Part shown: positions 1-64,000 of the stretch, piece by piece | Position numbering within the stretch: the first letter of the stretch is position 1 | Layout: the number at the start of each line of letters is the position of its first letter | Position numbers and translations under genes: made by a program | The notes under the pieces: generated by a model | What the model saw: the letters and a program-made list of their open reading frames with translations, nothing else | Database searches by the model: none | What the model was told of the DNA's origin: nothing | Assembly (NCBI RefSeq): GCF_002118315.1 | Contig: NZ_MTSZ01000004.1 | Coordinates: forward strand, 62,001-126,000 | DNA from: Kiloniella majae | GTDB lineage: Bacteria; Pseudomonadota; Alphaproteobacteria; Kiloniellales; Kiloniellaceae | Direction of reading: 5' to 3' | DNA length: 64,000 nucleotides

Positions 1-624
1 GTGAGCCTGGGGGTTACTGAACCTTACCGAATGTTTACCAGTCGTGCTGAATATCGTTTGAAACTTCGTTCGGATAATGCAGATCAACGCCTAACGCCCA
101 TCGGACTTGATATTGGATGTATTAGAGAAGACCGAGCTTCTGTTTTTAATAAAAAAATATCAGAGCTTTCAAAAGCAAGAGCTTTTGCAAAAGAACACTC
201 TGCTACCCCTAATGAGTTGATTAGCTATGATATCAATGTAAATAAGGATGGGCAAAGAAGGTCAATTTTTGACTTACTCCGTTATCCAGATGTCACTATA
301 GAGGTTCTAACTAAAGTATGGCCTGAACTTTCGCAATTTGATCAGATTATTGTGGAACAGCTTGAAATTGACGCTAGTTATGCCGGTTACATTGAGCGTC
401 AGGATGCTGACATCAGAGCTTTTAGAAAAGATGAGGCGCTTAAGCTACCTGCTAACTTTGATTATGCATCTGTGCCAAGCCTATCTAATGAAATTGTTCA
501 GAAACTTAATCAATCAAAACCCGATACATTAGGTGCTGCTTCTCGTATTTCAGGTGTTACACCTGCTGCATTGGTTGCTTTATTAAGATATGTAAGAAGA
601 TTAGATAAAAATAATGTTGCTTGA
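1..624 (+). CDS. mnmG: tRNA uridine-5-carboxymethylaminomethyl synthase MnmG, C-terminal part (5' end outside window)
   Basis: This is the C-terminal ~207 residues of MnmG (GidA). With MnmE it installs the cmnm5 modification at the wobble uridine (U34) of certain tRNAs, using FAD, NADH and methylene-tetrahydrofolate. The first visible residues carry the family signature TEPYRMFTSRAEYRL, and the end has the helical domain with YAGYIERQ and GAASRISGVTPAALVALL, which contacts MnmE. The reading frame is open to the first base, so the gene is cut by the window edge and is not a pseudogene. It overlaps rsmG by 11 nt, the usual gidA-gidB arrangement, which implies coupled translation. Confidence 0.97.
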   Translation: MSLGVTEPYRMFTSRAEYRLKLRSDNADQRLTPIGLDIGCIREDRASVFNKKISELSKARAFAKEHSATPNELISYDINVNKDGQRRSIFDLLRYPDVTIEVLTKVWPELSQFDQIIVEQLEIDASYAGYIERQDADIRAFRKDEALKLPANFDYASVPSLSNEIVQKLNQSKPDTLGAASRISGVTPAALVALLRYVRRLDKNNVA

Positions 625-1246
625 TACCACTGGAATTGACGCCTTTAAAAAACACATTTCTGTTTCACGTGAAACAGAGGATAAATTGAAATGTTATGCT
701 GATCTTCTTGTAAAGTGGAACAAGGCCATAAATTTGGTGAGTAAAAATACTTTACCAGACTTATGGACCCGCCATTTTTTAGATTCAGCGCAACTTATTA
801 AATACCTTCCAGAGACGAACCATAAAAAAACAATTGTTGATTTTGGTAGTGGTGCAGGTTTTCCAGCTCTTGTTCTTGCTATATTGGGAGTAGGGGAAGT
901 TCATGCGATGGAATCTGATCTTAAAAAATCAATGTTCTTACGTGAAGTTTCACGTGAAACAGATGCAGGGTTAATTGTTCACAATAACCGTATTGAAAAG
1001 CTCGAACCCTTTGCTGTTGATGTTTTTACAGCAAGGGCTTTTGCCCCACTTTCTAAAATTTTTGATTTCTCCCAAGCCTTCTTGGATGCTTCAAAGGCTG
1101 AAAAAAATCCCGAATTTTTGCTTTTAAAAGGGCGAAATGTAGATGAGGAATTGACCGAAGCAGAGAAAAAGTGGACTATGAAAGTGTCGAGGTACAATTC
1201 TTTGTCTGATGATAATGCGACAATATTGAACCTTAAACTTCTATAA
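614..1246 (+). CDS. rsmG: 16S rRNA (guanine527-N7)-methyltransferase RsmG
   Basis: RsmG (GidB) methylates N7 of G527 in the 530 loop of 16S rRNA using S-adenosylmethionine. The 210-residue length is normal. The SAM-binding motif VDFGSGAGFP is at residues 75-84, and WNKAINLVS with RHFLDS typical of the family lies upstream. The ATG overlaps the mnmG stop, and parA follows 16 nt after the stop, so mnmG-rsmG-parA-parB is probably one transcript. Two ParB-site palindromes are embedded in the coding sequence, each encoding VSRET (residues 17-21 and 112-116). Confidence 0.97.
   Translation: MLLDTTGIDAFKKHISVSRETEDKLKCYADLLVKWNKAINLVSKNTLPDLWTRHFLDSAQLIKYLPETNHKKTIVDFGSGAGFPALVLAILGVGEVHAMESDLKKSMFLREVSRETDAGLIVHNNRIEKLEPFAVDVFTARAFAPLSKIFDFSQAFLDASKAEKNPEFLLLKGRNVDEELTEAEKKWTMKVSRYNSLSDDNATILNLKLL
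661..676. promoter_or_regulatory. parS centromere-like site 1 (inside rsmG)
   Basis: The sequence reads TGTTTCACGTGAAACA, a perfect 16-bp palindrome identical to the chromosomal parS consensus bound by ParB. It lies inside rsmG, where it encodes the residues VSRET, and about 0.6 kb from parA. ParB should load here and spread; ParA then moves the complex during chromosome segregation. Confidence 0.93.
946..961. promoter_or_regulatory. parS centromere-like site 2 (inside rsmG)
   Basis: The sequence AGTTTCACGTGAAACA contains a perfect 14-bp palindromic core of the parS consensus, with one departure at the first outer base. It sits 285 bp after site 1, in the same reading frame of rsmG, and again encodes VSRET. 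Clustered parS sites near parAB are typical of chromosomal segregation loci close to oriC. Confidence 0.88.
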
Positions 1247-1262
1247 CTTGGGGGGATTGGTC

Positions 1263-2099
1263 ATGTCAGTACAAGATATGGATTCAATTTCAAGTAAAAA
1301 AAAACGTGAAGCTAAGGTCTGGTCCATTGCAAATCAGAAGGGTGGGGTTGGTAAAACGACAACAACTGTTAATCTGGCAACAGCTTTAGCCGCCTGTAAG
1401 AAAAAGGTTTTGATTATCGACCTGGATCCTCAGGGTAATGCGAGTACTGGATTAGGTGTAGAACCTGATGCCCGGCAGCAAAGCATTTACCAGGTTATGA
1501 TTGAAGGCTTGCCTATCACGCGTGCTGTTAGATCAACAGATGTTCCCCGGATGCATGTTATTTCTTCTGGCGTGGAACTCTCGGGAGCTGAACTGGAGCT
1601 TGTGAACCTTGCAGAGCGCGAATTCAAATTGGCGAATGCTATCGGGCCTCTTTTGAATCAGTTTGATTATATTTTGATTGATTGTCCTCCAGCACTTGGT
1701 CTGTTGACCTTGAATGCGCTGGTTGCTTCTGATGCTGTTCTTGTACCCTTACAGACAGAGTTTTATGCCTTGGAAGGACTATCTCACCTACTTCGTACTA
1801 TTGATCGTGTGAAGAGGGGGCTTAATCGCCGTCTTCAAATTCAGGGTGTCGTTCTTACGATGTATGACAGACGCAACAATCTTTGTGAGATGGTTGCAGC
1901 TGATGTTCGGGCATTTTTGGGGGAAAAGGTGTTTAACACTGTTATTCCACGTAATGTAAGGGTGTCTGAGGCTCCTTCGCATGGGAAGCCTGTTCTTTTG
2001 TATGATGTTGCCTGTGCTGGCTCTCAAGCCTATATCAAGTTGGCTGGGGAAATTCTCAGAAATGAACAGGTTCGTATTACGGAACCAGCTGTCGCGTAA
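1263..2099 (+). CDS. parA: Chromosome partitioning ATPase ParA
   Basis: ParA is the Walker-type ATPase that moves ParB-parS complexes over the nucleoid. The deviant Walker A motif KGGVGKTT is at residues 26-33, followed by LIIDLDPQGNAS (switch I) and YILIDCPPALGLLTLNAL (Walker B). The ATG at 1263 is preferred because a purine-rich GGGGGA stands 6-7 nt upstream. An in-frame TTG at 1248 would add five residues but would overlap that ribosome-binding site. The product is 278 residues, normal for chromosomal Soj/ParA. parB starts 62 nt downstream. Confidence 0.97.
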   Translation: MSVQDMDSISSKKKREAKVWSIANQKGGVGKTTTTVNLATALAACKKKVLIIDLDPQGNASTGLGVEPDARQQSIYQVMIEGLPITRAVRSTDVPRMHVISSGVELSGAELELVNLAEREFKLANAIGPLLNQFDYILIDCPPALGLLTLNALVASDAVLVPLQTEFYALEGLSHLLRTIDRVKRGLNRRLQIQGVVLTMYDRRNNLCEMVAADVRAFLGEKVFNTVIPRNVRVSEAPSHGKPVLLYDVACAGSQAYIKLAGEILRNEQVRITEPAVA

Positions 2100-2161
2100 T
2101 AATAATCGGGTTTATATTCCCGGATAGAATAGATAACAGGGTTAGTTGAGAGGGTCGATTG

Positions 2162-3094
2162 GTGGCTGAAGCTCAGGATAAACGGAAGAACTTAGGCCGC
2201 GGTCTTGCTGCTCTTTTTGGGGATGAGACGGAAGATTATGCATCGCTGGACAAGGTACGTTCAACAAAACAGGTGCCAATCGAACATATTCATCCAAATG
2301 CGAAACAGCCTCGTCGTCATTTTGAAGAAGAAGCCCTTGCAACCCTTGCTGATTCAATTGAACAATCTGGTTTGTTACAGCCAATTTTGGTCCGCAGACA
2401 TCCAGAACTCTCTTCAGAATATGAAATTGTTGCCGGTGAACGCCGTTGGCGTGCTTCTCAACGTGCACAGTTACATGAAATCCCGGTCGTTATCCGTGAA
2501 CTTAATGATGCTGAAGTTCTCCAGGTTGCTATTATTGAGAATGTGCAACGTCAGGATCTCACACCGATTGAAGAAGCAACAAGTTATCGTCGTCTGATGG
2601 ACGAATTTGGCCATAAACAGGACGATGTTGCTAAAATTATCGGTAAAAGTCGAAGCCATATTGCAAATATTCTTCGTCTGCTTTCTCTTCCTGAAGAAGT
2701 ACAGGATCTTGTAGAAAAAGGCGATCTAAGTGCGGGACATGCCCGCGCGCTTGTCGGTGCCGAAGATGCTCTTGATCTCGCTCAGGAAATTTCTTCCAAA
2801 GGTCTTTCTGTTCGGGAAACTGAGCGCTTGGCCAAGGCGATGAAGAATGAACTGAAAAGTCCAGAAGAAGACCAGACTCAATTAAAGAAACCAATTTCGA
2901 GCTCAAAGATTAAGCCTAGTTCGGGGCCGCAAAAAGATGCTGATACACTTGCATTGGAACGTGACTTGTCAAATATGCTTGGCTTAAAGGTTAGTATTGA
3001 CTTCCACGGGCAAGGCGGAGCGCTTAAGATCGCTTACGATACGCTGGAACAGCTTGATAATGTTCTGCATCGTTTGACTCAATCTTCAGATTAA
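2162..3094 (+). CDS. parB: Chromosome partitioning protein ParB
   Basis: ParB binds parS, spreads as a CTP-dependent clamp and stimulates ParA. In order it has the N-terminal ParA-contacting segment LGRGLAALF (residues 11-19), the ParB/Srx CTPase domain with the GERRWR arginine motif (about 92-97), the helix-turn-helix around KIIGKSRSHIANILRLL, and a C-terminal dimerisation domain after a polar linker. I place the start at GTG 2162, 7 nt after GAGAGGG; a TTG directly before it (2159) is the alternative. holA converges on it with only 18 nt between. Confidence 0.96.
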   Translation: MAEAQDKRKNLGRGLAALFGDETEDYASLDKVRSTKQVPIEHIHPNAKQPRRHFEEEALATLADSIEQSGLLQPILVRRHPELSSEYEIVAGERRWRASQRAQLHEIPVVIRELNDAEVLQVAIIENVQRQDLTPIEEATSYRRLMDEFGHKQDDVAKIIGKSRSHIANILRLLSLPEEVQDLVEKGDLSAGHARALVGAEDALDLAQEISSKGLSVRETERLAKAMKNELKSPEEDQTQLKKPISSSKIKPSSGPQKDADTLALERDLSNMLGLKVSIDFHGQGGALKIAYDTLEQLDNVLHRLTQSSD

Positions 3095-3112
3095 TCACGC
3101 TCTAAAGCACAA

Positions 3113-4147
3113 TTAAGAACGACGTCGTGTTGGGGCGTTTGCTGTTATCTCTAGCAGAGTTCTAGCACAAAGTGTTTCTGCGGGAGCACCTGTTTTTTTG
3201 CAACTGGCTTCAGTCTCTAGAAGCATTCCCAGTGATTTGGCAAGAGCGGCAGGTGACCACTTTCTCGCTTGAGCTTTAAAAGGGTCTGCAACTTTCCAAA
3301 ATAAAGGCGGCCGTAGTGTTGAAACAGCTTTGTCCATTGGGATACCTTGTGTGACCAGACCTGCTGTTAAATGTAACCTTTGAAAATGTCTGGTGACGGC
3401 TCTCAGGATGGTTATCGCGTTTTGATTTTCTTGTTGTGCTCGTAACAGTGTCTTTTCAAGTTTCTGAATATTTCCTGTTCCGACAGCGATTGCTAAATCA
3501 TCCAGTGTTAATGTGGCGGTATCACCGATACAGGCTTGAGCATCATCGAGAGAAATAAGTGAGGAATTTATTCCTTTGTATAGACATAATTTCTGTAATT
3601 CTCGGCGCGTTAATCGTCTATCGGTACCAAGATTTGCAACGAGGAAGCCGAGAGCGTCGTTTGAAAGAGAAAATCCTTCTTTTTCAATAGTTTGGCGGAT
3701 TAAACCAGGTAAGCTTTTTTCATCATCTTTGTAACAAGCGATGGCCGCGGCCAGATTTTCCGTTTCGAAAACTTTTCTAAGTTTGGATCGGCCAGGTAAA
3801 TCACCACCTTCAACGATGATAAGGGCATCCCCAACGGGATCAGAAAAGTAATCTGAAAAAGTTTGGGCTAACCCATCGCTAGCGGACCGTATTCGTATAA
3901 CGCGTCTACCACCCATCATCGATATTGCGGCTGCTTCATCGCTGATCAATGAAGGTTCTTTTTTTAAAATATCATTGTCGAGGCTGACCACACGAAAAGG
4001 ATCTTGAGCATCTTCAACGACTGTATGAAGTAAATTTTGGCTTCGTTCTAAAACCAGTCCCTCATCAGGACCATAAACCAATATAGCTTTTATAATGCTG
4101 TCTGGAGACTTTGAAAAACTATCAGCTTTGGCAGCAGGTATTTTCAC
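3113..4147 (-). CDS. holA: DNA polymerase III subunit delta
   Basis: HolA is the delta subunit of the clamp-loader complex that opens the beta sliding clamp. The 344-residue protein begins with the N-terminal AAA-like domain (ILVYGPDEGLV at about 22-32) and contains conserved DALIIVEGGDLPGRSKLRK and, later, TRRELQKLCLYKG, typical of delta subunits. The start is GTG at 4147. It is the last gene of a minus-strand run leuS-lptE-holA; lptE next to holA is a widespread gene pair. No intrinsic terminator is evident in the short gap to parB. Confidence 0.95.
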   Translation of the reverse strand: MKIPAAKADSFSKSPDSIIKAILVYGPDEGLVLERSQNLLHTVVEDAQDPFRVVSLDNDILKKEPSLISDEAAAISMMGGRRVIRIRSASDGLAQTFSDYFSDPVGDALIIVEGGDLPGRSKLRKVFETENLAAAIACYKDDEKSLPGLIRQTIEKEGFSLSNDALGFLVANLGTDRRLTRRELQKLCLYKGINSSLISLDDAQACIGDTATLTLDDLAIAVGTGNIQKLEKTLLRAQQENQNAITILRAVTRHFQRLHLTAGLVTQGIPMDKAVSTLRPPLFWKVADPFKAQARKWSPAALAKSLGMLLETEASCKKTGAPAETLCARTLLEITANAPTRRRS

Positions 4148-4176
4148 TTACTTTGAGCCTTATAGGGTTAAACTAC

Positions 4177-4701
4177 TTACTGTAATTTATTGAAGTAAGC
4201 GCCGAGCTGTAAAGCCATATCATCAGCTACTTGTCGTAAAACCCGGCTACGAGCAGTGTCCTCCGCTACCAGATTGGCATAGGGGTCATCAAGTTTGTCA
4301 AAGCTGTTGGTAGATCTTGCTGTAGATGAAAAAACAATATTATTGCTGGATAAACTAACAAGTGAATATTTAACCAAAATAGTCAAATTTGTTCGTGAAG
4401 TTGTATTATCCAATCGTACGGCGAGATCTTTTTCTGTCTCGGTAATCGTTGCTTTTAAAAGATAAAGTGGTTTTCTAGGCTGCCCAAGAGGGTTCATTCT
4501 GTCCCGTAACAGATTATGAAGAATTTGTCCGGGGCGATCAGGAAGCGGACTAATTCTAATTGTTTGTAAAGCCTGATGCGAAGAATAACCTGTCTCAGTA
4601 CTCTTCTTATAAACAGGCTGAAATCCACAGGCAGATAGGCTGATAAGACCCAGAACAAAAGTAACAGATAGACAAAGTCTTTTGGTAAGAATGGACATCA
4701 T
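4177..4701 (-). CDS. lptE: LPS-assembly lipoprotein LptE
   Basis: LptE is the outer-membrane lipoprotein that plugs the LptD barrel and helps insert lipopolysaccharide. The product has a hydrophobic signal peptide ending in the lipobox LSAC, then GFQPVY, the hallmark of the LptE/RlpB family. The chosen start is ATG at 4701, because AAGG lies 5 nt upstream; the longer frame begins at a TTG (4731) inside the end of leuS without a ribosome-binding site. Placement between leuS and holA is the classical arrangement in proteobacteria and supports the assignment despite the low sequence conservation of the family. Confidence 0.93.
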   Translation of the reverse strand: MMSILTKRLCLSVTFVLGLISLSACGFQPVYKKSTETGYSSHQALQTIRISPLPDRPGQILHNLLRDRMNPLGQPRKPLYLLKATITETEKDLAVRLDNTTSRTNLTILVKYSLVSLSSNNIVFSSTARSTNSFDKLDDPYANLVAEDTARSRVLRQVADDMALQLGAYFNKLQ

Positions 4702-4720
4702 CAAGGCCTTAAAAGCTGAT

Positions 4721-7282
4721 TTATACAACAATATTTACGATACGGTTTTTGACAATAATGACTTTACGAATGTCTTTACCGTCAATAGCTCTTTGAACTC
4801 CGGTCTCTGATAGTGCAGCTTGTTTAATTTCATCTTCACTTGCTTCAAGAGTCAGGAAAATTGTCGCCCGTAACTTACCATTAACCTGAACGGGAAGTTT
4901 GACGCTGTCGTCTACTGTCAGGCTTTCATCTGCAACGGGCCAGGAAACATTGACGATAAGATCGTTATGACCAAGTTGATTCCATAGCTCTTCAGATATG
5001 TGAGGCATCATTGGGGAAACGAGACGAACGAGTATTTCAAAAGCTTCGCGCAAAGCCCAGAAGTCATCATCTTTTGTTGCTTTGAATTGGCCAATGCTAT
5101 TGGTTAACTCATATATTTTTGCGACAGCAGCATTAAAACGGAAGCTTTCAATGTTTTCACTTATAGAAGCGATAGACTTATGAACCGTTCTTCTTAGTTC
5201 TAGAGCCTGAGCATTGAATGCAGTTGGTTGTGACGTATTCACATCCGGAAGGTTGTCTAGCTGTGTTGTGATCAGACGCCACATACGTTGGGTAAACCGC
5301 CAAGATCCGTCAATTCCGGATTCTGTCCATTCCATATCACGATCGGGTGGGCTGTCAGAAAGCATAAAAAATCTTGCTGTATCAGAGCCATAACTTCCAA
5401 TAATGTCTGCTGGATCGATAGTATTTTTCTTTGATTTACTCATCTTGATAGATGGACCGACGTTTACGGTGTCGCCATCAAGAGTAACAAATTCACCACT
5501 ATCATTCTTCTCTATTTCTTCCGGAGAAAGCCATTCGCCCTTACCGTTTTGGTAGGTTTCATGGCAAATCATACCTTGAGTGAAGAGACCCTTGAATGGC
5601 TCTTTCGCAGTAACATATCCACACTTCTCAAGCCCGCGGGTGAAGAATCTTGAATAGAGAAGGTGAAGCACAGCGTGTTCTATACCGCCGATATATTGAT
5701 CTACGGGTAGCCAGTAATCGACATCTTTACGATCAAAGGCATTGTCATCCCTCGGACTACAGAAACGGGCAAAATACCAGGATGATTCCATAAAGGTATC
5801 AAAAGTATCTGTTTCCCTGACGGCTGCTTTTCCACAACAAGGACACGCGGTATGTTTCCACGTCGGATGGTGCGCAATAGGGTTACCCGGCTTGTCGAAG
5901 GTAACATCTTCAGGCAACTCAACGGGCAGGTTTTCTTCCTTTTCAGGAACAGCGCCACAATCATCACAATAGATAATGGGAATTGGACAACCCCAATAGC
6001 GTTGGCGGGATACACCCCAATCTCTCAAGCGGAATTGGATTGTTCCTTTTCCGTGTCCCAGTTCTTCCAAATGATTGATGACTGTTTTCTTTGCTGTACT
6101 AATATCTAAACCGTCAAGGAACTGAGAATTAAACAATGTTCCCTCGCCAGTATAGGCTTCGTTCTCGACGGTAAATATGTTCGGATCTTCATCTTTTGGG
6201 AGCACAACTGGTGTGACGGTCAGATCGTATTTTCGCGCAAAATCCAGATCACGTTGATCGTGAGCGGGGCAACCAAAAACGGCACCGGTGCCATAGTCCA
6301 TAAGAACAAAGTTTGCGACATAAACGGGTAACTCAAGAGAAGAATCCAGCGGATGAGTCACTTTTAAGCCTGTATCAAATCCTTTTTTCTCTGCCTTTTC
6401 TATGGCTTCTTCAGATGTTCCCATCTTATTGCACTCGGCAACAAAGGTTTTGAGTCCTTCATTATCAGCTGAAAGTTGGTCTGCGAGCGGGTGGTTTGCT
6501 GAAATCGCGCAGAATGATGCCCCGAACAGTGTATCGGGACGTGTAGTGTAAACTTCGATATCCTGATCAGAGTCTTTGATCTTAAAGAAGACTCTGGCAC
6601 CTTCGGATTTACCGATCCAGTTGTGTTGCATGGTACGGACTTTATCGGGCCATCGATCCAGTGTTTCCAGGCCCTCTAAGAGTTCGTCAGCAAAATCGGT
6701 AATTTTGAAAAACCATTGGCTCAATTTACGTTTTTCTACTTCTGCACCAGAGCGCCAGCCCTTGCCATCGATTACCTGCTCGTTGGCAAGCACTGTCTGG
6801 TCTACAGGGTCCCAGTTCACCCAAGACTCTTTACGCTCAACCAGACCCTCTTTCAGGAAGTCCAGGAACATCTTTTGTTCATGTTTATAGTACTGCGGAT
6901 GGCAGGTTGCTATTTCTCGGTCCCAATCAATGGAAAGTCCCATGGATTTGAGCTGTTCACGCATAGCCGCAATGTTTTCGTAGGTCCACTTACCCGGATG
7001 GACTCCGCGGGCCATCGCCGCGTTCTCTGCCGGTAGACCAAAAGCATCCCACCCCATGGGGTGAAGAACATTAAAGCCTTTGGCTTTTTTGTAGCGTGAG
7101 ATTACATCGCCAATTGTGTAGTTCCGAACGTGCCCCATATGAATTCGACCTGAAGGGTAGGGGAACATTTCCAGGACATAATACTTGGGTTTGTTTGTAT
7201 CTGTTTCGACAGAAAAACAGTTGTTCTCAACCCAGGCTTTTTGCCATTTGGTTTCGGTTTCCTTGACGTTGTAACGGCTCAT
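4721..7282 (-). CDS. leuS: Leucyl-tRNA synthetase
   Basis: LeuRS charges tRNA-Leu. The 853-residue protein has the class I signatures HMGH at residues 48-51 and KMSKS at 613-617, the CP1 editing domain between them ([16 protein letters not shown] and the [15 protein letters not shown] editing-site region), a Zn-like Cys cluster (CDDCGAVPE and ACPCCGK), and the C-terminal anticodon-binding domain. It heads the leuS-lptE-holA run. The ATG at 7282 gives the usual N-terminus [14 protein letters not shown]. Confidence 0.98.
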
Positions 7283-7341
7283 AATGTTCAGACTTACTTA
7301 TATATAATATGGGCTTGTGAAAAGCTGGTGACTAACAAGGG

Positions 7342-7380
7342 TAAAAGGCCACAGATGAATGTCGTTCAATTTCTGCGGCC
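7342..7380 (-). terminator. Intrinsic terminator after the DUF3576 gene
   Basis: On the minus strand a 9-bp stem (arms 7372-7380 and 7347-7355, one G-U pair) with a 16-nt loop is followed by TTTTA. It lies 50 nt after the DUF3576 stop and before leuS, so it separates the two transcription units. Confidence 0.7.
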
Positions 7381-7429
7381 TTGATTACGGATTGTTCCAG
7401 TTCTTACTAATTAAAAAACTGGATTTAAT

Positions 7430-7963
7430 TTATTCACTTGATGCAATGCGTAACTGGCGTGCACGGGTAAGAATTGCATCTTCCAACTCTGTCCCGGTTT
7501 TAGGGTCGACCTTGGCGTCAATCCAGCTTCCCGTAACGTCGCGTTGTTGTTTGAAAACAGAAGCCCGTACGCCATCGGCGCGAAGATCGCGGCCAAGAAT
7601 GAATACGTTAACTTTAAAGCGCTCTGGCTTGGTTTCGTCCGGGCTGTACCAGTCTGTAATAATCACGCCACCAAAAGGATCTGCAGAGGTCAGAGGCATG
7701 AAAGCGATGGTATCAAGCGAGGCACGCCAAAGGAAAGAGTTTACGCCAACGCCAGCACCACCGTCCTGGGGCTTGTTATTCCCGAGATCCAGAAGGTTAA
7801 CACCACCTTCACCACCAAGAATTGATCCGCCATATTTGGCGTATCTTTCATCTGAAGGGTTATCGTGAATAAGGTCTGACTCCTTCCCGCCTTCGCAAGA
7901 GAAGAGGAAAAGAGCGAACATAGCAATAAAAGCGAAACGAACAAAAGAGGTGAGGTTGGTCAT
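7430..7963 (-). CDS. DUF3576 domain lipoprotein
   Basis: This 177-residue protein belongs to the DUF3576 family, which is known from alphaproteobacteria and has no established function. The N-terminus is a signal peptide ending in a lipobox-like LFSC, so a lipoprotein is likely. The conserved core reads GVNSFLWRASLDTIAFMPL, DPFGGVIITDWY, ERFKVNVFILGRDLRADG and AILTRARQLRIA. It lies directly upstream of leuS, as is common in this class, but the terminator between them argues for separate transcription. An outer-membrane biogenesis role would fit the neighbours lptE and the porin but is inference only. Confidence 0.9.
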   Translation of the reverse strand: MTNLTSFVRFAFIAMFALFLFSCEGGKESDLIHDNPSDERYAKYGGSILGGEGGVNLLDLGNNKPQDGGAGVGVNSFLWRASLDTIAFMPLTSADPFGGVIITDWYSPDETKPERFKVNVFILGRDLRADGVRASVFKQQRDVTGSWIDAKVDPKTGTELEDAILTRARQLRIASSE

Positions 7964-8023
7964 GCTTCTTCCCGGATTATACCTAATCTGAGAATACTTA
8001 ACCTAATCTTTATGTAGAAGTAC

Positions 8024-8059
8024 AGTAAAAAGAAAGGCCGGTTCGAAACCGAACCGACC
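8024..8059 (-). terminator. Intrinsic terminator of the porin gene
   Basis: On the minus strand GGTCGGTTCG (8050-8059), a 4-nt loop and CGAACCGGCC (8036-8045) form a 10-bp stem with one U-G pair, followed by TTTCTTTTTACTG. It begins 29 nt after the porin stop codon. A very similar hairpin lies at the right end of the window. Confidence 0.92.
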
Positions 8060-8088
8060 TGTCTTTTAAACTATGTGTTACGTATCAA

Positions 8089-9150
8089 TTAGAATGATAC
8101 TGCTACACCAGCTTGTAGGTTTGTGAAGTCTTCAGCAGCACCTTCGTATTCGCCAACTGAACCAGCAACCCAAGTGCTCAGACCTGGTGCAATCTGGTAA
8201 CCAACACCAGCAGAGTATGCTGTGTATTCGATATCAGAACCACCGTCTACGTCACGCTCGGACCAAGCTGCACCGATAGAAGCACTCCAAGGACCAGTTG
8301 TGTAAGCTAGACCTACGTCAACAGTATCGATTTCGTCTGAATCTTCAAAGTCATCGTGAATGTAACCAACAGCTGCGCTGAAACCAGCATAACCAACCAT
8401 GATACCACCACCGACGCCGATGTAAGTAACATCGTCAGAACCAGCTGCAGAGCGCTCTTCAGTAGCAGCAACTAGACCAGCATCAATTGAGAAGTCATTG
8501 AAGTTACCAGAGTAGTTGATACCAGCATCAAAGTGGTTATCTACGCCAGTACCATTTCCTGATTCAGTGTTACCAGTATCAGAGTCAGGTGCGAAAGAAA
8601 CACCAGCTTTGAAACCGTTAAATGTTGGTGTGAAGTAGGTGATTTTTGTATCATCTGATGAGTCGTTCAGATCAGAAGCTGTACGAGCACCAGTTGATTT
8701 AGTGTAATCATCGTTACCTAGAACAGAACCAGTGTAGTTACCGTACATACCGAACTGGAAACCAACAGAAGAACCGGAAACCATCAGGCGATCAGCTGCA
8801 GAATCTTGATCACCAAGTTCAACGCGACCAAAGTCACCTTCTAGGAAGATGTGGTTTTCATCTGAGTTGTTCTCTGTGTTTTGATCAGCTTCCAGCTCGA
8901 TGTGCAGACCGTAAGTCAGACCATTATCGGCAGTTGCTGAGTAATCAAGAGCGATTTCAGAGTTAGTGTTGAAATCAACGCCTTTGTTTGTGTCACCACC
9001 ATCACCTTGTGAGTCGCTATCTACACCAGTAGAAGAAACGTGGAACTGTGTCCATGCGGACCAAACGATTTCGCCATCAGCAGCCATTGCTGGTGCTGCG
9101 AAAGCTGCGCCAGCTACAAGAGCTGAACTAGCAAGCAGAACTTTTTTCAT
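8089..9150 (-). CDS. Gram-negative porin
   Basis: This is an outer-membrane general porin of about 353 residues. It starts with a clear signal peptide, MKKVLLASSALVAGAAFAAP up to AMAA, followed by alternating amphipathic beta-strand segments rich in Gly, Asp and aromatic residues. It contains a typical porin stretch DFGRVELGDQDSAADRLMV and ends in the C-terminal aromatic V-S-F recognised by the BAM machinery. The ATG at 9150 has GGAG about 9 nt upstream; the open frame extends upstream to 9216, but those residues are not signal-peptide-like. Codon choice is strongly biased (GGT, GAC/GAT, CGT), as in a highly expressed gene. Solute specificity cannot be read from the sequence. Confidence 0.93.
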   Translation of the reverse strand: MKKVLLASSALVAGAAFAAPAMAADGEIVWSAWTQFHVSSTGVDSDSQGDGGDTNKGVDFNTNSEIALDYSATADNGLTYGLHIELEADQNTENNSDENHIFLEGDFGRVELGDQDSAADRLMVSGSSVGFQFGMYGNYTGSVLGNDDYTKSTGARTASDLNDSSDDTKITYFTPTFNGFKAGVSFAPDSDTGNTESGNGTGVDNHFDAGINYSGNFNDFSIDAGLVAATEERSAAGSDDVTYIGVGGGIMVGYAGFSAAVGYIHDDFEDSDEIDTVDVGLAYTTGPWSASIGAAWSERDVDGGSDIEYTAYSAGVGYQIAPGLSTWVAGSVGEYEGAAEDFTNLQAGVAVSF

Positions 9151-9535
9151 TATATTCGATCTCCAAAAAAATATATGAGGCACAAAGCCTTCAATTAACG
9201 TGTGCTTTTGTAGCATTAGCTGAAAAAGAACTGCAATACTCGAATCTCATCTAATGTTGTTTTTAAGTACTAGTGTGACATTGATGCAACAAAAAGGATG
9301 TTTCGAGGAGGAATGCTAAGGAAACCAGCTGATTTAGCCGGGGTTCAAAGTTTGATCCTGTTCAACACATACGTTATTTAAATAAGTATTCTGGCTATAA
9401 TAATGGAAAAGAAACTGGCTTCTCTGATCTGCTTGCAGGTATTTTCTAGTCCTGCTAGGTAACTACTTAAATATACCAGTTTGACTTCGAGTATATGTAT
9501 TTGGAGTCCTTAAAGTTTTAAAACGGAGACAATTA
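9151..9535. other. Intergenic region between porin and sulfotransferase genes
   Basis: This 385-nt divergent region is AT-rich and has no convincing reading frame. It holds the porin leader and its possible promoter, and on the other side the ribosome-binding site CGGAGAC just before the sulfotransferase ATG. I see no strong inverted repeat. Confidence 0.6.
9207..9236 (-). promoter_or_regulatory. Possible sigma-70-type promoter of the porin gene
   Basis: Reading the minus strand, TTGCAG (9231-9236), 18 nt and TACAAA (9207-9212) resemble -35 and -10 boxes, giving a leader of about 50 nt before the porin ATG. The -10 match is only partial. Confidence 0.35.
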
Positions 9536-10363
9536 ATGCCGGGCATACTCTGGATTGCTTCTTATCCAAAATCGGGTAACACATGGGTTCGTGTTTTTCT
9601 GGCTAATTTAATTTTGGATGCAAAAGAACCGCTATCTCCGGATAGGGCAAATGAGGTTTGTGTGAGTGAAGCTAACCGTGTTTGGTATGAGCCCTTCTTA
9701 AAAGATAAGCCTTGGGATGAACAAAGCGAACAAGAAGTTGCTGATGCAAGAGAACGGGCTCAAAAAAGGGCAGTTGAGGTTAATAAAAGGGTTGTTTTGC
9801 TAAAAACGCATAATTTCTTAGGCGAGTTTTTAAATAAACCACTGTGTTCTATGCATTCTACCGCTGCAGCTGTCTATATAGCCAGAGATCCAAGAGATGT
9901 TGCTGTGTCCGGTGCGGATCATTTTGGGGTTTCAATTGACGAAACTATTGAATTGATGAGCAAGACAGGTGCACGAAGCGAAGCTGATGAAAACCTAGTA
10001 TACGAAATATATAACAGTTGGTCCAATCATGTGAAATCTTGGACTCAAGTTAAGCATAAAAATCTGATAGTTCTTAAATACGAAGATATGCTAGCTGATC
10101 CCCACACTGTTTTAGGAGGATTTGCTAAGAAGCTTGGTATTACCAAGGACGAAGAACGTATAAAACGTGCAGTTGAATTTTCCTCTTTTAAGCAGTTACA
10201 GGCGTTAGAAGCTGAAAAAGGTTTTATTGAAAGATCCCATAAAAGTGAAAAATTCTTCCGTTCGGGTAAAGCTGGTGGATGGCGGGAAGTCTTGACGGAT
10301 AAACAACGCTACCGCATTGAGAAAGACCACAAAGCACAGATGAAGCGTTTTGGATATTTATAA
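9536..10363 (+). CDS. Sulfotransferase domain protein
   Basis: This 275-residue cytosolic protein belongs to the PAPS-dependent sulfotransferase family. The 5'-phosphosulfate-binding loop YPKSGNTW is at residues 10-17, and the 3'-phosphate-binding segment YIARDPRDVAVSGADHF lies mid-protein. The C-terminal FFRSGKAGGWREVLT corresponds to the conserved RKGxxGDW-type loop, here KAGGW. A ribosome-binding site CGGAGAC precedes the ATG. It stands alone, without PAPS synthesis genes or a glycan cluster next to it, so the acceptor is unknown. The nearest candidates would be glycans or lipids, but nothing in the sequence decides this. Confidence 0.9.
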   Translation: MPGILWIASYPKSGNTWVRVFLANLILDAKEPLSPDRANEVCVSEANRVWYEPFLKDKPWDEQSEQEVADARERAQKRAVEVNKRVVLLKTHNFLGEFLNKPLCSMHSTAAAVYIARDPRDVAVSGADHFGVSIDETIELMSKTGARSEADENLVYEIYNSWSNHVKSWTQVKHKNLIVLKYEDMLADPHTVLGGFAKKLGITKDEERIKRAVEFSSFKQLQALEAEKGFIERSHKSEKFFRSGKAGGWREVLTDKQRYRIEKDHKAQMKRFGYL

Positions 10364-10418
10364 CTTATAATCTCCTAAAGCTTCCAACTGTGTTTTAACT
10401 GAAAACGGTATATTATGT

Positions 10419-11093
10419 ATGTCTGTTGATATTGCCCAAAATCTTAAAAACATTAAAGATCAAATAGAATTCTCTCGGGTGGAGTCTTTAATGGCATCTG
10501 AGAGGGTGTCTTTGATTGCTGTTAGTAAAACAAAGCCTGTTGAAGATGTCTTGTCAGCTTATGAAGCTGGTCACCGCATTTTTGGTGAGAATAAAGTCCA
10601 GGAAGCTCAAAAAAAATTTAAAGATATTGGGCAAAAAAGAAGAGAAATTGAACTCCATCTCATTGGACCCTTGCAAACAAATAAAGCAAAAGAGGCGATT
10701 GAAACTTTTGATGTTATACAAACAATAGATCGACCCAAGCTAGTGAAAGCACTGGCCAAAGAGATAGAGAAGCAGGAAAGAAACCCTGAACTGTATATTC
10801 AGGTTAATACAGGTGAAGAACAACAGAAAGCAGGCGTTTTACCCGAAGATTTAAAAGATCTTCTTGCCCTTTGTCGTGATCAAGACCTGTCTATCACAGG
10901 GCTTATGTGTATTCCCCCAGTAAACGAAGAGCCTTCATTACATTTTTCTTTTTTGTCTAAGCTTGCACAGGAAAATGATCTTCCAAACCTATCAATGGGT
11001 ATGAGTAATGACTTTGATTTGGCTGTTCGTTTTGGCGCAACCCATGTAAGGGTCGGCTCGGGCATTTTTGGCGCTAGAGACTATTCTGCTTAA
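10419..11093 (+). CDS. yggS: YggS-family pyridoxal phosphate homeostasis protein (PLPBP)
   Basis: The protein binds pyridoxal 5'-phosphate and helps balance PLP and amino/keto-acid pools; no catalytic activity is established for the family. The PLP lysine is in AVSKTKP (Lys37). Other family features are IFGENKVQEAQ, LIGPLQTNK, QVNTGEEQQKAGV, GLMCIPP, LSMGMSNDFDLAVRFGATHVRVGSGIFG. The 224-residue length is standard for a single TIM-barrel domain. It follows the sulfotransferase by 55 nt on the same strand and converges with the next gene with only 2 nt between, with no obvious terminator. Confidence 0.95.
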   Translation: MSVDIAQNLKNIKDQIEFSRVESLMASERVSLIAVSKTKPVEDVLSAYEAGHRIFGENKVQEAQKKFKDIGQKRREIELHLIGPLQTNKAKEAIETFDVIQTIDRPKLVKALAKEIEKQERNPELYIQVNTGEEQQKAGVLPEDLKDLLALCRDQDLSITGLMCIPPVNEEPSLHFSFLSKLAQENDLPNLSMGMSNDFDLAVRFGATHVRVGSGIFGARDYSA

Positions 11094-11095
11094 GA

Positions 11096-11662
11096 CTAAC
11101 TACAATCATCAAAGTTTTTACAATCATCAGACCTTTCGGGGTTTGTGGCTGATAATAATTTTTTGCCAATGAGTCCAACAGTTTTGGCGAAATTTTTAGT
11201 GCCGGGCTCAGAATGAATTCTGGCTCTTAAACTGGTTAGGGTTCTGTTATTAACGCAAAAAGCGGCTAGGACCACCCCTTTATCTACAGATGTGCTTTCT
11301 AGGGTTTTACTATAACTTTCTCGACAGAGTGAAATCGCATTGCCGCCTTCGGAAACATTAAAGGCCCATTTCATTTGATAAGGACTTTTGTTATTTGTTG
11401 TTGTTAAGGGGCTATATTGCGCATTTAACCATTTAGGACCATTTTGATTCAGGGCAGATGAGATGGTCTCTTCTAACGTGGTTTGATTTTGTTTTGTAAC
11501 AACATTTACCTTGATCGTTTGCCCGTTAGCCGCCAACAGGGCGTCACCTTTTGTATACCCCAATGAATAGTATGTTGAACGTAGAGTGTCATGGTTTGAA
11601 CCACACCCGGCTAATCCTGTAATTAAAAGACCTGCAGCTATCGTTGAAAATTTTAATTTCAT
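11096..11662 (-). CDS. Hypothetical lipoprotein
   Basis: I do not recognise a named family. The 188-residue protein has a short basic start, a hydrophobic segment and a lipobox LAGC at about residues 17-20, so it should be a lipid-anchored periplasmic protein. The mature part contains SLGYTKGDALLAANG and a stretch with three cysteines (CRESY, AFCVNN, DDCKNFDDCS), which could form disulfides in the periplasm. It lies 84 nt downstream of the L,D-transpeptidase-like gene on the same strand, so co-transcription is possible. Confidence 0.75.
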   Translation of the reverse strand: MKLKFSTIAAGLLITGLAGCGSNHDTLRSTYYSLGYTKGDALLAANGQTIKVNVVTKQNQTTLEETISSALNQNGPKWLNAQYSPLTTTNNKSPYQMKWAFNVSEGGNAISLCRESYSKTLESTSVDKGVVLAAFCVNNRTLTSLRARIHSEPGTKNFAKTVGLIGKKLLSATNPERSDDCKNFDDCS

Positions 11663-11746
11663 TGCTTTAGCTTTCTAATGTTTTCTATCTTGATCTTAAA
11701 TATAAGAAGACTTTGAGAATAACCGAGTGTTCTCAAGAAAAGTTTA

Positions 11747-12274
11747 TCAAGCTACTGTGATCCTAGTGTCACTTTTAATAAGAGATAGCAACTCTAATAG
11801 GTTATCAAGTGCAAGAGCAACACACCCTTCTGTCGGTGCCAAACCAAGTTTTGATACATGAAGAAAGATGGCTGATCCTCGGCCTGGAATTACCGGATCA
11901 GAATTATGACTAAGAAGTCCAATTAGATCATAAGTATTCTCCTGCTCTTTCCACAGAGCTTCGTAGCTAGATGTATAGGGAACAATAACAGCTTGATTGT
12001 AATAAGGATCTTCTGGTTCATCACACCAGCCATCTCTTTGGCATAAAGGTGCTATTTCAATGGCTTTGCTAATTTCTTTTCTTTGTTCAAGAGATATGCG
12101 ATCTGCACGATACAGGATTTTGGTTAAATCCCAGCTCCCGACCGGTGTTTTGCCATCACCTTCAATCTTTTCATTGGCTGGAACGATGCCATTTTTACCA
12201 ATAGCACAGGGCCAGATTTTGTCACCGAAAGATGCCTGCCACTTACCATTAATTGATTGAACGATGATATCCAT
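11747..12274 (-). CDS. YkuD-type L,D-transpeptidase-like protein
   Basis: The C-terminal half carries the L,D-transpeptidase catalytic motif: IFLHVSK followed by APTEGCVAL, with His139 and nucleophile Cys151. The N-terminal half (residues 1-50) has the KTPVGSWDL turn found in compact YkuD proteins. L,D-transpeptidases cross-link peptidoglycan or attach proteins to it. The start MDIIVQSINGKW is not a signal peptide and I see no membrane segment, so periplasmic export is unexplained. This compact (~175 residue) group is common in alphaproteobacteria, and its substrate is not established. Confidence 0.88.
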   Translation of the reverse strand: MDIIVQSINGKWQASFGDKIWPCAIGKNGIVPANEKIEGDGKTPVGSWDLTKILYRADRISLEQRKEISKAIEIAPLCQRDGWCDEPEDPYYNQAVIVPYTSSYEALWKEQENTYDLIGLLSHNSDPVIPGRGSAIFLHVSKLGLAPTEGCVALALDNLLELLSLIKSDTRITVA

Positions 12275-12345
12275 GTCTGTACCCGAGATCAGTCCTTAAA
12301 CATTAGCTGGGCCAAACATACATATTCAGTCTGGATTGTCGAGAT

Positions 12346-13383
12346 TCAATTAAGGCTTTTTAACTGCTGGTATTTATCAAGTCCGTTTAACAGATTCTGT
12401 GCAAAATCACTTTCGATAGAAGCAATGGTTTCCTCAGTCGATGGTGCATTATCAGTTCTTGGTAATGTCGTTGGGGATTCTACTTGTTGTGACGTAGATT
12501 CGGATGGTCTTGCTTGTGGTAGATGCGAAGTCTGTGCGATCAGAACATTACCACCGGATAGAGGAAACCATTTTCCTGGTTTTGAGGTTGCTAACGTTGT
12601 CGATCCCCCTTGTGGAACATTTAAGCTCGCATTTGATGCTCTAATTTGCTGTGAAACAGGTTCCGTAGTTGAGGAGGGCGCTAAGTCATTATAAAGAGCT
12701 GTCAATGCTGCTTTTCCCTCGAGAGGAGATGCTGAACCAGGATTGTGGGATGTTGCAGCATTTTCTAACTTTGGCTGTTGAATTGGTGCTGGCGGGATCA
12801 CAGGTGCTAATTGTGAAAATAAAGGTGTTGTTGCATCTTCGGGATAGGCTTCAAGTGCGGCAGTCTGAACAGGGTTTTCATCTTCATCAGACCCCAGAAA
12901 AGCTTCCATGATATTTTCGCCAATGTCTTTCCCGGTGGTTTCTTCGACAATTGAGTTGGCTATTGCTGAAACAAAACCAGTAGGACCACCATAAATCATA
13001 CCGCCAACTACTCGCGCAGCAGGTTGAATTTCATCGCCAGTGATTTCCCTATATAATGTTGAAATAACAGGAATATGTTGTAACGGGTTTATAACATCCA
13101 AAAAGTCAAAGAACCCAAAGCTTTGGTCTTCTTGATTAGAAGGCTGGCTTTCAGAGGCTTCTAAGCCCGTTTTTGCCAATTCACTTTTAAATTGGTTATC
13201 TTGTGCTGGCTTATTAGAAAAAGTGGTTTTGTTGTCAGCTTTATTTTCTTGTTGAGGTGGCACCACAGGTAAGGATGTTGTTGTATGAGCAACGTTGCCG
13301 GTTTCTATATTGGGGCCATGATGATTGGCAGAACGAATTTGTCCTTTTGGGGTGATTTGTTGAGAATAAAGCTGATCCAACAT
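12346..13383 (-). CDS. Hypothetical protein with low-complexity arms and a hydrophobic core
   Basis: I do not recognise a characterised family. The 345-residue protein has Pro/Gln/Ser/Thr-rich, probably disordered N- and C-terminal arms. Between them is a compact core at about residues 85-165 reading GFFDFLDVINPLQHIPVIS, then a Gly-rich hydrophobic stretch VVGGMIYGGPTGFVSAI and EETTGKDIGE. The core has the look of a conserved glycine-zipper-like helix pair that could insert in or associate with a membrane. It has no signal peptide. It lies 71 nt upstream of the L,D-transpeptidase-like gene on the same strand. Confidence 0.72.
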   Translation of the reverse strand: MLDQLYSQQITPKGQIRSANHHGPNIETGNVAHTTTSLPVVPPQQENKADNKTTFSNKPAQDNQFKSELAKTGLEASESQPSNQEDQSFGFFDFLDVINPLQHIPVISTLYREITGDEIQPAARVVGGMIYGGPTGFVSAIANSIVEETTGKDIGENIMEAFLGSDEDENPVQTAALEAYPEDATTPLFSQLAPVIPPAPIQQPKLENAATSHNPGSASPLEGKAALTALYNDLAPSSTTEPVSQQIRASNASLNVPQGGSTTLATSKPGKWFPLSGGNVLIAQTSHLPQARPSESTSQQVESPTTLPRTDNAPSTEETIASIESDFAQNLLNGLDKYQQLKSLN

Positions 13384-13572
13384 AAGCTTGATAATACCTG
13401 ATCGTTAATGCAGGTGTATCAATGCAATGATCGGGCCAATTAATTCAGGCTTATTATGTCAACATTTTCTTCAAATTTATGCACTGGCGGGAATACTTTT
13501 CCCAGAGTCAGGCAAAGCTTGCCCATACCAATGTTGATATTTATTAATTCAATGCTTTTGAATGCGTTTTTC

Positions 13573-14769
13573 TCAGAGCTTATGCCCAAAGCGTGTTGCT
13601 TTGGTTTTTAAATAAAACTCATTATGGCCGTTTGAAGGAAAATGATGTGGAACCATTTCGATGACTTCTATACCGCATTCAATCAGGGAAGAAGCTTTTT
13701 CCGGATTGTTTGTCAGAAGCCTGACTTCGTCATACCCTAACTGACGGAGCATTTCTGCAGCGGGGATATAAACCCGCTCATCTGGGTCAAAACCCACGAG
13801 TTCATTGGCATCAGACGTGTCTGCGCCTCTATCTTGCAACTCATAAGCTCTAAGCTTATTCATCAAACCGATGCCGCGACCTTCTTGCGAAAGATAAAGC
13901 AGGATGCCACCCCCCTGTTTTTCCATAAGACTAATGGCACCACGAAGCTGATCGCCACAATCGCATCGTAAGCTGCCAAGTAAATCGCCTGTAAAACACT
14001 CTGAATGCAACCGGATCAGGGTTGGTTGATTGGGGTCGGGGTCTCCGATCACAAGGGCAAGGTGTTCGGTGCCACCGTCTTTAGGGCGGAAGGCAACAAC
14101 GGTTGTCTTTTCGGCGGCTTCAAGGGGAACCTGTGCCGATGCAACTTTTTTCAAGCTATAGGCCGCTGTACTGCGATAACTGGCAATGTCGTCAGCAGAA
14201 ACGACTAGAAGGTTGTGTTCTTTTGCGAGTTCTGCATCGGTACCGTCAGGCAGGTTCACAAACAGAGCCGCAGGCAGTAGGCAGGCCAGTTTTGTCAAAA
14301 GGACAGCATTGCGGGCGAGTATTTCCGGAACTTCTGTGGTTAGGAAGTTATCATGACGTAGGTTGATACCGAGGGGATCATGTACTGGATCAGCAAGATA
14401 AGCTGCGGCTTCTGGTGACATTCCGTCCAACGCAAAAGCGATAACCTCTGTTGTATTGATAAGAGGTTCTGCTTCGTTGATCCCAATTGCTGCAGCTCGG
14501 CGGGCGGTTAAAAGAAGGCAAGGCTCTGCATTGCTGATATTGCGAAGCCTATCAAGGCTTTCATCCGATGACGTTTCTGCAGCTTGAATCAAGGCAGACT
14601 GTCCATCCGGGCGCTGTACAATAACGGCTGCTCCACGACGCAATTCTGCAATGGCTCGCTCAACTGCAGGGAGGATCCTTGCGGCATTTTCTTCTAGCGC
14701 TGGCACTGATCTGTTCTTTCGTCCGGCTTGGTTACATTGGTAATCGTAGCTTTTGGTAATGTATATCAC
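13573..14769 (-). CDS. ribA: GTP cyclohydrolase II with degenerate RibB-like N-terminal domain
   Basis: GTP cyclohydrolase II opens GTP to the pyrimidine precursor of riboflavin. The C-terminal ~200 residues contain its zinc and active-site features: HSECFTGDLLGSLRCDCGDQL (three Cys), YLSQEGRGIGLMNKLRAYELQD and LLTNNPEKASSL. Residues ~30-190 align by pattern with 3,4-dihydroxy-2-butanone-4-phosphate synthase, as in RibBA fusions. The acidic catalytic DDEDRENEGD segment of RibB is replaced by QRPDGQSAL, so that activity is probably lost. The GTG at 14769 has AAGG abutting it; an in-frame GTG at 14706 is an alternative start. It appears monocistronic. Confidence 0.92.
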   Translation of the reverse strand: MIYITKSYDYQCNQAGRKNRSVPALEENAARILPAVERAIAELRRGAAVIVQRPDGQSALIQAAETSSDESLDRLRNISNAEPCLLLTARRAAAIGINEAEPLINTTEVIAFALDGMSPEAAAYLADPVHDPLGINLRHDNFLTTEVPEILARNAVLLTKLACLLPAALFVNLPDGTDAELAKEHNLLVVSADDIASYRSTAAYSLKKVASAQVPLEAAEKTTVVAFRPKDGGTEHLALVIGDPDPNQPTLIRLHSECFTGDLLGSLRCDCGDQLRGAISLMEKQGGGILLYLSQEGRGIGLMNKLRAYELQDRGADTSDANELVGFDPDERVYIPAAEMLRQLGYDEVRLLTNNPEKASSLIECGIEVIEMVPHHFPSNGHNEFYLKTKATRFGHKL

Positions 14770-15351
14770 CTTAAAACAATGACCCGATCATTATTTAGGG
14801 AACACTGTTCTGACATTCCAGATAAATGTCTAAAAGCCACTGCTCAATTATAGCAAAGTACAATAGATGGAAAGAGTGAAAATACGAAGCGAGCAGAAGG
14901 GTTTGCGACAGAAAAGATCGTTTTTGTATAGATACTGGGTCGTAAGATATACCTTACTCTCTTCTTTGCTGTTTACTATGCTTTTAGGATAATGCATTAA
15001 ATCCAGATAGTTAGCTTTTAGATATGCATTACACGGATTGTTTATCTGCTTCCATTTGAAATGTTCTGTAGATTTCACGATATATAAAAGAACATGGTTA
15101 AATCTGATAGCTAAAGTGTAACTTTCTTTGTTTATAGCCTCTGCCAGAAAGTTCTGTTTCGCAGATTTTGTGGGTGAGCTTGAATGTCGATGGTGCCAGT
15201 GCTATCTAAATAAGTGTTATTTTTAGATAAAAGCTGGTTACTTAATAGCTGTAGGAATAATACAATCGGACCATAAAGTCCGGCACAGGAATAAATGTTG
15301 TTAAACAAATACTGTGAAGTAAAACAGGGAAACAGATAAGGGGCCTATGGG
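14770..15351. other. Intergenic region between ribA and the response regulator gene
   Basis: This 582-nt AT-rich divergent region has one 76-codon minus-strand open frame (14848-15078) with no protein-like features, which I do not call a gene. It contains an 8-bp inverted repeat TATCTAAA/TTTAGATA (15203-15210 and 15222-15229). I see no conserved FMN-riboswitch elements on the ribA side. Confidence 0.5.
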
Positions 15352-16047
15352 ATGACAACTTCAAACGGCCGTAGAATATTGCTTGTTGATGATGATGATG
15401 CGCTGCGTTCTTCATTAAGAGAGCAACTACATCTACATGAAGAGTTTGAAACAACAGAAGCCGTAAATGGTATGGAAGGCCTGGATAAGGCCAAAGACGA
15501 TTACTATGATGCGATTTTGCTGGATGTTGGCCTTCCCGACATGGATGGGCGTGAAGTTTGTCGCTTGATGAGGCGCGCGGGGGTTAAAAGCCCGATTATC
15601 ATGTTAACAGCTGCTGAATCTGATGCTGATACCATTTTGGGTCTGGATGCTGGCGCTAACGATTATATTACCAAGCCATTCCGTTTAGGGGTTCTTCTGG
15701 CTCGATTGCGTGCTCAGCTCCGCCAGCATGAACAGAGTGAAGATGCTGTTTTCACCATCGGGCCCTATACTTTTCAGCCCAGTGGTAAAATTCTTATTGA
15801 AGGTGAAACACAAAAGAAAATTCGCCTGACAGAAAAAGAAACATCTATCCTTAAGTATTTGTACCGTAAGGGATCTCAGGTTGTCGGGCGGGATACTTTG
15901 CTTAACGAAGTTTGGGGATATAACGCTGGTGTAACTACCCATACACTGGAAACTCATGTCTATAGATTGCGACAAAAGATTGAAATCGACCCATCGAATG
16001 CAAAGTTATTAGTAACAGAGACTGGTGGTTATCGTTTGGTGCCCTAG
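15352..16047 (+). CDS. OmpR/PhoB-family response regulator
   Basis: This two-domain transcription regulator has a receiver domain at residues 8-125 and a winged-helix DNA-binding domain at ~135-230. The acidic pocket is DDDD at 13-16, the phosphoacceptor is Asp58 in LLDVGLPDMDG, and Thr86 (MLTAAE) and Lys108 (YITKPF) complete the site. The C-terminal part has RLTEKETSILKYLY, EVWGYNAGVTTHTLETHVYRLRQKIE and GGYRLVP. No histidine kinase gene is adjacent, so it is an orphan. A metallo-hydrolase gene and an adenylate cyclase gene follow on the same strand (gaps 65 and 126 nt), which suggests a small signalling unit. Confidence 0.95.
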   Translation: MTTSNGRRILLVDDDDALRSSLREQLHLHEEFETTEAVNGMEGLDKAKDDYYDAILLDVGLPDMDGREVCRLMRRAGVKSPIIMLTAAESDADTILGLDAGANDYITKPFRLGVLLARLRAQLRQHEQSEDAVFTIGPYTFQPSGKILIEGETQKKIRLTEKETSILKYLYRKGSQVVGRDTLLNEVWGYNAGVTTHTLETHVYRLRQKIEIDPSNAKLLVTETGGYRLVP

Positions 16048-16112
16048 CGGTACTTCAGCAAGGATCTGTGAATTTTGCATTTGGCTGTGTAGTAGCCGGG
16101 AGATTATGAAAC

Positions 16113-16952
16113 GTGTCGGCAACGAGTGATTTTACAGTAAAATTCTGGGGAGTAAGGGGATCAATCCCTTGTCCGGAAAATAGCCACAGGCGCTATGGCG
16201 GGAATACGTCATGCGTAGAGGTTCGCTGTGGAGATCACCATTTTATTTTCGATGCGGGCACGGGTATCAGATCTTTGGGGCAAAACATTTGCTCTGCGAG
16301 TGATAAACAGCAAATCGATATTCTTTTCTCTCATACCCATCACGACCATATTATGGGTATGCCATTCTTTGGCCCAAACTTTTACCCCAAAAACAAGGTG
16401 CGCTTGTGGGCGGGGCATTTATTGGAACAGAAAAGTAATTTACACGAAATTCTATGCCGTTATATGGCGGAACCTTTATTTCCGGTCCCACCGAAAATAT
16501 TTTCAGCGAACGTGACATTTCATGATTTTCATAGCGGTGAAACGCTGGAACCTTATCCTGGCCTTAAAATACGAACAACTCCTTTGAACCATCCCAATGG
16601 AGCGACGGGATATCGTTTGGAATACAAAGGTAAATCTTTTTGTTATATCACAGATACAGAGCACACTCCGGGGGTGCCGGACCGTCAAATAATTGAACTC
16701 GTCCAAGGAGCTGACTGTATGGTCTATGACAGCAGCTATACGGACGAAGAATTTCCTAAATTCAAGGATTGGGGACACTCAACTTGGCAAGAAGGGGCGC
16801 GTCTGTGTGATCTGGCAGATGTGAAACAGCTCATTGCTTTTCATCATGATCCCTGCCACAGCGATGATTTCCTGGATATTGAGGCAGAAAAGGCAGAAAA
16901 AACGCGCCCGGGAACCCTGTTTGCAAAAGAAGGCCTTGTTCTTAACTTGTAA
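16113..16952 (+). CDS. Metallo-beta-lactamase-fold hydrolase
   Basis: This 279-residue cytosolic hydrolase carries the metal-binding motif HTHHDH at residues 74-79, the upstream FDAGTG strand, GYRLEYKGKSFCYITDTEH (metal-bridging Asp region), DSSYTDEEF, GHSTWQEGA and AFHHDP. The pattern is closest to PhnP/RNase Z-like phosphodiesterases, so a phosphodiester substrate is plausible. Being next to a cyclase, cyclic-nucleotide hydrolysis is an attractive idea but unproven. The start is GTG at 16113; an overlapping ATG just upstream is out of frame. No signal peptide is present. Confidence 0.9.
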   Translation: MSATSDFTVKFWGVRGSIPCPENSHRRYGGNTSCVEVRCGDHHFIFDAGTGIRSLGQNICSASDKQQIDILFSHTHHDHIMGMPFFGPNFYPKNKVRLWAGHLLEQKSNLHEILCRYMAEPLFPVPPKIFSANVTFHDFHSGETLEPYPGLKIRTTPLNHPNGATGYRLEYKGKSFCYITDTEHTPGVPDRQIIELVQGADCMVYDSSYTDEEFPKFKDWGHSTWQEGARLCDLADVKQLIAFHHDPCHSDDFLDIEAEKAEKTRPGTLFAKEGLVLNL

Positions 16953-17078
16953 ACGTTTCTGCTCTGATCACGGAATTCTGACCACGGCTTGATCAACCTA
17001 CCTGTAGAATTGAAAACAGCTAAAGCTTATTTAGGCTATAACACAGTTGATTGCGGTGTGATTGATTAGCATTTCGGG

Positions 17079-18410
17079 ATGATAAAAATGAAGTGGTTTA
17101 GCTCGGTTAATGAAACAGCTTTGCCAGAGCGGGTTCTTAAGGCCATTCATGAACAGGAAGATAAAACAGAACGGTTGATTGGCTGGATTCAGCTCGCCGT
17201 TGTTTCTATTTTTGGTTCTCTCTATCTTATATCCCCAAAGACCTTTAACGAAGATGTGACTTTTGCACCGGTTCCCTGGGCCTTGAGCATTTATCTTGTT
17301 TTGACACTGATACGTATCGTTTGGGCCTATAACTTCCATATGCCTGACTGGTCTCTCGCCTTTTCTGCGCTTTTTGATATGACGCTTTTGATGGTTCTGA
17401 TCTGGAGCTTTCATGTTCAGTATAATCAACCGCCAAGTTTTTATCTGAAAGTCCCGACCCTTCTTTACGTTTTTATCTTCATAGCGATCAGAGCTTTGAG
17501 GTTTGAAGCCAAGTTCGTTGTCATTGCAGGATTATTTGCTGCTCTGGGGTGGGGGGTAATGATCATGTATGTTGTTTCCTTTGATTCCATGGATAGCATG
17601 ATTACGCGCGACTATGTGCACTACATGACCTCAAATTCTATTCTTCTCGGGGCAGAGTTTGACAAAATCATCTCTATTTTGGTTGTGACACTTATTTTGG
17701 CTGTCGCGTTGGTGCGTGCCCGGGCTTTATTGATTAATTCTGTTTCAGAACGACAGGCTGCGCAGGAACTTTCGCGTTTCTTTTCACCTGAAGTTGCCAA
17801 AAAGATTGCGGATTCAAAAGACAAAATAATGGCGGGAAGCGCCGAAAGACGTGAAGCCGCAATTATGAATTTGGATATGCGGGGGTTTACGAAGTTGGCC
17901 GCCGTGGAATCGGCGGAGATTGTTATGGGCACTCTTGCTGAATATCAGCAGCTTTGCGTTCCGATCATCCAAAAGCACGGCGGATCAATTGATAAGTTTA
18001 TGGGGGATGGCATCATGGCAACCTTTGGTGCTTCTGTTCCCTCTGAAACTTATGCCGCTGACGCTTTAAGAGCTATGGATGAATTGATGGATGTAACAGC
18101 ATCATGGCAGCGAAACAACGGTGAAGAAGCACCGCTGGTTAATGGGTCAATTGCTGTTGGACCTGTTCTCTTCGGGGCTGTTGGTGATGATACGCGCTTG
18201 GAATATACTGTGATTGGCGATGCGGTTAATCTCTCGGCAAAGCTTGAGAAACATAATAAAGATGTAGGGGTGCGTGCTCTTGCTGATCAAACGACCTATA
18301 AAAGAGCTGTCGAACAAGGGTATGAACCCTTGTTGGAGCGAAAGGTCCTGGAAAAGAGTCAGGTTGTCGGTGTTTCGGACACCATGGATCTTGTTGTCAT
18401 TGCAGATTAG
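17079..18410 (+). CDS. Membrane-bound class III adenylate/guanylate cyclase
   Basis: The 443-residue protein has about six hydrophobic membrane segments in residues 30-225 and a C-terminal class III cyclase domain (~250-430). The metal-binding aspartates are Asp266 (NLDMRGFTKL) and Asp310 (DKFMGDGIMATFG). The Lys in DKFMGD favours adenine. At the second substrate position LEYTVIGDAVNLSAKLE has Glu where Asp is usual and Lys where the transition-state Arg is usual; both are conservative, but activity should be tested. ATP-to-cAMP conversion is the expected role. It lies downstream of the response regulator and hydrolase genes, and a hairpin follows its stop. Confidence 0.92.
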   Translation: MIKMKWFSSVNETALPERVLKAIHEQEDKTERLIGWIQLAVVSIFGSLYLISPKTFNEDVTFAPVPWALSIYLVLTLIRIVWAYNFHMPDWSLAFSALFDMTLLMVLIWSFHVQYNQPPSFYLKVPTLLYVFIFIAIRALRFEAKFVVIAGLFAALGWGVMIMYVVSFDSMDSMITRDYVHYMTSNSILLGAEFDKIISILVVTLILAVALVRARALLINSVSERQAAQELSRFFSPEVAKKIADSKDKIMAGSAERREAAIMNLDMRGFTKLAAVESAEIVMGTLAEYQQLCVPIIQKHGGSIDKFMGDGIMATFGASVPSETYAADALRAMDELMDVTASWQRNNGEEAPLVNGSIAVGPVLFGAVGDDTRLEYTVIGDAVNLSAKLEKHNKDVGVRALADQTTYKRAVEQGYEPLLERKVLEKSQVVGVSDTMDLVVIAD

Positions 18411-18411
18411 C

Positions 18412-18444
18412 TTGTGCTGAGAAGAACCAATCTTCTCAGCACAA
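18412..18444. terminator. Bidirectional hairpin between cyclase and ABC transporter genes
   Basis: A perfect 13-bp stem (TTGTGCTGAGAAG, 18412-18424, with 18432-18444) and 7-nt loop fills the space between two convergent genes. No long T-tract follows on either side, so it is a weaker intrinsic terminator or an mRNA 3'-end stabiliser for both strands. Confidence 0.7.
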
Positions 18445-18449
18445 AAGCG

Positions 18450-19637
18450 TTATTTATAGGGATCTGCTGCATCACGCAGGCCATCACCCAAGAAGTTATA
18501 GCAAAGAACAACCAATATGACGGGTTGAACTGGTAAAAGCAGCCATGGATATAGTACGACGGCACTGATGTTCTGTGCTTCGTTGAGCAGCACTCCCCAT
18601 GATGTGATCGGGGCTCTTAATCCCAAACCAAGGAAAGACAAACTGGTCTCGCCCAATATCATCATGGGAATAGCGAGTGTTGCAGAAGCGATAAGATGAC
18701 TGCTGAACGAAGGTAAAAGGTGTTTCCCGATAATTCTTGCATGTGAAGCGCCCATTAACTGTGCTGCTGTGGTGAAGTCTTCTTCACGTAGGCTCAGCAA
18801 TTTAGACCTGACGGCACGGGCTAGTCCTGGCCAGTCCAGAAAACCCTGAATAATAGATATACCAAAGAAGACCCCGAGGGGACTCCATGTAACAGGCAAG
18901 AGGGCGGAAAGTGTCATAAACAACGGCAGGCTTGGGAAAGATTTGAGTATCTCAATGGCCCGCAGAACAAAATTATCGACAAGACCACCAAAATATCCGG
19001 CCAAACCGCCAAAGAAAGTGCCAAGCACAAAGCTGATAGCAACACCGATCAAACCGATTGTCAGGGAAATTCTTGACCCATAAATGATGCGACTAAAGAC
19101 ATCACGTCCCAAGCGATCTGTTCCCCAGATGAAAAGGGTTCCGTTTTCAGCCGGGCAAACGAAATGGAAGTCTCCGCTGATCAGGCCAAGATAATCGTAT
19201 TCCTGATCGCTCCGGCAAAAGAAGTTTAACTTCTGAATGTCAGATGTATTTGGTGTGTATTCCCGCTTTAGGTTCTCCATGTTGAGGTTGTAGTCAAAGC
19301 CATAGACAAAGGGGCCTATGAACTCGTCTTCATGGAAAAAGTGAATGGCTTGTGGCGGGGCGTAGATAAACTTTGTTTCCCGGTTGTGTAAATTATAGGG
19401 GGCAACCAGTTCTGCCAGTATCGCAACAATATACATGCACAACAGAATAACGCCGGAATAAACCGCCAGTTTGTGTTTTTTGAACTTCCACCACATGATC
19501 TGCCATTGTGATGCAGTGAAATAGCGTTCTTGCTGTGGCGTCAGCTTTGTTACTGACTGTGGATCAAAGGGCGCTGGATTGACGTAATGCTCCATGGGTC
19601 GTCTTTGGGACTGATGATCTGTTGTATTTTTGCTCAT
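18450..19637 (-). CDS. Opp/Dpp-type ABC transporter permease (OppC/DppC-like)
   Basis: This 395-residue inner-membrane permease ends with the BPD_transp_1 fold. The EAA loop region reads EDFTTAAQLMGASHARIIGKHLLPS, and the FLGLGLRAPITSWGVLL signature is typical of OppC/DppC. Unlike short members, it has a ~100-residue periplasmic segment between the first membrane helix and GTDRLGRDVFSRIIYGSRIS, with two Cys (FFCRSD, HFVCPAEN). It overlaps the preceding permease gene by 4 nt (ATGA). It is the last gene of the long minus-strand run and ends next to a bidirectional hairpin. Peptide or a related solute is the probable substrate. Confidence 0.92.
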   Translation of the reverse strand: MSKNTTDHQSQRRPMEHYVNPAPFDPQSVTKLTPQQERYFTASQWQIMWWKFKKHKLAVYSGVILLCMYIVAILAELVAPYNLHNRETKFIYAPPQAIHFFHEDEFIGPFVYGFDYNLNMENLKREYTPNTSDIQKLNFFCRSDQEYDYLGLISGDFHFVCPAENGTLFIWGTDRLGRDVFSRIIYGSRISLTIGLIGVAISFVLGTFFGGLAGYFGGLVDNFVLRAIEILKSFPSLPLFMTLSALLPVTWSPLGVFFGISIIQGFLDWPGLARAVRSKLLSLREEDFTTAAQLMGASHARIIGKHLLPSFSSHLIASATLAIPMMILGETSLSFLGLGLRAPITSWGVLLNEAQNISAVVLYPWLLLPVQPVILVVLCYNFLGDGLRDAADPYK

Positions 19638-20632
19638 TTTTCAGCTCCTCCGCCCAGACGAATTCTTGGGTCAATCGCTGCAAGAATCAGATCTGAAATG
19701 AAGACTCCAATAACAACAAGTGATGCCTCGATGATAAGGAATGATCCTGCGAGATACATGTCCTGACTCAGTAGAGAGTCAACAAGCATCGGACCCGTTG
19801 TTTCCAATCCCATGACCACAGCAACGAGAACAGATCCGGAAAGCAAGTCAGGTAGAATTGATCCAATATCAGCGATAAAGGGATTTATTGCCAAGCGAAG
19901 GGGATATCTCAAGAGGATCTTGAGCGGTGTTTGGCCTTTAGCTTTGGCTGTAATGACGTATTGCTTGGATAGTTCATCCAGCATGTTTGCCCGTAATCGT
20001 CTGATCATACCGGCGGTACCGGAAGTTCCAATTACGACCACGGGAACCCATAAATGCTCCAGCACAGACAAAGCCTTATCCATACTCCAGGGTTTACCGA
20101 TAAATTCATCATCCATCAGGCCACCGATAGAAGTACCGAACCAGACATTGGCAAAATAAAGCAAGACCAGAGCCAGTAAAAAGTTAGGCGTTGCAAGGCC
20201 AATAAAACCGACAAAACTGAAAACATAATCACCGACAGAATATTGTTTTACAGCGGTATAGATACCTATCGGGAAGGAAAGAACATAGGTAAAGAGCGTT
20301 GCGGCAAGGGCAAGGACAATCGTGAGGGTGATTCTATCGCCAATAACTTCGGTTACCGGTAGTTCATGTTCAAATGAATAACCAAGGTCGCCCTGTAAAA
20401 GCCCGAAAACCCAGTCGAAATATTGTTCATACATGGGTTTATCTAAACCGTATTCAGTACGGAGATAATCAATCTTTTCCTGATCGACGTTTTCACCCTG
20501 TGCCTGCATTTCGGCTATTTGTGTTTCAAGATAATCCCCGGGTGGTAGCTGAATCAGGGTAAAGATAACTGCTGAAATAATAAGTAGTGTTGGCACCATG
20601 GCCAAAATACGATTGACGATATAGCCCAACAT
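19634..20632 (-). CDS. Opp/Dpp-type ABC transporter permease (OppB/DppB-like)
   Basis: This 332-residue permease has the OppB/DppB layout: an N-terminal membrane helix (ILAMVPTLLIISAVIFTLIQLPPGD), a periplasmic segment containing EYGLDKPMYEQYFDWVFGLLQGDLGYSF, then five more helices. The EAA loop QYVITAKAKGQTPLKILLRYPLRLA contacts the ATPase. It shares one base with the upstream ATPase gene (TAATG) and four with the downstream permease gene, so the three are translated as a unit. No substrate-binding protein is encoded next to them. Confidence 0.93.
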   Translation of the reverse strand: MLGYIVNRILAMVPTLLIISAVIFTLIQLPPGDYLETQIAEMQAQGENVDQEKIDYLRTEYGLDKPMYEQYFDWVFGLLQGDLGYSFEHELPVTEVIGDRITLTIVLALAATLFTYVLSFPIGIYTAVKQYSVGDYVFSFVGFIGLATPNFLLALVLLYFANVWFGTSIGGLMDDEFIGKPWSMDKALSVLEHLWVPVVVIGTSGTAGMIRRLRANMLDELSKQYVITAKAKGQTPLKILLRYPLRLAINPFIADIGSILPDLLSGSVLVAVVMGLETTGPMLVDSLLSQDMYLAGSFLIIEASLVVIGVFISDLILAAIDPRIRLGGGAEK

Positions 20633-22548
20633 TATGCGTTCTCCCTCATACTTTTTTGAGGGATGGCGTCACACTCAGTGCCTTTATGGACGCGTACATA
20701 GTGTCCGCCACCTAAATCAACCATGGTCATCTCGTGTTGATCATTTACAGTAAAAGGCGCTGGCCAGTTTTCCGGCACTGAGGCTTTACCTTCCAGTAAA
20801 TCTTTTAAATCAAGCGGATGGTCGAGGTCGGGGTCTGGGACTGCAGATACCAACGCCCGGGTATAGGGGTGAACGGGATTTTTAAAGAGTAATTCTTTCG
20901 GAGCAGTTTCAACCAATCGTCCTCTGCACATGACGATAATCCGATCCGCAATGTAGTCTATAACTGCCAGATTATGGCTGATGAAGATATAGGTCAGGCC
21001 CAAAGCTGCTTTTAAATCTTTCAGCAGGTTAAGAACCTGTGCCTGAATAGACACATCTAATGCCGAAACAGGCTCGTCACAGATCAAAAGGTCGGGTTGT
21101 AGGGCCAATGCTCTGGCAATCCCGATACGTTGACGCTGCCCCCCTGAAAATGAATGGGGATAACGATTTATGTGCATTGGTGCCAATCCAACTACGTCCA
21201 TGAGGCTTTCAACGTATCTTCGCCGCTCTTTAGGGTCTTTCATACCATGTATGAGCAAGGGTTCACCAATTAACTCCTGCACAGTCATGCGGGGGTTAAG
21301 GGAACTATAGGGGTCCTGGAACATGAACTGGACGCGTTCACGAAAACCAAAGAGGTCTTTTTTCTCCAGCGCCAGAACATCTGTTGGATTATTATTCTGG
21401 TCCCGGAAAATAATTGACCCCTGATCGGGCTTCAGAGCACGCATGATGATCTTTGACAGTGTTGTTTTACCGCAACCGCTTTCGCCCACAAGGCCGAGGC
21501 ATTCACCACGATTGACAAAAAAACTGATGTCATCGACGGCCAATGCCTTTTCCGATGATTTTTGCGAGAAAAAGCCACCTTTTCTGATCGAAAAGGATTT
21601 TGAAATATTGTTTACCTCGAGCAAAGGAGGATCATCTTCACAAATTTTTCGTCTTTGTCTCTTTGCCTTGAGAATAGGATTGTCCGGATGGTGCTCTATT
21701 TCACGAATTGGTTTTAGTCGTTCATCCGGTTTCATATCAAAGCGCGGAACTGCGTGAAGCAAGGCTTTGAGATAGGGGTGCTCTGCTTTTCTGAAAATAT
21801 CTTCCAGCGTACCGCTTTCCATAACCTCGCCGTGATACATAACCACGACTTCATCTGCCATATTGGCAACGACGCCAAGGTCGTGAGTAATCATCAGAAC
21901 GGACATGTCCAGTTCGCTCTGTAAATCTTTGATTAGCTTAAGAATTTGCGCCTGAATGGTTACATCCAGGGCCGTTGTTGGTTCATCGGCGATAAGCAGG
22001 GCGGGGTGACACACCAGTGCCATGGCGATAACAGCGCGCTGTCGTAACCCACCTGAAAGTTCAAATGGATAGGTACGCATAGCCCTGATCGGATCGGGGA
22101 ACCCCACCATACGTAACATGTCGGTTGCAAGTTCGAGTGCTTGAGCTGAGGAAATGGCTCGGTGCAACTCTAACGCTTCACAGATCTGGTTGCCAACGGT
22201 ATGTACTGGCGATAGCGAGGTCATAGGTTCCTGAAAAACCATGGATATCCGGCCACCACGGATCTGTCTCATCTGTTTGCTATCAGGGGGGATCCTTGCC
22301 AGATCAAGAATTTCGCCTTGTTTTTCAGGATCGGAAAAAAGAATTTCTCCGCCTGCTATTTCGGCTACTTTGGGCAAAATTCCCATAATCGCCTGACTGA
22401 CAACGGATTTTCCTGATCCTGATTCACCGACAAGAGAAACTGTTTTCCCCCTCGGTACACGAAAGGATACGCCTTTGACGGCGTTCAAAGTTCCTTCTGG
22501 AAGCTTAAATGCGACACGGAGGTCTTTGACCTGTAACAGATCGTTCAC
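20632..22548 (-). CDS. Opp/Dpp-type ABC transporter ATPase with two nucleotide-binding domains
   Basis: The 638-residue protein fuses two complete ATPase domains, as in GsiA or YejF. Domain 1 has GESGSGKS (Walker A), LSGGLRQR (signature; Leu in place of the usual Q-flanking residue) and LLIADEPTTALD (Walker B). Domain 2 has GESGCGKT, FSGGQRQR and LLICDEPVSALD, then the typical C-terminal HPYTRALVSAVPDPD segment. It should energise uptake through the two downstream permeases. The start is GTG at 22548. The upstream gene is 55 nt away on the same strand, linking it to the glycosyltransferase run. Confidence 0.94.
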   Translation of the reverse strand: MNDLLQVKDLRVAFKLPEGTLNAVKGVSFRVPRGKTVSLVGESGSGKSVVSQAIMGILPKVAEIAGGEILFSDPEKQGEILDLARIPPDSKQMRQIRGGRISMVFQEPMTSLSPVHTVGNQICEALELHRAISSAQALELATDMLRMVGFPDPIRAMRTYPFELSGGLRQRAVIAMALVCHPALLIADEPTTALDVTIQAQILKLIKDLQSELDMSVLMITHDLGVVANMADEVVVMYHGEVMESGTLEDIFRKAEHPYLKALLHAVPRFDMKPDERLKPIREIEHHPDNPILKAKRQRRKICEDDPPLLEVNNISKSFSIRKGGFFSQKSSEKALAVDDISFFVNRGECLGLVGESGCGKTTLSKIIMRALKPDQGSIIFRDQNNNPTDVLALEKKDLFGFRERVQFMFQDPYSSLNPRMTVQELIGEPLLIHGMKDPKERRRYVESLMDVVGLAPMHINRYPHSFSGGQRQRIGIARALALQPDLLICDEPVSALDVSIQAQVLNLLKDLKAALGLTYIFISHNLAVIDYIADRIIVMCRGRLVETAPKELLFKNPVHPYTRALVSAVPDPDLDHPLDLKDLLEGKASVPENWPAPFTVNDQHEMTMVDLGGGHYVRVHKGTECDAIPQKSMRENA

Positions 22549-22603
22549 GATTATACTCTGGCCCCGTTGTTAAACCCTGTTGGCTTGATCGTCTTATATA
22601 TTT

Positions 22604-23155
22604 TTATATTCCCGACGTTTGTGGATCCGGCATTTCGCTGCTGCCTTCTGGATCAAGTCCGATGTCTAGCATATTGCCAATGGTGCTAGGGTCAAGCGGC
22701 AGGTTGCACTCTTTCGCAAATAGTATGGTTGACCAGACAAGGTATTTGAAACCATACAAGTTGGAATCAAAAGTGAACTTTTGTTCTTTGCTCTTTAAAG
22801 TCAGGTGCAGAACGCCTTTGGGTTTTTGGTCACTATCTTTGTCTTTCACAGGGCGTCCGTAATAGCGTAACTCAATGTTTTCTATATCCTTGAACAGAAT
22901 TTTTCGCTGTTTGAAATCTGTAATTTCAACCTGCTGGCTGTCTAGATTTACGCGTGTTCTGTGACGTCTTAGTGAATGGAAGCCAAAGATAATAAAGATA
23001 ATGAGTATGGCGCTAAAACAGATTTGGGAAAAAGTGTTGTTCAGACCGTAAATCAGTCCGCCGAGACCTATTGATAAGCCAAAAGCTGTTTTCAGATAAT
23101 CGAGATAAATATCAAAAAGGGGATACTTGAAACTTTGTGGGGCTATTTGGGGCAC
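22604..23155 (-). CDS. Hypothetical membrane protein with PH-like cytoplasmic domain
   Basis: I do not recognise a named family. The 183-residue protein has two hydrophobic segments (about residues 22-42 and 46-64). They are followed by a strand-rich stretch, TRVNLDSQQVEITDFKQRKILFKDIENIELRYYG, which resembles the bacterial PH-like domains attached to two-helix hairpins. It starts with GTG, overlaps the end of the upstream glycosyltransferase gene by 13 nt and is therefore probably part of that operon. A scaffold or regulator role at the membrane is inference. Confidence 0.72.
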   Translation of the reverse strand: MPQIAPQSFKYPLFDIYLDYLKTAFGLSIGLGGLIYGLNNTFSQICFSAILIIFIIFGFHSLRRHRTRVNLDSQQVEITDFKQRKILFKDIENIELRYYGRPVKDKDSDQKPKGVLHLTLKSKEQKFTFDSNLYGFKYLVWSTILFAKECNLPLDPSTIGNMLDIGLDPEGSSEMPDPQTSGI

Positions 23156-24387
23156 TGGATGTCTCTCTTTTTGTGTCTTTTCTCAATTAGCTCTTTGATA
23201 AACAGTGTTGTCTTGTCCGTACCGTGAACATCGACTTTTACTTTTGACCCGGACTTTGAAGGCCCCGATTTTGAGGACCCCGATTTCGAGAACAAGGGTT
23301 TTTGAACAGCTTCGTTTATTTTTTTTGCCAGATTTTCCGGGGTTAAGTCGGCTTCTGATAGCAGAGATAGTACGCCAGCATTGGCAAGCTTTTGTGCTCT
23401 ATCCGTCTGTTCACTTTGACCATCTGCTGAAAAAGGGACGACTATCGCCGGTGTCTCGGTCATCAGAGTTTCCATAACGGTGTTATATCCGGCCTGACTG
23501 ATAGAAAGCTGTGTTGTGGACAAAAGCCTACAAAAATCCGGGCGATTTCGTTCAACAATTATACCATCAGGGGAACGTTTGACGATGTCGTTGAATTCCT
23601 GATCAGGTAGATTGTTTCCCAGAAGCAATCGCCAGGGAACATTGTTTAAAGTGGAAAGATCCTTGGCTTTGATGACCGCTTCAGCCAAAGGCAGAGCAAC
23701 AGCACCTCCGCCTGCAGAAACGAGTACACCCTTTCTATCTTCTGGTGAACTGGTTCTATCACTGGGGTCTCGATTTTGGTCATGCTCAACCACGTAGCCA
23801 GTATAGATTATTTTATTTTTAATTTTTGCGGCAAGCGGAAAGCTGTCTTCAAGCGGAACAAAATCTGGATCACCATGCACCAGGACATGATCGATATCTT
23901 TCTGAACCCGATCAATAATCCACTCACTCTTTCCCGGGGTTTTATGGGTTGTGAGAATATCGCGGATAGAACTGATAACCGGGATATCCATCGATTTGGC
24001 CAGCACAATCAAGGGGTCCAGCTCAAAGCGCATCTGGCGTCTGCCAAAGGGAAACATTTCGATCAAGAGAACGTCTGGTTGAGCCTCGCGAAAAGCTGAT
24101 AACAGGAGCTCTTTTCGTTTTTCTTTCCACTCATCATCAACGATTGATCCGTTAATATCCTTTAGAACCTTAAAACTGTTATCGGCAGCATGAAGGGCTG
24201 GAAGCTGAAAAAGTTCGGCGTTACCAACATCAAGATAGGACACAGGGCGTCCACCTGATGCAAAAAGTACGGACATGCCTGCTTTATCCATGGTTTTGGC
24301 AAGTAAAGAAGCCCGTCTGAGGTGTCCGATCCCCAAAAGATACTGAACATAGATAAAAACATTAACCGGGTGTTTGTGGATCTTCAT
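23143..24387 (-). CDS. GT-B glycosyltransferase, MurG-like (copy A)
   Basis: This ~414-residue glycosyltransferase has a two-domain GT-B layout. The N-terminal nucleotide-fold entry is FIYVQYLLGIGHLRRASLLA, with a family-specific LLIEMFPFGRRQMRFEL. The C-terminal donor-binding motif SISQAGYNTVMETL is comparable to the GT28/MurG G-G-x-S/T-x-x-E loop. It is a clear paralogue of copy B (25024-26250). The start is placed at ATG 24387, which overlaps the upstream stop as TAATG, with AGAAG upstream. A C-terminal SKSG repeat (near 23235-23300) precedes the end. Donor and acceptor sugars cannot be read; it is not MurG itself, as no dcw genes are present. Confidence 0.85.
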   Translation of the reverse strand: MKIHKHPVNVFIYVQYLLGIGHLRRASLLAKTMDKAGMSVLFASGGRPVSYLDVGNAELFQLPALHAADNSFKVLKDINGSIVDDEWKEKRKELLLSAFREAQPDVLLIEMFPFGRRQMRFELDPLIVLAKSMDIPVISSIRDILTTHKTPGKSEWIIDRVQKDIDHVLVHGDPDFVPLEDSFPLAAKIKNKIIYTGYVVEHDQNRDPSDRTSSPEDRKGVLVSAGGGAVALPLAEAVIKAKDLSTLNNVPWRLLLGNNLPDQEFNDIVKRSPDGIIVERNRPDFCRLLSTTQLSISQAGYNTVMETLMTETPAIVVPFSADGQSEQTDRAQKLANAGVLSLLSEADLTPENLAKKINEAVQKPLFSKSGSSKSGPSKSGSKVKVDVHGTDKTTLFIKELIEKRHKKRDIQCPK

Positions 24388-25031
24388 TAGGGGGCTTCTT
24401 CTGGGTGGTTTGATGATTTTACGGGTCTTGGGAAGCAATCAATAGGTGATAACAAGCTGATATTCATTGTTTTTACACTGATTTTACCTGCTGAGGAAAT
24501 CTGAAAAAGATGAGCACAGTTATCTCTTATTTTTTCTTTTGGTTTGCCGCGCATGTCCCAGTTTGTTGCGGCGGCATAAAGCGCTCTTAGGACTCCTTTG
24601 TGAGCTACAGCAACAACGGATATGTCTGATTTTCCTATTCTACTTAGAAAAGGTTTCAGGCGTTCTTGGACATCTCTTGGACTTTCACCGTCGGGGGGGC
24701 ACAGATCCAGCCCAAGGGCTTCCATCTTTTCCATTTCTGGTCCCAATTTTTCCCTCAATTCGGGTAGTTTTTGCCCTTCCCAATTTCCCCAGGACATTTC
24801 GATCAGCAAAGGATCAGTCGTAAATTTCTCTTGCCCGACTAGTTTGGCGGTTTCTTGGGCGCGTTGCAAAGGACTGACATACCAAGGCATCTCCATCCAT
24901 TCCTTTGGAAGTTGCCATTTTTGAACCGTTTCGATGCCCTGTTCAGAAAGGGAAATATCAGATCTTCCCTGCATTCTTTTTTCTGCATTCCAAACGGTTG
25001 GCCCGTGCCTGAAGATTAATATTTCAGCCAT
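24387..25031 (-). CDS. Histidine phosphatase family protein
   Basis: The 214-residue protein belongs to the phosphoglycerate-mutase-like histidine phosphatases. The catalytic RHG is at residues 8-10 (LIFRHGPTVWN), the phosphate-pocket region is PLQRAQETA, the acid is in EMSWGNWEGQ, and the second His is in VAVAHKGVLRALYAA. It lies between two glycosyltransferase paralogues, overlapping copy B by 8 nt upstream and copy A by 1 nt downstream (TAATG), so it belongs to the same pathway. Dephosphorylation of a sugar-phosphate intermediate is a plausible but unproven role. Confidence 0.9.
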   Translation of the reverse strand: MAEILIFRHGPTVWNAEKRMQGRSDISLSEQGIETVQKWQLPKEWMEMPWYVSPLQRAQETAKLVGQEKFTTDPLLIEMSWGNWEGQKLPELREKLGPEMEKMEALGLDLCPPDGESPRDVQERLKPFLSRIGKSDISVVAVAHKGVLRALYAAATNWDMRGKPKEKIRDNCAHLFQISSAGKISVKTMNISLLSPIDCFPRPVKSSNHPEEAP

Positions 25032-26250
25032 TTTTTAGAAATTTTTGTAATGGTTTATCATCCAGGATATTTGAAAGGATTGTCGCTGTGTTTTCAGCGC
25101 CGTTTGTATTCAAACTGGATGGCGGCTTTTGCCTGTTTTGTAGTGTTTTCTCTATGGCTGTGGCGAGCTTTTCTGCTGTCAGTGTTTCTTCATCTACAAA
25201 GGTGAGGGCATTTTGTTCAGATAACAGTTTAGCTCTGAGGGTCTGTTCTGTTTCCAGACCACCGGAATAGGGGACAATGACCCGAGGGCATCCGGCACGC
25301 AGAACCTCCATAACCGTGTTGTATCCACCTTGGCTTATTGATAGTGCGCAGTTGGCCAATAGAGAGGTGAAATCTGGTCTTGAGCGTTCAATAATCAAGT
25401 TGTTATCTGATTGTGCTCTGTATTTTTCGAATAGCTTTTCCGGCAAGCTATGGCCAATGAGAATGCGCCATCGTTTTTCTTTTAAGACACTTTGTTTTCT
25501 TGCATTTAACGCAGCTTCGATCAGCCGCTCGCTGACGGCTCCGCCACCGGTTGAAACCAGGACTTCATCAATGCCATCCGTCGGGTGAGGCGTACCGTCA
25601 ACTTTTTCATCAACCACGTAACCGCTATAAAGAATCGTATCAGCGATATCCCGGGCGGGATGAAAGGTTTTATCAAAGGGAATTAAATTTTGATCACCGT
25701 GAATCAAAACGTGATCAAAATGAGTGTCCACCCAGGCAAGCATTTCGGTAATACGTTCCGGTTTTGGGGCCTTGACCAGAATATCGCGAACGGATGAAAT
25801 TATTTTACAGGAAAATTCAGATGTTTTCGCCGCTTCGAGTAGAGGAATAAGTTCAAAGCGCATCTGTCGACGCCCAAAGGGAAACATTTCCAACAGCACA
25901 AGCCGTGGTTTTGTGTCGTGATAAATATCGACAAGATCTCTGGCTCGTTTAGCCTTGAAGGCTTTATCAATTGGCCGGTCGTTTTGATCCAGTAATTTTG
26001 TAAAAAGGATACCATCTGCACGAACGGGATCCAGTTGATAAAATTCTGCACTGCCCGTATCTAGCCCAGGGACATCCATACCACCGGAAACAAAAGCAAC
26101 CGATAGACCAGCTTTATTCATAGCTCGGGTGAGGGTTGCAGCCCGTTTTTGATGTCCGATACCGAGAAGATGTTGAACATAAAAAAGAACGTCAATGCGT
26201 TCCTCAGAATTCTTGGTTTCAGATCTCGTGGTTTCAGGTGTCATTGTCAT
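25024..26250 (-). CDS. GT-B glycosyltransferase, MurG-like (copy B)
   Basis: This 408-residue glycosyltransferase is the paralogue of copy A. It shares VLFYVQHLLGIGHQKRAATL near the N-terminus, LVLLEMFPFGRRQMRFEL in the middle of the N-domain, ISSVRDILV, DHVLIHGDQNLIPF, LYSGYVVDE, and the donor-site motif SISQGGYNTVMEVL in the C-domain. It begins at ATG 26250, overlapping the end of the upstream glycosyltransferase by 4 nt (ATGA), and overlaps the phosphatase gene by 8 nt. The tandem A/B pair separated by a phosphatase suggests duplication followed by division of labour in one pathway. Confidence 0.86.
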   Translation of the reverse strand: MTMTPETTRSETKNSEERIDVLFYVQHLLGIGHQKRAATLTRAMNKAGLSVAFVSGGMDVPGLDTGSAEFYQLDPVRADGILFTKLLDQNDRPIDKAFKAKRARDLVDIYHDTKPRLVLLEMFPFGRRQMRFELIPLLEAAKTSEFSCKIISSVRDILVKAPKPERITEMLAWVDTHFDHVLIHGDQNLIPFDKTFHPARDIADTILYSGYVVDEKVDGTPHPTDGIDEVLVSTGGGAVSERLIEAALNARKQSVLKEKRWRILIGHSLPEKLFEKYRAQSDNNLIIERSRPDFTSLLANCALSISQGGYNTVMEVLRAGCPRVIVPYSGGLETEQTLRAKLLSEQNALTFVDEETLTAEKLATAIEKTLQNRQKPPSSLNTNGAENTATILSNILDDKPLQKFLKNG

Positions 26251-27434
26251 AGTATCTTGTTTTTCTTGGCATAATCCAATAAGGGTAACCCCGGCTCAAT
26301 ATAGTCTTTTCTGGATGTTGAAAGGATTGCGTCCAGACGCTGTCCTGCTGTCACCAGACTATGCATTGCTTCGACCTTTTGTGCGGCAGATTTTCCCATA
26401 TCCCTACGACGAACGGGGGCGGTTAGCAAACTTCGCAACGCAGCTGCAAAGGCTACGGGATCTCCGGGGGCTGTCAGCAAGCCGGTTTCGCCATCTGCGA
26501 CTACTGCCGGGACACCTCCTGTATTTCCTGCGATGACAGGTAATCCACCAGCCTGTGCCTCCAGAAAAGCCAGACCATAAGCTTCGTTAACCGCAGGCCA
26601 GGTATAGATATCACATGCGGGAATAATTGTTGTTAGCTCCTCGGGATCAAGCTGACCAGTGTAGGTAATTTTGGTTTTTGGTACCCATATAAAGCTTGCT
26701 TCTACGTCAGGTCTGGCCTGTCCATCGCCTACGATAATCAACTGCCATGATAAATCAGGAAGGCCGCGCAAAGCTTGCGATAACACTTTGTATGATTCCA
26801 GTTTGTCTCCGGGGCGCATCATGGCAATTGCCAGTAACCATTGTTTGTGCGGGTCCAATCCGTATTTCTCCGCAACAGCCTTACGACACTGTGACCAGTT
26901 TTCCCGTTTTGTTATAATTGGGTCGGGAGCAATAAAGGGTGGCAGGGTCCAGTTTCTAACAGTATCGGGTAGGCAGTGTGTATCATGTGGGTTTAGGCTG
27001 ATAACACATTCTGCCTGATTTACCGCAGCGACGACGGCCTGATGGCTTAAGTCCCAAGGTCCGTTGGCTCGTTTGTTGGCGATAGATGCTTCTATGGGAA
27101 TGTAGGGAATATTAAGGGCGTCACATACAAGGGGGCCGATCCAGTCCGGCGCTTTGTAATAGAGATGGTAAGTGATCCAGACTTTAGGACGCTGGTCTTT
27201 TGGCTTGGATTGAATTTTTTTTATGTATCTTGCGGCAAGCTTTTCGCCAATTTTCTTCAATCTGGCCTGACGATTTTTGTCACCGGTTGCATCTCTACTC
27301 CGTAGGTGAGAGGCTATGTGGACGTCGTGCCCTTGAGTTTCTAAGGCTTGGATAAGTAATCTGGCAACGTGACGGTCACCCGATGGCGTTGGATGGTGGG
27401 GCGATTTTAGAGGGGCGTAAAAAGCGATCCGCAT
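26247..27434 (-). CDS. Glycosyltransferase family 4 protein
   Basis: This 395-residue retaining glycosyltransferase starts with the GT4 N-domain RIAFYAPLKSPHHPTPSGDRHVARLL. The C-domain carries IVGDGQARPDV, ITYTGQLDPEEL and the E-x7-E catalytic element in NEAYGLAFLEAQAGGLPVIAG, followed by GGVPAVVADGETGLL. It uses a nucleotide-sugar donor to extend a glycan at the cytoplasmic face. It lies 12 nt after the next upstream GT4 gene and overlaps copy B by 4 nt, so it is firmly within the operon. Specific linkage is unknown. Confidence 0.92.
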   Translation of the reverse strand: MRIAFYAPLKSPHHPTPSGDRHVARLLIQALETQGHDVHIASHLRSRDATGDKNRQARLKKIGEKLAARYIKKIQSKPKDQRPKVWITYHLYYKAPDWIGPLVCDALNIPYIPIEASIANKRANGPWDLSHQAVVAAVNQAECVISLNPHDTHCLPDTVRNWTLPPFIAPDPIITKRENWSQCRKAVAEKYGLDPHKQWLLAIAMMRPGDKLESYKVLSQALRGLPDLSWQLIIVGDGQARPDVEASFIWVPKTKITYTGQLDPEELTTIIPACDIYTWPAVNEAYGLAFLEAQAGGLPVIAGNTGGVPAVVADGETGLLTAPGDPVAFAAALRSLLTAPVRRRDMGKSAAQKVEAMHSLVTAGQRLDAILSTSRKDYIEPGLPLLDYAKKNKIL

Positions 27435-27446
27435 TCTATCGCCTGA

Positions 27447-28670
27447 CTATTGCGCCGTGAACCGGTTGAAAAGCTGATCTATGCCTTGTTTCATGGAAAA
27501 CTCACCTCTTACGCGTTTTGCTCCGGCTTGCCCCAGCTTTTCCCTTCGTATGGGATCTTCGATGAGCTTTTTGAGTGCATCGGCTAAAGCATCTGGGTTT
27601 TCTGGTGAAACCAATATACCCGTTTCATTGTTAACAATAAGCTCAGGTATAGCAGATATATCGGTTGAAAGGCAGGACAGAGCCTGACTTTGCGCTTCCA
27701 TAAGCACATTCGGCATGCCATCGCGATCACCATCTTCAGTGATTCTGGATGCTAAAACAAACAGATCTGCTTTTCGGTATTGTTCCAGAACAACCTCCTG
27801 AGGTTGCGCCCCCATCCAGGTGATTTTATCGCTAATACCGAGTGATTCAGCCTGGCTTTTCAGATCCTTGCTTAATGTTCCGCCCCCGATATGAATAAAG
27901 TGCCAATGTAAAGTTGCAGGTAAAGCAGAAAGAGCTTTGAGTAAATCATCATAGCCTTTTTTTGCAACCGCACGTCCGACTGATATTAAAGTCACACTTT
28001 TATCTTCAGAACTTCCATCATTCACTGAGTGAGTGTTGGACGCTTCATCAAAACGATCAAAATCAAGGCCGTGGTAGACTAGGTCTACACGGCTTTTATC
28101 CGTGGTTAAGCCCCTTAAATAGTCCACGTTGAATTTTGTACATGTTGCTAACCATTTAATATCAGAAAGTTTTTCCCGAAGCTCCCATTCCGGGGATGTC
28201 CATATGTCTTTGGCATGGGCCGATCCACACCAGGGGATATCCTGTATAAAAGAGGCGTAGCGCGTTACTGAAGACGGGGTATGTAAAAAGTGCGCATAGA
28301 GCCAATCTACATCCTCTGGCAATTCAGTGGCAAGAACACAGGCTTGAGCGAAACGTCTTATTCGATTTGGGGTGCGGTCGCGCTTAAGATCTTTGATGAA
28401 CAGGGAAAAGGCTTTTTTGTAACCTGCCAGTTTTCGGGCTTTCCACCAGCTTTTCAAGACTCGTAAAGGCTCTTGATAGATATATTCTGGTAGATAGCTA
28501 ACAGGCGCTTTGATTTCTTGATGGATGGGATGTGTGGATGTATCCGTGGGATGGCGCAGTGAGACCAGTGACAGATCCAGCCCGCGTTTTTCCAACGCAA
28601 GAAGTTCCTGTGCAATAAAAGTTTCAGAAAGGCGTGGGTAACCCTTTAGGATTACGGTTATTTTTTTCAT
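27447..28670 (-). CDS. Glycosyltransferase family 4 protein (WcaL-like)
   Basis: This 407-residue GT4 enzyme begins ITVILKGYPRLSETFIAQELLALE, a start typical of colanic-acid WcaL/AmsK-like transferases. C-terminal features are LISVGRAVAKKGYDDLLKAL, ITWMGAQPQEVVLEQYRKAD and DGMPNVLMEAQSQALSCLSTD (E-x7-type loop), then IPELIVNNETGILV. It lies 81 nt downstream of glycosyltransferase copy C and 12 nt upstream of the next GT4. It probably works on an exopolysaccharide or glycolipid together with its neighbours; the product is unknown. Confidence 0.92.
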   Translation of the reverse strand: MKKITVILKGYPRLSETFIAQELLALEKRGLDLSLVSLRHPTDTSTHPIHQEIKAPVSYLPEYIYQEPLRVLKSWWKARKLAGYKKAFSLFIKDLKRDRTPNRIRRFAQACVLATELPEDVDWLYAHFLHTPSSVTRYASFIQDIPWCGSAHAKDIWTSPEWELREKLSDIKWLATCTKFNVDYLRGLTTDKSRVDLVYHGLDFDRFDEASNTHSVNDGSSEDKSVTLISVGRAVAKKGYDDLLKALSALPATLHWHFIHIGGGTLSKDLKSQAESLGISDKITWMGAQPQEVVLEQYRKADLFVLASRITEDGDRDGMPNVLMEAQSQALSCLSTDISAIPELIVNNETGILVSPENPDALADALKKLIEDPIRREKLGQAGAKRVRGEFSMKQGIDQLFNRFTAQ

Positions 28671-28751
28671 ACCGTCGAATAATATCTCTTTTGCTGCTGC
28701 ATGCTTTTAGTGAGAGGTATTTTGGCGTGGCGCACGATCAGGCAGGTGGGG

Positions 28752-30050
28752 TTAATTTGTGTTTGATAGTTTGTCGATCAGTCCCAGCTTTGAAAGCTTT
28801 GCCTTGAAGCAGTTATCAGCAAGCTTGATGACGTTTTTCTGGCCATCCAGCAATCCGGGTACCACAACATCAGATGGGAGATGCTGTTGTGGTAAATTTC
28901 TTAAGGCTGTTGCCATTTTTTGTGGATCGCGCTTGTCATCATTTTCCAGCATACAGACCAAACCGAGTTCCTGTGCACGGCTGGCCCGGATGTATTGTTC
29001 CATTCTGGGGACAGTTCTCGGTACGATGAGGGCACGTTTATCGTAGGACAGGATTTCACAAAAGGTATTGTATCCTCCCATACCGACGATGCCGATGGCT
29101 CTATCAACCAAACTTTCAAACTGGGCATTAAAGGTGATGGCTTCAACGTTAGGTAATTTACTGGCACGAACCTGAAAGTCATGCTGAAGATCACTATTCA
29201 TAAAGGGTCCAAGAGCAATCAGCGCTGGATAGGGAAGATCCGGATCGCTTTCATAGGCAGAGAGGACCCAGTCAATGATTTCTTCACCATCGCCGCCGCC
29301 GCCAACCGTCACGAGTAAATAGGGCGTTTCTTCACCTATTTTCTCAAGTACAGGCATGGGGACATCACTGCCCCCGGTCCGACGCAGATAGCCAGTATAG
29401 GTCATTTTTCGCTGAACAGATGGGGGTAAATCAATGCCATCCAGCGGGTCGCAGATTTGGGGAAGACCATAAACCCATATGTCGTCATAGTATTCTGATA
29501 AAGCAGGTGCTGTGTTTTTACGCTCCCACTCAGTAGAGAGAAGATCCGGATCATCCATGACATCTCTGAGACCCAGAACGCAAGGGGTGCCTCTACTTTT
29601 GAGTAAGCGAAGTGTGTCTTCTACTTCGCCTCTGAGGCCCAAAGGTTCTTTATCGACAATGAAAAGATCTGGATCATAAAATTCTGCAGTGTGCTTGATA
29701 ATGGATGATCTGATGCTCAGGGTTTGCTCGATATCTATATGCAAATTAAGCGAAGTATAATCGCCATTTCTCAGTTTGATGACCCCGGGGATACGGACAA
29801 AATCCACACGTGCTTTAAATCCGAAAGACCCGATGATCGGTGATCCGGATAAAATCAGAACAGATAAGTTTTTATGTTCTTCTACCAGTGTATGGGCAAT
29901 TTCCCGACAGCGCCGTAAATGGCCCAGACCAAAGCTATCGTGACTATAGATTAGAACACGGGTACTTTTATGATCATCAACAATATGTGTACTGTCTTGT
30001 GTAATGGCTTCGCTCCCCTCGGTAGTGTTGGCGACTATGCCACATTTCAT
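28752..30050 (-). CDS. GT-B glycosyltransferase, MurG-like (copy C)
   Basis: The 432-residue protein has a GT-B organisation related to copies A and B but more distant. After a ~30-residue polar N-terminus come VLIYSHDSFGLGHLRRCREIA, LRDVMDD, KMTYTGYLRR, LVTVGGGGDGEEI and the donor-site motif GIVGMGGYNTFCEIL. It is the first gene of the minus-strand run and its start faces the ABC exporter gene across a 377-nt divergent region. AGGA directly abuts the ATG, so the exact start is a little uncertain. Confidence 0.84.
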   Translation of the reverse strand: MKCGIVANTTEGSEAITQDSTHIVDDHKSTRVLIYSHDSFGLGHLRRCREIAHTLVEEHKNLSVLILSGSPIIGSFGFKARVDFVRIPGVIKLRNGDYTSLNLHIDIEQTLSIRSSIIKHTAEFYDPDLFIVDKEPLGLRGEVEDTLRLLKSRGTPCVLGLRDVMDDPDLLSTEWERKNTAPALSEYYDDIWVYGLPQICDPLDGIDLPPSVQRKMTYTGYLRRTGGSDVPMPVLEKIGEETPYLLVTVGGGGDGEEIIDWVLSAYESDPDLPYPALIALGPFMNSDLQHDFQVRASKLPNVEAITFNAQFESLVDRAIGIVGMGGYNTFCEILSYDKRALIVPRTVPRMEQYIRASRAQELGLVCMLENDDKRDPQKMATALRNLPQQHLPSDVVVPGLLDGQKNVIKLADNCFKAKLSKLGLIDKLSNTN

Positions 30051-30427
30051 TCCTAGGACCCAAGAAAGAATGTGCCAATCAAGCTATTTGGCATGATTTT
30101 TTTCAGGTAGTTAAATTCAATTCAATATAACTATATGTTATTAAAAATATTTTTGTCAGAGTGATATATATTATAACTCTGTGTATTCAGTGTTATTAGA
30201 TTAGCATCATCTGTTTTTTCAAGGGCTACACAACGAATAACAATGTGTTTATCTCCGTGAGTTTACCTCTATCGGCACTTCGGCTAGGGTGGTTATATCA
30301 AGCGTTAAAATTTGTGGGTAGTTTACTCAATAGAATTTAGGACTTATCTTGTAACCTGTTTGAAATACATATGTATTGGACGTGGCTTTAGTTTTATTAA
30401 GGCCGGGTACGGGGGATTTGGGGCGCA
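30051..30427. other. Divergent intergenic region between the glycosyltransferase operon and the ABC exporter gene
   Basis: This 377-nt, very AT-rich region has no credible reading frame and must hold the promoters for both directions. I see only a 6-bp repeat CAGAGT/ACTCTG around a 13-nt AT-rich spacer near 30155-30182, which could be a small operator. The plus-strand end carries a G-rich GGGGGATTTGGGGCGC just before the exporter ATG that serves as ribosome-binding site. Confidence 0.5.
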
Positions 30428-33145
30428 ATGGAACAAAGACTTTTCAAGTATATTTGGAAGCACAGTAAAAAGGATCAGATCAAAATTCTTTTCCTGGTGC
30501 TTGCATCCATGCCCTTTTATTTCCTGTCATTGGATTTACCAAAAAGCATCATCAATCGTGCTGTCGACTCTCAGAACTTTGCAGACATAAATTCTACCCT
30601 GTCTTTCATGCGGTTTGAGCTTCCTTTTGGGGAAGCAATCTTTGGGCATAAAGTTATTTTATTTGAAGGGTTTGACTTAACGCAAATCTCATTATTGTTC
30701 GCATTGTGCTTTGCTTTTCTGGGGCTTGTACTGGTCAATGGGCTCTTCAAGTTTGTTATTAATACTCTAAAAGGCCAACTGGGCGAGCGGATGCTCCGAA
30801 GATTGCGTTTTGAGCTGACGGATCGCATCCTTCGTTTTCCTGTTATGCATAGTCGCCGTGTTAAACAGGCGGAAATTGCAACGATGCTCAAAGATGAAGT
30901 TGAACCTCTTGGCGGCTTTATCGGTGATGCGATTGTTACCCCGTTCTTTTTAGGTGGTCAGGCCCTGACGGCATTGATCTTTATCATGGTCCAGAACGTT
31001 TGGCTGGGCGTTGTTGCGATGAGTATCGTCCTCGTACAGGCTTTTGTGATCCCCAAGCTTCGTAGGCGTATTCTCGATCTTGGACGTCAACGTCAAATGA
31101 CAGCCCGCGCCTTGGCTGGACGCGTGAGTGAATTGGTCGAAGGCGCTGTTGAAATCCAGTCTCACGATACCAGTAATTATGAACGTGCAGAGATATCAAG
31201 CAGACTGGGTAAGATTTTCAAGATCCGGTATGAGATCTATCAGCGAAAGTTTTTTGTTAAGTTTTTGAACAATTTGCTGGCACAGATAACACCTTTTATT
31301 TTCTATCTTGGTGGCGGGTATTTGGTGATAACCGGGCAGTTTGAGATCGGTACACTTGTTGCCGTTCTCGCTGCTTACAAAGATTTACCCCCTCCGATCA
31401 AAGATCTCATTAATTGGGATCAACAACGAAATGATGTTCAGATCAAGTACGAACAGGTTGCCGAACAGTTCCAGCCAAGCGGTATGATCGATGCTGAAAT
31501 GCAGCGGCTTGAAGAAAAACATAGCCCGCCGCTGGAAGGCGATATTGTTGCCAGCAATCTGGGTCTTGTAGATGAAAATGAGAACAAACTTCTGGAAGGC
31601 ATCACCTTCACAGTTGGCGTTGATAAGAAAATTGCCATTGTTGGCAATGCCAGCAGTGGTAAGGAATATCTAGGGTTGCTTCTGGCCAATTTGGTTAAAT
31701 CGTCTTCGGGGTCGATGAAAATAGGCGGTAAGCCGATGGCTCAATTGCCTTCTGCGATAACCGGACGTCGAATTTCCTACGTTAGCTCCGAAGCTTACCT
31801 CTTTCCCTTGTCTGTTATGGACAACCTTTTTTATGGGTTACGAAACTGGATGATCAAAGACTCATCCTGTCTCCCTGACTCAGAGGCTGAATTGCTTCGG
31901 GAAAAACAAGAAGCCCTTCGAACGGGGAACATTGCTTTAAACCCAAATGGTGAATGGATTGATTTTACGTCTGCTGGGATAAATGATCCGGCCGAATTGG
32001 TTCCCCGGGTAACAGAAGTATTACGCGCTGTTGATTTTGAAGAAGATGTCTATCTTTTTGGCTTGAGTGGAATCGTGGACAGTGAAAATCGCCCGGATAT
32101 CGCGGAGAGTATTCTCGGGGCGAGAATTGCATTGAAAGAGCATTTGAAAGCGACTGGTGAAGAAGATCTTGTTATCGCTTTTGATCCTGAAAAATACAAT
32201 AATAATGCAACTTTACGCGAAAATCTTTTGTTCGGAACACCGCGTAAAAAACAGTATGCAGGCAATAATCTTCTGGCGATGCCAATTTTGCGCGAGTCAG
32301 TTGAAGAGGCTGATTTAAGAGACAGTATCTATAATATGGGTCTTTCTATTGCCCGTACTATGGTTGAACTCTTTATGGGTCTTCCACCGTCTCACCAGTT
32401 CTTCGAACAATTCAGCTTTATCTCTGCTGACGATCTTCCTGAGTTCGATAAGATTGTAAAGCGAGCGGATAAAAGTAGCTTCTCTGAAATATCAGATTCT
32501 GATCGGGAAGCCTTGATGTATTTGCCTTTTGATTATGTAGAGGCCCGTCATCGTCTTGGACTTGTGACAGAAGATGTTGAGGCCAAAATTTTGAAGGCCC
32601 GTACGATCTTTGCGGAGAAGCTGGAAAGCCGTGATCCGGATGCTGTGGAGTTTTACGACCCGGATAATTATAACTCAGCGGCAAGTATCCAAGATAACAT
32701 CCTCTTTGGTCGCCTGGCCTATGGACGTGCCGAAGCAGGTGCGACAATCGGGCGGGTGATGACAGAGCTTCTGGATGATCTGGGGTTACGTTCAGAAGTG
32801 ATCGAAGTTGGACTTGAATTTAACGTCGGTATTGCTGGAAATCGTTTGAGCAGTGTTCAGCGGCAAAAGCTGGCTCTGGCTCGTTCGCTGATCAAGCGAC
32901 CGGATCTTTTGATTTTGAACGAAGCTGCAGCGGTTATGGATTCTCAAAGCCAAAACAGACTGGTACCGTCTATTATGGAGGCACAGGAAGATCGCGGCAT
33001 TTGCTGGACATTGCAGAGGGCGAGTCTGTCTCAGCATTTTGAATATGTTATTGTCATGCAGAATGGAAAAGTTGTCGAAAGTGGCCGTTTCGATGAGTTA
33101 AACAAAGATGGTAAGGTTTTAAAAAGTCTGATTGATGACGAATAA
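30428..33145 (+). CDS. ABC exporter-like protein with enlarged, degenerate nucleotide-binding domain
   Basis: The 905-residue protein has a type I exporter membrane domain (about six helices, residues 15-330) fused to an ABC domain of ~540 residues instead of ~240. All key motifs are altered. Walker A is GNASSGKE (406-413, Glu for Ser/Thr), the Q-loop residue is Glu455, the signature is LSSVQ (807-811), Walker B is LLILNE (Asn831 for Asp, Glu832 kept) and the switch His is Gln (TLQRAS). Between the first Q-loop segment and the signature, ~300 extra residues hold two more copies of the N-x-L-F-G segment (586-605 and 744-763). ATP hydrolysis is therefore doubtful. It is followed 64 nt later by a cNMP-binding protein and faces the glycosyltransferase operon. 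Confidence 0.9.
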   Translation: MEQRLFKYIWKHSKKDQIKILFLVLASMPFYFLSLDLPKSIINRAVDSQNFADINSTLSFMRFELPFGEAIFGHKVILFEGFDLTQISLLFALCFAFLGLVLVNGLFKFVINTLKGQLGERMLRRLRFELTDRILRFPVMHSRRVKQAEIATMLKDEVEPLGGFIGDAIVTPFFLGGQALTALIFIMVQNVWLGVVAMSIVLVQAFVIPKLRRRILDLGRQRQMTARALAGRVSELVEGAVEIQSHDTSNYERAEISSRLGKIFKIRYEIYQRKFFVKFLNNLLAQITPFIFYLGGGYLVITGQFEIGTLVAVLAAYKDLPPPIKDLINWDQQRNDVQIKYEQVAEQFQPSGMIDAEMQRLEEKHSPPLEGDIVASNLGLVDENENKLLEGITFTVGVDKKIAIVGNASSGKEYLGLLLANLVKSSSGSMKIGGKPMAQLPSAITGRRISYVSSEAYLFPLSVMDNLFYGLRNWMIKDSSCLPDSEAELLREKQEALRTGNIALNPNGEWIDFTSAGINDPAELVPRVTEVLRAVDFEEDVYLFGLSGIVDSENRPDIAESILGARIALKEHLKATGEEDLVIAFDPEKYNNNATLRENLLFGTPRKKQYAGNNLLAMPILRESVEEADLRDSIYNMGLSIARTMVELFMGLPPSHQFFEQFSFISADDLPEFDKIVKRADKSSFSEISDSDREALMYLPFDYVEARHRLGLVTEDVEAKILKARTIFAEKLESRDPDAVEFYDPDNYNSAASIQDNILFGRLAYGRAEAGATIGRVMTELLDDLGLRSEVIEVGLEFNVGIAGNRLSSVQRQKLALARSLIKRPDLLILNEAAAVMDSQSQNRLVPSIMEAQEDRGICWTLQRASLSQHFEYVIVMQNGKVVESGRFDELNKDGKVLKSLIDDE

Positions 33146-33209
33146 AGTTACCAAGTAAGCCTAAAGAACCTAACCACAGAGAAACAGATTAAGCGGGGAA
33201 GCAGGGTAG

Positions 33210-33674
33210 ATGTCGATTGAACAAGAAGTTGAAGCGTTAAAAAATATTCCGCTTTTTGCGAATATAGATCCTTCCAGGCTAAAGCTTATGGCCTTTGCCA
33301 GTGAACGCCTGATTTTTAAAGAAGGTAAAGAGCTTTTCCATCAAGGTGATGCCGGGGATGCTGCTTATATATTCATTGACGGAGAAGCGGATGTCATTGT
33401 TGATACAGATGACGGGCCTCTTGTTGTTGCTTCTTTTGCGAAAAATGATTTTGTAGGCGAGATTGCTATTCTCTGTGATGTGCCAAGGACAGCAACCATT
33501 AAAGCCAAGTCGGAACTGGTAACATTAAAAATTACCAAGGAACTCTTTTTCAATATGGTGATGGACTTCCCGGAAATGGGTGTTGAAGTTATGCGAGTAC
33601 TAGCGCATCGCATCGATCACACAACAAGTCAGTTAACCGAAGCTAGAAACGCATTGGCTGACAAAGCGAGCTAA
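33210..33674 (+). CDS. Stand-alone cyclic nucleotide-binding domain protein
   Basis: The 154-residue protein is a single cNMP-binding domain. It has FHQGDAGDAAYIFIDGEADV (first beta strands) and the phosphate-binding cassette FVGEIAILCDVPRTATIKA, with the Gly-Glu pair and the Arg that binds the cyclic phosphate intact. A helical tail follows. There is no helix-turn-helix domain, so it is not a Crp/Fnr transcription factor. It lies 64 nt after the ABC exporter gene on the same strand and probably regulates that protein or its pathway in response to cAMP or cGMP (inference). The membrane cyclase at 17-18.4 kb is a possible source of signal. Confidence 0.92.
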   Translation: MSIEQEVEALKNIPLFANIDPSRLKLMAFASERLIFKEGKELFHQGDAGDAAYIFIDGEADVIVDTDDGPLVVASFAKNDFVGEIAILCDVPRTATIKAKSELVTLKITKELFFNMVMDFPEMGVEVMRVLAHRIDHTTSQLTEARNALADKAS

Positions 33675-33780
33675 AACTGCACATTCCCTGTTTCTTAGTT
33701 TCTCTCGTGCCTTCGTTGATGACATCCTTGCTTCAAGGCCGTTTTCAAGCTGTACTCGGAGAGCTAAAATTAATCTGAGA

Positions 33781-34578
33781 TTAGATGTCAATGTCCACGA
33801 CGTTTGGGACATGGTCAGAGGGCTTTTCCCAACCGCGTGTATGCCTGACAACTTCAAAGCTCTTCAACGCAGATTTCAAGCTTTGAGTGGCTAGTATGTG
33901 GTCCAATCGCCATCCGTAATCTTTTTCAAAAGACGGTTTATAACGGTACCCCCACCAGCTATAGAGAGGTTGATCATCCGGAATAAAGTGACGGCCAACA
34001 TCAATTAAATTCCCTGATTTTTTGAGATTTGCCATTAACTCACTTTCCAAAGGGGTATGCCCAACGGATTTTAGGAGCTTTTTGTGATTCCAGACATCTT
34101 TTTCCAAAGGGGCGACGTTAAGATCGCCAACAAGGATGAGTTTTTTGTCTTTAACGTCCGGTTGTGCGGCCCATTTTGACATTTCTTTAAGAAATTGAAG
34201 CTTGTGAGCAAATTTGTCATTTTGTTCCGGGTCCGGAATGGGCCCGCCTGACGGAACATAGAAATTATGAACTTCCAGACCATTATTTAGTGCAACTGAT
34301 AGATGTCTGCGGTCATCTTTTTCGCACCAAATTATTTTTTCGTGGCTTTCAACGGCATTTTTACACAGGATGGCGACGCCGTTGTAGCTTTTTTGTCCGT
34401 GAAAAATAACATCTTCGTAACCCATTGATTTTATATCTGATAATGGGAATTCGCTATCTTGAACCTTTGTTTCTTGCAGGCAGAGAATGTCTGGATTATG
34501 GCTATCAGTAAAGTCTTTGAGGTGGCCTAGACGCTGTCTGACAGAATTGATATTCCAGGTAGCAATACGAAGGGACAT
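33781..34578 (-). CDS. xthA: Exodeoxyribonuclease III
   Basis: Exonuclease III removes nucleotides from 3' ends and cuts at abasic sites in base-excision repair. The 265-residue protein carries the endonuclease/exonuclease/phosphatase fold: ATWNINSVRQRL, CLQETKVQD (metal Glu), VGDLNVAPLEKDVWN, YSWWGYR, WRLDHILAT and the final SDHVPNVVDIDI (catalytic His). I choose ATG 34578, which gives the standard MSLRIATWNINS start; an upstream in-frame codon at 34602 would lie within a large inverted repeat. It converges with the cNMP gene. Confidence 0.95.
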   Translation of the reverse strand: MSLRIATWNINSVRQRLGHLKDFTDSHNPDILCLQETKVQDSEFPLSDIKSMGYEDVIFHGQKSYNGVAILCKNAVESHEKIIWCEKDDRRHLSVALNNGLEVHNFYVPSGGPIPDPEQNDKFAHKLQFLKEMSKWAAQPDVKDKKLILVGDLNVAPLEKDVWNHKKLLKSVGHTPLESELMANLKKSGNLIDVGRHFIPDDQPLYSWWGYRYKPSFEKDYGWRLDHILATQSLKSALKSFEVVRHTRGWEKPSDHVPNVVDIDI

Positions 34579-34580
34579 TA

Positions 34581-34648
34581 GTTTATTCCATATACGAAAC
34601 AATTTTATTCCGTATTCGATATGAATTTGTTTCGTATATGGAATAAAC
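34581..34648. repeat. Perfect 22-bp inverted repeat immediately upstream of xthA
   Basis: The arms at 34581-34602 and 34627-34648 are exact reverse complements (22 bp, containing ATTCCATATACGAA) around a 24-nt spacer. The spacer carries a third, imperfect copy of the same element (ATTCCGTATTCGAT). The element ends 2 nt before the xthA start codon, so it overlaps the xthA leader and could act as an operator or a translation-controlling hairpin. No T-tract follows, which speaks against a terminator. Confidence 0.9.
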
Positions 34649-34739
34649 GATTATTTTTATTTCTGATGCGAAATGAGATGGGTGTTTATTGAAATTAGTG
34701 TCTTTAATTATGCTTTCCGACAACTTTAGCATATAGATT

Positions 34740-34871
34740 TCTTAAATAAAAGAAAGGAACACCTGATTGGGGGGATAACCAGGTGTTCCCGCTTCTTCGC
34801 AGAGTTTCAAGGAACCAGAGGGGGGATTCCAGTTCCTTTAACGTCGCCAGGAGTGAGGTAGGAGGCGACGT
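34740..34871 (-). ncRNA. Candidate small RNA with three C-rich hairpin loops
   Basis: On the minus strand three consecutive hairpins are visible. Stem 1 is ACGTCGCC/GGCGACGT (34864-34871 with 34841-34848), stem 2 is AAGGAAC/GTTCCTT (34832-34838 with 34809-34815), and stem 3 is GGAACACCTG/CAGGTGTTCC (34780-34789 with 34756-34765). Stem 3 is followed by TTTCTTTTATTT, an intrinsic terminator. The loops read TCCTACCTCACTCCT, TGGAATCCCCCCTCTG and GTTATCCCCCCAAT, that is C-rich and anti-Shine-Dalgarno-like. A promoter sits at the right distance upstream. The design resembles alphaproteobacterial trans-acting sRNAs with exposed C-rich loops (CcsR/cuckoo and alpha-r14 type). Homology to those families is not shown. 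Confidence 0.78.
34743..34789 (-). terminator. Intrinsic terminator of the candidate small RNA
   Basis: A perfect 10-bp stem (GGAACACCTG at 34780-34789 on the minus strand, with 34756-34765) with a 14-nt C-rich loop is followed directly by TTTCTTTTATTT. It is directional: the other strand has A-rich sequence where a T-tract would be needed. Confidence 0.85.
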
Positions 34872-34877
34872 GATTCT

Positions 34878-34905
34878 AAGATAAGCCATCCAGTGGGGAT
34901 TTCAA
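34878..34905 (-). promoter_or_regulatory. Promoter of the candidate small RNA
   Basis: On the minus strand TTGAAA (34900-34905), a 16-nt spacer and TATCTT (34878-34883) form a plausible sigma-70-type promoter. Transcription would begin near 34871, exactly at the base of the first hairpin. This agreement between promoter, hairpins and terminator is the main support for the RNA. Confidence 0.6.
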
Positions 34906-35121
34906 TGAGCCTGTGGATAAAATTTAAGTTACAGGATTTTATTCTTATGAATGAGTGAATAATTGGAATATAAACCTAAATTAGTAGATGATTCGTGGGT
35001 AAAATTGAAACTATCGTTGGGGACTCCACAGGAAACAAAGATTTTTATGACAAGTCAGGCCAAAGTTTATAAAACCAGAAGTGTCTGAAGTTTTGGAAAC
35101 TGGTTTGGAGATAAGTTAAAA

Positions 35122-35877
35122 TTATTTTGCCCTGTGGCTTACTGCATCTCCAAAGGCTTTGAATATAGCTTTTGATGTTGTGTTATCATTGGCTTTGTAT
35201 TCTGGGTGCCATTGAACGCCCAACACAAAAGACTTTTGTCCAGGCATGGAAATCGCTTCAACAGTACCATCCTTTGCAACAGCATCGGCGATCAGTCCTT
35301 CACCGAGTTGATTTACAGCTTGATAGTGGAGTGAGTTTACGTTTGTTTCGTCGCTTTTAAGTATTTGAAACAAGCATCCTTCCTTTGAAATAGAAATCGT
35401 GTGATTTGGACCGTAATCGATTTCCATGTTCTTTGTATCGGGGCTGCTGTGATCCATGCGTCCCGGTATATCTCTAATCTGTGGATATAAACTGCCACCT
35501 AGGGCGACATTTAATTCCTGAAATCCTCTACAGATAGCGAGAAGAGGCACTTCCTGTTTAAGTGCTTCCTGTATCAAGGCAAAGGTAGTCTGATCCCGCA
35601 TTGGGTCATAGGGCTCTGCTTCACGAGAAGGAGCTGTATTATAGCGATCAGGGTGAACATTGCTGGCACTGCCGGTTAGCATAATACCATCCAGTTTTGA
35701 AACCAGTTTGGGTATATCCAATAAATCACCAAGCGCTGGGATGATTACTGGCATTGTATTTGATGAGACAGCCACGGCACGTAAATATTTGTCATCGACG
35801 GCATGGTAAGGTTTAGGCGTATCTGCTTTGTAAAGGCAGGCTGATACACCGATAATTGGCAGTACTGAATTGGTCAT
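35122..35877 (-). CDS. Gamma-glutamyl-gamma-aminobutyrate hydrolase family protein (class I glutamine amidotransferase, C26)
   Basis: The 251-residue protein belongs to the PuuD-like C26 peptidases that cleave gamma-glutamyl amide bonds. Its catalytic nucleophile is Cys116 in PLLAICRGFQELNVALGGSL, and the His-x-Glu dyad is in VLGVQWHPEY. The N-terminal PIIGVSACLY and GIMLTGSASNVHPDRY are family hallmarks. No polyamine-catabolism genes (puuABC) are adjacent, so the physiological substrate is open. It stands alone between the small-RNA region and a divergent fatty acid hydroxylase gene. Confidence 0.93.
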   Translation of the reverse strand: MTNSVLPIIGVSACLYKADTPKPYHAVDDKYLRAVAVSSNTMPVIIPALGDLLDIPKLVSKLDGIMLTGSASNVHPDRYNTAPSREAEPYDPMRDQTTFALIQEALKQEVPLLAICRGFQELNVALGGSLYPQIRDIPGRMDHSSPDTKNMEIDYGPNHTISISKEGCLFQILKSDETNVNSLHYQAVNQLGEGLIADAVAKDGTVEAISMPGQKSFVLGVQWHPEYKANDNTTSKAIFKAFGDAVSHRAK

Positions 35878-36043
35878 TGGATGTGCAGATCAAATATGTT
35901 CATGAAAACTTGATTTGCGATGGTACTGTTTACGCTATTGAGTGCAAGTCCCATATGCCGCCAGACAATAAATAGTATAATAATAGGCAAGAGCAATTTT
36001 GATGGAGAGTTAAGGAATGGATATTCAACTGTATGATGTATAA

Positions 36044-36841
36044 ATGGAAAATTTAGTAGAAGTAATATTGGCTTATAAAGCAGGGCTTGTTTTTTTATGG
36101 CTCTTATTTCTTTTTGTACTGGAGAGAGCTTTCCCTGTAGCGCCTTTGATAAATAGCGGGGGATGGTTTGAAAAGTATTTCCCGATAAGAGTCAGACGAA
36201 ATATAGGTCTATGGTTTTGTAATCTAATCCTGTCCCCATTGGTTGTCATTCCGATGACCGCATGGGCAGCAGCGCACATTGTTGGCTGGCGGCCGGAATT
36301 TTTATCTGGGAGTGCTGGGCTCATATTTGACCTTATTCTTTTGGACTGTCTGATCTATTGGTGGCATCGCCTGAATCATGAACTCCCTTTTCTCTGGCGA
36401 TTTCATGAAATACATCATTTGGATATGAATTTGGATACGACCTCAGCACTACGCTTTCACTTTGGTGAGGTTCTTCTATCCGCTTTCATGAGAGTATTTG
36501 TTGTTATTATTTTTGATATCACTTTGATATCTATCATTATATTTGAGGTTATTTTACTGATTTCAACGCTTTTCCATCATTCTAATGTGCGATTACCCGA
36601 TCAGTTTGAGAAAGCTTTATCGCTTGTCATTATTACGCCGGCTATTCACTGGATACATCATCACGCACTTCGGAATGATACGGATAGTAATTATGGGACA
36701 GTCTTCAGCTTTTGGGATAAAATCTTCCGATCAAAAAGTAGCACTCAAAGGGTGAGGAAAATGCAAATAGGTGTAGAAGGAGCGCAAGATAAGATCTTCG
36801 CCGAACTTCTGAAAAGGCCCTTCAAAAAAAGAAATCTTTAA
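36044..36841 (+). CDS. Fatty acid hydroxylase / sterol desaturase family protein
   Basis: This 265-residue integral membrane di-iron enzyme has the family's histidine clusters: HRLNH and HEIHH in the first block, FHHSN, and HWIHHH. About four hydrophobic segments precede and separate them. Family members hydroxylate or desaturate lipids; in bacteria the substrate is often an acyl chain of a membrane or LPS lipid. No ribosome-binding site is strong before the ATG. It converges with lolA with 5 nt between the genes; a weak hairpin with T-rich flanks spans the junction. Confidence 0.92.
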   Translation: MENLVEVILAYKAGLVFLWLLFLFVLERAFPVAPLINSGGWFEKYFPIRVRRNIGLWFCNLILSPLVVIPMTAWAAAHIVGWRPEFLSGSAGLIFDLILLDCLIYWWHRLNHELPFLWRFHEIHHLDMNLDTTSALRFHFGEVLLSAFMRVFVVIIFDITLISIIIFEVILLISTLFHHSNVRLPDQFEKALSLVIITPAIHWIHHHALRNDTDSNYGTVFSFWDKIFRSKSSTQRVRKMQIGVEGAQDKIFAELLKRPFKKRNL

Positions 36842-36846
36842 GGCTT

Positions 36847-37539
36847 TTATTTCTCAAGTTTTTTCTTCTTTAAATCTAGGTCGTCTGTTTTGAAAACAGA
36901 TTCATCTATTGCAGCATCATAAACCGGATTTAAAAGCGATACCTGCGTAGTAATGCCTTGGGCGTCAATAACTTCCCATTTTCTAAGTGAAATAGGATTG
37001 TCGCTGAATAGCAATGTCATCTGTGTGCCGTCTGACTCACCTTCAGCCCTTATTTCCAACTGAATAGTACTGTCCGCTTCTTGTGCGCTGAGGATTTGAA
37101 TATCTTTGTGTAGTTCAACTTTTTCACGAATTAGAAACCACAGTGGTGTTTTCCAAAGGGGGAGATAGGTCGACTGTTTAAGCTTTTTATCGAAATAAAG
37201 TAGTGTGACCCCATTCGCGATCATGACAATAGGAACGGGCTCGTCATATTCAAAACGCATACGACCTGGGCGTTGGATGTTAACATTTCCTTCGGCCAAA
37301 CTACCATTACTGGAAATTTGTATAAAGCGTGCTGAAACAGATTTCAGCTCGTTTAAATAGCCTTCTATGCGGCGGACGATAGACACTTCATCGGGGGAAA
37401 GTCCTTCCAGCCCGTTGGGTTCATTTGAATCGGCATAGGCTATTGATTTGGTAGACAAGGATGCTCCCGTGAACAGGAGCAGTGTTAAGACAGCTGTCAC
37501 CAAGGTTTTAACTGAAAATATTTGGGCGATCTTGATCAA
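36847..37539 (-). CDS. lolA: Outer-membrane lipoprotein carrier protein LolA
   Basis: LolA is the periplasmic chaperone that ferries lipoproteins from LolCDE to the outer membrane. A signal peptide (IFSVKTLVTAVLTLLLFTGA...AYA) is followed by the LolA fold with YLNELKSVSARFIQIS, GRMRFEYDEPVPIVMIANG and LYFDKKLKQSTYLPL. I place the start at TTG 37539, which has AAGGA 6 nt upstream; an in-frame TTG at 37560 lacks one. It lies 62-83 nt after ftsK on the same strand, a frequent alphaproteobacterial pairing. Confidence 0.94.
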   Translation of the reverse strand: MIKIAQIFSVKTLVTAVLTLLLFTGASLSTKSIAYADSNEPNGLEGLSPDEVSIVRRIEGYLNELKSVSARFIQISSNGSLAEGNVNIQRPGRMRFEYDEPVPIVMIANGVTLLYFDKKLKQSTYLPLWKTPLWFLIREKVELHKDIQILSAQEADSTIQLEIRAEGESDGTQMTLLFSDNPISLRKWEVIDAQGITTQVSLLNPVYDAAIDESVFKTDDLDLKKKKLEK

Positions 37540-37622
37540 AGTTTGATCCTTATAAACCAATAGTTCGATAATACGTTTGTGCGTTGTGTCGCGATTGAAA
37601 ACAAGACGTATCTCTACGTATT

Positions 37623-40007
37623 TTATTCATCTCTGTCCGGGACAAGAACTTCGCGTTTCCCCACGTGATTGGCGGATGAAATGACGCCTTCATCTTCCAT
37701 CCGTTCAATGATTGTAGCGGCTCGGTTATATCCGATTTGAAGGCGTCGTTGAACATAGCTTGTGGATGCTTTTCGGCTTTTAATCACCTCAGCAACAGCT
37801 CTGTCGTAAAGTTCATCAGCCTTGCTGCTATTCCCACCACTACTGGATGGAGCTGCTGCGTCGAAATCAGGGCTTTCAGAGTCTTCGGTCGTTACTGATT
37901 CGATGTAGTTTGGCATGGCCTGTTTCTTCAGCCAGTTTACGACTTCCTCGACCTCTTCGTCAGTTACCAGTGGGCCGTGGACACGCTGAATTCTTCCGCC
38001 TTGCCCCATGTATAGCATGTCACCTTGTCCAAGAAGCTGTTCAGCGCCCTGTTCCCCAAGAATCGTACGGCTGTCAATTTTTGACGTCACGTGGAAGCTG
38101 ATACGCGTCGGGAAGTTTGCTTTGATTGTACCGGTGATAACATCAACAGATGGTCGCTGTGTCGCCATCATAATGTGGATGCCCGCAGCACGGGCCATTT
38201 GTGCAAGCCGTTGAATCGCAGCTTCAATGTCCTTGCCAGCCACAAGCATAAGATCGGCCATTTCATCGACAACAACGACGATATAGGGCAGGGCATTCAT
38301 ATCAAACGGCTGTTCTTCGTGGATAGGCTGCCCGGTTTCCGGATCAAAGCCTGTCTGAACCTTACGTGTCAGAATTTCACCGTTCTTGCGTGCTTCTGCC
38401 ATTCTGGCGTTGTACCCGTCGATGTTCCGGACACCCAGCTTGGACATGGCACGATAACGGTCTTCCATTTCACGCACGGTCCATTTTAGGGCAACGACTG
38501 CCTTTTTCGGTTCGGTCACCACGGGTGCTAACAGATGTGGAATATTATCGTAGACGGACAGTTCCAACATTTTGGGATCGATCATGATGAATTTACATTC
38601 ATCTGGCGTAAAGCGGTATAAGAGTGAAAGAATCATGGCATTTACGGCCACTGATTTACCAGATCCCGTCGTACCGGCAATCAGCAAGTGTGGCATGCGG
38701 GCAAGATCCACAATGGATGGGATGCCGCCGATATCTTTCCCCAGGATAATGGGGAGCTTGCCTTTGTCTTTGTCGTAGTCGCTGGATCCCATCAATTCTT
38801 GCAGATAGACGGTTTGCCGTTTGCTGTTTGGCAGTTCTATACCAATTGTCGTTGATCCGGGAACAACGGCGACACGTACCGAAATTGCTGACATTGATCG
38901 GGCGACATCATCGGCAAGACCAACAACCCGGCTGGTTTTGGTGCCGGGGGCGGGTTCCAGCTCATAGCGTGTAACGACTGGACCGGGGCGGATTGTGACG
39001 ATCTCTCCTTTGACACCAAAATCGTCAAGAACCGTTTCAAGCAAGCGTGCGGTTTTCTCCAGTGCGTCTTTGCTAAGACTGTTTTTACCTGAATCACTAG
39101 GGGGGTCGTTGAGTATGGAAATCGGTGGCAACTCATATTCGCCATCAACGGTTTCCAGGTTGAGGCGGCCTTGTTCTTCTGCCTTGATCCGTTTACTTGG
39201 TTTTGTAGTTTTTGCAGATGTTTCAACGCGGGCGTTGGTAATTTTTTCGTCTTCCAGGGTTGGTTCAATCCGATCTTTCTTTGCCCGCCTGCGGATGGCT
39301 TGATCTCTTTTTCCGCGAATATCAGGAGTCTCATCCTCTTCATCGCGATTTCTTTTGAAGGGATTGGGGGCGTTAAAGATATGTTTGATCTGACCTGCTG
39401 CGGAGAAGCCAAACTTTAACCCGCGTCCAATCGTTTGCCATTCGTCCTTTCTGAGGGCGACGGCATAGAGGAAAAGAGGGATGGCAATGAGGAATGAAAT
39501 CAGAGAGAGCACCCAGGATAAATTACTTAAATAGGGTTGTGACTCGTTAAGTGCCAACTGCCCAAATGTGCCGCCCAGATTGGATGTGTGTCCTTGTCCC
39601 AGCCATCCTTCTGACTGTGGTAGGCCAGCAAAAGCAATGAAGAGCGCGATGATTAAGAGAGGGATAGTTAAGGTTCTGATCCATGGGTGGCTAAGGCTGT
39701 GATCTTTAAAACATCTCCAGCACCAGGCAGCGAGTATAAGTGGCAGGCAATATACGGATAAGCCCACGAAGGGCAGCATGAAGCTGGCGATCTGTGCCCC
39801 GTATATACCGAGTAAATTTTCTGCAATATCATCAGTAGCCCTGTTAAATCCGGGGTCTGTAGGGCTATAGGTCGCCAGAGACAGGAATAGCGCGCCCCCT
39901 GTAAGAAGTAGTATGAAGCCGAGGCATTCCATAAGGCGTTTTTGGAAAAAGACGCCTGTGCCCTGAGGAAGAAGTTGTACTTTATCTGATTTGGCTGACC
40001 GTGCCAT
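37623..40007 (-). CDS. ftsK: DNA translocase FtsK
   Basis: FtsK pumps chromosomal DNA through the division septum and activates XerCD recombination at dif. The 794-residue protein has four N-terminal membrane helices (about residues 25-190), a short charged linker, the RecA-like motor with Walker A AGTTGSGKSVAVNA at about 440-450 and Walker B VVVVDEMADLMLV, and the C-terminal winged-helix gamma domain (ASTSYVQRRLQIGYNRAATIIERMEDEGVI). Its ATG overlaps the stop of the upstream aminotransferase gene (TAATG). Confidence 0.98.
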   Translation of the reverse strand: MARSAKSDKVQLLPQGTGVFFQKRLMECLGFILLLTGGALFLSLATYSPTDPGFNRATDDIAENLLGIYGAQIASFMLPFVGLSVYCLPLILAAWCWRCFKDHSLSHPWIRTLTIPLLIIALFIAFAGLPQSEGWLGQGHTSNLGGTFGQLALNESQPYLSNLSWVLSLISFLIAIPLFLYAVALRKDEWQTIGRGLKFGFSAAGQIKHIFNAPNPFKRNRDEEDETPDIRGKRDQAIRRRAKKDRIEPTLEDEKITNARVETSAKTTKPSKRIKAEEQGRLNLETVDGEYELPPISILNDPPSDSGKNSLSKDALEKTARLLETVLDDFGVKGEIVTIRPGPVVTRYELEPAPGTKTSRVVGLADDVARSMSAISVRVAVVPGSTTIGIELPNSKRQTVYLQELMGSSDYDKDKGKLPIILGKDIGGIPSIVDLARMPHLLIAGTTGSGKSVAVNAMILSLLYRFTPDECKFIMIDPKMLELSVYDNIPHLLAPVVTEPKKAVVALKWTVREMEDRYRAMSKLGVRNIDGYNARMAEARKNGEILTRKVQTGFDPETGQPIHEEQPFDMNALPYIVVVVDEMADLMLVAGKDIEAAIQRLAQMARAAGIHIMMATQRPSVDVITGTIKANFPTRISFHVTSKIDSRTILGEQGAEQLLGQGDMLYMGQGGRIQRVHGPLVTDEEVEEVVNWLKKQAMPNYIESVTTEDSESPDFDAAAPSSSGGNSSKADELYDRAVAEVIKSRKASTSYVQRRLQIGYNRAATIIERMEDEGVISSANHVGKREVLVPDRDE

Positions 40008-41308
40008 TAATTACGAACTCCCAAATCGTTAGCTTCAGAGTTTTTTATACTGGCGAGTAGGTTGCGAATACTTTCAAGAGCCTTTTCCGTAAATCCGGGA
40101 TCGTACACTAGAGCAAGTCGAATATACCGATCTCCGGGGGATGATCCTGTATTGTTGGCGTGGCTCATATAAGCGCCAGGCATGACACGGATGCCTGCTT
40201 CCTGCCAAAGCCGTTTTGTAATCTCTATACCATCACCGACTTCTAACCATAGGCAAAACCCACCGGCAGGAATCTCTACAGGAACGCTTTTCCCGAGGAT
40301 TTTTTGTGCAAGATCGAAGTTTTTCTTATAGAGCGCACGGTTAACCTCTACATGCTTCTCATCTTGCCATAACCGTGTTCCTGCGGCTTGTATGGGGATG
40401 GGAACCCCTGCGCCACCAACTTGACAGGTTGTGTTAATCATAGAGATCCATTTCTCATCTCCGGCAATAAAGCCGCAACGAAGACCAGCAGCGCTTGATC
40501 GTTTAGAAAGGGAATGAAAAACCAAAATATTGGCCAAGGGATCAGGGTGAGAGTTGCCTGGAAAACTTGTTTCCAGTTCGGCCGCTATTTCTCCGGCTAT
40601 TTCTAAAGCTGAATGAGGGGGCGTATCAGTATAGATTTCAGCGTAACATTCATCAAAGACGACAACAAAATTGTACTTTCGAGCCAGAGAAATCAGATCT
40701 TTGATTCGCTGGGGATCTGCAACTGCTCCCTCTGGGTTAGAGGGGCTGCAAAGCACGCAAAGCTCGGTTCGCTTTAAGATATCTTCGGGAACTGTCGTGT
40801 AATCAGGCAGATAGCCGCTTTCTTTGGTTGCGCTGACGGTTACAACTTCTGCCGCCGCTGCGGCTGCGGCACCAGTATAGACATGATAACAGGGATTGGG
40901 AGTAAGGAACACAGGGGATTCTTCACCTTTTTTAGGTGTTGAAAGCACTGTGAGGGCTGTCATAAAAAGCCCCTCTCGAGTGCCGGGAACAGCTAGAACA
41001 TGTTTGGCTGGATCTATAAAGTTTTCTGGCAGTTTGTAGCGTTGCTGCAGCCAGTTAGCGCTGGCAGAAAGATATTCAGGCGCCCCTTTTGATAGCGGGT
41101 ATTTTGACCAGCTCTTTGCAGCTTTTTCTATTTCTTCGGCAACAAATGCGGGTGGTTGTGTCTGGGGTTCGCCGATAGAAAGATTGATCACCTCTCCATC
41201 TTTCAGGCATGAGCGACCGGCGGGAATATCTTCGAGCAAGGCACGAAGACGAGTAAAGGGATGAAATTCCTGTAATTTTTGGCGGTCAACAAACTGTCGT
41301 GTAATCAC
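40007..41308 (-). CDS. Class I/II aminotransferase (DapC-like)
   Basis: This PLP-dependent fold-type I aminotransferase most resembles succinyldiaminopimelate aminotransferase DapC by its INLSIGEPQTQPPAFV start, CSPSNPEGAV, VVVFDECYAEIY and the PLP-lysine segment VFHSLSKRSSAAGLRCGFIAG. DapC would supply meso-diaminopimelate for lysine and peptidoglycan. I place the start at GTG 41308, close to where family members begin; an in-frame ATG at 41350 would add 14 residues without a ribosome-binding site. It is coupled to ftsK by TAATG. Other substrates cannot be excluded. Confidence 0.9.
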   Translation of the reverse strand: MITRQFVDRQKLQEFHPFTRLRALLEDIPAGRSCLKDGEVINLSIGEPQTQPPAFVAEEIEKAAKSWSKYPLSKGAPEYLSASANWLQQRYKLPENFIDPAKHVLAVPGTREGLFMTALTVLSTPKKGEESPVFLTPNPCYHVYTGAAAAAAAEVVTVSATKESGYLPDYTTVPEDILKRTELCVLCSPSNPEGAVADPQRIKDLISLARKYNFVVVFDECYAEIYTDTPPHSALEIAGEIAAELETSFPGNSHPDPLANILVFHSLSKRSSAAGLRCGFIAGDEKWISMINTTCQVGGAGVPIPIQAAGTRLWQDEKHVEVNRALYKKNFDLAQKILGKSVPVEIPAGGFCLWLEVGDGIEITKRLWQEAGIRVMPGAYMSHANNTGSSPGDRYIRLALVYDPGFTEKALESIRNLLASIKNSEANDLGVRN

Positions 41309-41440
41309 GTGAACTCTTAACCTCAGACTCTTTAATGTTTTGATCAGCATAAATTAGGTTTTAATTAATGTAACTAAATACCAATTCGGGCAAGAGCGTG
41401 GCTAGAGAAAAGAAAATTTTTTGCGCGTTTATTAATCTAC

Positions 41441-41480
41441 TTAATAAAAAGACCGCCTATCACGGGGATGTGATAGGCGG
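41441..41480 (-). terminator. Intrinsic terminator downstream of amtB
   Basis: On the minus strand CCGCCTATCAC (41470-41480), a 6-nt loop ATCCCC and GTGATAGGCGG (41453-41463) form a perfect 11-bp stem followed by TCTTTTTATTAAG. It ends the amtB transcript or the RNA derived from its 3' UTR. Confidence 0.92.
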
Positions 41481-41628
41481 CAAGTTAAGACCCTACTAGG
41501 AAAGAGCTCGGATAGCGGTCTGTAGGGCCTAAGGAGGATGAGACGTACCGGAAAAGGGATTAACCGGATGTCTCAGGTGATTTCACGATAGGCTGTGAAA
41601 TCACCAACTTCAGTGGGGAGACTGAAAA
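41441..41628 (-). ncRNA. Structured amtB 3' UTR / candidate 3'-UTR-derived small RNA
   Basis: Downstream of the amtB stop the minus strand folds into a chain of hairpins: TTCAGT/ACTGAA (41621-41626 with 41609-41614, loop CTCCCC); a perfect 11-bp stem GGTGATTTCAC (41595-41605 with 41576-41586); a two-part stem GAGAC+CCGG (41540-41551 with 41564-41574); CCCTAC/GTAGGG (41522-41527 with 41491-41496); and an 11-bp terminator hairpin (41453-41480, loop ATCCCC). A single-stranded CCTCCTTA at 41530-41537 copies the 16S rRNA anti-Shine-Dalgarno tail. It may be only a stable 3' UTR, or may be cut out as a regulatory RNA. Confidence 0.6.
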
Positions 41629-41630
41629 CG

Positions 41631-43016
41631 TTAGACGAGTTTCTGTGAACCTCGTCCAAATTCTGGGTAGGCTTCCAAACCTAGTTCGCTGACATCAAGA
41701 CCGTTGTATTCGTCTTCTTCGGAAATTCGAATGCCAACAGTTATTTTGAGTAGGATCCAAAGGCCGGTGCTGCAGATAATGGTGAAAGCACCAATGGCAA
41801 CGATACCGGTTAGCTGGGACACAATGGTTCCAGAACCAAAGATCCCTACAGCCAGTGTTCCCCAGATACCTGCACAGAGGTGAACAGGAATAGCACCGAC
41901 AACATCATCAATTTGCAGGCTATCAAGCAGGGGAACGGCAAAGACGACGATCGCACCACCAATACCACCGATGATAATGGCCATATATGCGTGGGAAACA
42001 TCTGGTCCTGCGGTAATCGCGACCAAACCGGCAAGAGCACCGTTAAGAGCCATTGTGAGGTCAATTTTTTTGTAGAGAAGCTGTGTCAGGGTCATGGCTA
42101 CGACAACACCTGCGGCAGCTGCGATGTTTGTATTCACAAAAACAATGGCCATGGCGACGGCATCTGCTGCTGAACCAAGTGCGAGCTGCGATCCGCCGTT
42201 AAATCCAAACCAGCCCATCCACAGAATAAATGTACCGAGTGTGGCAAGTGGTAGATTGGATCCTGGAATTGGTTTTACCCGACCATCTGTTGAGAATTTA
42301 CCTTTGCGTGGGCCGAGCACAATTGCACCGGTAAGGGCTGCCCATCCGCCGACTGAGTGAACGATGCTTGATCCGGCAAAGTCACTAAAGCCAAGCTCGG
42401 CCAGCCAGCCACCGCCCCAGCTCCAGGAAGCCTGAATTGGGTAGATAACGGCGGTTAGAACTGCAATGAATAACATAAAGGGCCAGAATTTTATGCGCTC
42501 GGCGAGCGTGCCTGAAACAATGGATGCTGTTGCGGCAACAAAAACCATCTGGAAGAACCAGTCAGACATAACGGAATAGCCGTTTGATGTAACTGCTGTG
42601 ATCAATTCTTCTGTGCTACTCTCTGCGGAAAGCAGCGCGACTTCTGCGTCGCCCGAATCATAGAAAAAGCTGAAAGTTCCGATAAAGCCACCTTCTTCTA
42701 CACCTACATACAGCAGATTATAGCCGACGAGATAAAACATAAGGCCTGCAATAGAATAGAGCGCAATGTTCTTGAGACAGATTGCGGCGGTGTTTTTACT
42801 TCGAACCAAGCCTGCTTCGAGCATGGCAAAGCCTGCGGCCATCCACATGACTAGAACACCGTTTATCAAAAAAGAAAATGTGTTGAAGACAAAAGCGGTT
42901 TCTTCTGTTACCGCCGCTTGTGCTGGTACCGAGGCTACCAACAGTGAGGCCGTTATCGCAGAAAATGCGACAATATTTCTGCAGGATTTTTTGTTGGAAT
43001 TAAGAAAGCTGGACAT
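41631..43016 (-). CDS. amtB: Ammonium transporter AmtB
   Basis: This Amt/Rh-family channel conducts ammonia/ammonium across the inner membrane. A cleavable signal peptide (AITASLLVASVPAQA) is followed by eleven predicted helices. It has the WMAAGFAMLEAGLVRSKN motif near the first helix, WSWGGGWLAELGFSDFAGSSIVHSVGG with the pore His, GFNGGSQLAL, and CAGIWGTLAVGIFG with the second-half pore region. I choose ATG 43016 because GGAAGA lies 5 nt upstream; ATG 43028 would place that site inside the gene. No glnK gene is adjacent, unlike the common glnK-amtB pair. A sigma-54-like promoter precedes it. Confidence 0.96.
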   Translation of the reverse strand: MSSFLNSNKKSCRNIVAFSAITASLLVASVPAQAAVTEETAFVFNTFSFLINGVLVMWMAAGFAMLEAGLVRSKNTAAICLKNIALYSIAGLMFYLVGYNLLYVGVEEGGFIGTFSFFYDSGDAEVALLSAESSTEELITAVTSNGYSVMSDWFFQMVFVAATASIVSGTLAERIKFWPFMLFIAVLTAVIYPIQASWSWGGGWLAELGFSDFAGSSIVHSVGGWAALTGAIVLGPRKGKFSTDGRVKPIPGSNLPLATLGTFILWMGWFGFNGGSQLALGSAADAVAMAIVFVNTNIAAAAGVVVAMTLTQLLYKKIDLTMALNGALAGLVAITAGPDVSHAYMAIIIGGIGGAIVVFAVPLLDSLQIDDVVGAIPVHLCAGIWGTLAVGIFGSGTIVSQLTGIVAIGAFTIICSTGLWILLKITVGIRISEEDEYNGLDVSELGLEAYPEFGRGSQKLV

Positions 43017-43058
43017 TGTTTCTTCCATTATTTGCGTTCTGGGACTGACCTACTAGTT

Positions 43059-43073
43059 CCAAGAAACGTGCCA
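43059..43073 (-). promoter_or_regulatory. Sigma-54-type promoter of amtB
   Basis: On the minus strand TGGCAC (43068-43073), five bases and TTGG (43059-43062) match the sigma-54 consensus TGGCAC-N5-TTGC with one mismatch, at the last base of the -12 element. It would start transcription about 30 nt before the amtB ATG. Nitrogen control through NtrC is the expected mode for amtB; I do not see a clean NtrC palindrome upstream. Confidence 0.7.
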
Positions 43074-43168
43074 ACTTTTAAAAAAAATAATATTGTTTAA
43101 TTTCAAATAGATATAGGTTGTATATGGCACTTGGGTGTGGATTCAAATTGTGCAATGCAAAATAATTA

Positions 43169-43216
43169 ATGTCTAAATTTTAATCACGACATATCAAGTG
43201 ATTAAAATTTAGACAT
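43169..43216. repeat. Perfect 18-bp AT-rich inverted repeat between amtB and tamA
   Basis: ATGTCTAAATTTTAATCA (43169-43186) is repeated exactly in reverse complement at 43199-43216 around a 12-nt spacer. It lies ~100 nt upstream of the amtB sigma-54 promoter and ~200 nt upstream of tamA, within a 411-nt divergent region (43017-43427) that otherwise shows only AT-rich sequence. The stem has few GC pairs and no following T-tract, so a protein-binding operator is more likely than a terminator. Confidence 0.9.
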
Positions 43217-43427
43217 GTGTGAGATACTCATTTATAAATAGGTAAAAGCCACGATTGAATAGTTGTTTATAAAGCTATAGTCATTGATAGGTAGAGTTTA
43301 GGGGAAGTGTTATTCTTCTGTACTAAGGCATTTTATGGGTTAATCCGATTGGGCATGCTGGTTAGAATGAGGCCCAAATAGAACTCCAAATAGAACTATA
43401 GTGCAGAAACAACAGGGTGCGCTCTTT

Positions 43428-45278
43428 ATGAGACGATTTAATTTTCTTGGGTATCGTCAAAAATTCCCGGGGATTAACATAACTTTTGTGGGTTTTATCC
43501 TGATGAGTTTCGGGGCGTTTTCCCCTGCCAATGCACAGGATTTGTTGTCTATAGATAATTCCGAAACCTATAAGTATGAGGTTTCTATCTCTGGCGATAT
43601 ACAAGGTGATTTGTTGAACCTTGTTGAGGAATCTTCTCGCTTGGAGCAACTTAAAGACAAGCTTCCCTCCAGTTTGGCGGCGCTCAAGCGCAGAGTAAAG
43701 GAAGACAGTGAGGGGTTTGATAAGGTTCTGCGCTCTGAAGGTTATTACGATAACTCAATTTCTTATAGTGTTGATGATAGTAAAAAGCCTGTCGGTGTTG
43801 CTTTTGAAATTAAGACAGGCCCTCAATTCCTGCTCAATACATTCCGTGTTGTATTTAAATCCGGGAAGCAAATCCCTGCAGCGTTAAATAACGCAAATAT
43901 TGGAATCTCAACGGGTGTTGTTGCTCGCTCAGAAGCTATTGTCGATGCTAAAAACAAGGCAATTGTAATCTTGGCCGACCATGGGTATCCAGATGCAAAA
44001 CTGGCTGATCAGGAAGCAATCGTAGATTTTGCAACACAACAAATGGATGTCACTCTCGTGCTTGATGAAGGGCCGAGACTGGTTGTGGGTAATCTGGAGT
44101 TCGAAGGCTTGAAAGAAGTTGATGCAAATTATCTGCAGCAACTGGGACAGTGGAAAGCTGGCATACTTTATAACGCAAAGATCATAGATGAACTCCGTCG
44201 TAAGTATTTACGTACCGGATTGTTTGAAGCTGTTCGGATGAAACCTCTGGATACAAGTAATGCAGCCCGGAATGGCACCTATGTGACTCCTATAACCTTT
44301 GTATTTGTTGAGCGCGAGCATAAATCAATCGGCCTTGGCGCTAGCTTTTCAACAAGTGAGGGGGCAGGAACCCAGTTTTTCTGGGAAAACAGGAATACTT
44401 TTGGCCAAGGCGAGAAGCTGCGAGCTGATTTGACGGTTGCCGAGATTCGTCAGCAATTAAAGCTGGGGTTTAACAAGCCAAATTACCTTAGAAATAATCA
44501 GAGCTTTAATGCCAACACAAACATCAAGCATGAAGACACGGACGCCTACGAAGAAAAATCTATCAGTGCTTTTGTCGGCATAGATCGTAAATGGGGTAAA
44601 AATTGGACTGTCGGCGGTGGCCTTGAACTTGAATTGTCCGAAATTGAAGATGAAGACGATACCGAATCCTTTGCCTTTGCAAGTGTTCCGCTCAGTGCGC
44701 GATACGATTCAACAAACGACCTACTAGACCCGACAACCGGCTTTCGCTTTGGCGTGACAGCAACGCCTTATTACGGATTGACGGCGGCTTCTCCGGATTT
44801 CTTCAAGACGGAAATTGATGGATCGACTTATTATTCCATTCTGGATGACGACAGGTTGGTTTTTGCAACGCGTGGCAAGATCGGTCTGTTGGCCGGGGAT
44901 AGTTCCAGCGATATACCGGCAACCAAGCGATTTTATGCCGGAGGTGGTGGGTCAATCCGTGGTTATGAGCATCAAACTGTTGGCCCTCTTAATTCCAATG
45001 ATGATCCTGTTGGTGGCCGATCTCTTGTAGAGTTTGGGGCAGAAGCCCGTGTTCGTGTAACTGAAGACATTGGTTTGGTTCCTTTCATTGAAGGTGGCAA
45101 CGTCTACGACAGTGCGACTCCTGATTTTTCTGAGAACTTTCAATGGGGTGCGGGTCTTGGCCTCCGGTACTATACCGCCATTGGGCCGATCCGTTTGGAC
45201 GTGGCTGTGCCGTTGAACAGACGTGAAGAAATTGATGATGCCTGGCAGTTTTACGTTAGTATAGGGCAGGCCTTTTGA
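43428..45278 (+). CDS. tamA: Autotransporter assembly outer-membrane protein TamA
   Basis: TamA is the Omp85-family barrel of the translocation and assembly module. After a signal peptide (NITFVGFILMSFGAFSPANA) come three POTRA-like modules (about residues 40-280) and a 16-strand barrel. GGGGSIRGYEHQTVGPLN carries the Omp85 loop-6 (V/I)RGY motif, and the end QFYVSIGQAF has the C-terminal Phe recognised by BAM. I prefer ATG 43428 to the upstream GTG 43401, which lacks a ribosome-binding site. tamB follows after 35 nt, forming the classical pair. Confidence 0.94.
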   Translation: MRRFNFLGYRQKFPGINITFVGFILMSFGAFSPANAQDLLSIDNSETYKYEVSISGDIQGDLLNLVEESSRLEQLKDKLPSSLAALKRRVKEDSEGFDKVLRSEGYYDNSISYSVDDSKKPVGVAFEIKTGPQFLLNTFRVVFKSGKQIPAALNNANIGISTGVVARSEAIVDAKNKAIVILADHGYPDAKLADQEAIVDFATQQMDVTLVLDEGPRLVVGNLEFEGLKEVDANYLQQLGQWKAGILYNAKIIDELRRKYLRTGLFEAVRMKPLDTSNAARNGTYVTPITFVFVEREHKSIGLGASFSTSEGAGTQFFWENRNTFGQGEKLRADLTVAEIRQQLKLGFNKPNYLRNNQSFNANTNIKHEDTDAYEEKSISAFVGIDRKWGKNWTVGGGLELELSEIEDEDDTESFAFASVPLSARYDSTNDLLDPTTGFRFGVTATPYYGLTAASPDFFKTEIDGSTYYSILDDDRLVFATRGKIGLLAGDSSSDIPATKRFYAGGGGSIRGYEHQTVGPLNSNDDPVGGRSLVEFGAEARVRVTEDIGLVPFIEGGNVYDSATPDFSENFQWGAGLGLRYYTAIGPIRLDVAVPLNRREEIDDAWQFYVSIGQAF

Positions 45279-45313
45279 GATGAAGATGAGTCCAAAATGA
45301 AAATGGGCCCACA

Positions 45314-48300
45314 ATGAAAATGAGTAAAGGCAAGATTATTGCCTCGATCATCTTTGCTCCACTGGCCCTTGTTTTGATTCTGTTGCTAGGCGGTTATGTT
45401 TATCTGCAAACGGATAGCGGTCGGGCGACCCTGTTGGCACAGATTGAGGCAGCGGTAAATGACCCCGCTGGCTTGACCATTGATCTACAACAGCTTGATG
45501 GCAATGTCTTTTCCAATGCTCGGCTTGATAAGGTTATCCTTCGCGATCCTAGAGGGGATTGGCTTGAAGGAACCGATCTTGTTCTGGATTGGTCGCCACA
45601 AAATTTGCTGTTTGGTCAGCTAAAGATAAACAAGATCTCTGTTGCTTCTCTGGTTATGCAGCGTAACCCGGACTTGCCTCCCTCACCGGAAGAGGCGCAA
45701 AGCACATCATCCCCCCTGCCTTTACCAATTGATATAAGCTTGCGTCAGCTTGATGTCGCAAAGATCGATCTCGCCGAGAATATATTGGGGCGAGAGGCTC
45801 TGTTAGCAGTATCTATGAAACTTTCTGCGCGGGATGAAGAGGGAATTCTCAGTACTCTTGATATCGACCAGCTTGATGCTCATCAGGGATCTGTGAGCGC
45901 CAGGGTCAATTACCATCCCGATGCGGATACTCTGTCCATTGACGCACAGTTGACAGAACCTCAGGGAGGCTTGATTGCACGAGCCTTAAATCTTCCCGAC
46001 TATCCAGAAGTTAACTTTGCTATCACAGGTCAGGGACCGCTTGTGAATTGGCAGGGGCAGCTCAAAGGTAGCGCAGGGGAATTGTTTAAAACGGATCTGA
46101 CCCTTTCCAGTCAGGGGCAGGATACGATTACCTTTGACCTTTCTGGCGCAACAGAATTTTCAGAGAAGCTGGCGGGTTCCCTGCCTTTTGTGGATAGCAA
46201 ACCGATAGATCTGAAGTCGACAGTCCTCTGGGACAAAGAAGATGATCTGATTAGTTTGTCATCATTGGATATTATCAACACAAATCTGAGTGTTTCTGTC
46301 GGTGGTAATTTAGATCTGGATAGTGAGAAGGTTGATATCTCTGCGAATGCAGCATTATTACAGGTCGATGCTTTGAATCAATTGATTGCACCTGCTTCCC
46401 TTGGGCGCGGGCTTGTTGATTTGGATGTTGCGGGTGATTTCAAATCAATGAATATCGCTATAACTTTTCAGGCGGGGGGCATCAAGCTTAATCCGTCTCC
46501 GCAGTCAGATGCCGCAGCGCAGGATGCTTTACGTATCGGGGACATCATTGGGAGTATTAGCTCTGATCTCAATTTAACTTCATTGGAAATGATCCCCGTG
46601 AATGCTTCTGCAGCTCTCACAGAAGTCACTGGGCTTCCTCCGCAGGCGGAGAAAGTGCTTGGGCGTAACCTGCGTCTTGAACTTGAGAGCCACTATGTAC
46701 TCGAAAGCGGGTTATTAAATATTCCGATGTTGCGGGCGAGAGGAGCTTTCTTCAGTGCTGATGTCAGGGCAGCCATGGCAACCCGTGATAATACAGCAAG
46801 CTCAAAGATTGCAATCATTCTGGACGATCTTTCCCAACTCGCGCCTATAAAGGGAAAGCTTGTAACCGAGCTAAGCGTACAGAGTCTGGATATTGCAAAC
46901 CAGATGACGGGTAATATCTCTGTCACAGCTCAAGACCTTGATTTGGGTGATACTGACCTTCAAGAATTGGTAAGCGCGGAACCATCCTTGAGTGCCAATG
47001 TCAATTTGGGTGATGGGATCTTCAGGATATCGGATATCGTTTTACCGCTTCCGGTGGCACAACTCGCAGGGTCGGCTGAACTTCCTGCCACTTTTGAGAG
47101 CCTTGTAGCTAATGTAAAGATAGAAGCCCCGGACCTTGCTCGTTTGAATAAAGTTGCTGGACTTTCTCTATCAGGATTTGCAAACTTTGAAACAACTCTG
47201 AGCGGGTCAATCGGCGATCCAGAGGCAGAAGGAAAGCTGACCGTATCGGCTTTGAATCTGGATCAGAATACAATTGGAAATCTGGCGACAACTTTTAACG
47301 CGAAGACGTTAGCGAGTGGGGCAAGTGGCGTTGTTGAATCTGAGCTTCGTGGTGGAGTTCTGCCGCTGGATTTAGCATTTGGATTTTCTTTGCCAGACTA
47401 TGGGCAGTTAGAAGTCGCTGATATTCTTTTACAAACGGGCCAGAACAATATTGTCGGTTCAGCATCAGTTCCCTTTGATGGTAACCCCCTTATCGCTGAT
47501 ATACGGGGAGATTTGCGCGACATTTCTCCTCTTGGGGCAGCTTTTGGGGCTGATATCGTCGGTGCAGTCTCTACTAAAGCCGTCTTGAGCGAAAAGGGCG
47601 GCGCGCAACATCTGGATTTGGGTCTGAAGGGGAACAACCTTTCACCTGATTCAGGGGCCACGGTTATCAGGACCCTGGATGTGGCTGCTACCTCACAGGG
47701 GGATTTTAATAATCCTCAGTTGGCGATGACCGCTAACCTGTCCGATGTTTCTGTTCAGGACCGTCTGATTGAACAAGCTCAATTGGACGTTACGGGCGGT
47801 TTATCCAATGCAGATTTTACTTTCGCATTGAATAGCTCAATGGCGCCTTCTATTGCTTTGGGGGGCAGTGGAAATCTGATGCTCCCGGTGACAGGGAAAA
47901 CGACATTGACGCGTTTTAACCTGTCTCAGCTTGATGGCACAATTGCGGAAAAGGTCCTTACCTTGCGTCAAGCTCTTGTGGTGATTCAGGGTCAGGACAA
48001 AACCACTGTCGATCCCTTTGAGCTTTCGTTTGATCGCGGGATGATTACAGGATCTGGGGAACTGACAAAATCCAGTGCTGATGCGAAGGTAGAAATCAAA
48101 ACATTTCCCGTGGATCTGGTCAATCTGGTTGCCCCTGATCTGGAGATTAAAGGAATGTTGGCCGGAAAGGCAAATTTGTCTCTACGTCCTGAAAATGCAC
48201 AGGGAAGTCTTTTGTTAAAGGCTGAAAATATTAAATTTTCAAGCGATCCGAATACAACGATACCATCGTTGCAAACAACATTATCCGGGACATTAAACAA

Positions 48301-49720
48301 TAACCGTTTTGACTTTAAAAATGATGTAACAGGGTTGGAAAAATCAACGGTTCAGGCCAAAGGATCCGTGCCTCTGCGGGTTGGATTTTCACCTTTCTCA
48401 GTCGCGGTCTCTGAAAATCAGCCTTTGACCGGGGATCTTTTGATCGACAGTGAGATCGAGAGCCTATGGGCTATTCTGGCGCTGGATACACAGGAAATGC
48501 GCGGGCAATTCCACACTGATCTCCAGGTTTCAGGAACCGTCGCAAATCCGCAGTTGATCGGCTCAGCAACTTTGCGTGAAGGCCGATATGAAAACATTGA
48601 ATTGGGGACACTCCTCAAAAACATCACGCTAGATGCCGGGTTGGAAAATAGTCAGCTATTGCGATTGAGCCTACAGGCAAATGATAACAAACAGGGAATC
48701 TTGAGATCTGAGGGTACTGTTCGCTTTGAAAATTTAAGTAACCCATTGGTTGATTTGGCTATCCAGCTCGATAATCTTGCTGCTCTCGATCAGGATCAGA
48801 TAGCGGTACAGACCGATGGTAACATTGCAATCAAAGGATCTCCGGCCAGTTTGACTGTCGCGGGTGATATCACAACACGGGAAACCAATATTAATATCGG
48901 CAGTGCTGTTGCCCCAAGCGTCGTGGATCTTGAGGTCACTGAAATCAATCGACCAGATCAGCCGAATGCGGGTGATACAAAAGCTGAGAAGGAACAACAA
49001 CCTTCAAAAATTTCGTTGGATTTGTTGTTGAATATGCCGCGTAAGGTTTTTATCCGCGGCCGGGGCCTTGATTCTGAATGGGAAGGCAGGTTTACGATCA
49101 AAGGGCTTGCCCATGCACCGATTATTGAAGGGTATCTCAGTCCGGTCAGGGGACAATTTTCATTTGCTGGGAAAAACTTCAAGCTTCGGCAGGGTAAAAT
49201 AGCGTTGCTGGGTGGTACTCAGATTGATCCGGAATTGAATCTTTCCGCAATCTACGAAGCTGATAATGTGACAGCTATTGTCTCTATTCAGGGAACAGCA
49301 TCGAACCCAAAGATCAGCTTCTCTTCGCCTGATGGATTGCCCGAGGATGAGGTACTTTCCCAGGTTCTCTTTGGAAAAGCTTCGGGTAAGCTCTCTGCTG
49401 TAGAGGCTCTTCAACTTGCATCGGCCATTGCATCCTTGTCCGGTAAAATAGATTCTGGCGGTGGTGTTTTGGGCTTTGCCCGGGATACTTTGGGTGTAGA
49501 TGTTCTCACAGCGGGAACAAATTCCGATACGGGATCGCCAGAGGTCAGTGCCGGAAAATACATTACTGATAATATCTATATCGGTGTTGATCAGGGGGCT
49601 TCAGCGGACAGTACCAAAGCAAAGGTTCAGATTGATCTGACACCCAATATCACGCTTGAGAGTGAAACCGGACAAACAGCGGATAGCAAAGTCGGCGTAT
49701 TTTGGAAATGGGACTACTGA
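45314..49720 (+). CDS. tamB: Translocation and assembly module inner-membrane protein TamB
   Basis: TamB is anchored in the inner membrane by one N-terminal helix (IIASIIFAPLALVLILLLGGYVYL) and spans the periplasm as a long beta-taco groove. It works with TamA and has been linked to protein assembly and phospholipid transport to the outer membrane. The 1468-residue protein is almost wholly repetitive amphipathic beta strand. The C-terminal TamB (DUF490) domain has SPVRGQFSFAGKNFKLRQG, DPELNLSAIYEA, GTASNPKISFSSPDGLPEDE, VLSQVLFGKASG and the ending GVFWKWDY. The short gap after tamA contains three near-repeats of ATGAARATGRG, so the exact start among ATG 45314 and 45320 is uncertain. Confidence 0.94.
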   Translation: MKMSKGKIIASIIFAPLALVLILLLGGYVYLQTDSGRATLLAQIEAAVNDPAGLTIDLQQLDGNVFSNARLDKVILRDPRGDWLEGTDLVLDWSPQNLLFGQLKINKISVASLVMQRNPDLPPSPEEAQSTSSPLPLPIDISLRQLDVAKIDLAENILGREALLAVSMKLSARDEEGILSTLDIDQLDAHQGSVSARVNYHPDADTLSIDAQLTEPQGGLIARALNLPDYPEVNFAITGQGPLVNWQGQLKGSAGELFKTDLTLSSQGQDTITFDLSGATEFSEKLAGSLPFVDSKPIDLKSTVLWDKEDDLISLSSLDIINTNLSVSVGGNLDLDSEKVDISANAALLQVDALNQLIAPASLGRGLVDLDVAGDFKSMNIAITFQAGGIKLNPSPQSDAAAQDALRIGDIIGSISSDLNLTSLEMIPVNASAALTEVTGLPPQAEKVLGRNLRLELESHYVLESGLLNIPMLRARGAFFSADVRAAMATRDNTASSKIAIILDDLSQLAPIKGKLVTELSVQSLDIANQMTGNISVTAQDLDLGDTDLQELVSAEPSLSANVNLGDGIFRISDIVLPLPVAQLAGSAELPATFESLVANVKIEAPDLARLNKVAGLSLSGFANFETTLSGSIGDPEAEGKLTVSALNLDQNTIGNLATTFNAKTLASGASGVVESELRGGVLPLDLAFGFSLPDYGQLEVADILLQTGQNNIVGSASVPFDGNPLIADIRGDLRDISPLGAAFGADIVGAVSTKAVLSEKGGAQHLDLGLKGNNLSPDSGATVIRTLDVAATSQGDFNNPQLAMTANLSDVSVQDRLIEQAQLDVTGGLSNADFTFALNSSMAPSIALGGSGNLMLPVTGKTTLTRFNLSQLDGTIAEKVLTLRQALVVIQGQDKTTVDPFELSFDRGMITGSGELTKSSADAKVEIKTFPVDLVNLVAPDLEIKGMLAGKANLSLRPENAQGSLLLKAENIKFSSDPNTTIPSLQTTLSGTLNNNRFDFKNDVTGLEKSTVQAKGSVPLRVGFSPFSVAVSENQPLTGDLLIDSEIESLWAILALDTQEMRGQFHTDLQVSGTVANPQLIGSATLREGRYENIELGTLLKNITLDAGLENSQLLRLSLQANDNKQGILRSEGTVRFENLSNPLVDLAIQLDNLAALDQDQIAVQTDGNIAIKGSPASLTVAGDITTRETNINIGSAVAPSVVDLEVTEINRPDQPNAGDTKAEKEQQPSKISLDLLLNMPRKVFIRGRGLDSEWEGRFTIKGLAHAPIIEGYLSPVRGQFSFAGKNFKLRQGKIALLGGTQIDPELNLSAIYEADNVTAIVSIQGTASNPKISFSSPDGLPEDEVLSQVLFGKASGKLSAVEALQLASAIASLSGKIDSGGGVLGFARDTLGVDVLTAGTNSDTGSPEVSAGKYITDNIYIGVDQGASADSTKAKVQIDLTPNITLESETGQTADSKVGVFWKWDY

Positions 49721-49932
49721 TTAATTTTATTGAATGAATACCCGTAAGAATCAGTAATTGAAATCTTCAGGATAAATTGTCGCAAATAGTAGTTCGTTGT
49801 CGGTTATCTTTTGGCAAAGGCTGAAATCCCTCTTATATAAGAACGAACAAGTCTGGCGCTGTCGGATTACCTTTGTTCTGAATATGTGCCTTACCTTACA
49901 AAAGATCCTGAATACAAATGGCTTAAAATAAT

Positions 49933-51183
49933 ATGGCTCAAAAAGATCTAAGCGTTGAAGTTCTTGTTGTTGGTGGTGGCCTGGTTGGCTTGACCCTGGG
50001 TGTTGCTCTTGCTGGCGCTGGAATGGACGTTGCTGTTGTTGATCGCGAAGAACCTTCTGATCAAAAAGCCACGCCTTTTGATGGGCGTTCATCTGCCATT
50101 GCTCTGGGGTCGCAACGAGTCTTTGATCAGGTTGGGTTGTGGGACGGCATGACATGGGCGGCAGAGGCAATTCGCTACATTGAGATTACCGATGGTCAGA
50201 TTGATCGGGGGGCGTCCCCGCTTTCCATGTCCTATGACTTTAGCGAAGTCGGCGATATGCCGATGGGGTGGATCGTAGAAAATCGTGCCATCAGACTTTC
50301 TACACATGCCAAGGCTGCTGAACTTGAAAATCTGCATCATCTGGCACCGCATAGCTTGCAAGAGCTAGAGAGAGATAAGCGCGGCGTTGTTGCGTCACTA
50401 GATGATGGAACAAGTATCAAAGCGCGTTTGGTAATTGGCGCAGACGGGCGCGGCTCTCAGCTCCGTAAAAATGCCGGGATTAAGGTATCGGGAACAGATT
50501 ACCATCAGAACGGTATTGTCTGTACTGTGGTACATGAAAAGCCCCATAACGGCGTTGCTTTTGAACACTTCCTGCCTTCAGGTCCTTTTGCGCTTTTACC
50601 CCTGCCTGATAGTGAAGAGGGCGTGCATCGCTCTTCACTGGTCTGGTCGGAAAAAAGAGACCTTGTTGATGGCTATATGTCCATGAGTAATGAAGATTTT
50701 GCCAATGAGCTTCATCGACGATTTGGCGAGAGTCTTGGGGCCTTTACTGTAACAGATATGCGTTGGTCCTATCCCTTGAGTTCCTTACACGCCGAACGTT
50801 ACACGGATACCCGGCTCGCACTTGTCGGGGATGCTGCACATGGTATGCATCCGATCGCAGGGCAGGGGCTGAATCTTGGCCTTCGCGATGTTGCTGCATT
50901 GGCTCAGGTTGTTGTTGATGCACGAAGAGTCGGGCTTGATGTTGGGTCTCCTCAGGTTCTGGAAGATTACGCAAAATGGCGTCGTTTTGATAATGTGCTC
51001 TTGCTTGGTGCTATGGACGGCCTTGTAAAACTTTTTTCCAATGATTTGGCACCTGTACGGGTGGCGCGTGACCTCGGTCTGGCTACAGTTGACAAAATTC
51101 CACCTGTAAAACGTTTTTTCATGAAGCATGCCATGGGAATTGTCGGGGATTTGCCTCGTTTGATGCAGGGTGAGAAACTATAG
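49933..51183 (+). CDS. FAD-dependent ubiquinone biosynthesis hydroxylase (UbiH/UbiF/COQ6 family)
   Basis: This 416-residue flavin monooxygenase hydroxylates the aromatic ring of a ubiquinone precursor. The FAD-binding GxGxxG is in VLVVGGGLVGLTLGVALAGAG (near residues 9-29), the DG motif is in VIGADGRGSQLRK, and the second FAD motif is LVGDAAHGMHPIAGQGLNLGLRD. The family is recognised with confidence. Which ring position (C1, C5 or C6) it acts on cannot be settled here, because alphaproteobacterial members often serve more than one. It appears monocistronic, with 212 nt before it lacking a clear feature. Confidence 0.93.
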   Translation: MAQKDLSVEVLVVGGGLVGLTLGVALAGAGMDVAVVDREEPSDQKATPFDGRSSAIALGSQRVFDQVGLWDGMTWAAEAIRYIEITDGQIDRGASPLSMSYDFSEVGDMPMGWIVENRAIRLSTHAKAAELENLHHLAPHSLQELERDKRGVVASLDDGTSIKARLVIGADGRGSQLRKNAGIKVSGTDYHQNGIVCTVVHEKPHNGVAFEHFLPSGPFALLPLPDSEEGVHRSSLVWSEKRDLVDGYMSMSNEDFANELHRRFGESLGAFTVTDMRWSYPLSSLHAERYTDTRLALVGDAAHGMHPIAGQGLNLGLRDVAALAQVVVDARRVGLDVGSPQVLEDYAKWRRFDNVLLLGAMDGLVKLFSNDLAPVRVARDLGLATVDKIPPVKRFFMKHAMGIVGDLPRLMQGEKL

Positions 51184-51493
51184 TTTCGCTTAAATATAAT
51201 TTCACATGAGTATAAATTCATTCGGTGATTTCAAAGGCACAGATGCTTGGTCATAAAGATGAATAAACTGGACCAGAAAATTCGACTGAAAATTTTACCA
51301 GAAAACTCACAAATAAAGCTTTCTGAACCAATGACATAAAATCGCCAGAGTTGGTTGTTATCTTTATGCTAATGTTTGAGAATATAATGTGATATCTCAC
51401 AAAATATTGAGTATAAAATCTTGGCATAGGCTGGCCTAGCTTGGCCCGGCTTGGAATTGGATGAGTAGAAGTTGTTTGCGCGGAGAGATATCA
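51184..51493. other. Intergenic region after the ubiquinone hydroxylase gene
   Basis: This ~310-nt AT-rich stretch has no credible gene. Near 51425-51453 it has an imperfect direct repeat, GGCTGGCCTAGCTTGGCCCG, made of GGC-rich 8-mers. Just before the next start codon, GGAGAG serves as ribosome-binding site. Confidence 0.5.
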
Positions 51494-52192
51494 GTGTCTT
51501 TCATAAAAGATGAAATTAAATGGCCTGACAGTATCTTTGCAGGCCTGTTTTTTCTGACCCTGGGCTTGATGCCTATAGATAAGGCTCATGCTGCAGGTGA
51601 TTCTGTTATTGCCCAAGGTGGAAATGGTGAGGTCTTTTTTGCGGCTTTGCCTGATCAATGGCAGGCGTTGCCCCGTAATACGCAGGCTCAATCAACGACT
51701 GCAGAATGGTTGCCGCCCGGGCAGGACGTCAACAACTGGAAAGACATGATTACCGTTCAGGTTTTCCCGGGGTGGGCTGATGGTGACGTTGTCAGCTTTC
51801 TGGATGAATTGGCAGCGATCTATAAGCAAAATTGCGAGGTAAGCGGGGCAACACCGCCTCTGAAAGATCAAGTGAACGGTTTTCCGACAGGCTTTCGCTT
51901 GATCAACTGTACCCGTGATTTAACGCGCAATACTGGCGAAGTAGCACTCTTTCGGGCAACTGTTGGTCAGAATGCCTTGTATTTGATTCAACATGTTTTT
52001 CGCGTGCCTGAATTTGAAATCGGTGCGCAACCCGTTACCAATGAGGCAATGAAGCAGGCTTTTGAAGGTATTCGGACCGGGTGGGCATGTAATCAGAACT
52101 CTAAAAAACATCCTTGTCCGCCAAGTTGGCAAAGTTCTTTGTCTAAACTGGACGGCAAGCCATCTGTTGTTGTGATCAAAGCCCAGAATTAA
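51494..52192 (+). CDS. Exported hypothetical protein
   Basis: I do not recognise a named family. The GTG at 51494 is chosen because GGAGAG stands about 6 nt upstream, and it gives MSFIKDEIKWPDSIFAGLFF... with cleavage after HAHA-type sequence (AHAA), a signal peptide. The mature ~200-residue domain has WLPPGQDVNNWKDMITVQVFPG and GEVALFRATVGQNALYLIQHVFR, a pattern seen in small periplasmic proteins of alphaproteobacteria. It contains four cysteines (CEVSG, NCTRD, ACNQN, HPCPP), so disulfides are likely. The TetR regulator gene follows 27 nt later on the same strand. Confidence 0.78.
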   Translation: MSFIKDEIKWPDSIFAGLFFLTLGLMPIDKAHAAGDSVIAQGGNGEVFFAALPDQWQALPRNTQAQSTTAEWLPPGQDVNNWKDMITVQVFPGWADGDVVSFLDELAAIYKQNCEVSGATPPLKDQVNGFPTGFRLINCTRDLTRNTGEVALFRATVGQNALYLIQHVFRVPEFEIGAQPVTNEAMKQAFEGIRTGWACNQNSKKHPCPPSWQSSLSKLDGKPSVVVIKAQN

Positions 52193-52219
52193 CAAAACTA
52201 GCGGTACGAACAGAACGTG

Positions 52220-52804
52220 ATGCGGCGATCTAAGAAACGTGACCACCTTGTTGATGTGGCGCTTGGGCTTTTTTACGCTCAAGGCTTTCACGCGACAGGT
52301 GTTGAACAGATTATCTCCGAGGCCGGGGTGGCGCGTATGACGCTTTATAAACACTTCCCTTCCAAAGATGATTTGATTATTGCGGCTCTTGAGCGACGTG
52401 ACGAGCAGATCAGGCAATGGCTTTTAAATTATATGGTAGGACAGGGGGAACCAAGGGACCAGCTGTTATCTATGTATGATGCGCTGGAATTGTGGTTTAA
52501 CGATCAGGCTTTTCCGGAACATCGTTTTTCAGGCTGTATGTTTATCAATGCAGCTGCGGAATTCTCTGATTACAAGCATAAGGCTCATGAAGCTGCTGCC
52601 CGCCACAAGGCTGTTTTAACAAAAGAAATCACAAGTATAGTTGAAAAAGCAGGTTTTTCTAATCCCGATGAAATTGCGGCAGAACTCGTGCTTTTGAAAG
52701 AAGGTGCTATTGTGACCGCACAGGTAAGTGGGGATAAGAGTGCGGCCGTACGGGCTAAAAAAATAGCATCTAAACTCTTGGCCAAAGAAATAGTAACCAA
52801 GTAA
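52220..52804 (+). CDS. TetR/AcrR-family transcriptional regulator
   Basis: The N-terminal TetR DNA-binding domain is clear: RDHLVDVALGLFYAQGFHATGVEQIISEAGVARMTLYKHFPSKDDLIIAAL, with the conserved recognition helix MTLYKHF. The ~140-residue C-terminal ligand domain contains GCMFINAAAEFSD, typical of the subgroup with a TetR_C domain. The target is unknown; the upstream exported protein or a gene outside this cluster could be regulated. I use ATG 52220; a GTG directly before it (52217) is the alternative. It converges with the DUF971 gene. Confidence 0.92.
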   Translation: MRRSKKRDHLVDVALGLFYAQGFHATGVEQIISEAGVARMTLYKHFPSKDDLIIAALERRDEQIRQWLLNYMVGQGEPRDQLLSMYDALELWFNDQAFPEHRFSGCMFINAAAEFSDYKHKAHEAAARHKAVLTKEITSIVEKAGFSNPDEIAAELVLLKEGAIVTAQVSGDKSAAVRAKKIASKLLAKEIVTK

Positions 52805-52818
52805 TAGCAGCCTTATTT

Positions 52819-53217
52819 TCAAGGGTTTCTGGAAAGACCCCGTTTTTCCATTTCATCCAGATATGTTTGCCAGATGGTCTCTTGTTCAGTTGCCAGCTTA
52901 TAGAGATACTGCCATGAATAGATTCCCGTATCGTGCAAGTCATCAAAGGTCAATCTAACGGCGTAGTTTCCAACGGGCTCAATTGCCATAATGCCGACCA
53001 TACTGCGTCCGGAAAGGATCTGCTTCTGGCTCGGGTGATGGCCTTGTACTTCTGCCGAGGGACTTTCCACCCGAAGGTATTCTGCAGGCAAAGCAAAGTT
53101 TTTGCCATTTTCAAAGGTTATATGAAGGGCCCGTTCATCTGATTTATATTTCAGGTCTGTCGGCCAGTGCTCAGTGTGAAAACCCTGGGCATTATCTTCT
53201 TGGATTGACTCAGTCAT
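52819..53217 (-). CDS. DUF971 (gamma-butyrobetaine hydroxylase-like N-terminal domain) protein
   Basis: The 132-residue protein is a stand-alone DUF971/GBBH-like N-terminal domain: YKSDERALHITFENGKNFALPAEYLRVESPSAEVQG and VRLTFDDLHDTGIYSWQYLYKL, including the His and Asp positions that in fused homologues contribute to metal binding. Function is not established; such proteins are often near ubiquinone or iron-sulfur genes. It is the last gene of the minus-strand group from the thioredoxin gene to here, 44 nt after the Trm112 gene. Confidence 0.92.
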   Translation of the reverse strand: MTESIQEDNAQGFHTEHWPTDLKYKSDERALHITFENGKNFALPAEYLRVESPSAEVQGHHPSQKQILSGRSMVGIMAIEPVGNYAVRLTFDDLHDTGIYSWQYLYKLATEQETIWQTYLDEMEKRGLSRNP

Positions 53218-53261
53218 TTATGATTTATCCAGAACCTGTTGATTTACCAGAATCTTTTGAT

Positions 53262-53444
53262 TTAATCGAGTGGTCTGGCTTCGTCAGTAAGCATAACGGG
53301 AATGCCTTCGCGAATAGGGTAAGCGAGCTTTGCCTGGCGTGAAATCAATTCCTGATTTTGCGCATCATACTCCAATGGCCCTTTGGTTTCCGGGCATACA
53401 AGTATTTCGAGTAATTTTCTATCGACGCGTGGTTCGTTGCTCAT
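53262..53444 (-). CDS. Trm112 family protein
   Basis: This 60-residue protein matches the bacterial Trm112/YcaR family: [41 protein letters not shown]. In eukaryotes Trm112 activates methyltransferases; in bacteria the role is unclear. Only one of the usual zinc-binding cysteines is kept (LVCPET), as in many alphaproteobacterial members. It lies 46 nt after the Lon-N gene and before the DUF971 gene, a common order in this class. Confidence 0.93.
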
Positions 53445-53490
53445 AATCTTAATCCATTGTGTCCTGATCTATCTTATAATCAGATCAATT

Positions 53491-54192
53491 TTACTGTTTG
53501 GCAAAGTTTTGGTTACTTTGGTGCACGGCCATATCCATGATTGTTTCCATGATATCTGCACGCTGTATCAAAGTTGAGGCCTCTAATATTGCTTGCTTTT
53601 CTGCTGATGAAAAGGGGCAAATCATCGCAAGGGTATTTACCAGGCGATGATTGTTTGTATGTTCGATGGCTTTCCAGTCAGCATCAATATTGTTGACGTC
53701 AAAATAGCTCCGCAAACAGGACAAAAGTCGGGCACGGTCTAAGTCTTCGGACTCGGTATTTTCCAGATCCGGGCGATAGGGATTATAGTCCGGAAGAACA
53801 CGTCTGTAACCAAATTCAGCGGGTGTTTCTTCGGCTACATTATAACGAATTAGACCCTGTAAAGAGATCAGATATCGCCCGTCATCTGTCTCCATGAAGG
53901 ATGTTATGCGTCCAAGGCACCCGACTTTGTAGAGAGGCATCTTGTCATCATTCAAGATATCTTGATCTAGGGTATCTTTATCTAGAATACCGTGGGCAGG
54001 TTTGCTGTTTGGTTGAATCATACCAATGCACCGGCTTTGTCCCAGTGCATGATCAATCATGGTAAGATACCTAGGTTCGAAAACATTAAGCGGAAGCGTT
54101 CCCCCGGGTAGTAAAAGTGCGCCTTCCAATGGAAAAATAGGAAGTTCGCTTGGGAGCTCGTTAAACTTTGGGTCGAAGATACCACCGGTCAT
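53491..54192 (-). CDS. LON N-terminal (peptidase substrate-binding) domain protein
   Basis: The 233-residue protein is a stand-alone Lon N-terminal domain: LPIFPLEGALLLPGGTLPLNVFEPRYLTMIDHAL, CIGMIQP, KVGCLGRITSF, LQGLIRYNV, followed by a helical bundle. No ATPase or protease domain is present. Such proteins may bind substrate proteins, but their function is not settled. It is encoded 80 nt after the CnoX-like thioredoxin gene, in line with a proteostasis context. Confidence 0.93.
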   Translation of the reverse strand: MTGGIFDPKFNELPSELPIFPLEGALLLPGGTLPLNVFEPRYLTMIDHALGQSRCIGMIQPNSKPAHGILDKDTLDQDILNDDKMPLYKVGCLGRITSFMETDDGRYLISLQGLIRYNVAEETPAEFGYRRVLPDYNPYRPDLENTESEDLDRARLLSCLRSYFDVNNIDADWKAIEHTNNHRLVNTLAMICPFSSAEKQAILEASTLIQRADIMETIMDMAVHQSNQNFAKQ

Positions 54193-54272
54193 AGTATGCC
54201 TTTTACGACTGTATTATTAGGGGAACCCGCCTTAATTTTTTTGCTTGGTCTATAATCGCGCACTGATCAGTG

Positions 54273-55187
54273 TTAGCTAAAGAGCAACGAAGATAGTTTA
54301 CCGCGCGCTTTCATCGTCATGGGATCCATCATGCCCCAGGCTTCAAAAAATTTCAAAAGCTGAATACGCGCTGCATCATCATTCCATTCACGATCATGCT
54401 TGATAATATACAACAGATGATCAGCAGCTTCTTCGTGGCTGCCGTTTGCCTGTAGTGCCAATGCCAGATCAAACCTTGATTGATTATCGGTCTGGTCTGT
54501 CTCAACCTTGTTCTTCAGCGCAACAACTTCTTCGTTATCAAGGCTCTGACCTGCCAGTTCCAGTTTGGTCACAATTGCTGAAAATTCTGGTTTGATTTTT
54601 ACATCATCTGGCAGTTGATCAAACAGAGCCTGCGCTTCTTCTTCCATGTTAGCACTAATTTGGCACTCAAGCATACCAATAAGCGCTGGTTCATTATCTG
54701 GTACGTGTTCCAGAATTTGACTATAGATTGACATCGCTGCCAAATCGTCTTGATTTTCCCGGGCCATTGCTGCTTGCTCAAGCGCGTCTGCAATAGGGTC
54801 GCCTTTAACACCCCCGGTTTTCTGGATCACAGTATCAATAAACTTGGTGATTTCGCTGGGGGGCAGAGCACCGTTGAAGCCATCAACAGGTTGTCCTTGG
54901 AAAAAAGCGTATACCATTGGTACGGATTGAACCCGTAACTGTGACGCCAGCATCTGATTTTCATCAATATTGACTTTGACCAGTTTTACAGCGCCTTTGG
55001 CTGCCATAACGGCCTGTTCGATGGCGGGCATCATTTGTTTGCATGGTCCACACCATGGCGCCCAAAAATCGACGAGAACCGGTTGGTTCATGGAAGCTTC
55101 CATGACATCTTTGGCAAAATCTTGCTGATTGGTGTCCTTGATCAGGTCAGCTTGGGGTGCTGGGGTGCTGCCGATGAGTTCTTCCAT
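54273..55187 (-). CDS. CnoX-like thioredoxin with C-terminal TPR-like domain
   Basis: The 304-residue protein joins a thioredoxin domain (residues 18-115; DFWAPWCGPCK with active-site Cys46 and Cys49) to a helical TPR-like region (~120-300), the layout of CnoX/YbbN co-chaperones that hold oxidised clients and pass them to GroEL or DnaK. The CxxC site is complete, unlike E. coli YbbN (SxxC), so it may keep redox activity as in Caulobacter CnoX. It heads a minus-strand group with the Lon-N, Trm112 and DUF971 genes. Confidence 0.94.
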   Translation of the reverse strand: MEELIGSTPAPQADLIKDTNQQDFAKDVMEASMNQPVLVDFWAPWCGPCKQMMPAIEQAVMAAKGAVKLVKVNIDENQMLASQLRVQSVPMVYAFFQGQPVDGFNGALPPSEITKFIDTVIQKTGGVKGDPIADALEQAAMARENQDDLAAMSIYSQILEHVPDNEPALIGMLECQISANMEEEAQALFDQLPDDVKIKPEFSAIVTKLELAGQSLDNEEVVALKNKVETDQTDNQSRFDLALALQANGSHEEAADHLLYIIKHDREWNDDAARIQLLKFFEAWGMMDPMTMKARGKLSSLLFS

Positions 55188-55347
55188 AGTTCAATATCCG
55201 AGCTTTAAAAGTTTATCCTTGAAGTGCAAAAATCCGGGAAGCAGATAGAGCTTTTGCTGTCCCAAACATTGACTTCAATTGTAGAACCTCAATCCTAGAG
55301 AATTTATACCTGACAAGATGAGGTTGAATTACCAGAACTGCAAGGGG

Positions 55348-55791
55348 TCAAGTTGCGTCTTGCGCAAGTTGTGCCAAATTATCCATATCCAGTTCTTCTG
55401 GCGGGTGATCGATCGCGGCCAGAAATTGCACAAGATCTGCAGGCTTGATTGAGGTGGTCATTGTATTGGTCAGGGGGTGCGAATTAATGGGTGACTGCTT
55501 CATCATTTGTGAATCGAGAACAACTTTTACGGCGTTGTCTTTATCATTGATTGCGGTAAAGGGCGAAACCGATCCGGGGGTGATGCCAAGAAATTCCATC
55601 AACCGATCTGCACTGCCAAAAGAAAGCTTCCCTGCACTCAAGACTTTTCCAAGTAACTTCATGTCGATTTTTCTGTCTTCAAGACAAACCAGAAGCCACA
55701 TCTGTCCCTTCTTGTTACGGAGGAAGAGGTTTTTTGTATGAGCACCGGGGAGATCGCTACAATGCTCTTTGGATTCTTCAACGGTATACAC
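55348..55791 (-). CDS. ProX/YbaK-type prolyl-tRNA editing protein (N-terminus uncertain)
   Basis: The protein belongs to the ProXp-ala/YbaK family, which hydrolyses mischarged aminoacyl-tRNAs. Hallmarks are GAHTKNLFLRNKKGQMWLLV, LSFGSADRLMEFLGITPGSVSPF and VKVVLDSQMM. The GTG at 55791 has no ribosome-binding site and would drop ~28 residues that the family has: upstream in the same frame the DNA reads TPDDLFKKLDALGIETTTIT then THPAV. That frame stays open only back to a TAA at 55900-55902, with no ATG, GTG or TTG. The true start may be a rare codon such as ATC 55881 (177 residues), or a base may be missing in the A7 run at 55882-55889. Confidence 0.85.
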   Translation of the reverse strand: MYTVEESKEHCSDLPGAHTKNLFLRNKKGQMWLLVCLEDRKIDMKLLGKVLSAGKLSFGSADRLMEFLGITPGSVSPFTAINDKDNAVKVVLDSQMMKQSPINSHPLTNTMTTSIKPADLVQFLAAIDHPPEELDMDNLAQLAQDAT

Positions 55792-56047
55792 GGCGGGATG
55801 GGTAATCGTTGTCGTTTCGATTCCAAGTGCGTCGAGTTTTTTAAAGAGATCGTCAGGGGTACAAGGGGTGCTGTTGGTGATATTTTTTTGCCTGCGTCTT
55901 TATGCAAAATTTGTTTATAATTAAGGGTATGCCTCGTTTTTTGTGTCTTTAAAACAGGAAAGAAGCAAGAAGGATTATTTTTTTGTGAAAAAAGCTCTTG
56001 CAAAGTCAAACTTCGTGGCGTAAATACCCCTCCACCAACACAGAGAC

Positions 56048-56122
56048 GCGGGCGTAGCTCAGTGGTAGAGCATCTCGTTGCCAACGAGAATGTCGTGAGT
56101 TCGAATCTCATCGCCCGCTCCA
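56048..56122 (+). tRNA. tRNA-Gly (anticodon GCC)
   Basis: The 75-nt gene folds into a complete cloverleaf. The acceptor stem is GCGGGCG (56048-56054) with CGCCCGC (56112-56118), followed by T and an encoded CCA. The D arm is GCTC/GAGC, the anticodon stem CTCGT/ACGAG with loop TTGCCAA and anticodon GCC, and the T arm GTGAG with GTTCGAATC and CTCAT. It reads GGC and GGU codons. An intrinsic terminator follows. Confidence 0.97.
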
Positions 56123-56130
56123 GTGTTATA

Positions 56131-56163
56131 TGAAAAAGACCCGGCTTTGGCCGGGTTTTTTCG
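56131..56163 (+). terminator. Intrinsic terminator after tRNA-Gly
   Basis: ACCCGGC (56139-56145), loop TTTG and GCCGGGT (56150-56156) form a 7-bp GC-rich stem, extended by an A-tract/T-tract, ending in TTTTTTCG. It begins 8-16 nt after the tRNA. Confidence 0.93.
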
Positions 56164-56276
56164 TTTTAAAATAAATCTTTATGAGAACTAAGCTGAAATT
56201 GATCGGCGAGATTTATAAAACAGGCTTTCGGGCAAAAATTTAGAAAAATCGATTATAACACTTCACTTTGAGTCGA

Positions 56277-57068
56277 TTAATTCACCTTCACTTCGATACC
56301 TGTCTCCAAACTCCAAAGAGACAAGCTGGGAAGATGTTTACCAAGTATCGCAGCGTGTTTGCCCTCTTTGATAAGTTCGTTCAAAGCCTCCTGCCATTTA
56401 TTGACCTCTTCCAAAGGCGTGTCCTTTGAGAATGCAAGATACATATCCGCTTGATTGAGGACTGCAATAGGCCTTACTTCCGTGAAGCTCAGGTTGCTTT
56501 TTTGCAGGTCGAAAGACATGGTAAGATCAGAGACTTGTAAGGCAGAAATTCGGCCACTTATCAAAAGATCCAACTGCTTGTCGACCTGATGAATGGGGAT
56601 TAAATTGTGAAAGGATAATTTTGCCAGTGCTTTATGCACGGCACCTTCTGCTTGTAATCCGATACTGTGAAGAGCTTTTAGATCCGAAATATCCTGTCCG
56701 GAAAAATCGGATGATTTTCTTATGAAAATGTAATCGCGTACACTGTAGAGTGGGCCAACCCAGTTGAACAGGTTTTCTCTTTCCTTTGTACGAGTGATGG
56801 AAAATATACCGGTATTAGGGGTGGAAAGCGCTGTGCGATAAGCCCTTTTCCAAGGGAAAACCTTAGGGGCGCTCGGTGTGCCTACTTTTTTTTGTAAAGC
56901 ACCGACAATATCAGCGCCAATTCCCTGAAGCTCGTTTTGCTCAAGATAGTTTAAGGGCGGGTAATTTTCTGTGACAAGTTGTATTTCTGATGCTTTTACC
57001 TCTGATGTCTTTACCGGGGAAATACTTAAAAACAGTAATAATATTATAAATGAGCGTAACAGTACCAT
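56277..57068 (-). CDS. Periplasmic amino-acid-type substrate-binding protein (SBP_bac_3)
   Basis: The ~263-residue protein is an extracellular solute-binding protein family 3 member. It has a signal peptide (VLLRSFIILLLFLSISPVKTSEVKAS), a VTENYPPLNYLEQNELQGIGADIV domain entry and the typical second-domain features SITRTKERENLFNWVGPL. The start is ATG 57068, with GAGGA 5 nt upstream. No ABC permease or ATPase lies nearby, so it may be a ligand sensor or a binding protein of a distant system. Many such orphan members lack transport genes. Confidence 0.88.
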   Translation of the reverse strand: MVLLRSFIILLLFLSISPVKTSEVKASEIQLVTENYPPLNYLEQNELQGIGADIVGALQKKVGTPSAPKVFPWKRAYRTALSTPNTGIFSITRTKERENLFNWVGPLYSVRDYIFIRKSSDFSGQDISDLKALHSIGLQAEGAVHKALAKLSFHNLIPIHQVDKQLDLLISGRISALQVSDLTMSFDLQKSNLSFTEVRPIAVLNQADMYLAFSKDTPLEEVNKWQEALNELIKEGKHAAILGKHLPSLSLWSLETGIEVKVN

Positions 57069-57328
57069 TATATCCTCGATTCCTAAGCCCCCCGATAATC
57101 TTATGATCATCAGAGACTACTATAGTATGTTTACTGTTAAAGATACTTTAAAAAAGCTTTGGTTGTCTGGCTCTGATGAACAGGGAAATTCTGGTATATT
57201 TTAACGATGATTCAGAGGGAAGTTATCTAATAGAGTGTTTCTTTTTTATGCTGGCTCTTTACCGGTACGCAGGATATAAAATTATCCGTTCTGTTTTGCT
57301 TGTATTAACTGTTTAACGAGTTACAGCC

Positions 57329-57535
57329 TTGGTTAAAAACCTTCTTGGGTATCTACTGTTTTTTATTTTTCTCGGGCTCTATTCTGCGGTGGTTATTTCG
57401 ATCGGGACAGACTGGCTTCCGGATCATCCTGTTGTACATCTTTTATACTACCCCTTTGTTGGACTTATCTGGGTTTACCCGGTAATTAAAGTGATGTTCT
57501 GGATGAAGCGACGGCGTGAAAGGCAAGAGAGTTAA
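57329..57535 (+). CDS. DUF2842 family membrane protein
   Basis: The 68-residue protein belongs to the alphaproteobacterial DUF2842 family: two hydrophobic helices (YLLFFIFLGLYSAVVISI and HLLYYPFVGLIWVYPVIKVMFW) with a basic tail RRRER. No function is known. The only start codon available is TTG 57329. The stop TAA overlaps the next ATG (TAATG), so the next gene is translationally coupled. Confidence 0.88.
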   Translation: MVKNLLGYLLFFIFLGLYSAVVISIGTDWLPDHPVVHLLYYPFVGLIWVYPVIKVMFWMKRRRERQES

Positions 57536-57930
57536 TGCAGTTGAACAGGTTCTCATGGTTATCGGTGTGGGTTTTTATCGCTGTAATCGTTGTGGCGCCA
57601 AGTGGTGCCAGATCCTTCGATAATCTTGGCCATGAAGAAACCCTGGATTTTTGTGTAACAGAACTTGGTAAACGCATAGGGGCCGAAAATGCCCTGAAGA
57701 TGGAAGAACACTGTGGGTGTGCTGCGGACCTTGCCCTGAAAAAAACGCCTGATTCTTTGAAGACGCCTTTGGTGCGTCTGGTGCGTCACCAGGGTTTAAG
57801 GCCTGAAGACCGTGCTGCACTCAAAGCTGAATCGGGAAATCTCTTTCTTTACATCGCAATGCTCGACAGTCATTGCCCTAAAATTTTGAGCGACCCACAG
57901 CTTCAAAAGCTGCTCTTGCCCTCACAATAG
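57535..57930 (+). CDS. Exported hypothetical protein
   Basis: This 131-residue protein has a signal peptide (WLSVWVFIAVIVVAPSGARS). Its mature part has four cysteines (DFCVTEL, EHCGC, DSHCPK) and is helical; I do not recognise the family. It shares one base with the DUF2842 gene and its 3' end overlaps the convergent gene at 57903-58256 by 28 nt. Confidence 0.7.
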   Translation: MQLNRFSWLSVWVFIAVIVVAPSGARSFDNLGHEETLDFCVTELGKRIGAENALKMEEHCGCAADLALKKTPDSLKTPLVRLVRHQGLRPEDRAALKAESGNLFLYIAMLDSHCPKILSDPQLQKLLLPSQ

Positions 57931-58256
57931 AGCCTGCATTCAGCAATAACATCACCCGCTTTATTTTCCAGTTTACTGTGCAAGGACTGTGGTCTGATTT
58001 GTTTCATGAACGACTTGCTAAAAGTCGTAAGTTCAAGGGAATGAACTTTTGCTTCCACCAGAAGACAGTATTGGCCTTCTCCTGCCGAGGCAGATAGATC
58101 GGCGAGCACATAGCATTGATTAAATGACAATTTATCTCTGATTGCGTCGACGGATAGCGACGGGGCAGAAAAGCTTAGTCTGATAAATCTGTAAGGGTTA
58201 GATAGCTTAGAGGAATTAGATCGGCTGTATTGCTGCGGCTGAGCTGAAGTATTCAT
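57903..58256 (-). CDS. Hypothetical protein
   Basis: A 117-residue open frame begins MNTSAQPQQYSRSNSSKLSNPYRFIRLSFSAPS and contains a strand-rich middle (CYVLADLSASAGEGQYCLLVEAKVHSL). I recognise no family and see no signal peptide. Protein-like composition and an ATGA overlap with an open frame upstream support it moderately. Its end overlaps the preceding convergent gene by 28 nt, which is unusual in length for real genes. Confidence 0.5.
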   Translation of the reverse strand: MNTSAQPQQYSRSNSSKLSNPYRFIRLSFSAPSLSVDAIRDKLSFNQCYVLADLSASAGEGQYCLLVEAKVHSLELTTFSKSFMKQIRPQSLHSKLENKAGDVIAECRLYCEGKSSF

Positions 58257-59028
58257 GATCGGATCTCGTGTGGCGAAGATTTAAACAAGCAGGCATGGTG
58301 ATGGTCGTTGACATTTTCATGTCCCCGGTCATTCGCGTGCTTGTGTACATTCGCGCAAATATTGCTGTGTCTATCCGATACATGCTCATAGAGTTACCTC
58401 TTCTCATGTTTTAATGCAAGTCGCAGATGAACAAGTCACAAAGGTGTCATCCTGTCTTATGTGCCAAAGGTGAGGTCTTGGGAATTTTTTGTGCGTGCTG
58501 TTGCTCCCAATATCCGGATTTATCCTTTTCTGGTTCTGTGTAGCCAGTCTTCCGCCTGTAAGTCTTCCACCTCTAGGGTTCATAATCTGTTGGCTCTAGA
58601 AGAAAGGAAAATTGTGGATATTTTACGGCCTGAAGGTGTTTCAAGGAAGATTGTGCGGTCGATGGTGACTTTGGTAGTGACGACTCTGGCAACTATGACT
58701 CTGATCGAATCTGTTCCGTAACCTGAGGGGCTAAATAGCTTTGATCCATGCCAAAAATAGATAATGCCAATGGACTCTTTTTGTTCTCTTCTATTCGGTG
58801 GTTTTATCCTATGCGCCTTAAACTTATGGGCGAAAATAATGTGGATAACTTTACTCTTTTGTAAGTATTGAAAAAATATCCTGTAGGCGACGCATTTTTT
58901 ACTAACAATGGTCCTGAAATAGGTTAACGTGGTTTGTCCTACACCTTTAAGGGCGGACCTGGGGTGAGGACGTCGAATAGAGCAATAACCTAATAATTAA
59001 AAAGCGACAGCGGTCCGAGGAAAGAATA
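58257..59028. other. Intergenic region upstream of the glutamate dehydrogenase gene
   Basis: About 770 nt with no secure gene. A minus-strand frame (58216-58389) has AGAGGT 7 nt before ATG 58389 but no recognisable protein; a plus-strand frame (58461-58721) looks random. Just before the dehydrogenase ATG is a strong ribosome-binding site GAGGAAAG (near 59016-59024). Confidence 0.45.
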
Positions 59029-62000
59029 ATGGCCATTCATGGCAATGACAGTACATCTGAATGTATTGATAAAGTAGTCAAACTGGTTCACAAAAAAATA
59101 AGCGCTGATAAAGCCCAGATGATTGAACAGTTTGTTCGCACTTTTTATGAAAACGTCCCACCGGATGATTTGCGTGAAGAGACAGCAGATAACCTTTTCG
59201 GGGCTGCTCTGGCTCTTTGGGGGCAGTTGTTACAGCGCAAAGCCGGAGAAAGTAAAATAAAGGTCTATAACCCACGACCTGAAGAGCACGGGTGGAAGTC
59301 GTCACATACCATTATCGAAGTCGTTAATGACGACATGCCGTTCCTTGTTGATTCGGTCACGGCGGCGCTGGAGCGTCTGGATGTTGAAGTACACTTGGTT
59401 GTACATCCCGTCCTTAGCTGTATCCGTGATACAAAGGGTAAACTTAGCGCGATAAATTCCAACGGTGGTGGCGAAGGTATCCTGACTGAATCTGTAATGC
59501 ACATACAGATCAGTGAGCAGGTTGCGGAAAGCCACACCCAGATAGCGCACGAGCTGACCAAAGTTTTTGAAGACGTCAAAGCTGCGGTCGAAGACTGGCA
59601 GCCGATGGTGGGCAAGATGGGCGATGTTATCAGCGAGCTCAAAAAATCACCGCCGTCTCTGTCCAAAACTGAAATTAGTGAATCCATTTCATTCCTTGAG
59701 TGGATGACTCAGGATAACTTTACCTTTCTTGGCTATCGCGAATACAAATTTGAAGGCGAAGGCACCAATTCAATTCTGAAGGTATTGCCGAATTCACTTG
59801 GTGTATTGCGCGATATTGATGTTCACGTTTTTGATGGTTTGAGGGATTTTGGATCTCTGCCCGCAGAAGTGCGGGATTTTATGACCAAGCCTGTTCTATT
59901 GCGCATCACAAAGGCGAACCGTCGTTCAACAGTACATCGCGCTGTGCATCTGGATACGATCGGTGTGAAGCGCTTTGATGATAAGGGCAAAGTGATCGGC
60001 GAAATTCTTTTCGCGGGTCTTTTAACCTCGACCGCCTATGCCCGTTCACCGAGTGATATCCCGCTTCTACGCCATAAGGTAAAAAAGGTTCTCGACAAGT
60101 CCGGCTTCAAGTCCGGTAGTCATGACAGCAAGGGTCTGGCGCATATTCTTGATACTTACCCTCGGGACGAACTGTTCCAGATTTCAAGCGCTGAACTATC
60201 CACAATCTCTCACGGCATTCTTCATTTACAAGAACGTCGTCGGATTGCGCTTTTTGTGCGCAAAGATCCTTTCGAACGTTTTGTTTCCTGTTTGACGTAC
60301 ATTCCGCGTGATCGCTTTGATACTGCACTGCGTCGGAAGATCGGAAGTCTTCTTTGTGAAGCCTATAATGGTCAGGTCAGTGCATTCTTTACACACCTGT
60401 CTGATACTGTCCTTGCCCGGGTTCATTTCATTATTAAAACCACACGTGGGCAGGTCCCGGATGTAGATGTCGCTGAACTGGAAGCTCGTATAGCTGACGC
60501 TGGTCGCTCTTGGCAGGATCGTTTGGAACGAGTTCTGATTGAAGACCGGGGTGAAGAACAAGGTATCCGGGCGATGCGTCGTCTTGGCGCTGCTTTCCCG
60601 GTCAATTATCAGGAACACTTTAACGAAAACGATGCGGTTTTTGATATCACCCGGGCTGAAGAAGCACTTGAAGGTGATGGCTTGGCGATGAATCTGTATC
60701 GTCCGCTTGGGGCTGATCCCGAGCAGGTTAGATTCAAGATTTATCTACGGGATAATCCGGTTCCATTGTCTGATGTCTTGCCGATGTTGGAAAACATGGG
60801 ACTGAAAGTTTTCAGTGAAATTCCTTATCACTTTAATTCTCTGGAAACCGGTGAAAACGTGTGGATGCACGACTTCAACATGGTCATATCCGGTGATCAG
60901 GAGATTTCTATTTCCCATCTGCGTGAAGGTTTCCACGAGGCCTTTGCCTCTGTCTGGCATGGGCAGATGGAAAACGATGGTTTTAACCGGCTGGTTCTAA
61001 TTGCGGGACTAAAGGTTCGTGAAGTCACTGTTCTTCGTGCTTATTGCAAGTATCTCTTACAGGCGCGCATTCCTTTCTCTCAAAGCTATATGGAACAGAC
61101 GCTGGCGAATAATCCAGATATTACCCGGATGCTTGTTGACCTCTTCCTTGTACGCTTTATGGGTAAAGGTACCGAGCGGGACGAACAGCTTGCAGACGAT
61201 CTCAATAGCAAGATCAATGAAGCGCTGGATAATGTCAGCAACCTCGATGAAGACAGAATTATTCGTCGTTTCCGCAATGTTATCGAATGCACGTTGCGGA
61301 CAAATTTCTTGCAGAAAACAGAAGAAGGCGATTTTAAAACCTATCTGTCGTTCAAGCTGAATTCGGAAAAAATCACCGATCTACCGCTACCAAGACCCTA
61401 TCGCGAGATCTTTGTCTATAGCCCGGATATTGAGGGTGTGCACTTACGGTTTGGCCCTGTTGCCCGTGGTGGGTTACGTTGGTCAGATCGGCGTGAAGAT
61501 TTCAGAACGGAAATTCTTGGCCTCGTCAAAGCACAGCAGGTCAAGAATTCGGTCATCGTGCCTGTGGGGTCTAAAGGCGGTTTTGTGGTCAAGAATCCGC
61601 CATCGGCCAGCGAAGGACGCGAAGCTTTTATTGCTTCAGGTATCGAGTGTTATAAAACCTTTATCCGTGGCTTGCTGGATCTAACCGATAATTTGGTGGC
61701 TGGCGAAGTTGTACCGCCTGAAAGATTGATTCGCCGTGACGGGGATGATCCTTATCTGGTTGTTGCGGCTGATAAAGGCACGGCAACTTTTTCTGATATC
61801 GCAAACGGCGTTTCTGCTGACTATGGCTTTTGGTTGGATGATGCTTTTGCCTCTGGTGGTTCTGCCGGCTATGACCATAAAAAAATGGGCATTACGGCCA
61901 AGGGCGCGTGGGAATCTGTTAAACGTCATTTCCGCGAATTGGGGAAAGATATTCAGTCCGAGCCTTTCACGGCGATCGGTGTTGGTGATATGTCTGGCGA

Positions 62001-63864
62001 TGTGTTCGGGAACGGAATGTTGCTGTCTGATCAGACCAAGCTTGTCGGTGCCTTTAACCATCTTCATATCTTTGTTGATCCTGATCCGGATGTGACGAAA
62101 TCCTTTGCTGAACGCAAGCGTCTTTTTGATCTGCCGCGTTCGTCCTGGACAGACTATAACGAGAAACTGATCTCCAAAGGCGGCGGGATTTTTGATCGTA
62201 ACGCCAAGTCTTTGAAGATCAGTCCGGAAGTAAAAGCGCTGTTTGGTATTACCGAAGACGAATTGGCCCCCAATGATTTGCTTCGCGCTATGCTGAAATC
62301 AGAGGCCGAATTACTCTGGTTCGGGGGCATCGGAACCTATGTGAAGCATTCCAGCGAAACCAATGGTGATGCCGGGGATCGTGCCAATGATGCCCTGCGT
62401 CTCAATGGTAAGGAGCTGCGGTGCAAGGTCGTGGGTGAGGGTGCCAATCTGGGCATGACCCACCGGGCTCGTATTGAGTTCGCGCAAAATGGTGGCCGTG
62501 TGAATGCTGACTTCCTGGATAATTCGGCGGGTGTCGATTGTTCTGATCACGAAGTTAATATCAAGATTTTGCTCGGTGCTGTCGAACAAGACGGTGATAT
62601 GACTCGCAAACAGCGTGACAAGCTACTGGAATCCATGACTGATGAGGTTGGTGATCTGGTTTTGCGCGATAACTATCTGCAAAGTCAGGCCATCTCGGTC
62701 ACGGCCAATATTGGCGGGCGCTTGCTTGACCGTATTGCCCGCTATATGCGGTCTTTGGAAAAACAAGGTCTGCTGAACCGTGCAATTGAGTTCCTGCCTG
62801 ATGATGAGATGGTTCTCGAGCGCATGAAGCAGGGTCTTGGTTTTGAACGGCCAGAGCTTGCGACCCTTATGTCCTATAGCAAGATTTCTCTCTATGACGA
62901 ATTATTAAGCTCTAACCTGCCTGATGATTCCTATATGGAAGATACGCTGATTGACTATTTCCCCACGGCCTTGCGGAAAAAGTTTACCAAGCAGATTGGC
63001 GAGCATCGCCTGCGTCGTGAAATTATTGCCACGGCGGTGACCAATGACATGATCAACCGGGTTGGTATTACCTTTGTCTATGAGGTGAAAGAAAAAACCG
63101 GCATGGCGTCATGCGACATTGCACGGGCCTATACCATCGCCCGTGAAGTGTTTGATATGAATTCGTTGTTCGCGATGATCGAAGGACTGGATAACAAAGC
63201 ACCTGCGTCCCTTCAGGCAACGCTCCTGGCCGAATGTGGTCGTTTGATTGAACAGGGGACTGTCTGGTTCCTGCGTCATGGGGCTCATCCGCTTGATATC
63301 CGTAAAGAGGTCAATTCCTATGGTAAGGAAGTTGGCACCATTGCGGATCAACTGGAAAAACTGCTGTCCAAGGAAAACACGGCGCTTCTGAAAAAGAAAA
63401 TCGCCAACTTCAAAGGACAGGGTGTTCCGGCTGATATTGCCAAACGGATAGCGGGTCTGCGTCTTTTGACACCGGCCTGTGATATCGTCCGTCTTGCCCA
63501 TACCCTGAAAATGCCCGTGGATACGGTTGGCAGTACCTACTTCTCTATCGGGGAACGCTACGGCTTTGATTGGTTGCGCAGTGCTGCCGGTCGTCTGCCA
63601 AGTGAATCTGCATGGGATAAACTAGCTGTAACGGCAATTGTAGATGATCTCTATGGTCATCAGGGTGAATTGACATCTCGCGTACTTGAGGCAGCTGGAA
63701 AAACCGACCGTGTCGAAGCGGCAATCAAAGAGTGGGCTGAATCCAAACGCCCACTGGTAAACCGGACGGAACAGATCCTCGCGGAATTGAACGCCGCCGG
63801 AAAGCCGGATTACGCCATGTTGGCTGTGGCCAACCGCCAGCTCAAAAACATGGTATCTTCTTAG
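59029..63864 (+). CDS. NAD-specific glutamate dehydrogenase, large (180-kDa) type
   Basis: This 1611-residue enzyme catalyses NAD-dependent oxidative deamination of glutamate to 2-oxoglutarate and ammonium. The length and architecture match the GDH-180 class: a long N-terminal regulatory region with ACT-like modules ([22 protein letters not shown] at ~90-112), then the catalytic core ([21 protein letters not shown] and [30 protein letters not shown], ~800-850), the NAD-binding half ([52 protein letters not shown]) and a helical C-terminal domain. The ATG has GAGGAAAG upstream. A perfect palindromic terminator follows at 63901-63932. The role is probably amino-acid catabolism. Confidence 0.97.
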   Translation: [1611 protein letters not shown]

Positions 63865-63900
63865 GGGTAACTTCGTTACGTTTATTTAGGACTTAAATCT

Positions 63901-63932
63901 AAAGGCCAGCTTCAATATTGAAGCTGGCCTTT
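63901..63932. terminator. Bidirectional palindromic terminator after the glutamate dehydrogenase gene
   Basis: AAAGGCCAGCTTCAAT (63901-63916) and its exact reverse complement (63917-63932) form a 32-nt perfect palindrome, GC-rich at the base and flanked by A- and T-tracts on both sides. It can end transcription in either direction. Confidence 0.9.
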
Positions 63933-63972
63933 ATTATGGCTGATACGTATGTAAGTCGCGGTTCACATAGGG

Positions 63973-63999
63973 AAAAAGGCCGATGCAACCGCACCGACC
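63973..63999 (-). terminator. Minus-strand terminator of a gene beyond the window
   Basis: On the minus strand GGTCGGTGC (63991-63999), a 4-nt loop and GCATCGGCC (63978-63986) form a 9-bp stem with two G-U pairs, followed by TTTTTCCC. It must terminate a minus-strand gene located to the right of 64000, and it closely resembles the porin terminator at 8036-8059. Confidence 0.75.
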
Positions 64000-64000
64000 T

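Follow-up and report, generated by a model that had tools for sequence, protein, structure and literature searches.

What does an ABC exporter-like protein do when every canonical motif of its nucleotide-binding domain (NBD) is altered and the next gene encodes a cyclic-nucleotide-binding (CNB) domain? The question is raised by a locus in the window (the whole 64,000-nucleotide stretch of Kiloniella majae DNA that was analysed), which includes the following genes:

16113-16952, + strand: MBL-fold hydrolase
17079-18410, + strand: membrane class III adenylate/guanylate cyclase of 443 aa, a possible signal source
18450-22548, - strand: Opp-type importer genes (two permeases and a double ATPase)
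23143-30050, - strand: five glycosyltransferases (three GT28-like, two GT4) and a histidine phosphatase (24387-25031)
30428-33145, + strand: pseudo-ABC exporter of 905 aa with an ATG start, comprising a transmembrane domain (TMD) and an enlarged degenerate NBD
33210-33674, + strand: stand-alone CNB-domain protein of 154 aa, the partner, with phosphate-binding cassette GEIAILCDVPRTA

The 905-residue product is probably a transporter or gate that is switched by a signal molecule and does not run on ATP as exporters normally do. Its description as ABC exporter-like in an earlier, sequence-only reading is borne out by the open reading frame and by Pfam, with ABC_membrane at residues 93-314 (6.2e-14) and ABC_tran in the same chain, split into two separate stretches (1.3e-13). 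The PDB sequence matches (best 60 of 351) and the fold matches (best 50 of 1394) listed for the protein are all ABC exporters, and a six-helix TMD followed by an NBD is common to the window protein and the type I exporters MsbA, PCAT1, TmrAB and ABCB1. By alignment, the protein is assigned to the type I ABC-exporter fold, with alterations in all NBD motifs. The whole-chain model, predicted as a monomer, has a pLDDT of 80.6 and a pTM of 0.74; TMD parts 176-194 and 319-328 fall below pLDDT 50 and, therefore, the TMD geometry supports no claim. The parts of the protein are:

30428-31477, + strand: TMD, residues 1-350, the best-conserved part of the family
31646-31666, + strand: altered Walker A, NASSGKE, residues 407-413 (by alignment)
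31763-32107, + strand: copy 1, the Q-loop and post-Q-loop element with extra helices, residues 446-560
32159-32347, + strand: copy 2 of the post-Q-loop element, residues 578-640
32348-32632, + strand: unique helical part of the insert, residues 641-735, conserved in the family
32633-32827, + strand: copy 3, running on into the signature motif, residues 736-800
32846-32860, + strand: altered signature, LSSVQ, residues 807-811 (by alignment)
32906-32923, + strand: altered Walker B, LLILNE, residues 827-832 (by alignment)
33014-33016, + strand: switch His replaced by Gln863 (by alignment)

The earlier claim that all NBD motifs are altered stands on alignment, but Lys412 of Walker A, the catalytic Glu832 of Walker B and the D-loop Asp838 are retained. 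Walker A carries Glu413 in place of the Ser/Thr of the GxxGxGK[ST] consensus, Walker B carries Asn831 in place of Asp, and the A-loop aromatic position is Leu380. The Q-loop (YVSSEAYLF, residues 451-459) lacks its Gln, as had been proposed; the aligned position is Ser454, not Glu455, which corresponds to the acidic residue that normally follows the Gln. Close relatives (L013-L016) have Gln at the Ser454 position.

The enlargement of the NBD centres on three NxLFG segments, all of which exist as first described. Copies 2 and 3 resemble each other more than chance would allow: their score in the window protein alone is reached by 0/2000 shuffles, and their profiles, one pair, align with an hhalign E of 1.1e-14. 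Copy 1 resembles the other two weakly at the level of the single sequence, where the scores against copies 2 and 3 are reached by 47/2000 and 125/2000 shuffles, and clearly between profiles (hhalign E 5.1e-6 and 8.3e-6). A control with column-shuffled copy-2 profiles, covering copy 2 against copy 3 and copy 2 against copy 1 (20 tries each), gave best values of 0.0033 and 0.069, respectively. The Asn of copies 1, 2 and 3 is retained in 123/128, 128/128 and 128/128 non-redundant members. The proposed derivation of the repeats from the post-Q-loop element is upheld by the profile comparison and its controls, and the insert stems from tandem copying of this element within the NBD itself. No solved fold resembling the insert or its helical part (residues 641-735) was found by Foldseek (best E 0.59).

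The decay of catalytic residues is family-wide. The family was followed through 209 loci (134 best matches in a first set and 75 further members), and nine canonical NBD residues were scored in 128 non-redundant rows out of 198 distinct rows, with orthologues of one canonical exporter (n=30) as control. All nine residues are present in 0/128 members compared to 30/30 control orthologues, and 14 rows keep none. Walker A Lys and Ser/Thr occur together in 5/128 members, as do Walker B Asp and Glu, while the first and second Gly of the LSGGQ signature are kept in 16/128 and 13/128 and the Q-loop Gln in 24/128. These counts agree with the earlier view of a repurposed fold whose homodimer would not hydrolyze ATP in the usual way. 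The 198 rows were screened for homologs that combine the insert with an unaltered Walker A, Walker B, Q-loop Gln and switch His, and none has all of these; a near miss is one of the further 75 members (L219), which keeps 7/9 canonical residues, including Walker A Lys-Thr, Walker B Asp-Glu and the His, and is without the Q-loop Gln and the second signature Gly. Its nearest relatives (60-61% identical) do not keep its seven residues. Motif decay taken alone might suggest a pseudogene-like, decaying relic of an ABC exporter, a most improbable reading. Selection on the ABC gene is strongly purifying: dN/dS is 0.019-0.028 between the window gene and four same-genus homologs and at most 0.073 in any part; the ratios are rough, as synonymous sites have diverged strongly (distances reaching about 2 in parts). 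A pseudogene is ruled out by these values; moreover, the family is found in 108/289 sampled Alphaproteobacteria genomes, and a single one of the listed places (G589) shows an internal stop.

The neighboring or fused CNB domain is a clue absent from the sequence-only reading. The partner protein matches PF00027 (1.2e-16), and its cassette is conserved, with G in 53/54, E/D in 52/54 and R in 52/54 non-redundant rows, one row being truncated there. A CNB domain is encoded within 1.5 kb downstream of the ABC gene in 188/209 loci (123/134 and 65/75) and is fused to the ABC C-terminus in 13/209 (7/134 and 6/75). One additional fused CNB is recognized on a longer stretch, Pfam confirms the C-terminal CNB in four fused proteins, and the cassette is weaker in divergent fused members. 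Downstream of the ABC gene, no CNB domain was seen in 6/209 loci, four of them from the further 75 members; in five of the six (L178, L257-L260) none was seen in 14-19 kb stretches either, and at the sixth the contig ends. As read from the cassette, the ligand of the partner may be cAMP or cGMP, or another nucleotide, given that the CNB domain of HetC, an ABC exporter of Nostoc, binds ppGpp. HetC requires its N-terminal CNB-type domain to function, carries a C39 peptidase domain and depends on a catalytic ATPase residue (PMC10986499). By contrast, the CNB domain of the present family is separate or C-terminal and the NBD is decayed; Pfam finds neither an N-terminal CNB nor a C39 peptidase domain in the window protein, and no peptidase domain in it or in the fused members checked.

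HetC offers a precedent for an active CNB-ABC exporter (PMC10986499), and some or all family members could likewise still be ATP-driven glycan exporters or flippases that are merely regulated by the CNB domain. Lys412, Glu832 and Asp838 of the window protein fit this role, as does L219, which retains Walker A, Walker B and His. As L219 keeps seven of the nine canonical residues, some members, L219 included, may hydrolyze ATP. The ATP-driven reading as a whole is nevertheless rather improbable: among the 128 rows, Walker A Lys is absent in 60, Walker B Asp in 99, Walker B Glu in 70 (retained in 58) and the switch His in 96, one of these a gap (retained in 32), and each canonical site has undergone 7 to 14 changes on a 63-row tree. 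The decay first proposed from one protein holds across homologs, with the reservation that about half (68/128) keep the Walker A Lys.

An alternative that places ATP hydrolysis in another protein is that the window protein is half of a heterodimeric exporter, with a degenerate site and a canonical half encoded elsewhere, as in TmrAB, TM287/288 and ABCB2/B3. Type I exporters commonly have degenerate sites (PMC7756269), Lys412 is retained in the window protein and other exporters are encoded elsewhere in the genome. Pairing of this kind is quite improbable, however, in that the decay spans Walker A, Walker B, the signature, the Q-loop Gln and the His, and the linked partner is a CNB protein. A search of 58 loci with one canonical exporter as query (E 1e-10; flanks up to 8-12 kb) saw no linked canonical partner, as the matches in 5/58 loci all fall inside the family gene.

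Much of the cyclase, Opp and glycosyltransferase neighborhood of Kiloniella is shared with Rhizobium, Azospirillum and Sulfitobacter, and an MBL-fold hydrolase homolog follows the cNMP gene in 31 loci. The adjoining glycosyltransferase and Opp genes, the decayed catalytic residues and a large conserved helical insert that suits protein contacts are consistent with a non-transporting scaffold or receptor, in which the TMD and NBD would either sense a ligand or keep glycosyltransferases or the Opp system in position, with the signal reported by the CNB domain. A scaffold is unlikely. Some members stand without the glycan genes (L180 and the Ruegeria member L145), and conservation in the family is highest in the TMD (0.633), followed by the NBD (0.504) and the nine catalytic sites (0.419); a first pass on 63 rows gave 0.664 for the TMD and 0.418 for the catalytic sites. 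The control exporter shows the reverse order (TMD 0.612, NBD 0.756, catalytic sites 0.985). The family differs from type I exporters in this TMD conservation above that of the NBD, in its altered NBD motifs and in its large insert born of internal duplication. Nearly invariant basic and polar residues lie within or beside the TMD membrane segments, and a TMD that is the best-conserved part suits a path better than an anchor. The adjacent or fused CNB domain likewise speaks more for a transporter or gate under signal control than for a simple scaffold. A defence system was also considered and set aside: PADLOC matched models of Pycsar cyclases and CNB-TIR effectors, together with a weak mad3 match to the NBD, and the context is not that of defence.

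Set beside the residue decay, duplication, purifying selection, CNB linkage and fusion and conserved glycan neighborhood documented here, the signal-switched transporter or gate may be the membrane component of a glycan transport or gating module under cyclic-nucleotide control whose NBDs have mostly turned regulatory, a reading held at somewhat less than even confidence. Two copies would form an ABC-exporter-shaped homodimer in which the TMD would keep a conserved passage, with the nearly invariant basic and polar residues within or beside its membrane segments. The NBDs of most members would no longer be an ordinary ATP motor, as residue decay suggests, and the helical subdomain would have grown through copying of its own post-Q-loop element. 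The CNB protein, supplied by the next gene or as a C-terminal fusion, would dock on the enlarged NBD. The nucleotide that it binds is probably cAMP, which the class III cyclase encoded in this locus would supply. Nucleotide-bound CNB would then change the NBD dimer such that the transmembrane path opens or closes. We infer the cargo, likely a product of the neighboring glycosyltransferases, and likewise the energy source.

Several observations count against the module reading: (i) 68/128 members keep the Walker A Lys, 58/128 the Walker B Glu and L219 7/9 residues, (ii) six loci show no CNB domain downstream, the cassette is weaker in divergent fused members, and L180 and L145 are without glycan genes, and (iii) the window cyclase has Lys at a position where Arg is usual, and cyclase-domain matches occur in only 22/52 loci (flanks at most 8 kb), mostly at 25-30% identity.

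A narrower form of the module, tentative and on balance doubtful, is a cyclic-nucleotide-gated ABC-fold conduit in which most homodimeric NBDs would be without hydrolysis, the triplicated element would form a docking or gating ring for the CNB domain, and the whole would parallel CFTR and SUR, independently of them, within alphaproteobacterial glycan systems. SUR1 uses the exporter fold as a channel regulator, and SUR keeps a hydrolytic site. CFTR (ABCC7) uses the ABC exporter fold as a gate and retains one hydrolytic site (PMC7756269). By contrast, the presumed homodimer would have no hydrolytic site in most members and its input would be the CNB domain; the likeness is best read as one of logic, not of descent.

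In bacteria, the NHLM bacteriocin-type ABC exporters are encoded beside an associated CNB protein, TIGR03896. The present family resembles them in pairing an ABC exporter with a CNB protein, with scores well under the model cut-offs (149 bits for the ABC part to the NHLM exporter model, cut-off 853; 38 bits for the partner to TIGR03896, cut-off 161), and differs from them in its glycan context and in being without a peptidase domain. No description of this ABC-CNB family was found in the open-access literature searched. Gate-type, non-pump ABC proteins are known mainly from animals (CFTR, SUR) and have a working ATP site. If the gated module is correct, an ABC motor could be replaced by ligand gating, with both homodimer sites dead-looking in most members, and cyclic-nucleotide signaling would be tied directly to surface-glycan transport. 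The stages of decay, from 7/9 residues in L219 to 0/9 in fourteen rows, would make it possible to follow how the motor was lost.

Family members are also present in Sinorhizobium meliloti 2011, a strain well suited to laboratory work, and in S. meliloti 1021, where the gene lies at 842-844 kb of pSymB; we take it, as a guess, to be SMb20813. Identity with MsbA2 (SMb21191), an exporter-type ABC protein encoded beside glycosyltransferases, was rejected as the positions differ, the msbA2 operon being placed near 938 kb of pSymB (PMC3687685). SMb20813 itself is named as the msbA homolog in one paper (PMC10945364).

The forward-strand ORF 30428-33145 of the window encodes 905 residues, and its product, here termed pseudo-ABC, is an unusual, widespread variant of the ABC exporter. 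Pfam ABC_membrane covers residues 93-314, while ABC_tran is matched in two separate stretches. The best 60 of 351 PDB sequence matches and the best 50 of 1394 fold matches are all ABC exporters (e.g., PCAT1, TmrAB and MsbA). By alignment, Walker A reads NASSGKE, the signature LSSVQ and Walker B LLILNE, Gln863 replaces the switch His, and Lys412, Glu832 and Asp838 are retained. The sequence-only reading had likewise described a Walker A ending in GKE, the same signature, an Asn in Walker B and a Gln for the switch His; its Q-loop position, Glu455, is one residue off, the alignment giving Ser454. The observation is real and not an artefact. Records named Kiloniella supply the closest homologues (94-96% identity), and the source of the window is a Kiloniella-like alphaproteobacterium.

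Pseudo-ABC is found in 36/41 relatives, the own genome counted (E 1e-80), and, at E 1e-60, in 108/289 genomes of the class and 27/398 of the phylum, all 27 from the window's own class. One Gammaproteobacteria MAG (L058), which could be misbinned, carries a family member, as do 262/72,556 plasmid records, mainly of Rhizobium and Sinorhizobium. The family gene of S. meliloti 1021 (L142, pSymB ~842-844 kb) is matched only from query residue 138 and that of S. meliloti 2011 from residue 1; the strains may differ in this gene. Listings from searches of the open-access literature, a scope that most subscription papers fall outside, contain no description of the family.

Loss of motor residues is assessed over nine canonical positions: Walker A Lys and Ser/Thr, Q-loop Gln, signature Ser-Gly-Gly, Walker B Asp and Glu, and the switch His. 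In an initial alignment of 123 family rows, thinned to 63 at 80% identity, no row has more than six of the nine. As loci from the searches are best matches only, 75 more members were added, giving 198 rows and, after greedy thinning at 80% identity, 128 (70 dropped); partial or interrupted matches (G010, G525, G538, G563, G589) and plasmid records stand outside the motif counts. Among the 128 rows, Walker A Lys is retained in 68 and Ser/Thr in 17 (both in 5), Q-loop Gln in 24, signature Ser, first Gly and second Gly in 66, 16 and 13, Walker B Asp in 29 and Glu in 58 (both in 5), and the switch His in 32; in 53 rows the residue after the Walker A Lys is Glu or Asp. Rows with zero to seven canonical residues number 14, 23, 21, 41, 14, 12, 2 and 1, and by the motif count in this alignment no row among the 198 reaches eight. 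A TMD-only tree built from the 63 rows (a quick tree, with several weak forks and some long branches) requires each catalytic site to have changed state 7 to 14 times; thus, decay is scattered over lineages. Nor is the loss uniform, since L219 retains Walker A Lys-Thr, Walker B Asp-Glu and the His, with an LSGAQ signature and no Q-loop Gln, while its nearest relatives (60-61% identical) have decayed motifs. ATP hydrolysis may persist in some members, and a real but altered ATPase is a rival to the signal-gated passage proposed below.

Orthologues of an ordinary exporter from the window's own genome, sought as a control in 57 class genomes (E 1e-130), are present in 37, and all nine residues are kept in the 30/30 control rows given as loci. 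Mean column conservation of TMD, NBD and catalytic sites is 0.612, 0.756 and 0.985 in the control versus 0.633, 0.504 and 0.419 in the family (128 rows; much the same with 63), exact values not being comparable, as the control set is unthinned, strictly cut and spans less divergence than the outlying family members. Relative to the control, TMD and NBD conservation nevertheless stand in the opposite order. The dN/dS of the whole gene is 0.019-0.028 against four same-genus homologues.

The enlarged part of the NBD contains three versions of one element:

residues 446-560, copy 1
residues 578-640, copy 2
residues 736-800, copy 3

In single-pair profile comparisons, copy 2 matches copy 3 at E 1.1e-14, and copy 1 matches copies 2 and 3 at 5.1e-6 and 8.3e-6; 20 column-shuffled copy-2 profiles gave E-values no lower than 0.0033 with copy 3, 0.069 with copy 1 and 0.036 with the control NBD. 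In the control NBD, the Q-loop segment is matched by copy 1 (4.2e-7) and the stretch from that segment through the signature by copy 3 (1.4e-5), while copy 2 alone is weak (0.005, near its shuffles). From these matches, the NBD therefore holds its own post-Q-loop element three times. Copy 1 is still attached to the first NBD half and copy 3 to the second, and the insert is, as judged from sequence, a tandem duplication inside the NBD. When single sequences of the window protein are shuffled, 0/2000 reach the score of copies 2 and 3, the only pair clearly above chance, versus 47/2000 for copies 1 and 2 and 125/2000 for copies 1 and 3. The earlier identification of the repeats as post-Q-loop elements is supported by the profile comparisons. 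The Asn of copies 1, 2 and 3 is retained in 123/128, 128/128 and 128/128 family rows. Copies 2 and 3 are predicted to form a strand, a short helix, a strand and two longer helices, with one extra short helix in copy 2; copy 1 starts alike and then diverges. The insert modelled alone has a pLDDT of 84.5, and a fold search found no solved fold resembling it (best E 0.59).

The sequence-only reading overlooked the gene directly after pseudo-ABC:

33210-33674, stand-alone CNB-domain protein (PF00027, 1.2e-16)

Of the first 134 family loci, which count some genes present in two collections twice, 123 have a CNB domain no more than 1.5 kb downstream and 7 have it C-terminally fused, 2 are cut off and 2 have none; among the 75 added loci, 65 have a separate CNB gene and 6 a fusion, and in the other 4 no CNB domain was found. 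Combined, it is separate in 188/209 and fused in 13/209. One of the cut loci, L113, adds a further fusion: on a longer stretch (L181) it has a fused domain 44.5% identical to the window's. Pfam confirms fusion in 4/8 scanned proteins (L058, L109, L111, L116); L112 is truncated, and a separate CNB gene is present in L042, L079 and L102. Of six loci without CNB, five (L178, L257, L258, L259, L260) have none in stretches of 14-19 kb, and the contig of L179 ends there. Adjacency plus fusion provides strong evidence that pseudo-ABC and the CNB protein work together. The phosphate-binding cassette is retained (G 53/54, E or D 52/54, R 52/54), more weakly in divergent fused members, which makes cyclic-nucleotide binding likely from sequence. 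However, the CNB domain of HetC binds ppGpp (PMC10986499), and the ligand here may be other than a cyclic nucleotide.

Three of the five CNB-less stretches come from one genome family (f155), in which three genomes (L231, L235 and L240; longer stretches L260, L257 and L258) have the ABC gene without nearby CNB or glycan genes. L127/L178, with six canonical residues, has no CNB gene nearby, and L219, with seven, has one. In some genomes (G122, G154; L109, L110, L115, L116, L249) there are two or three divergent family genes, each with a fused CNB domain and sharing ~30% identity with the window's.

Glycan and signalling genes lie near pseudo-ABC:

upstream, opposite strand: five glycosyltransferases (GTs) and a histidine phosphatase
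18450-22548, upstream, opposite strand: Opp-type importer genes (two permeases, double ATPase)
17079-18410, beyond the Opp genes: membrane class III cyclase (Pfam 4.8e-9)
16113-16952, beside the cyclase: MBL-fold hydrolase

Within 52 surveyed loci, where 8 kb flanks or the ends of contigs set the reach, the window's GT genes are matched in 45-48, the cyclase domain in 22 and the Opp ATPase in 36, of which 10 are weak NBD matches within the family gene, leaving 26. On an annotated plasmid of Rhizobium sp. Pop5, the cyclase, the Opp genes, three GTs and the ABC and CNB genes form one run. Much of the neighbourhood is retained in Mesorhizobium, Azospirillum and Sulfitobacter; this does not hold for Ruegeria and L180.

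Taken together, the features are most simply read as a signal-gated passage for glycan: the ABC scaffold is retained, the motor has mostly been lost, constraint is strongest on the membrane part and a second-messenger-type sensor is attached; the glycan would be the product of the neighbouring transferases. Lys108, Lys274, Lys278 and Asn281, in or adjoining hydrophobic TMD segments, are nearly invariant (conservation 0.96-0.98) and would suit an anionic cargo (e.g., a lipid-pyrophosphate glycan). A scaffold role for pseudo-ABC is a rival to gated passage. Another is a heterodimer with an unlinked partner half-transporter: in known degenerate-site exporters, as PMC7756269 describes, ATP still binds at the degenerate site and is hydrolysed at another, canonical one. 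A search of 58 loci with a canonical exporter showed no linked second ABC subunit.

The MBL-fold hydrolase may belong to the signalling module, because homologues (40-48%) start within ~500 bases after the CNB gene in 31 loci; it is perhaps a cyclic-nucleotide phosphodiesterase. In L042, a cyclase 42% identical to the window's immediately follows the CNB gene. The window's cyclase carries both metal Asp residues of adenylate cyclases together with their Lys and Asp-Asn, but a Lys stands at the usual Arg position. No gene of the Opp run has a substrate-binding-protein Pfam match, and the adjacent 183-residue ORF 22604-23155 matches no Pfam family; Rhizobium and Mesorhizobium have a substrate-binding-protein gene at that position.
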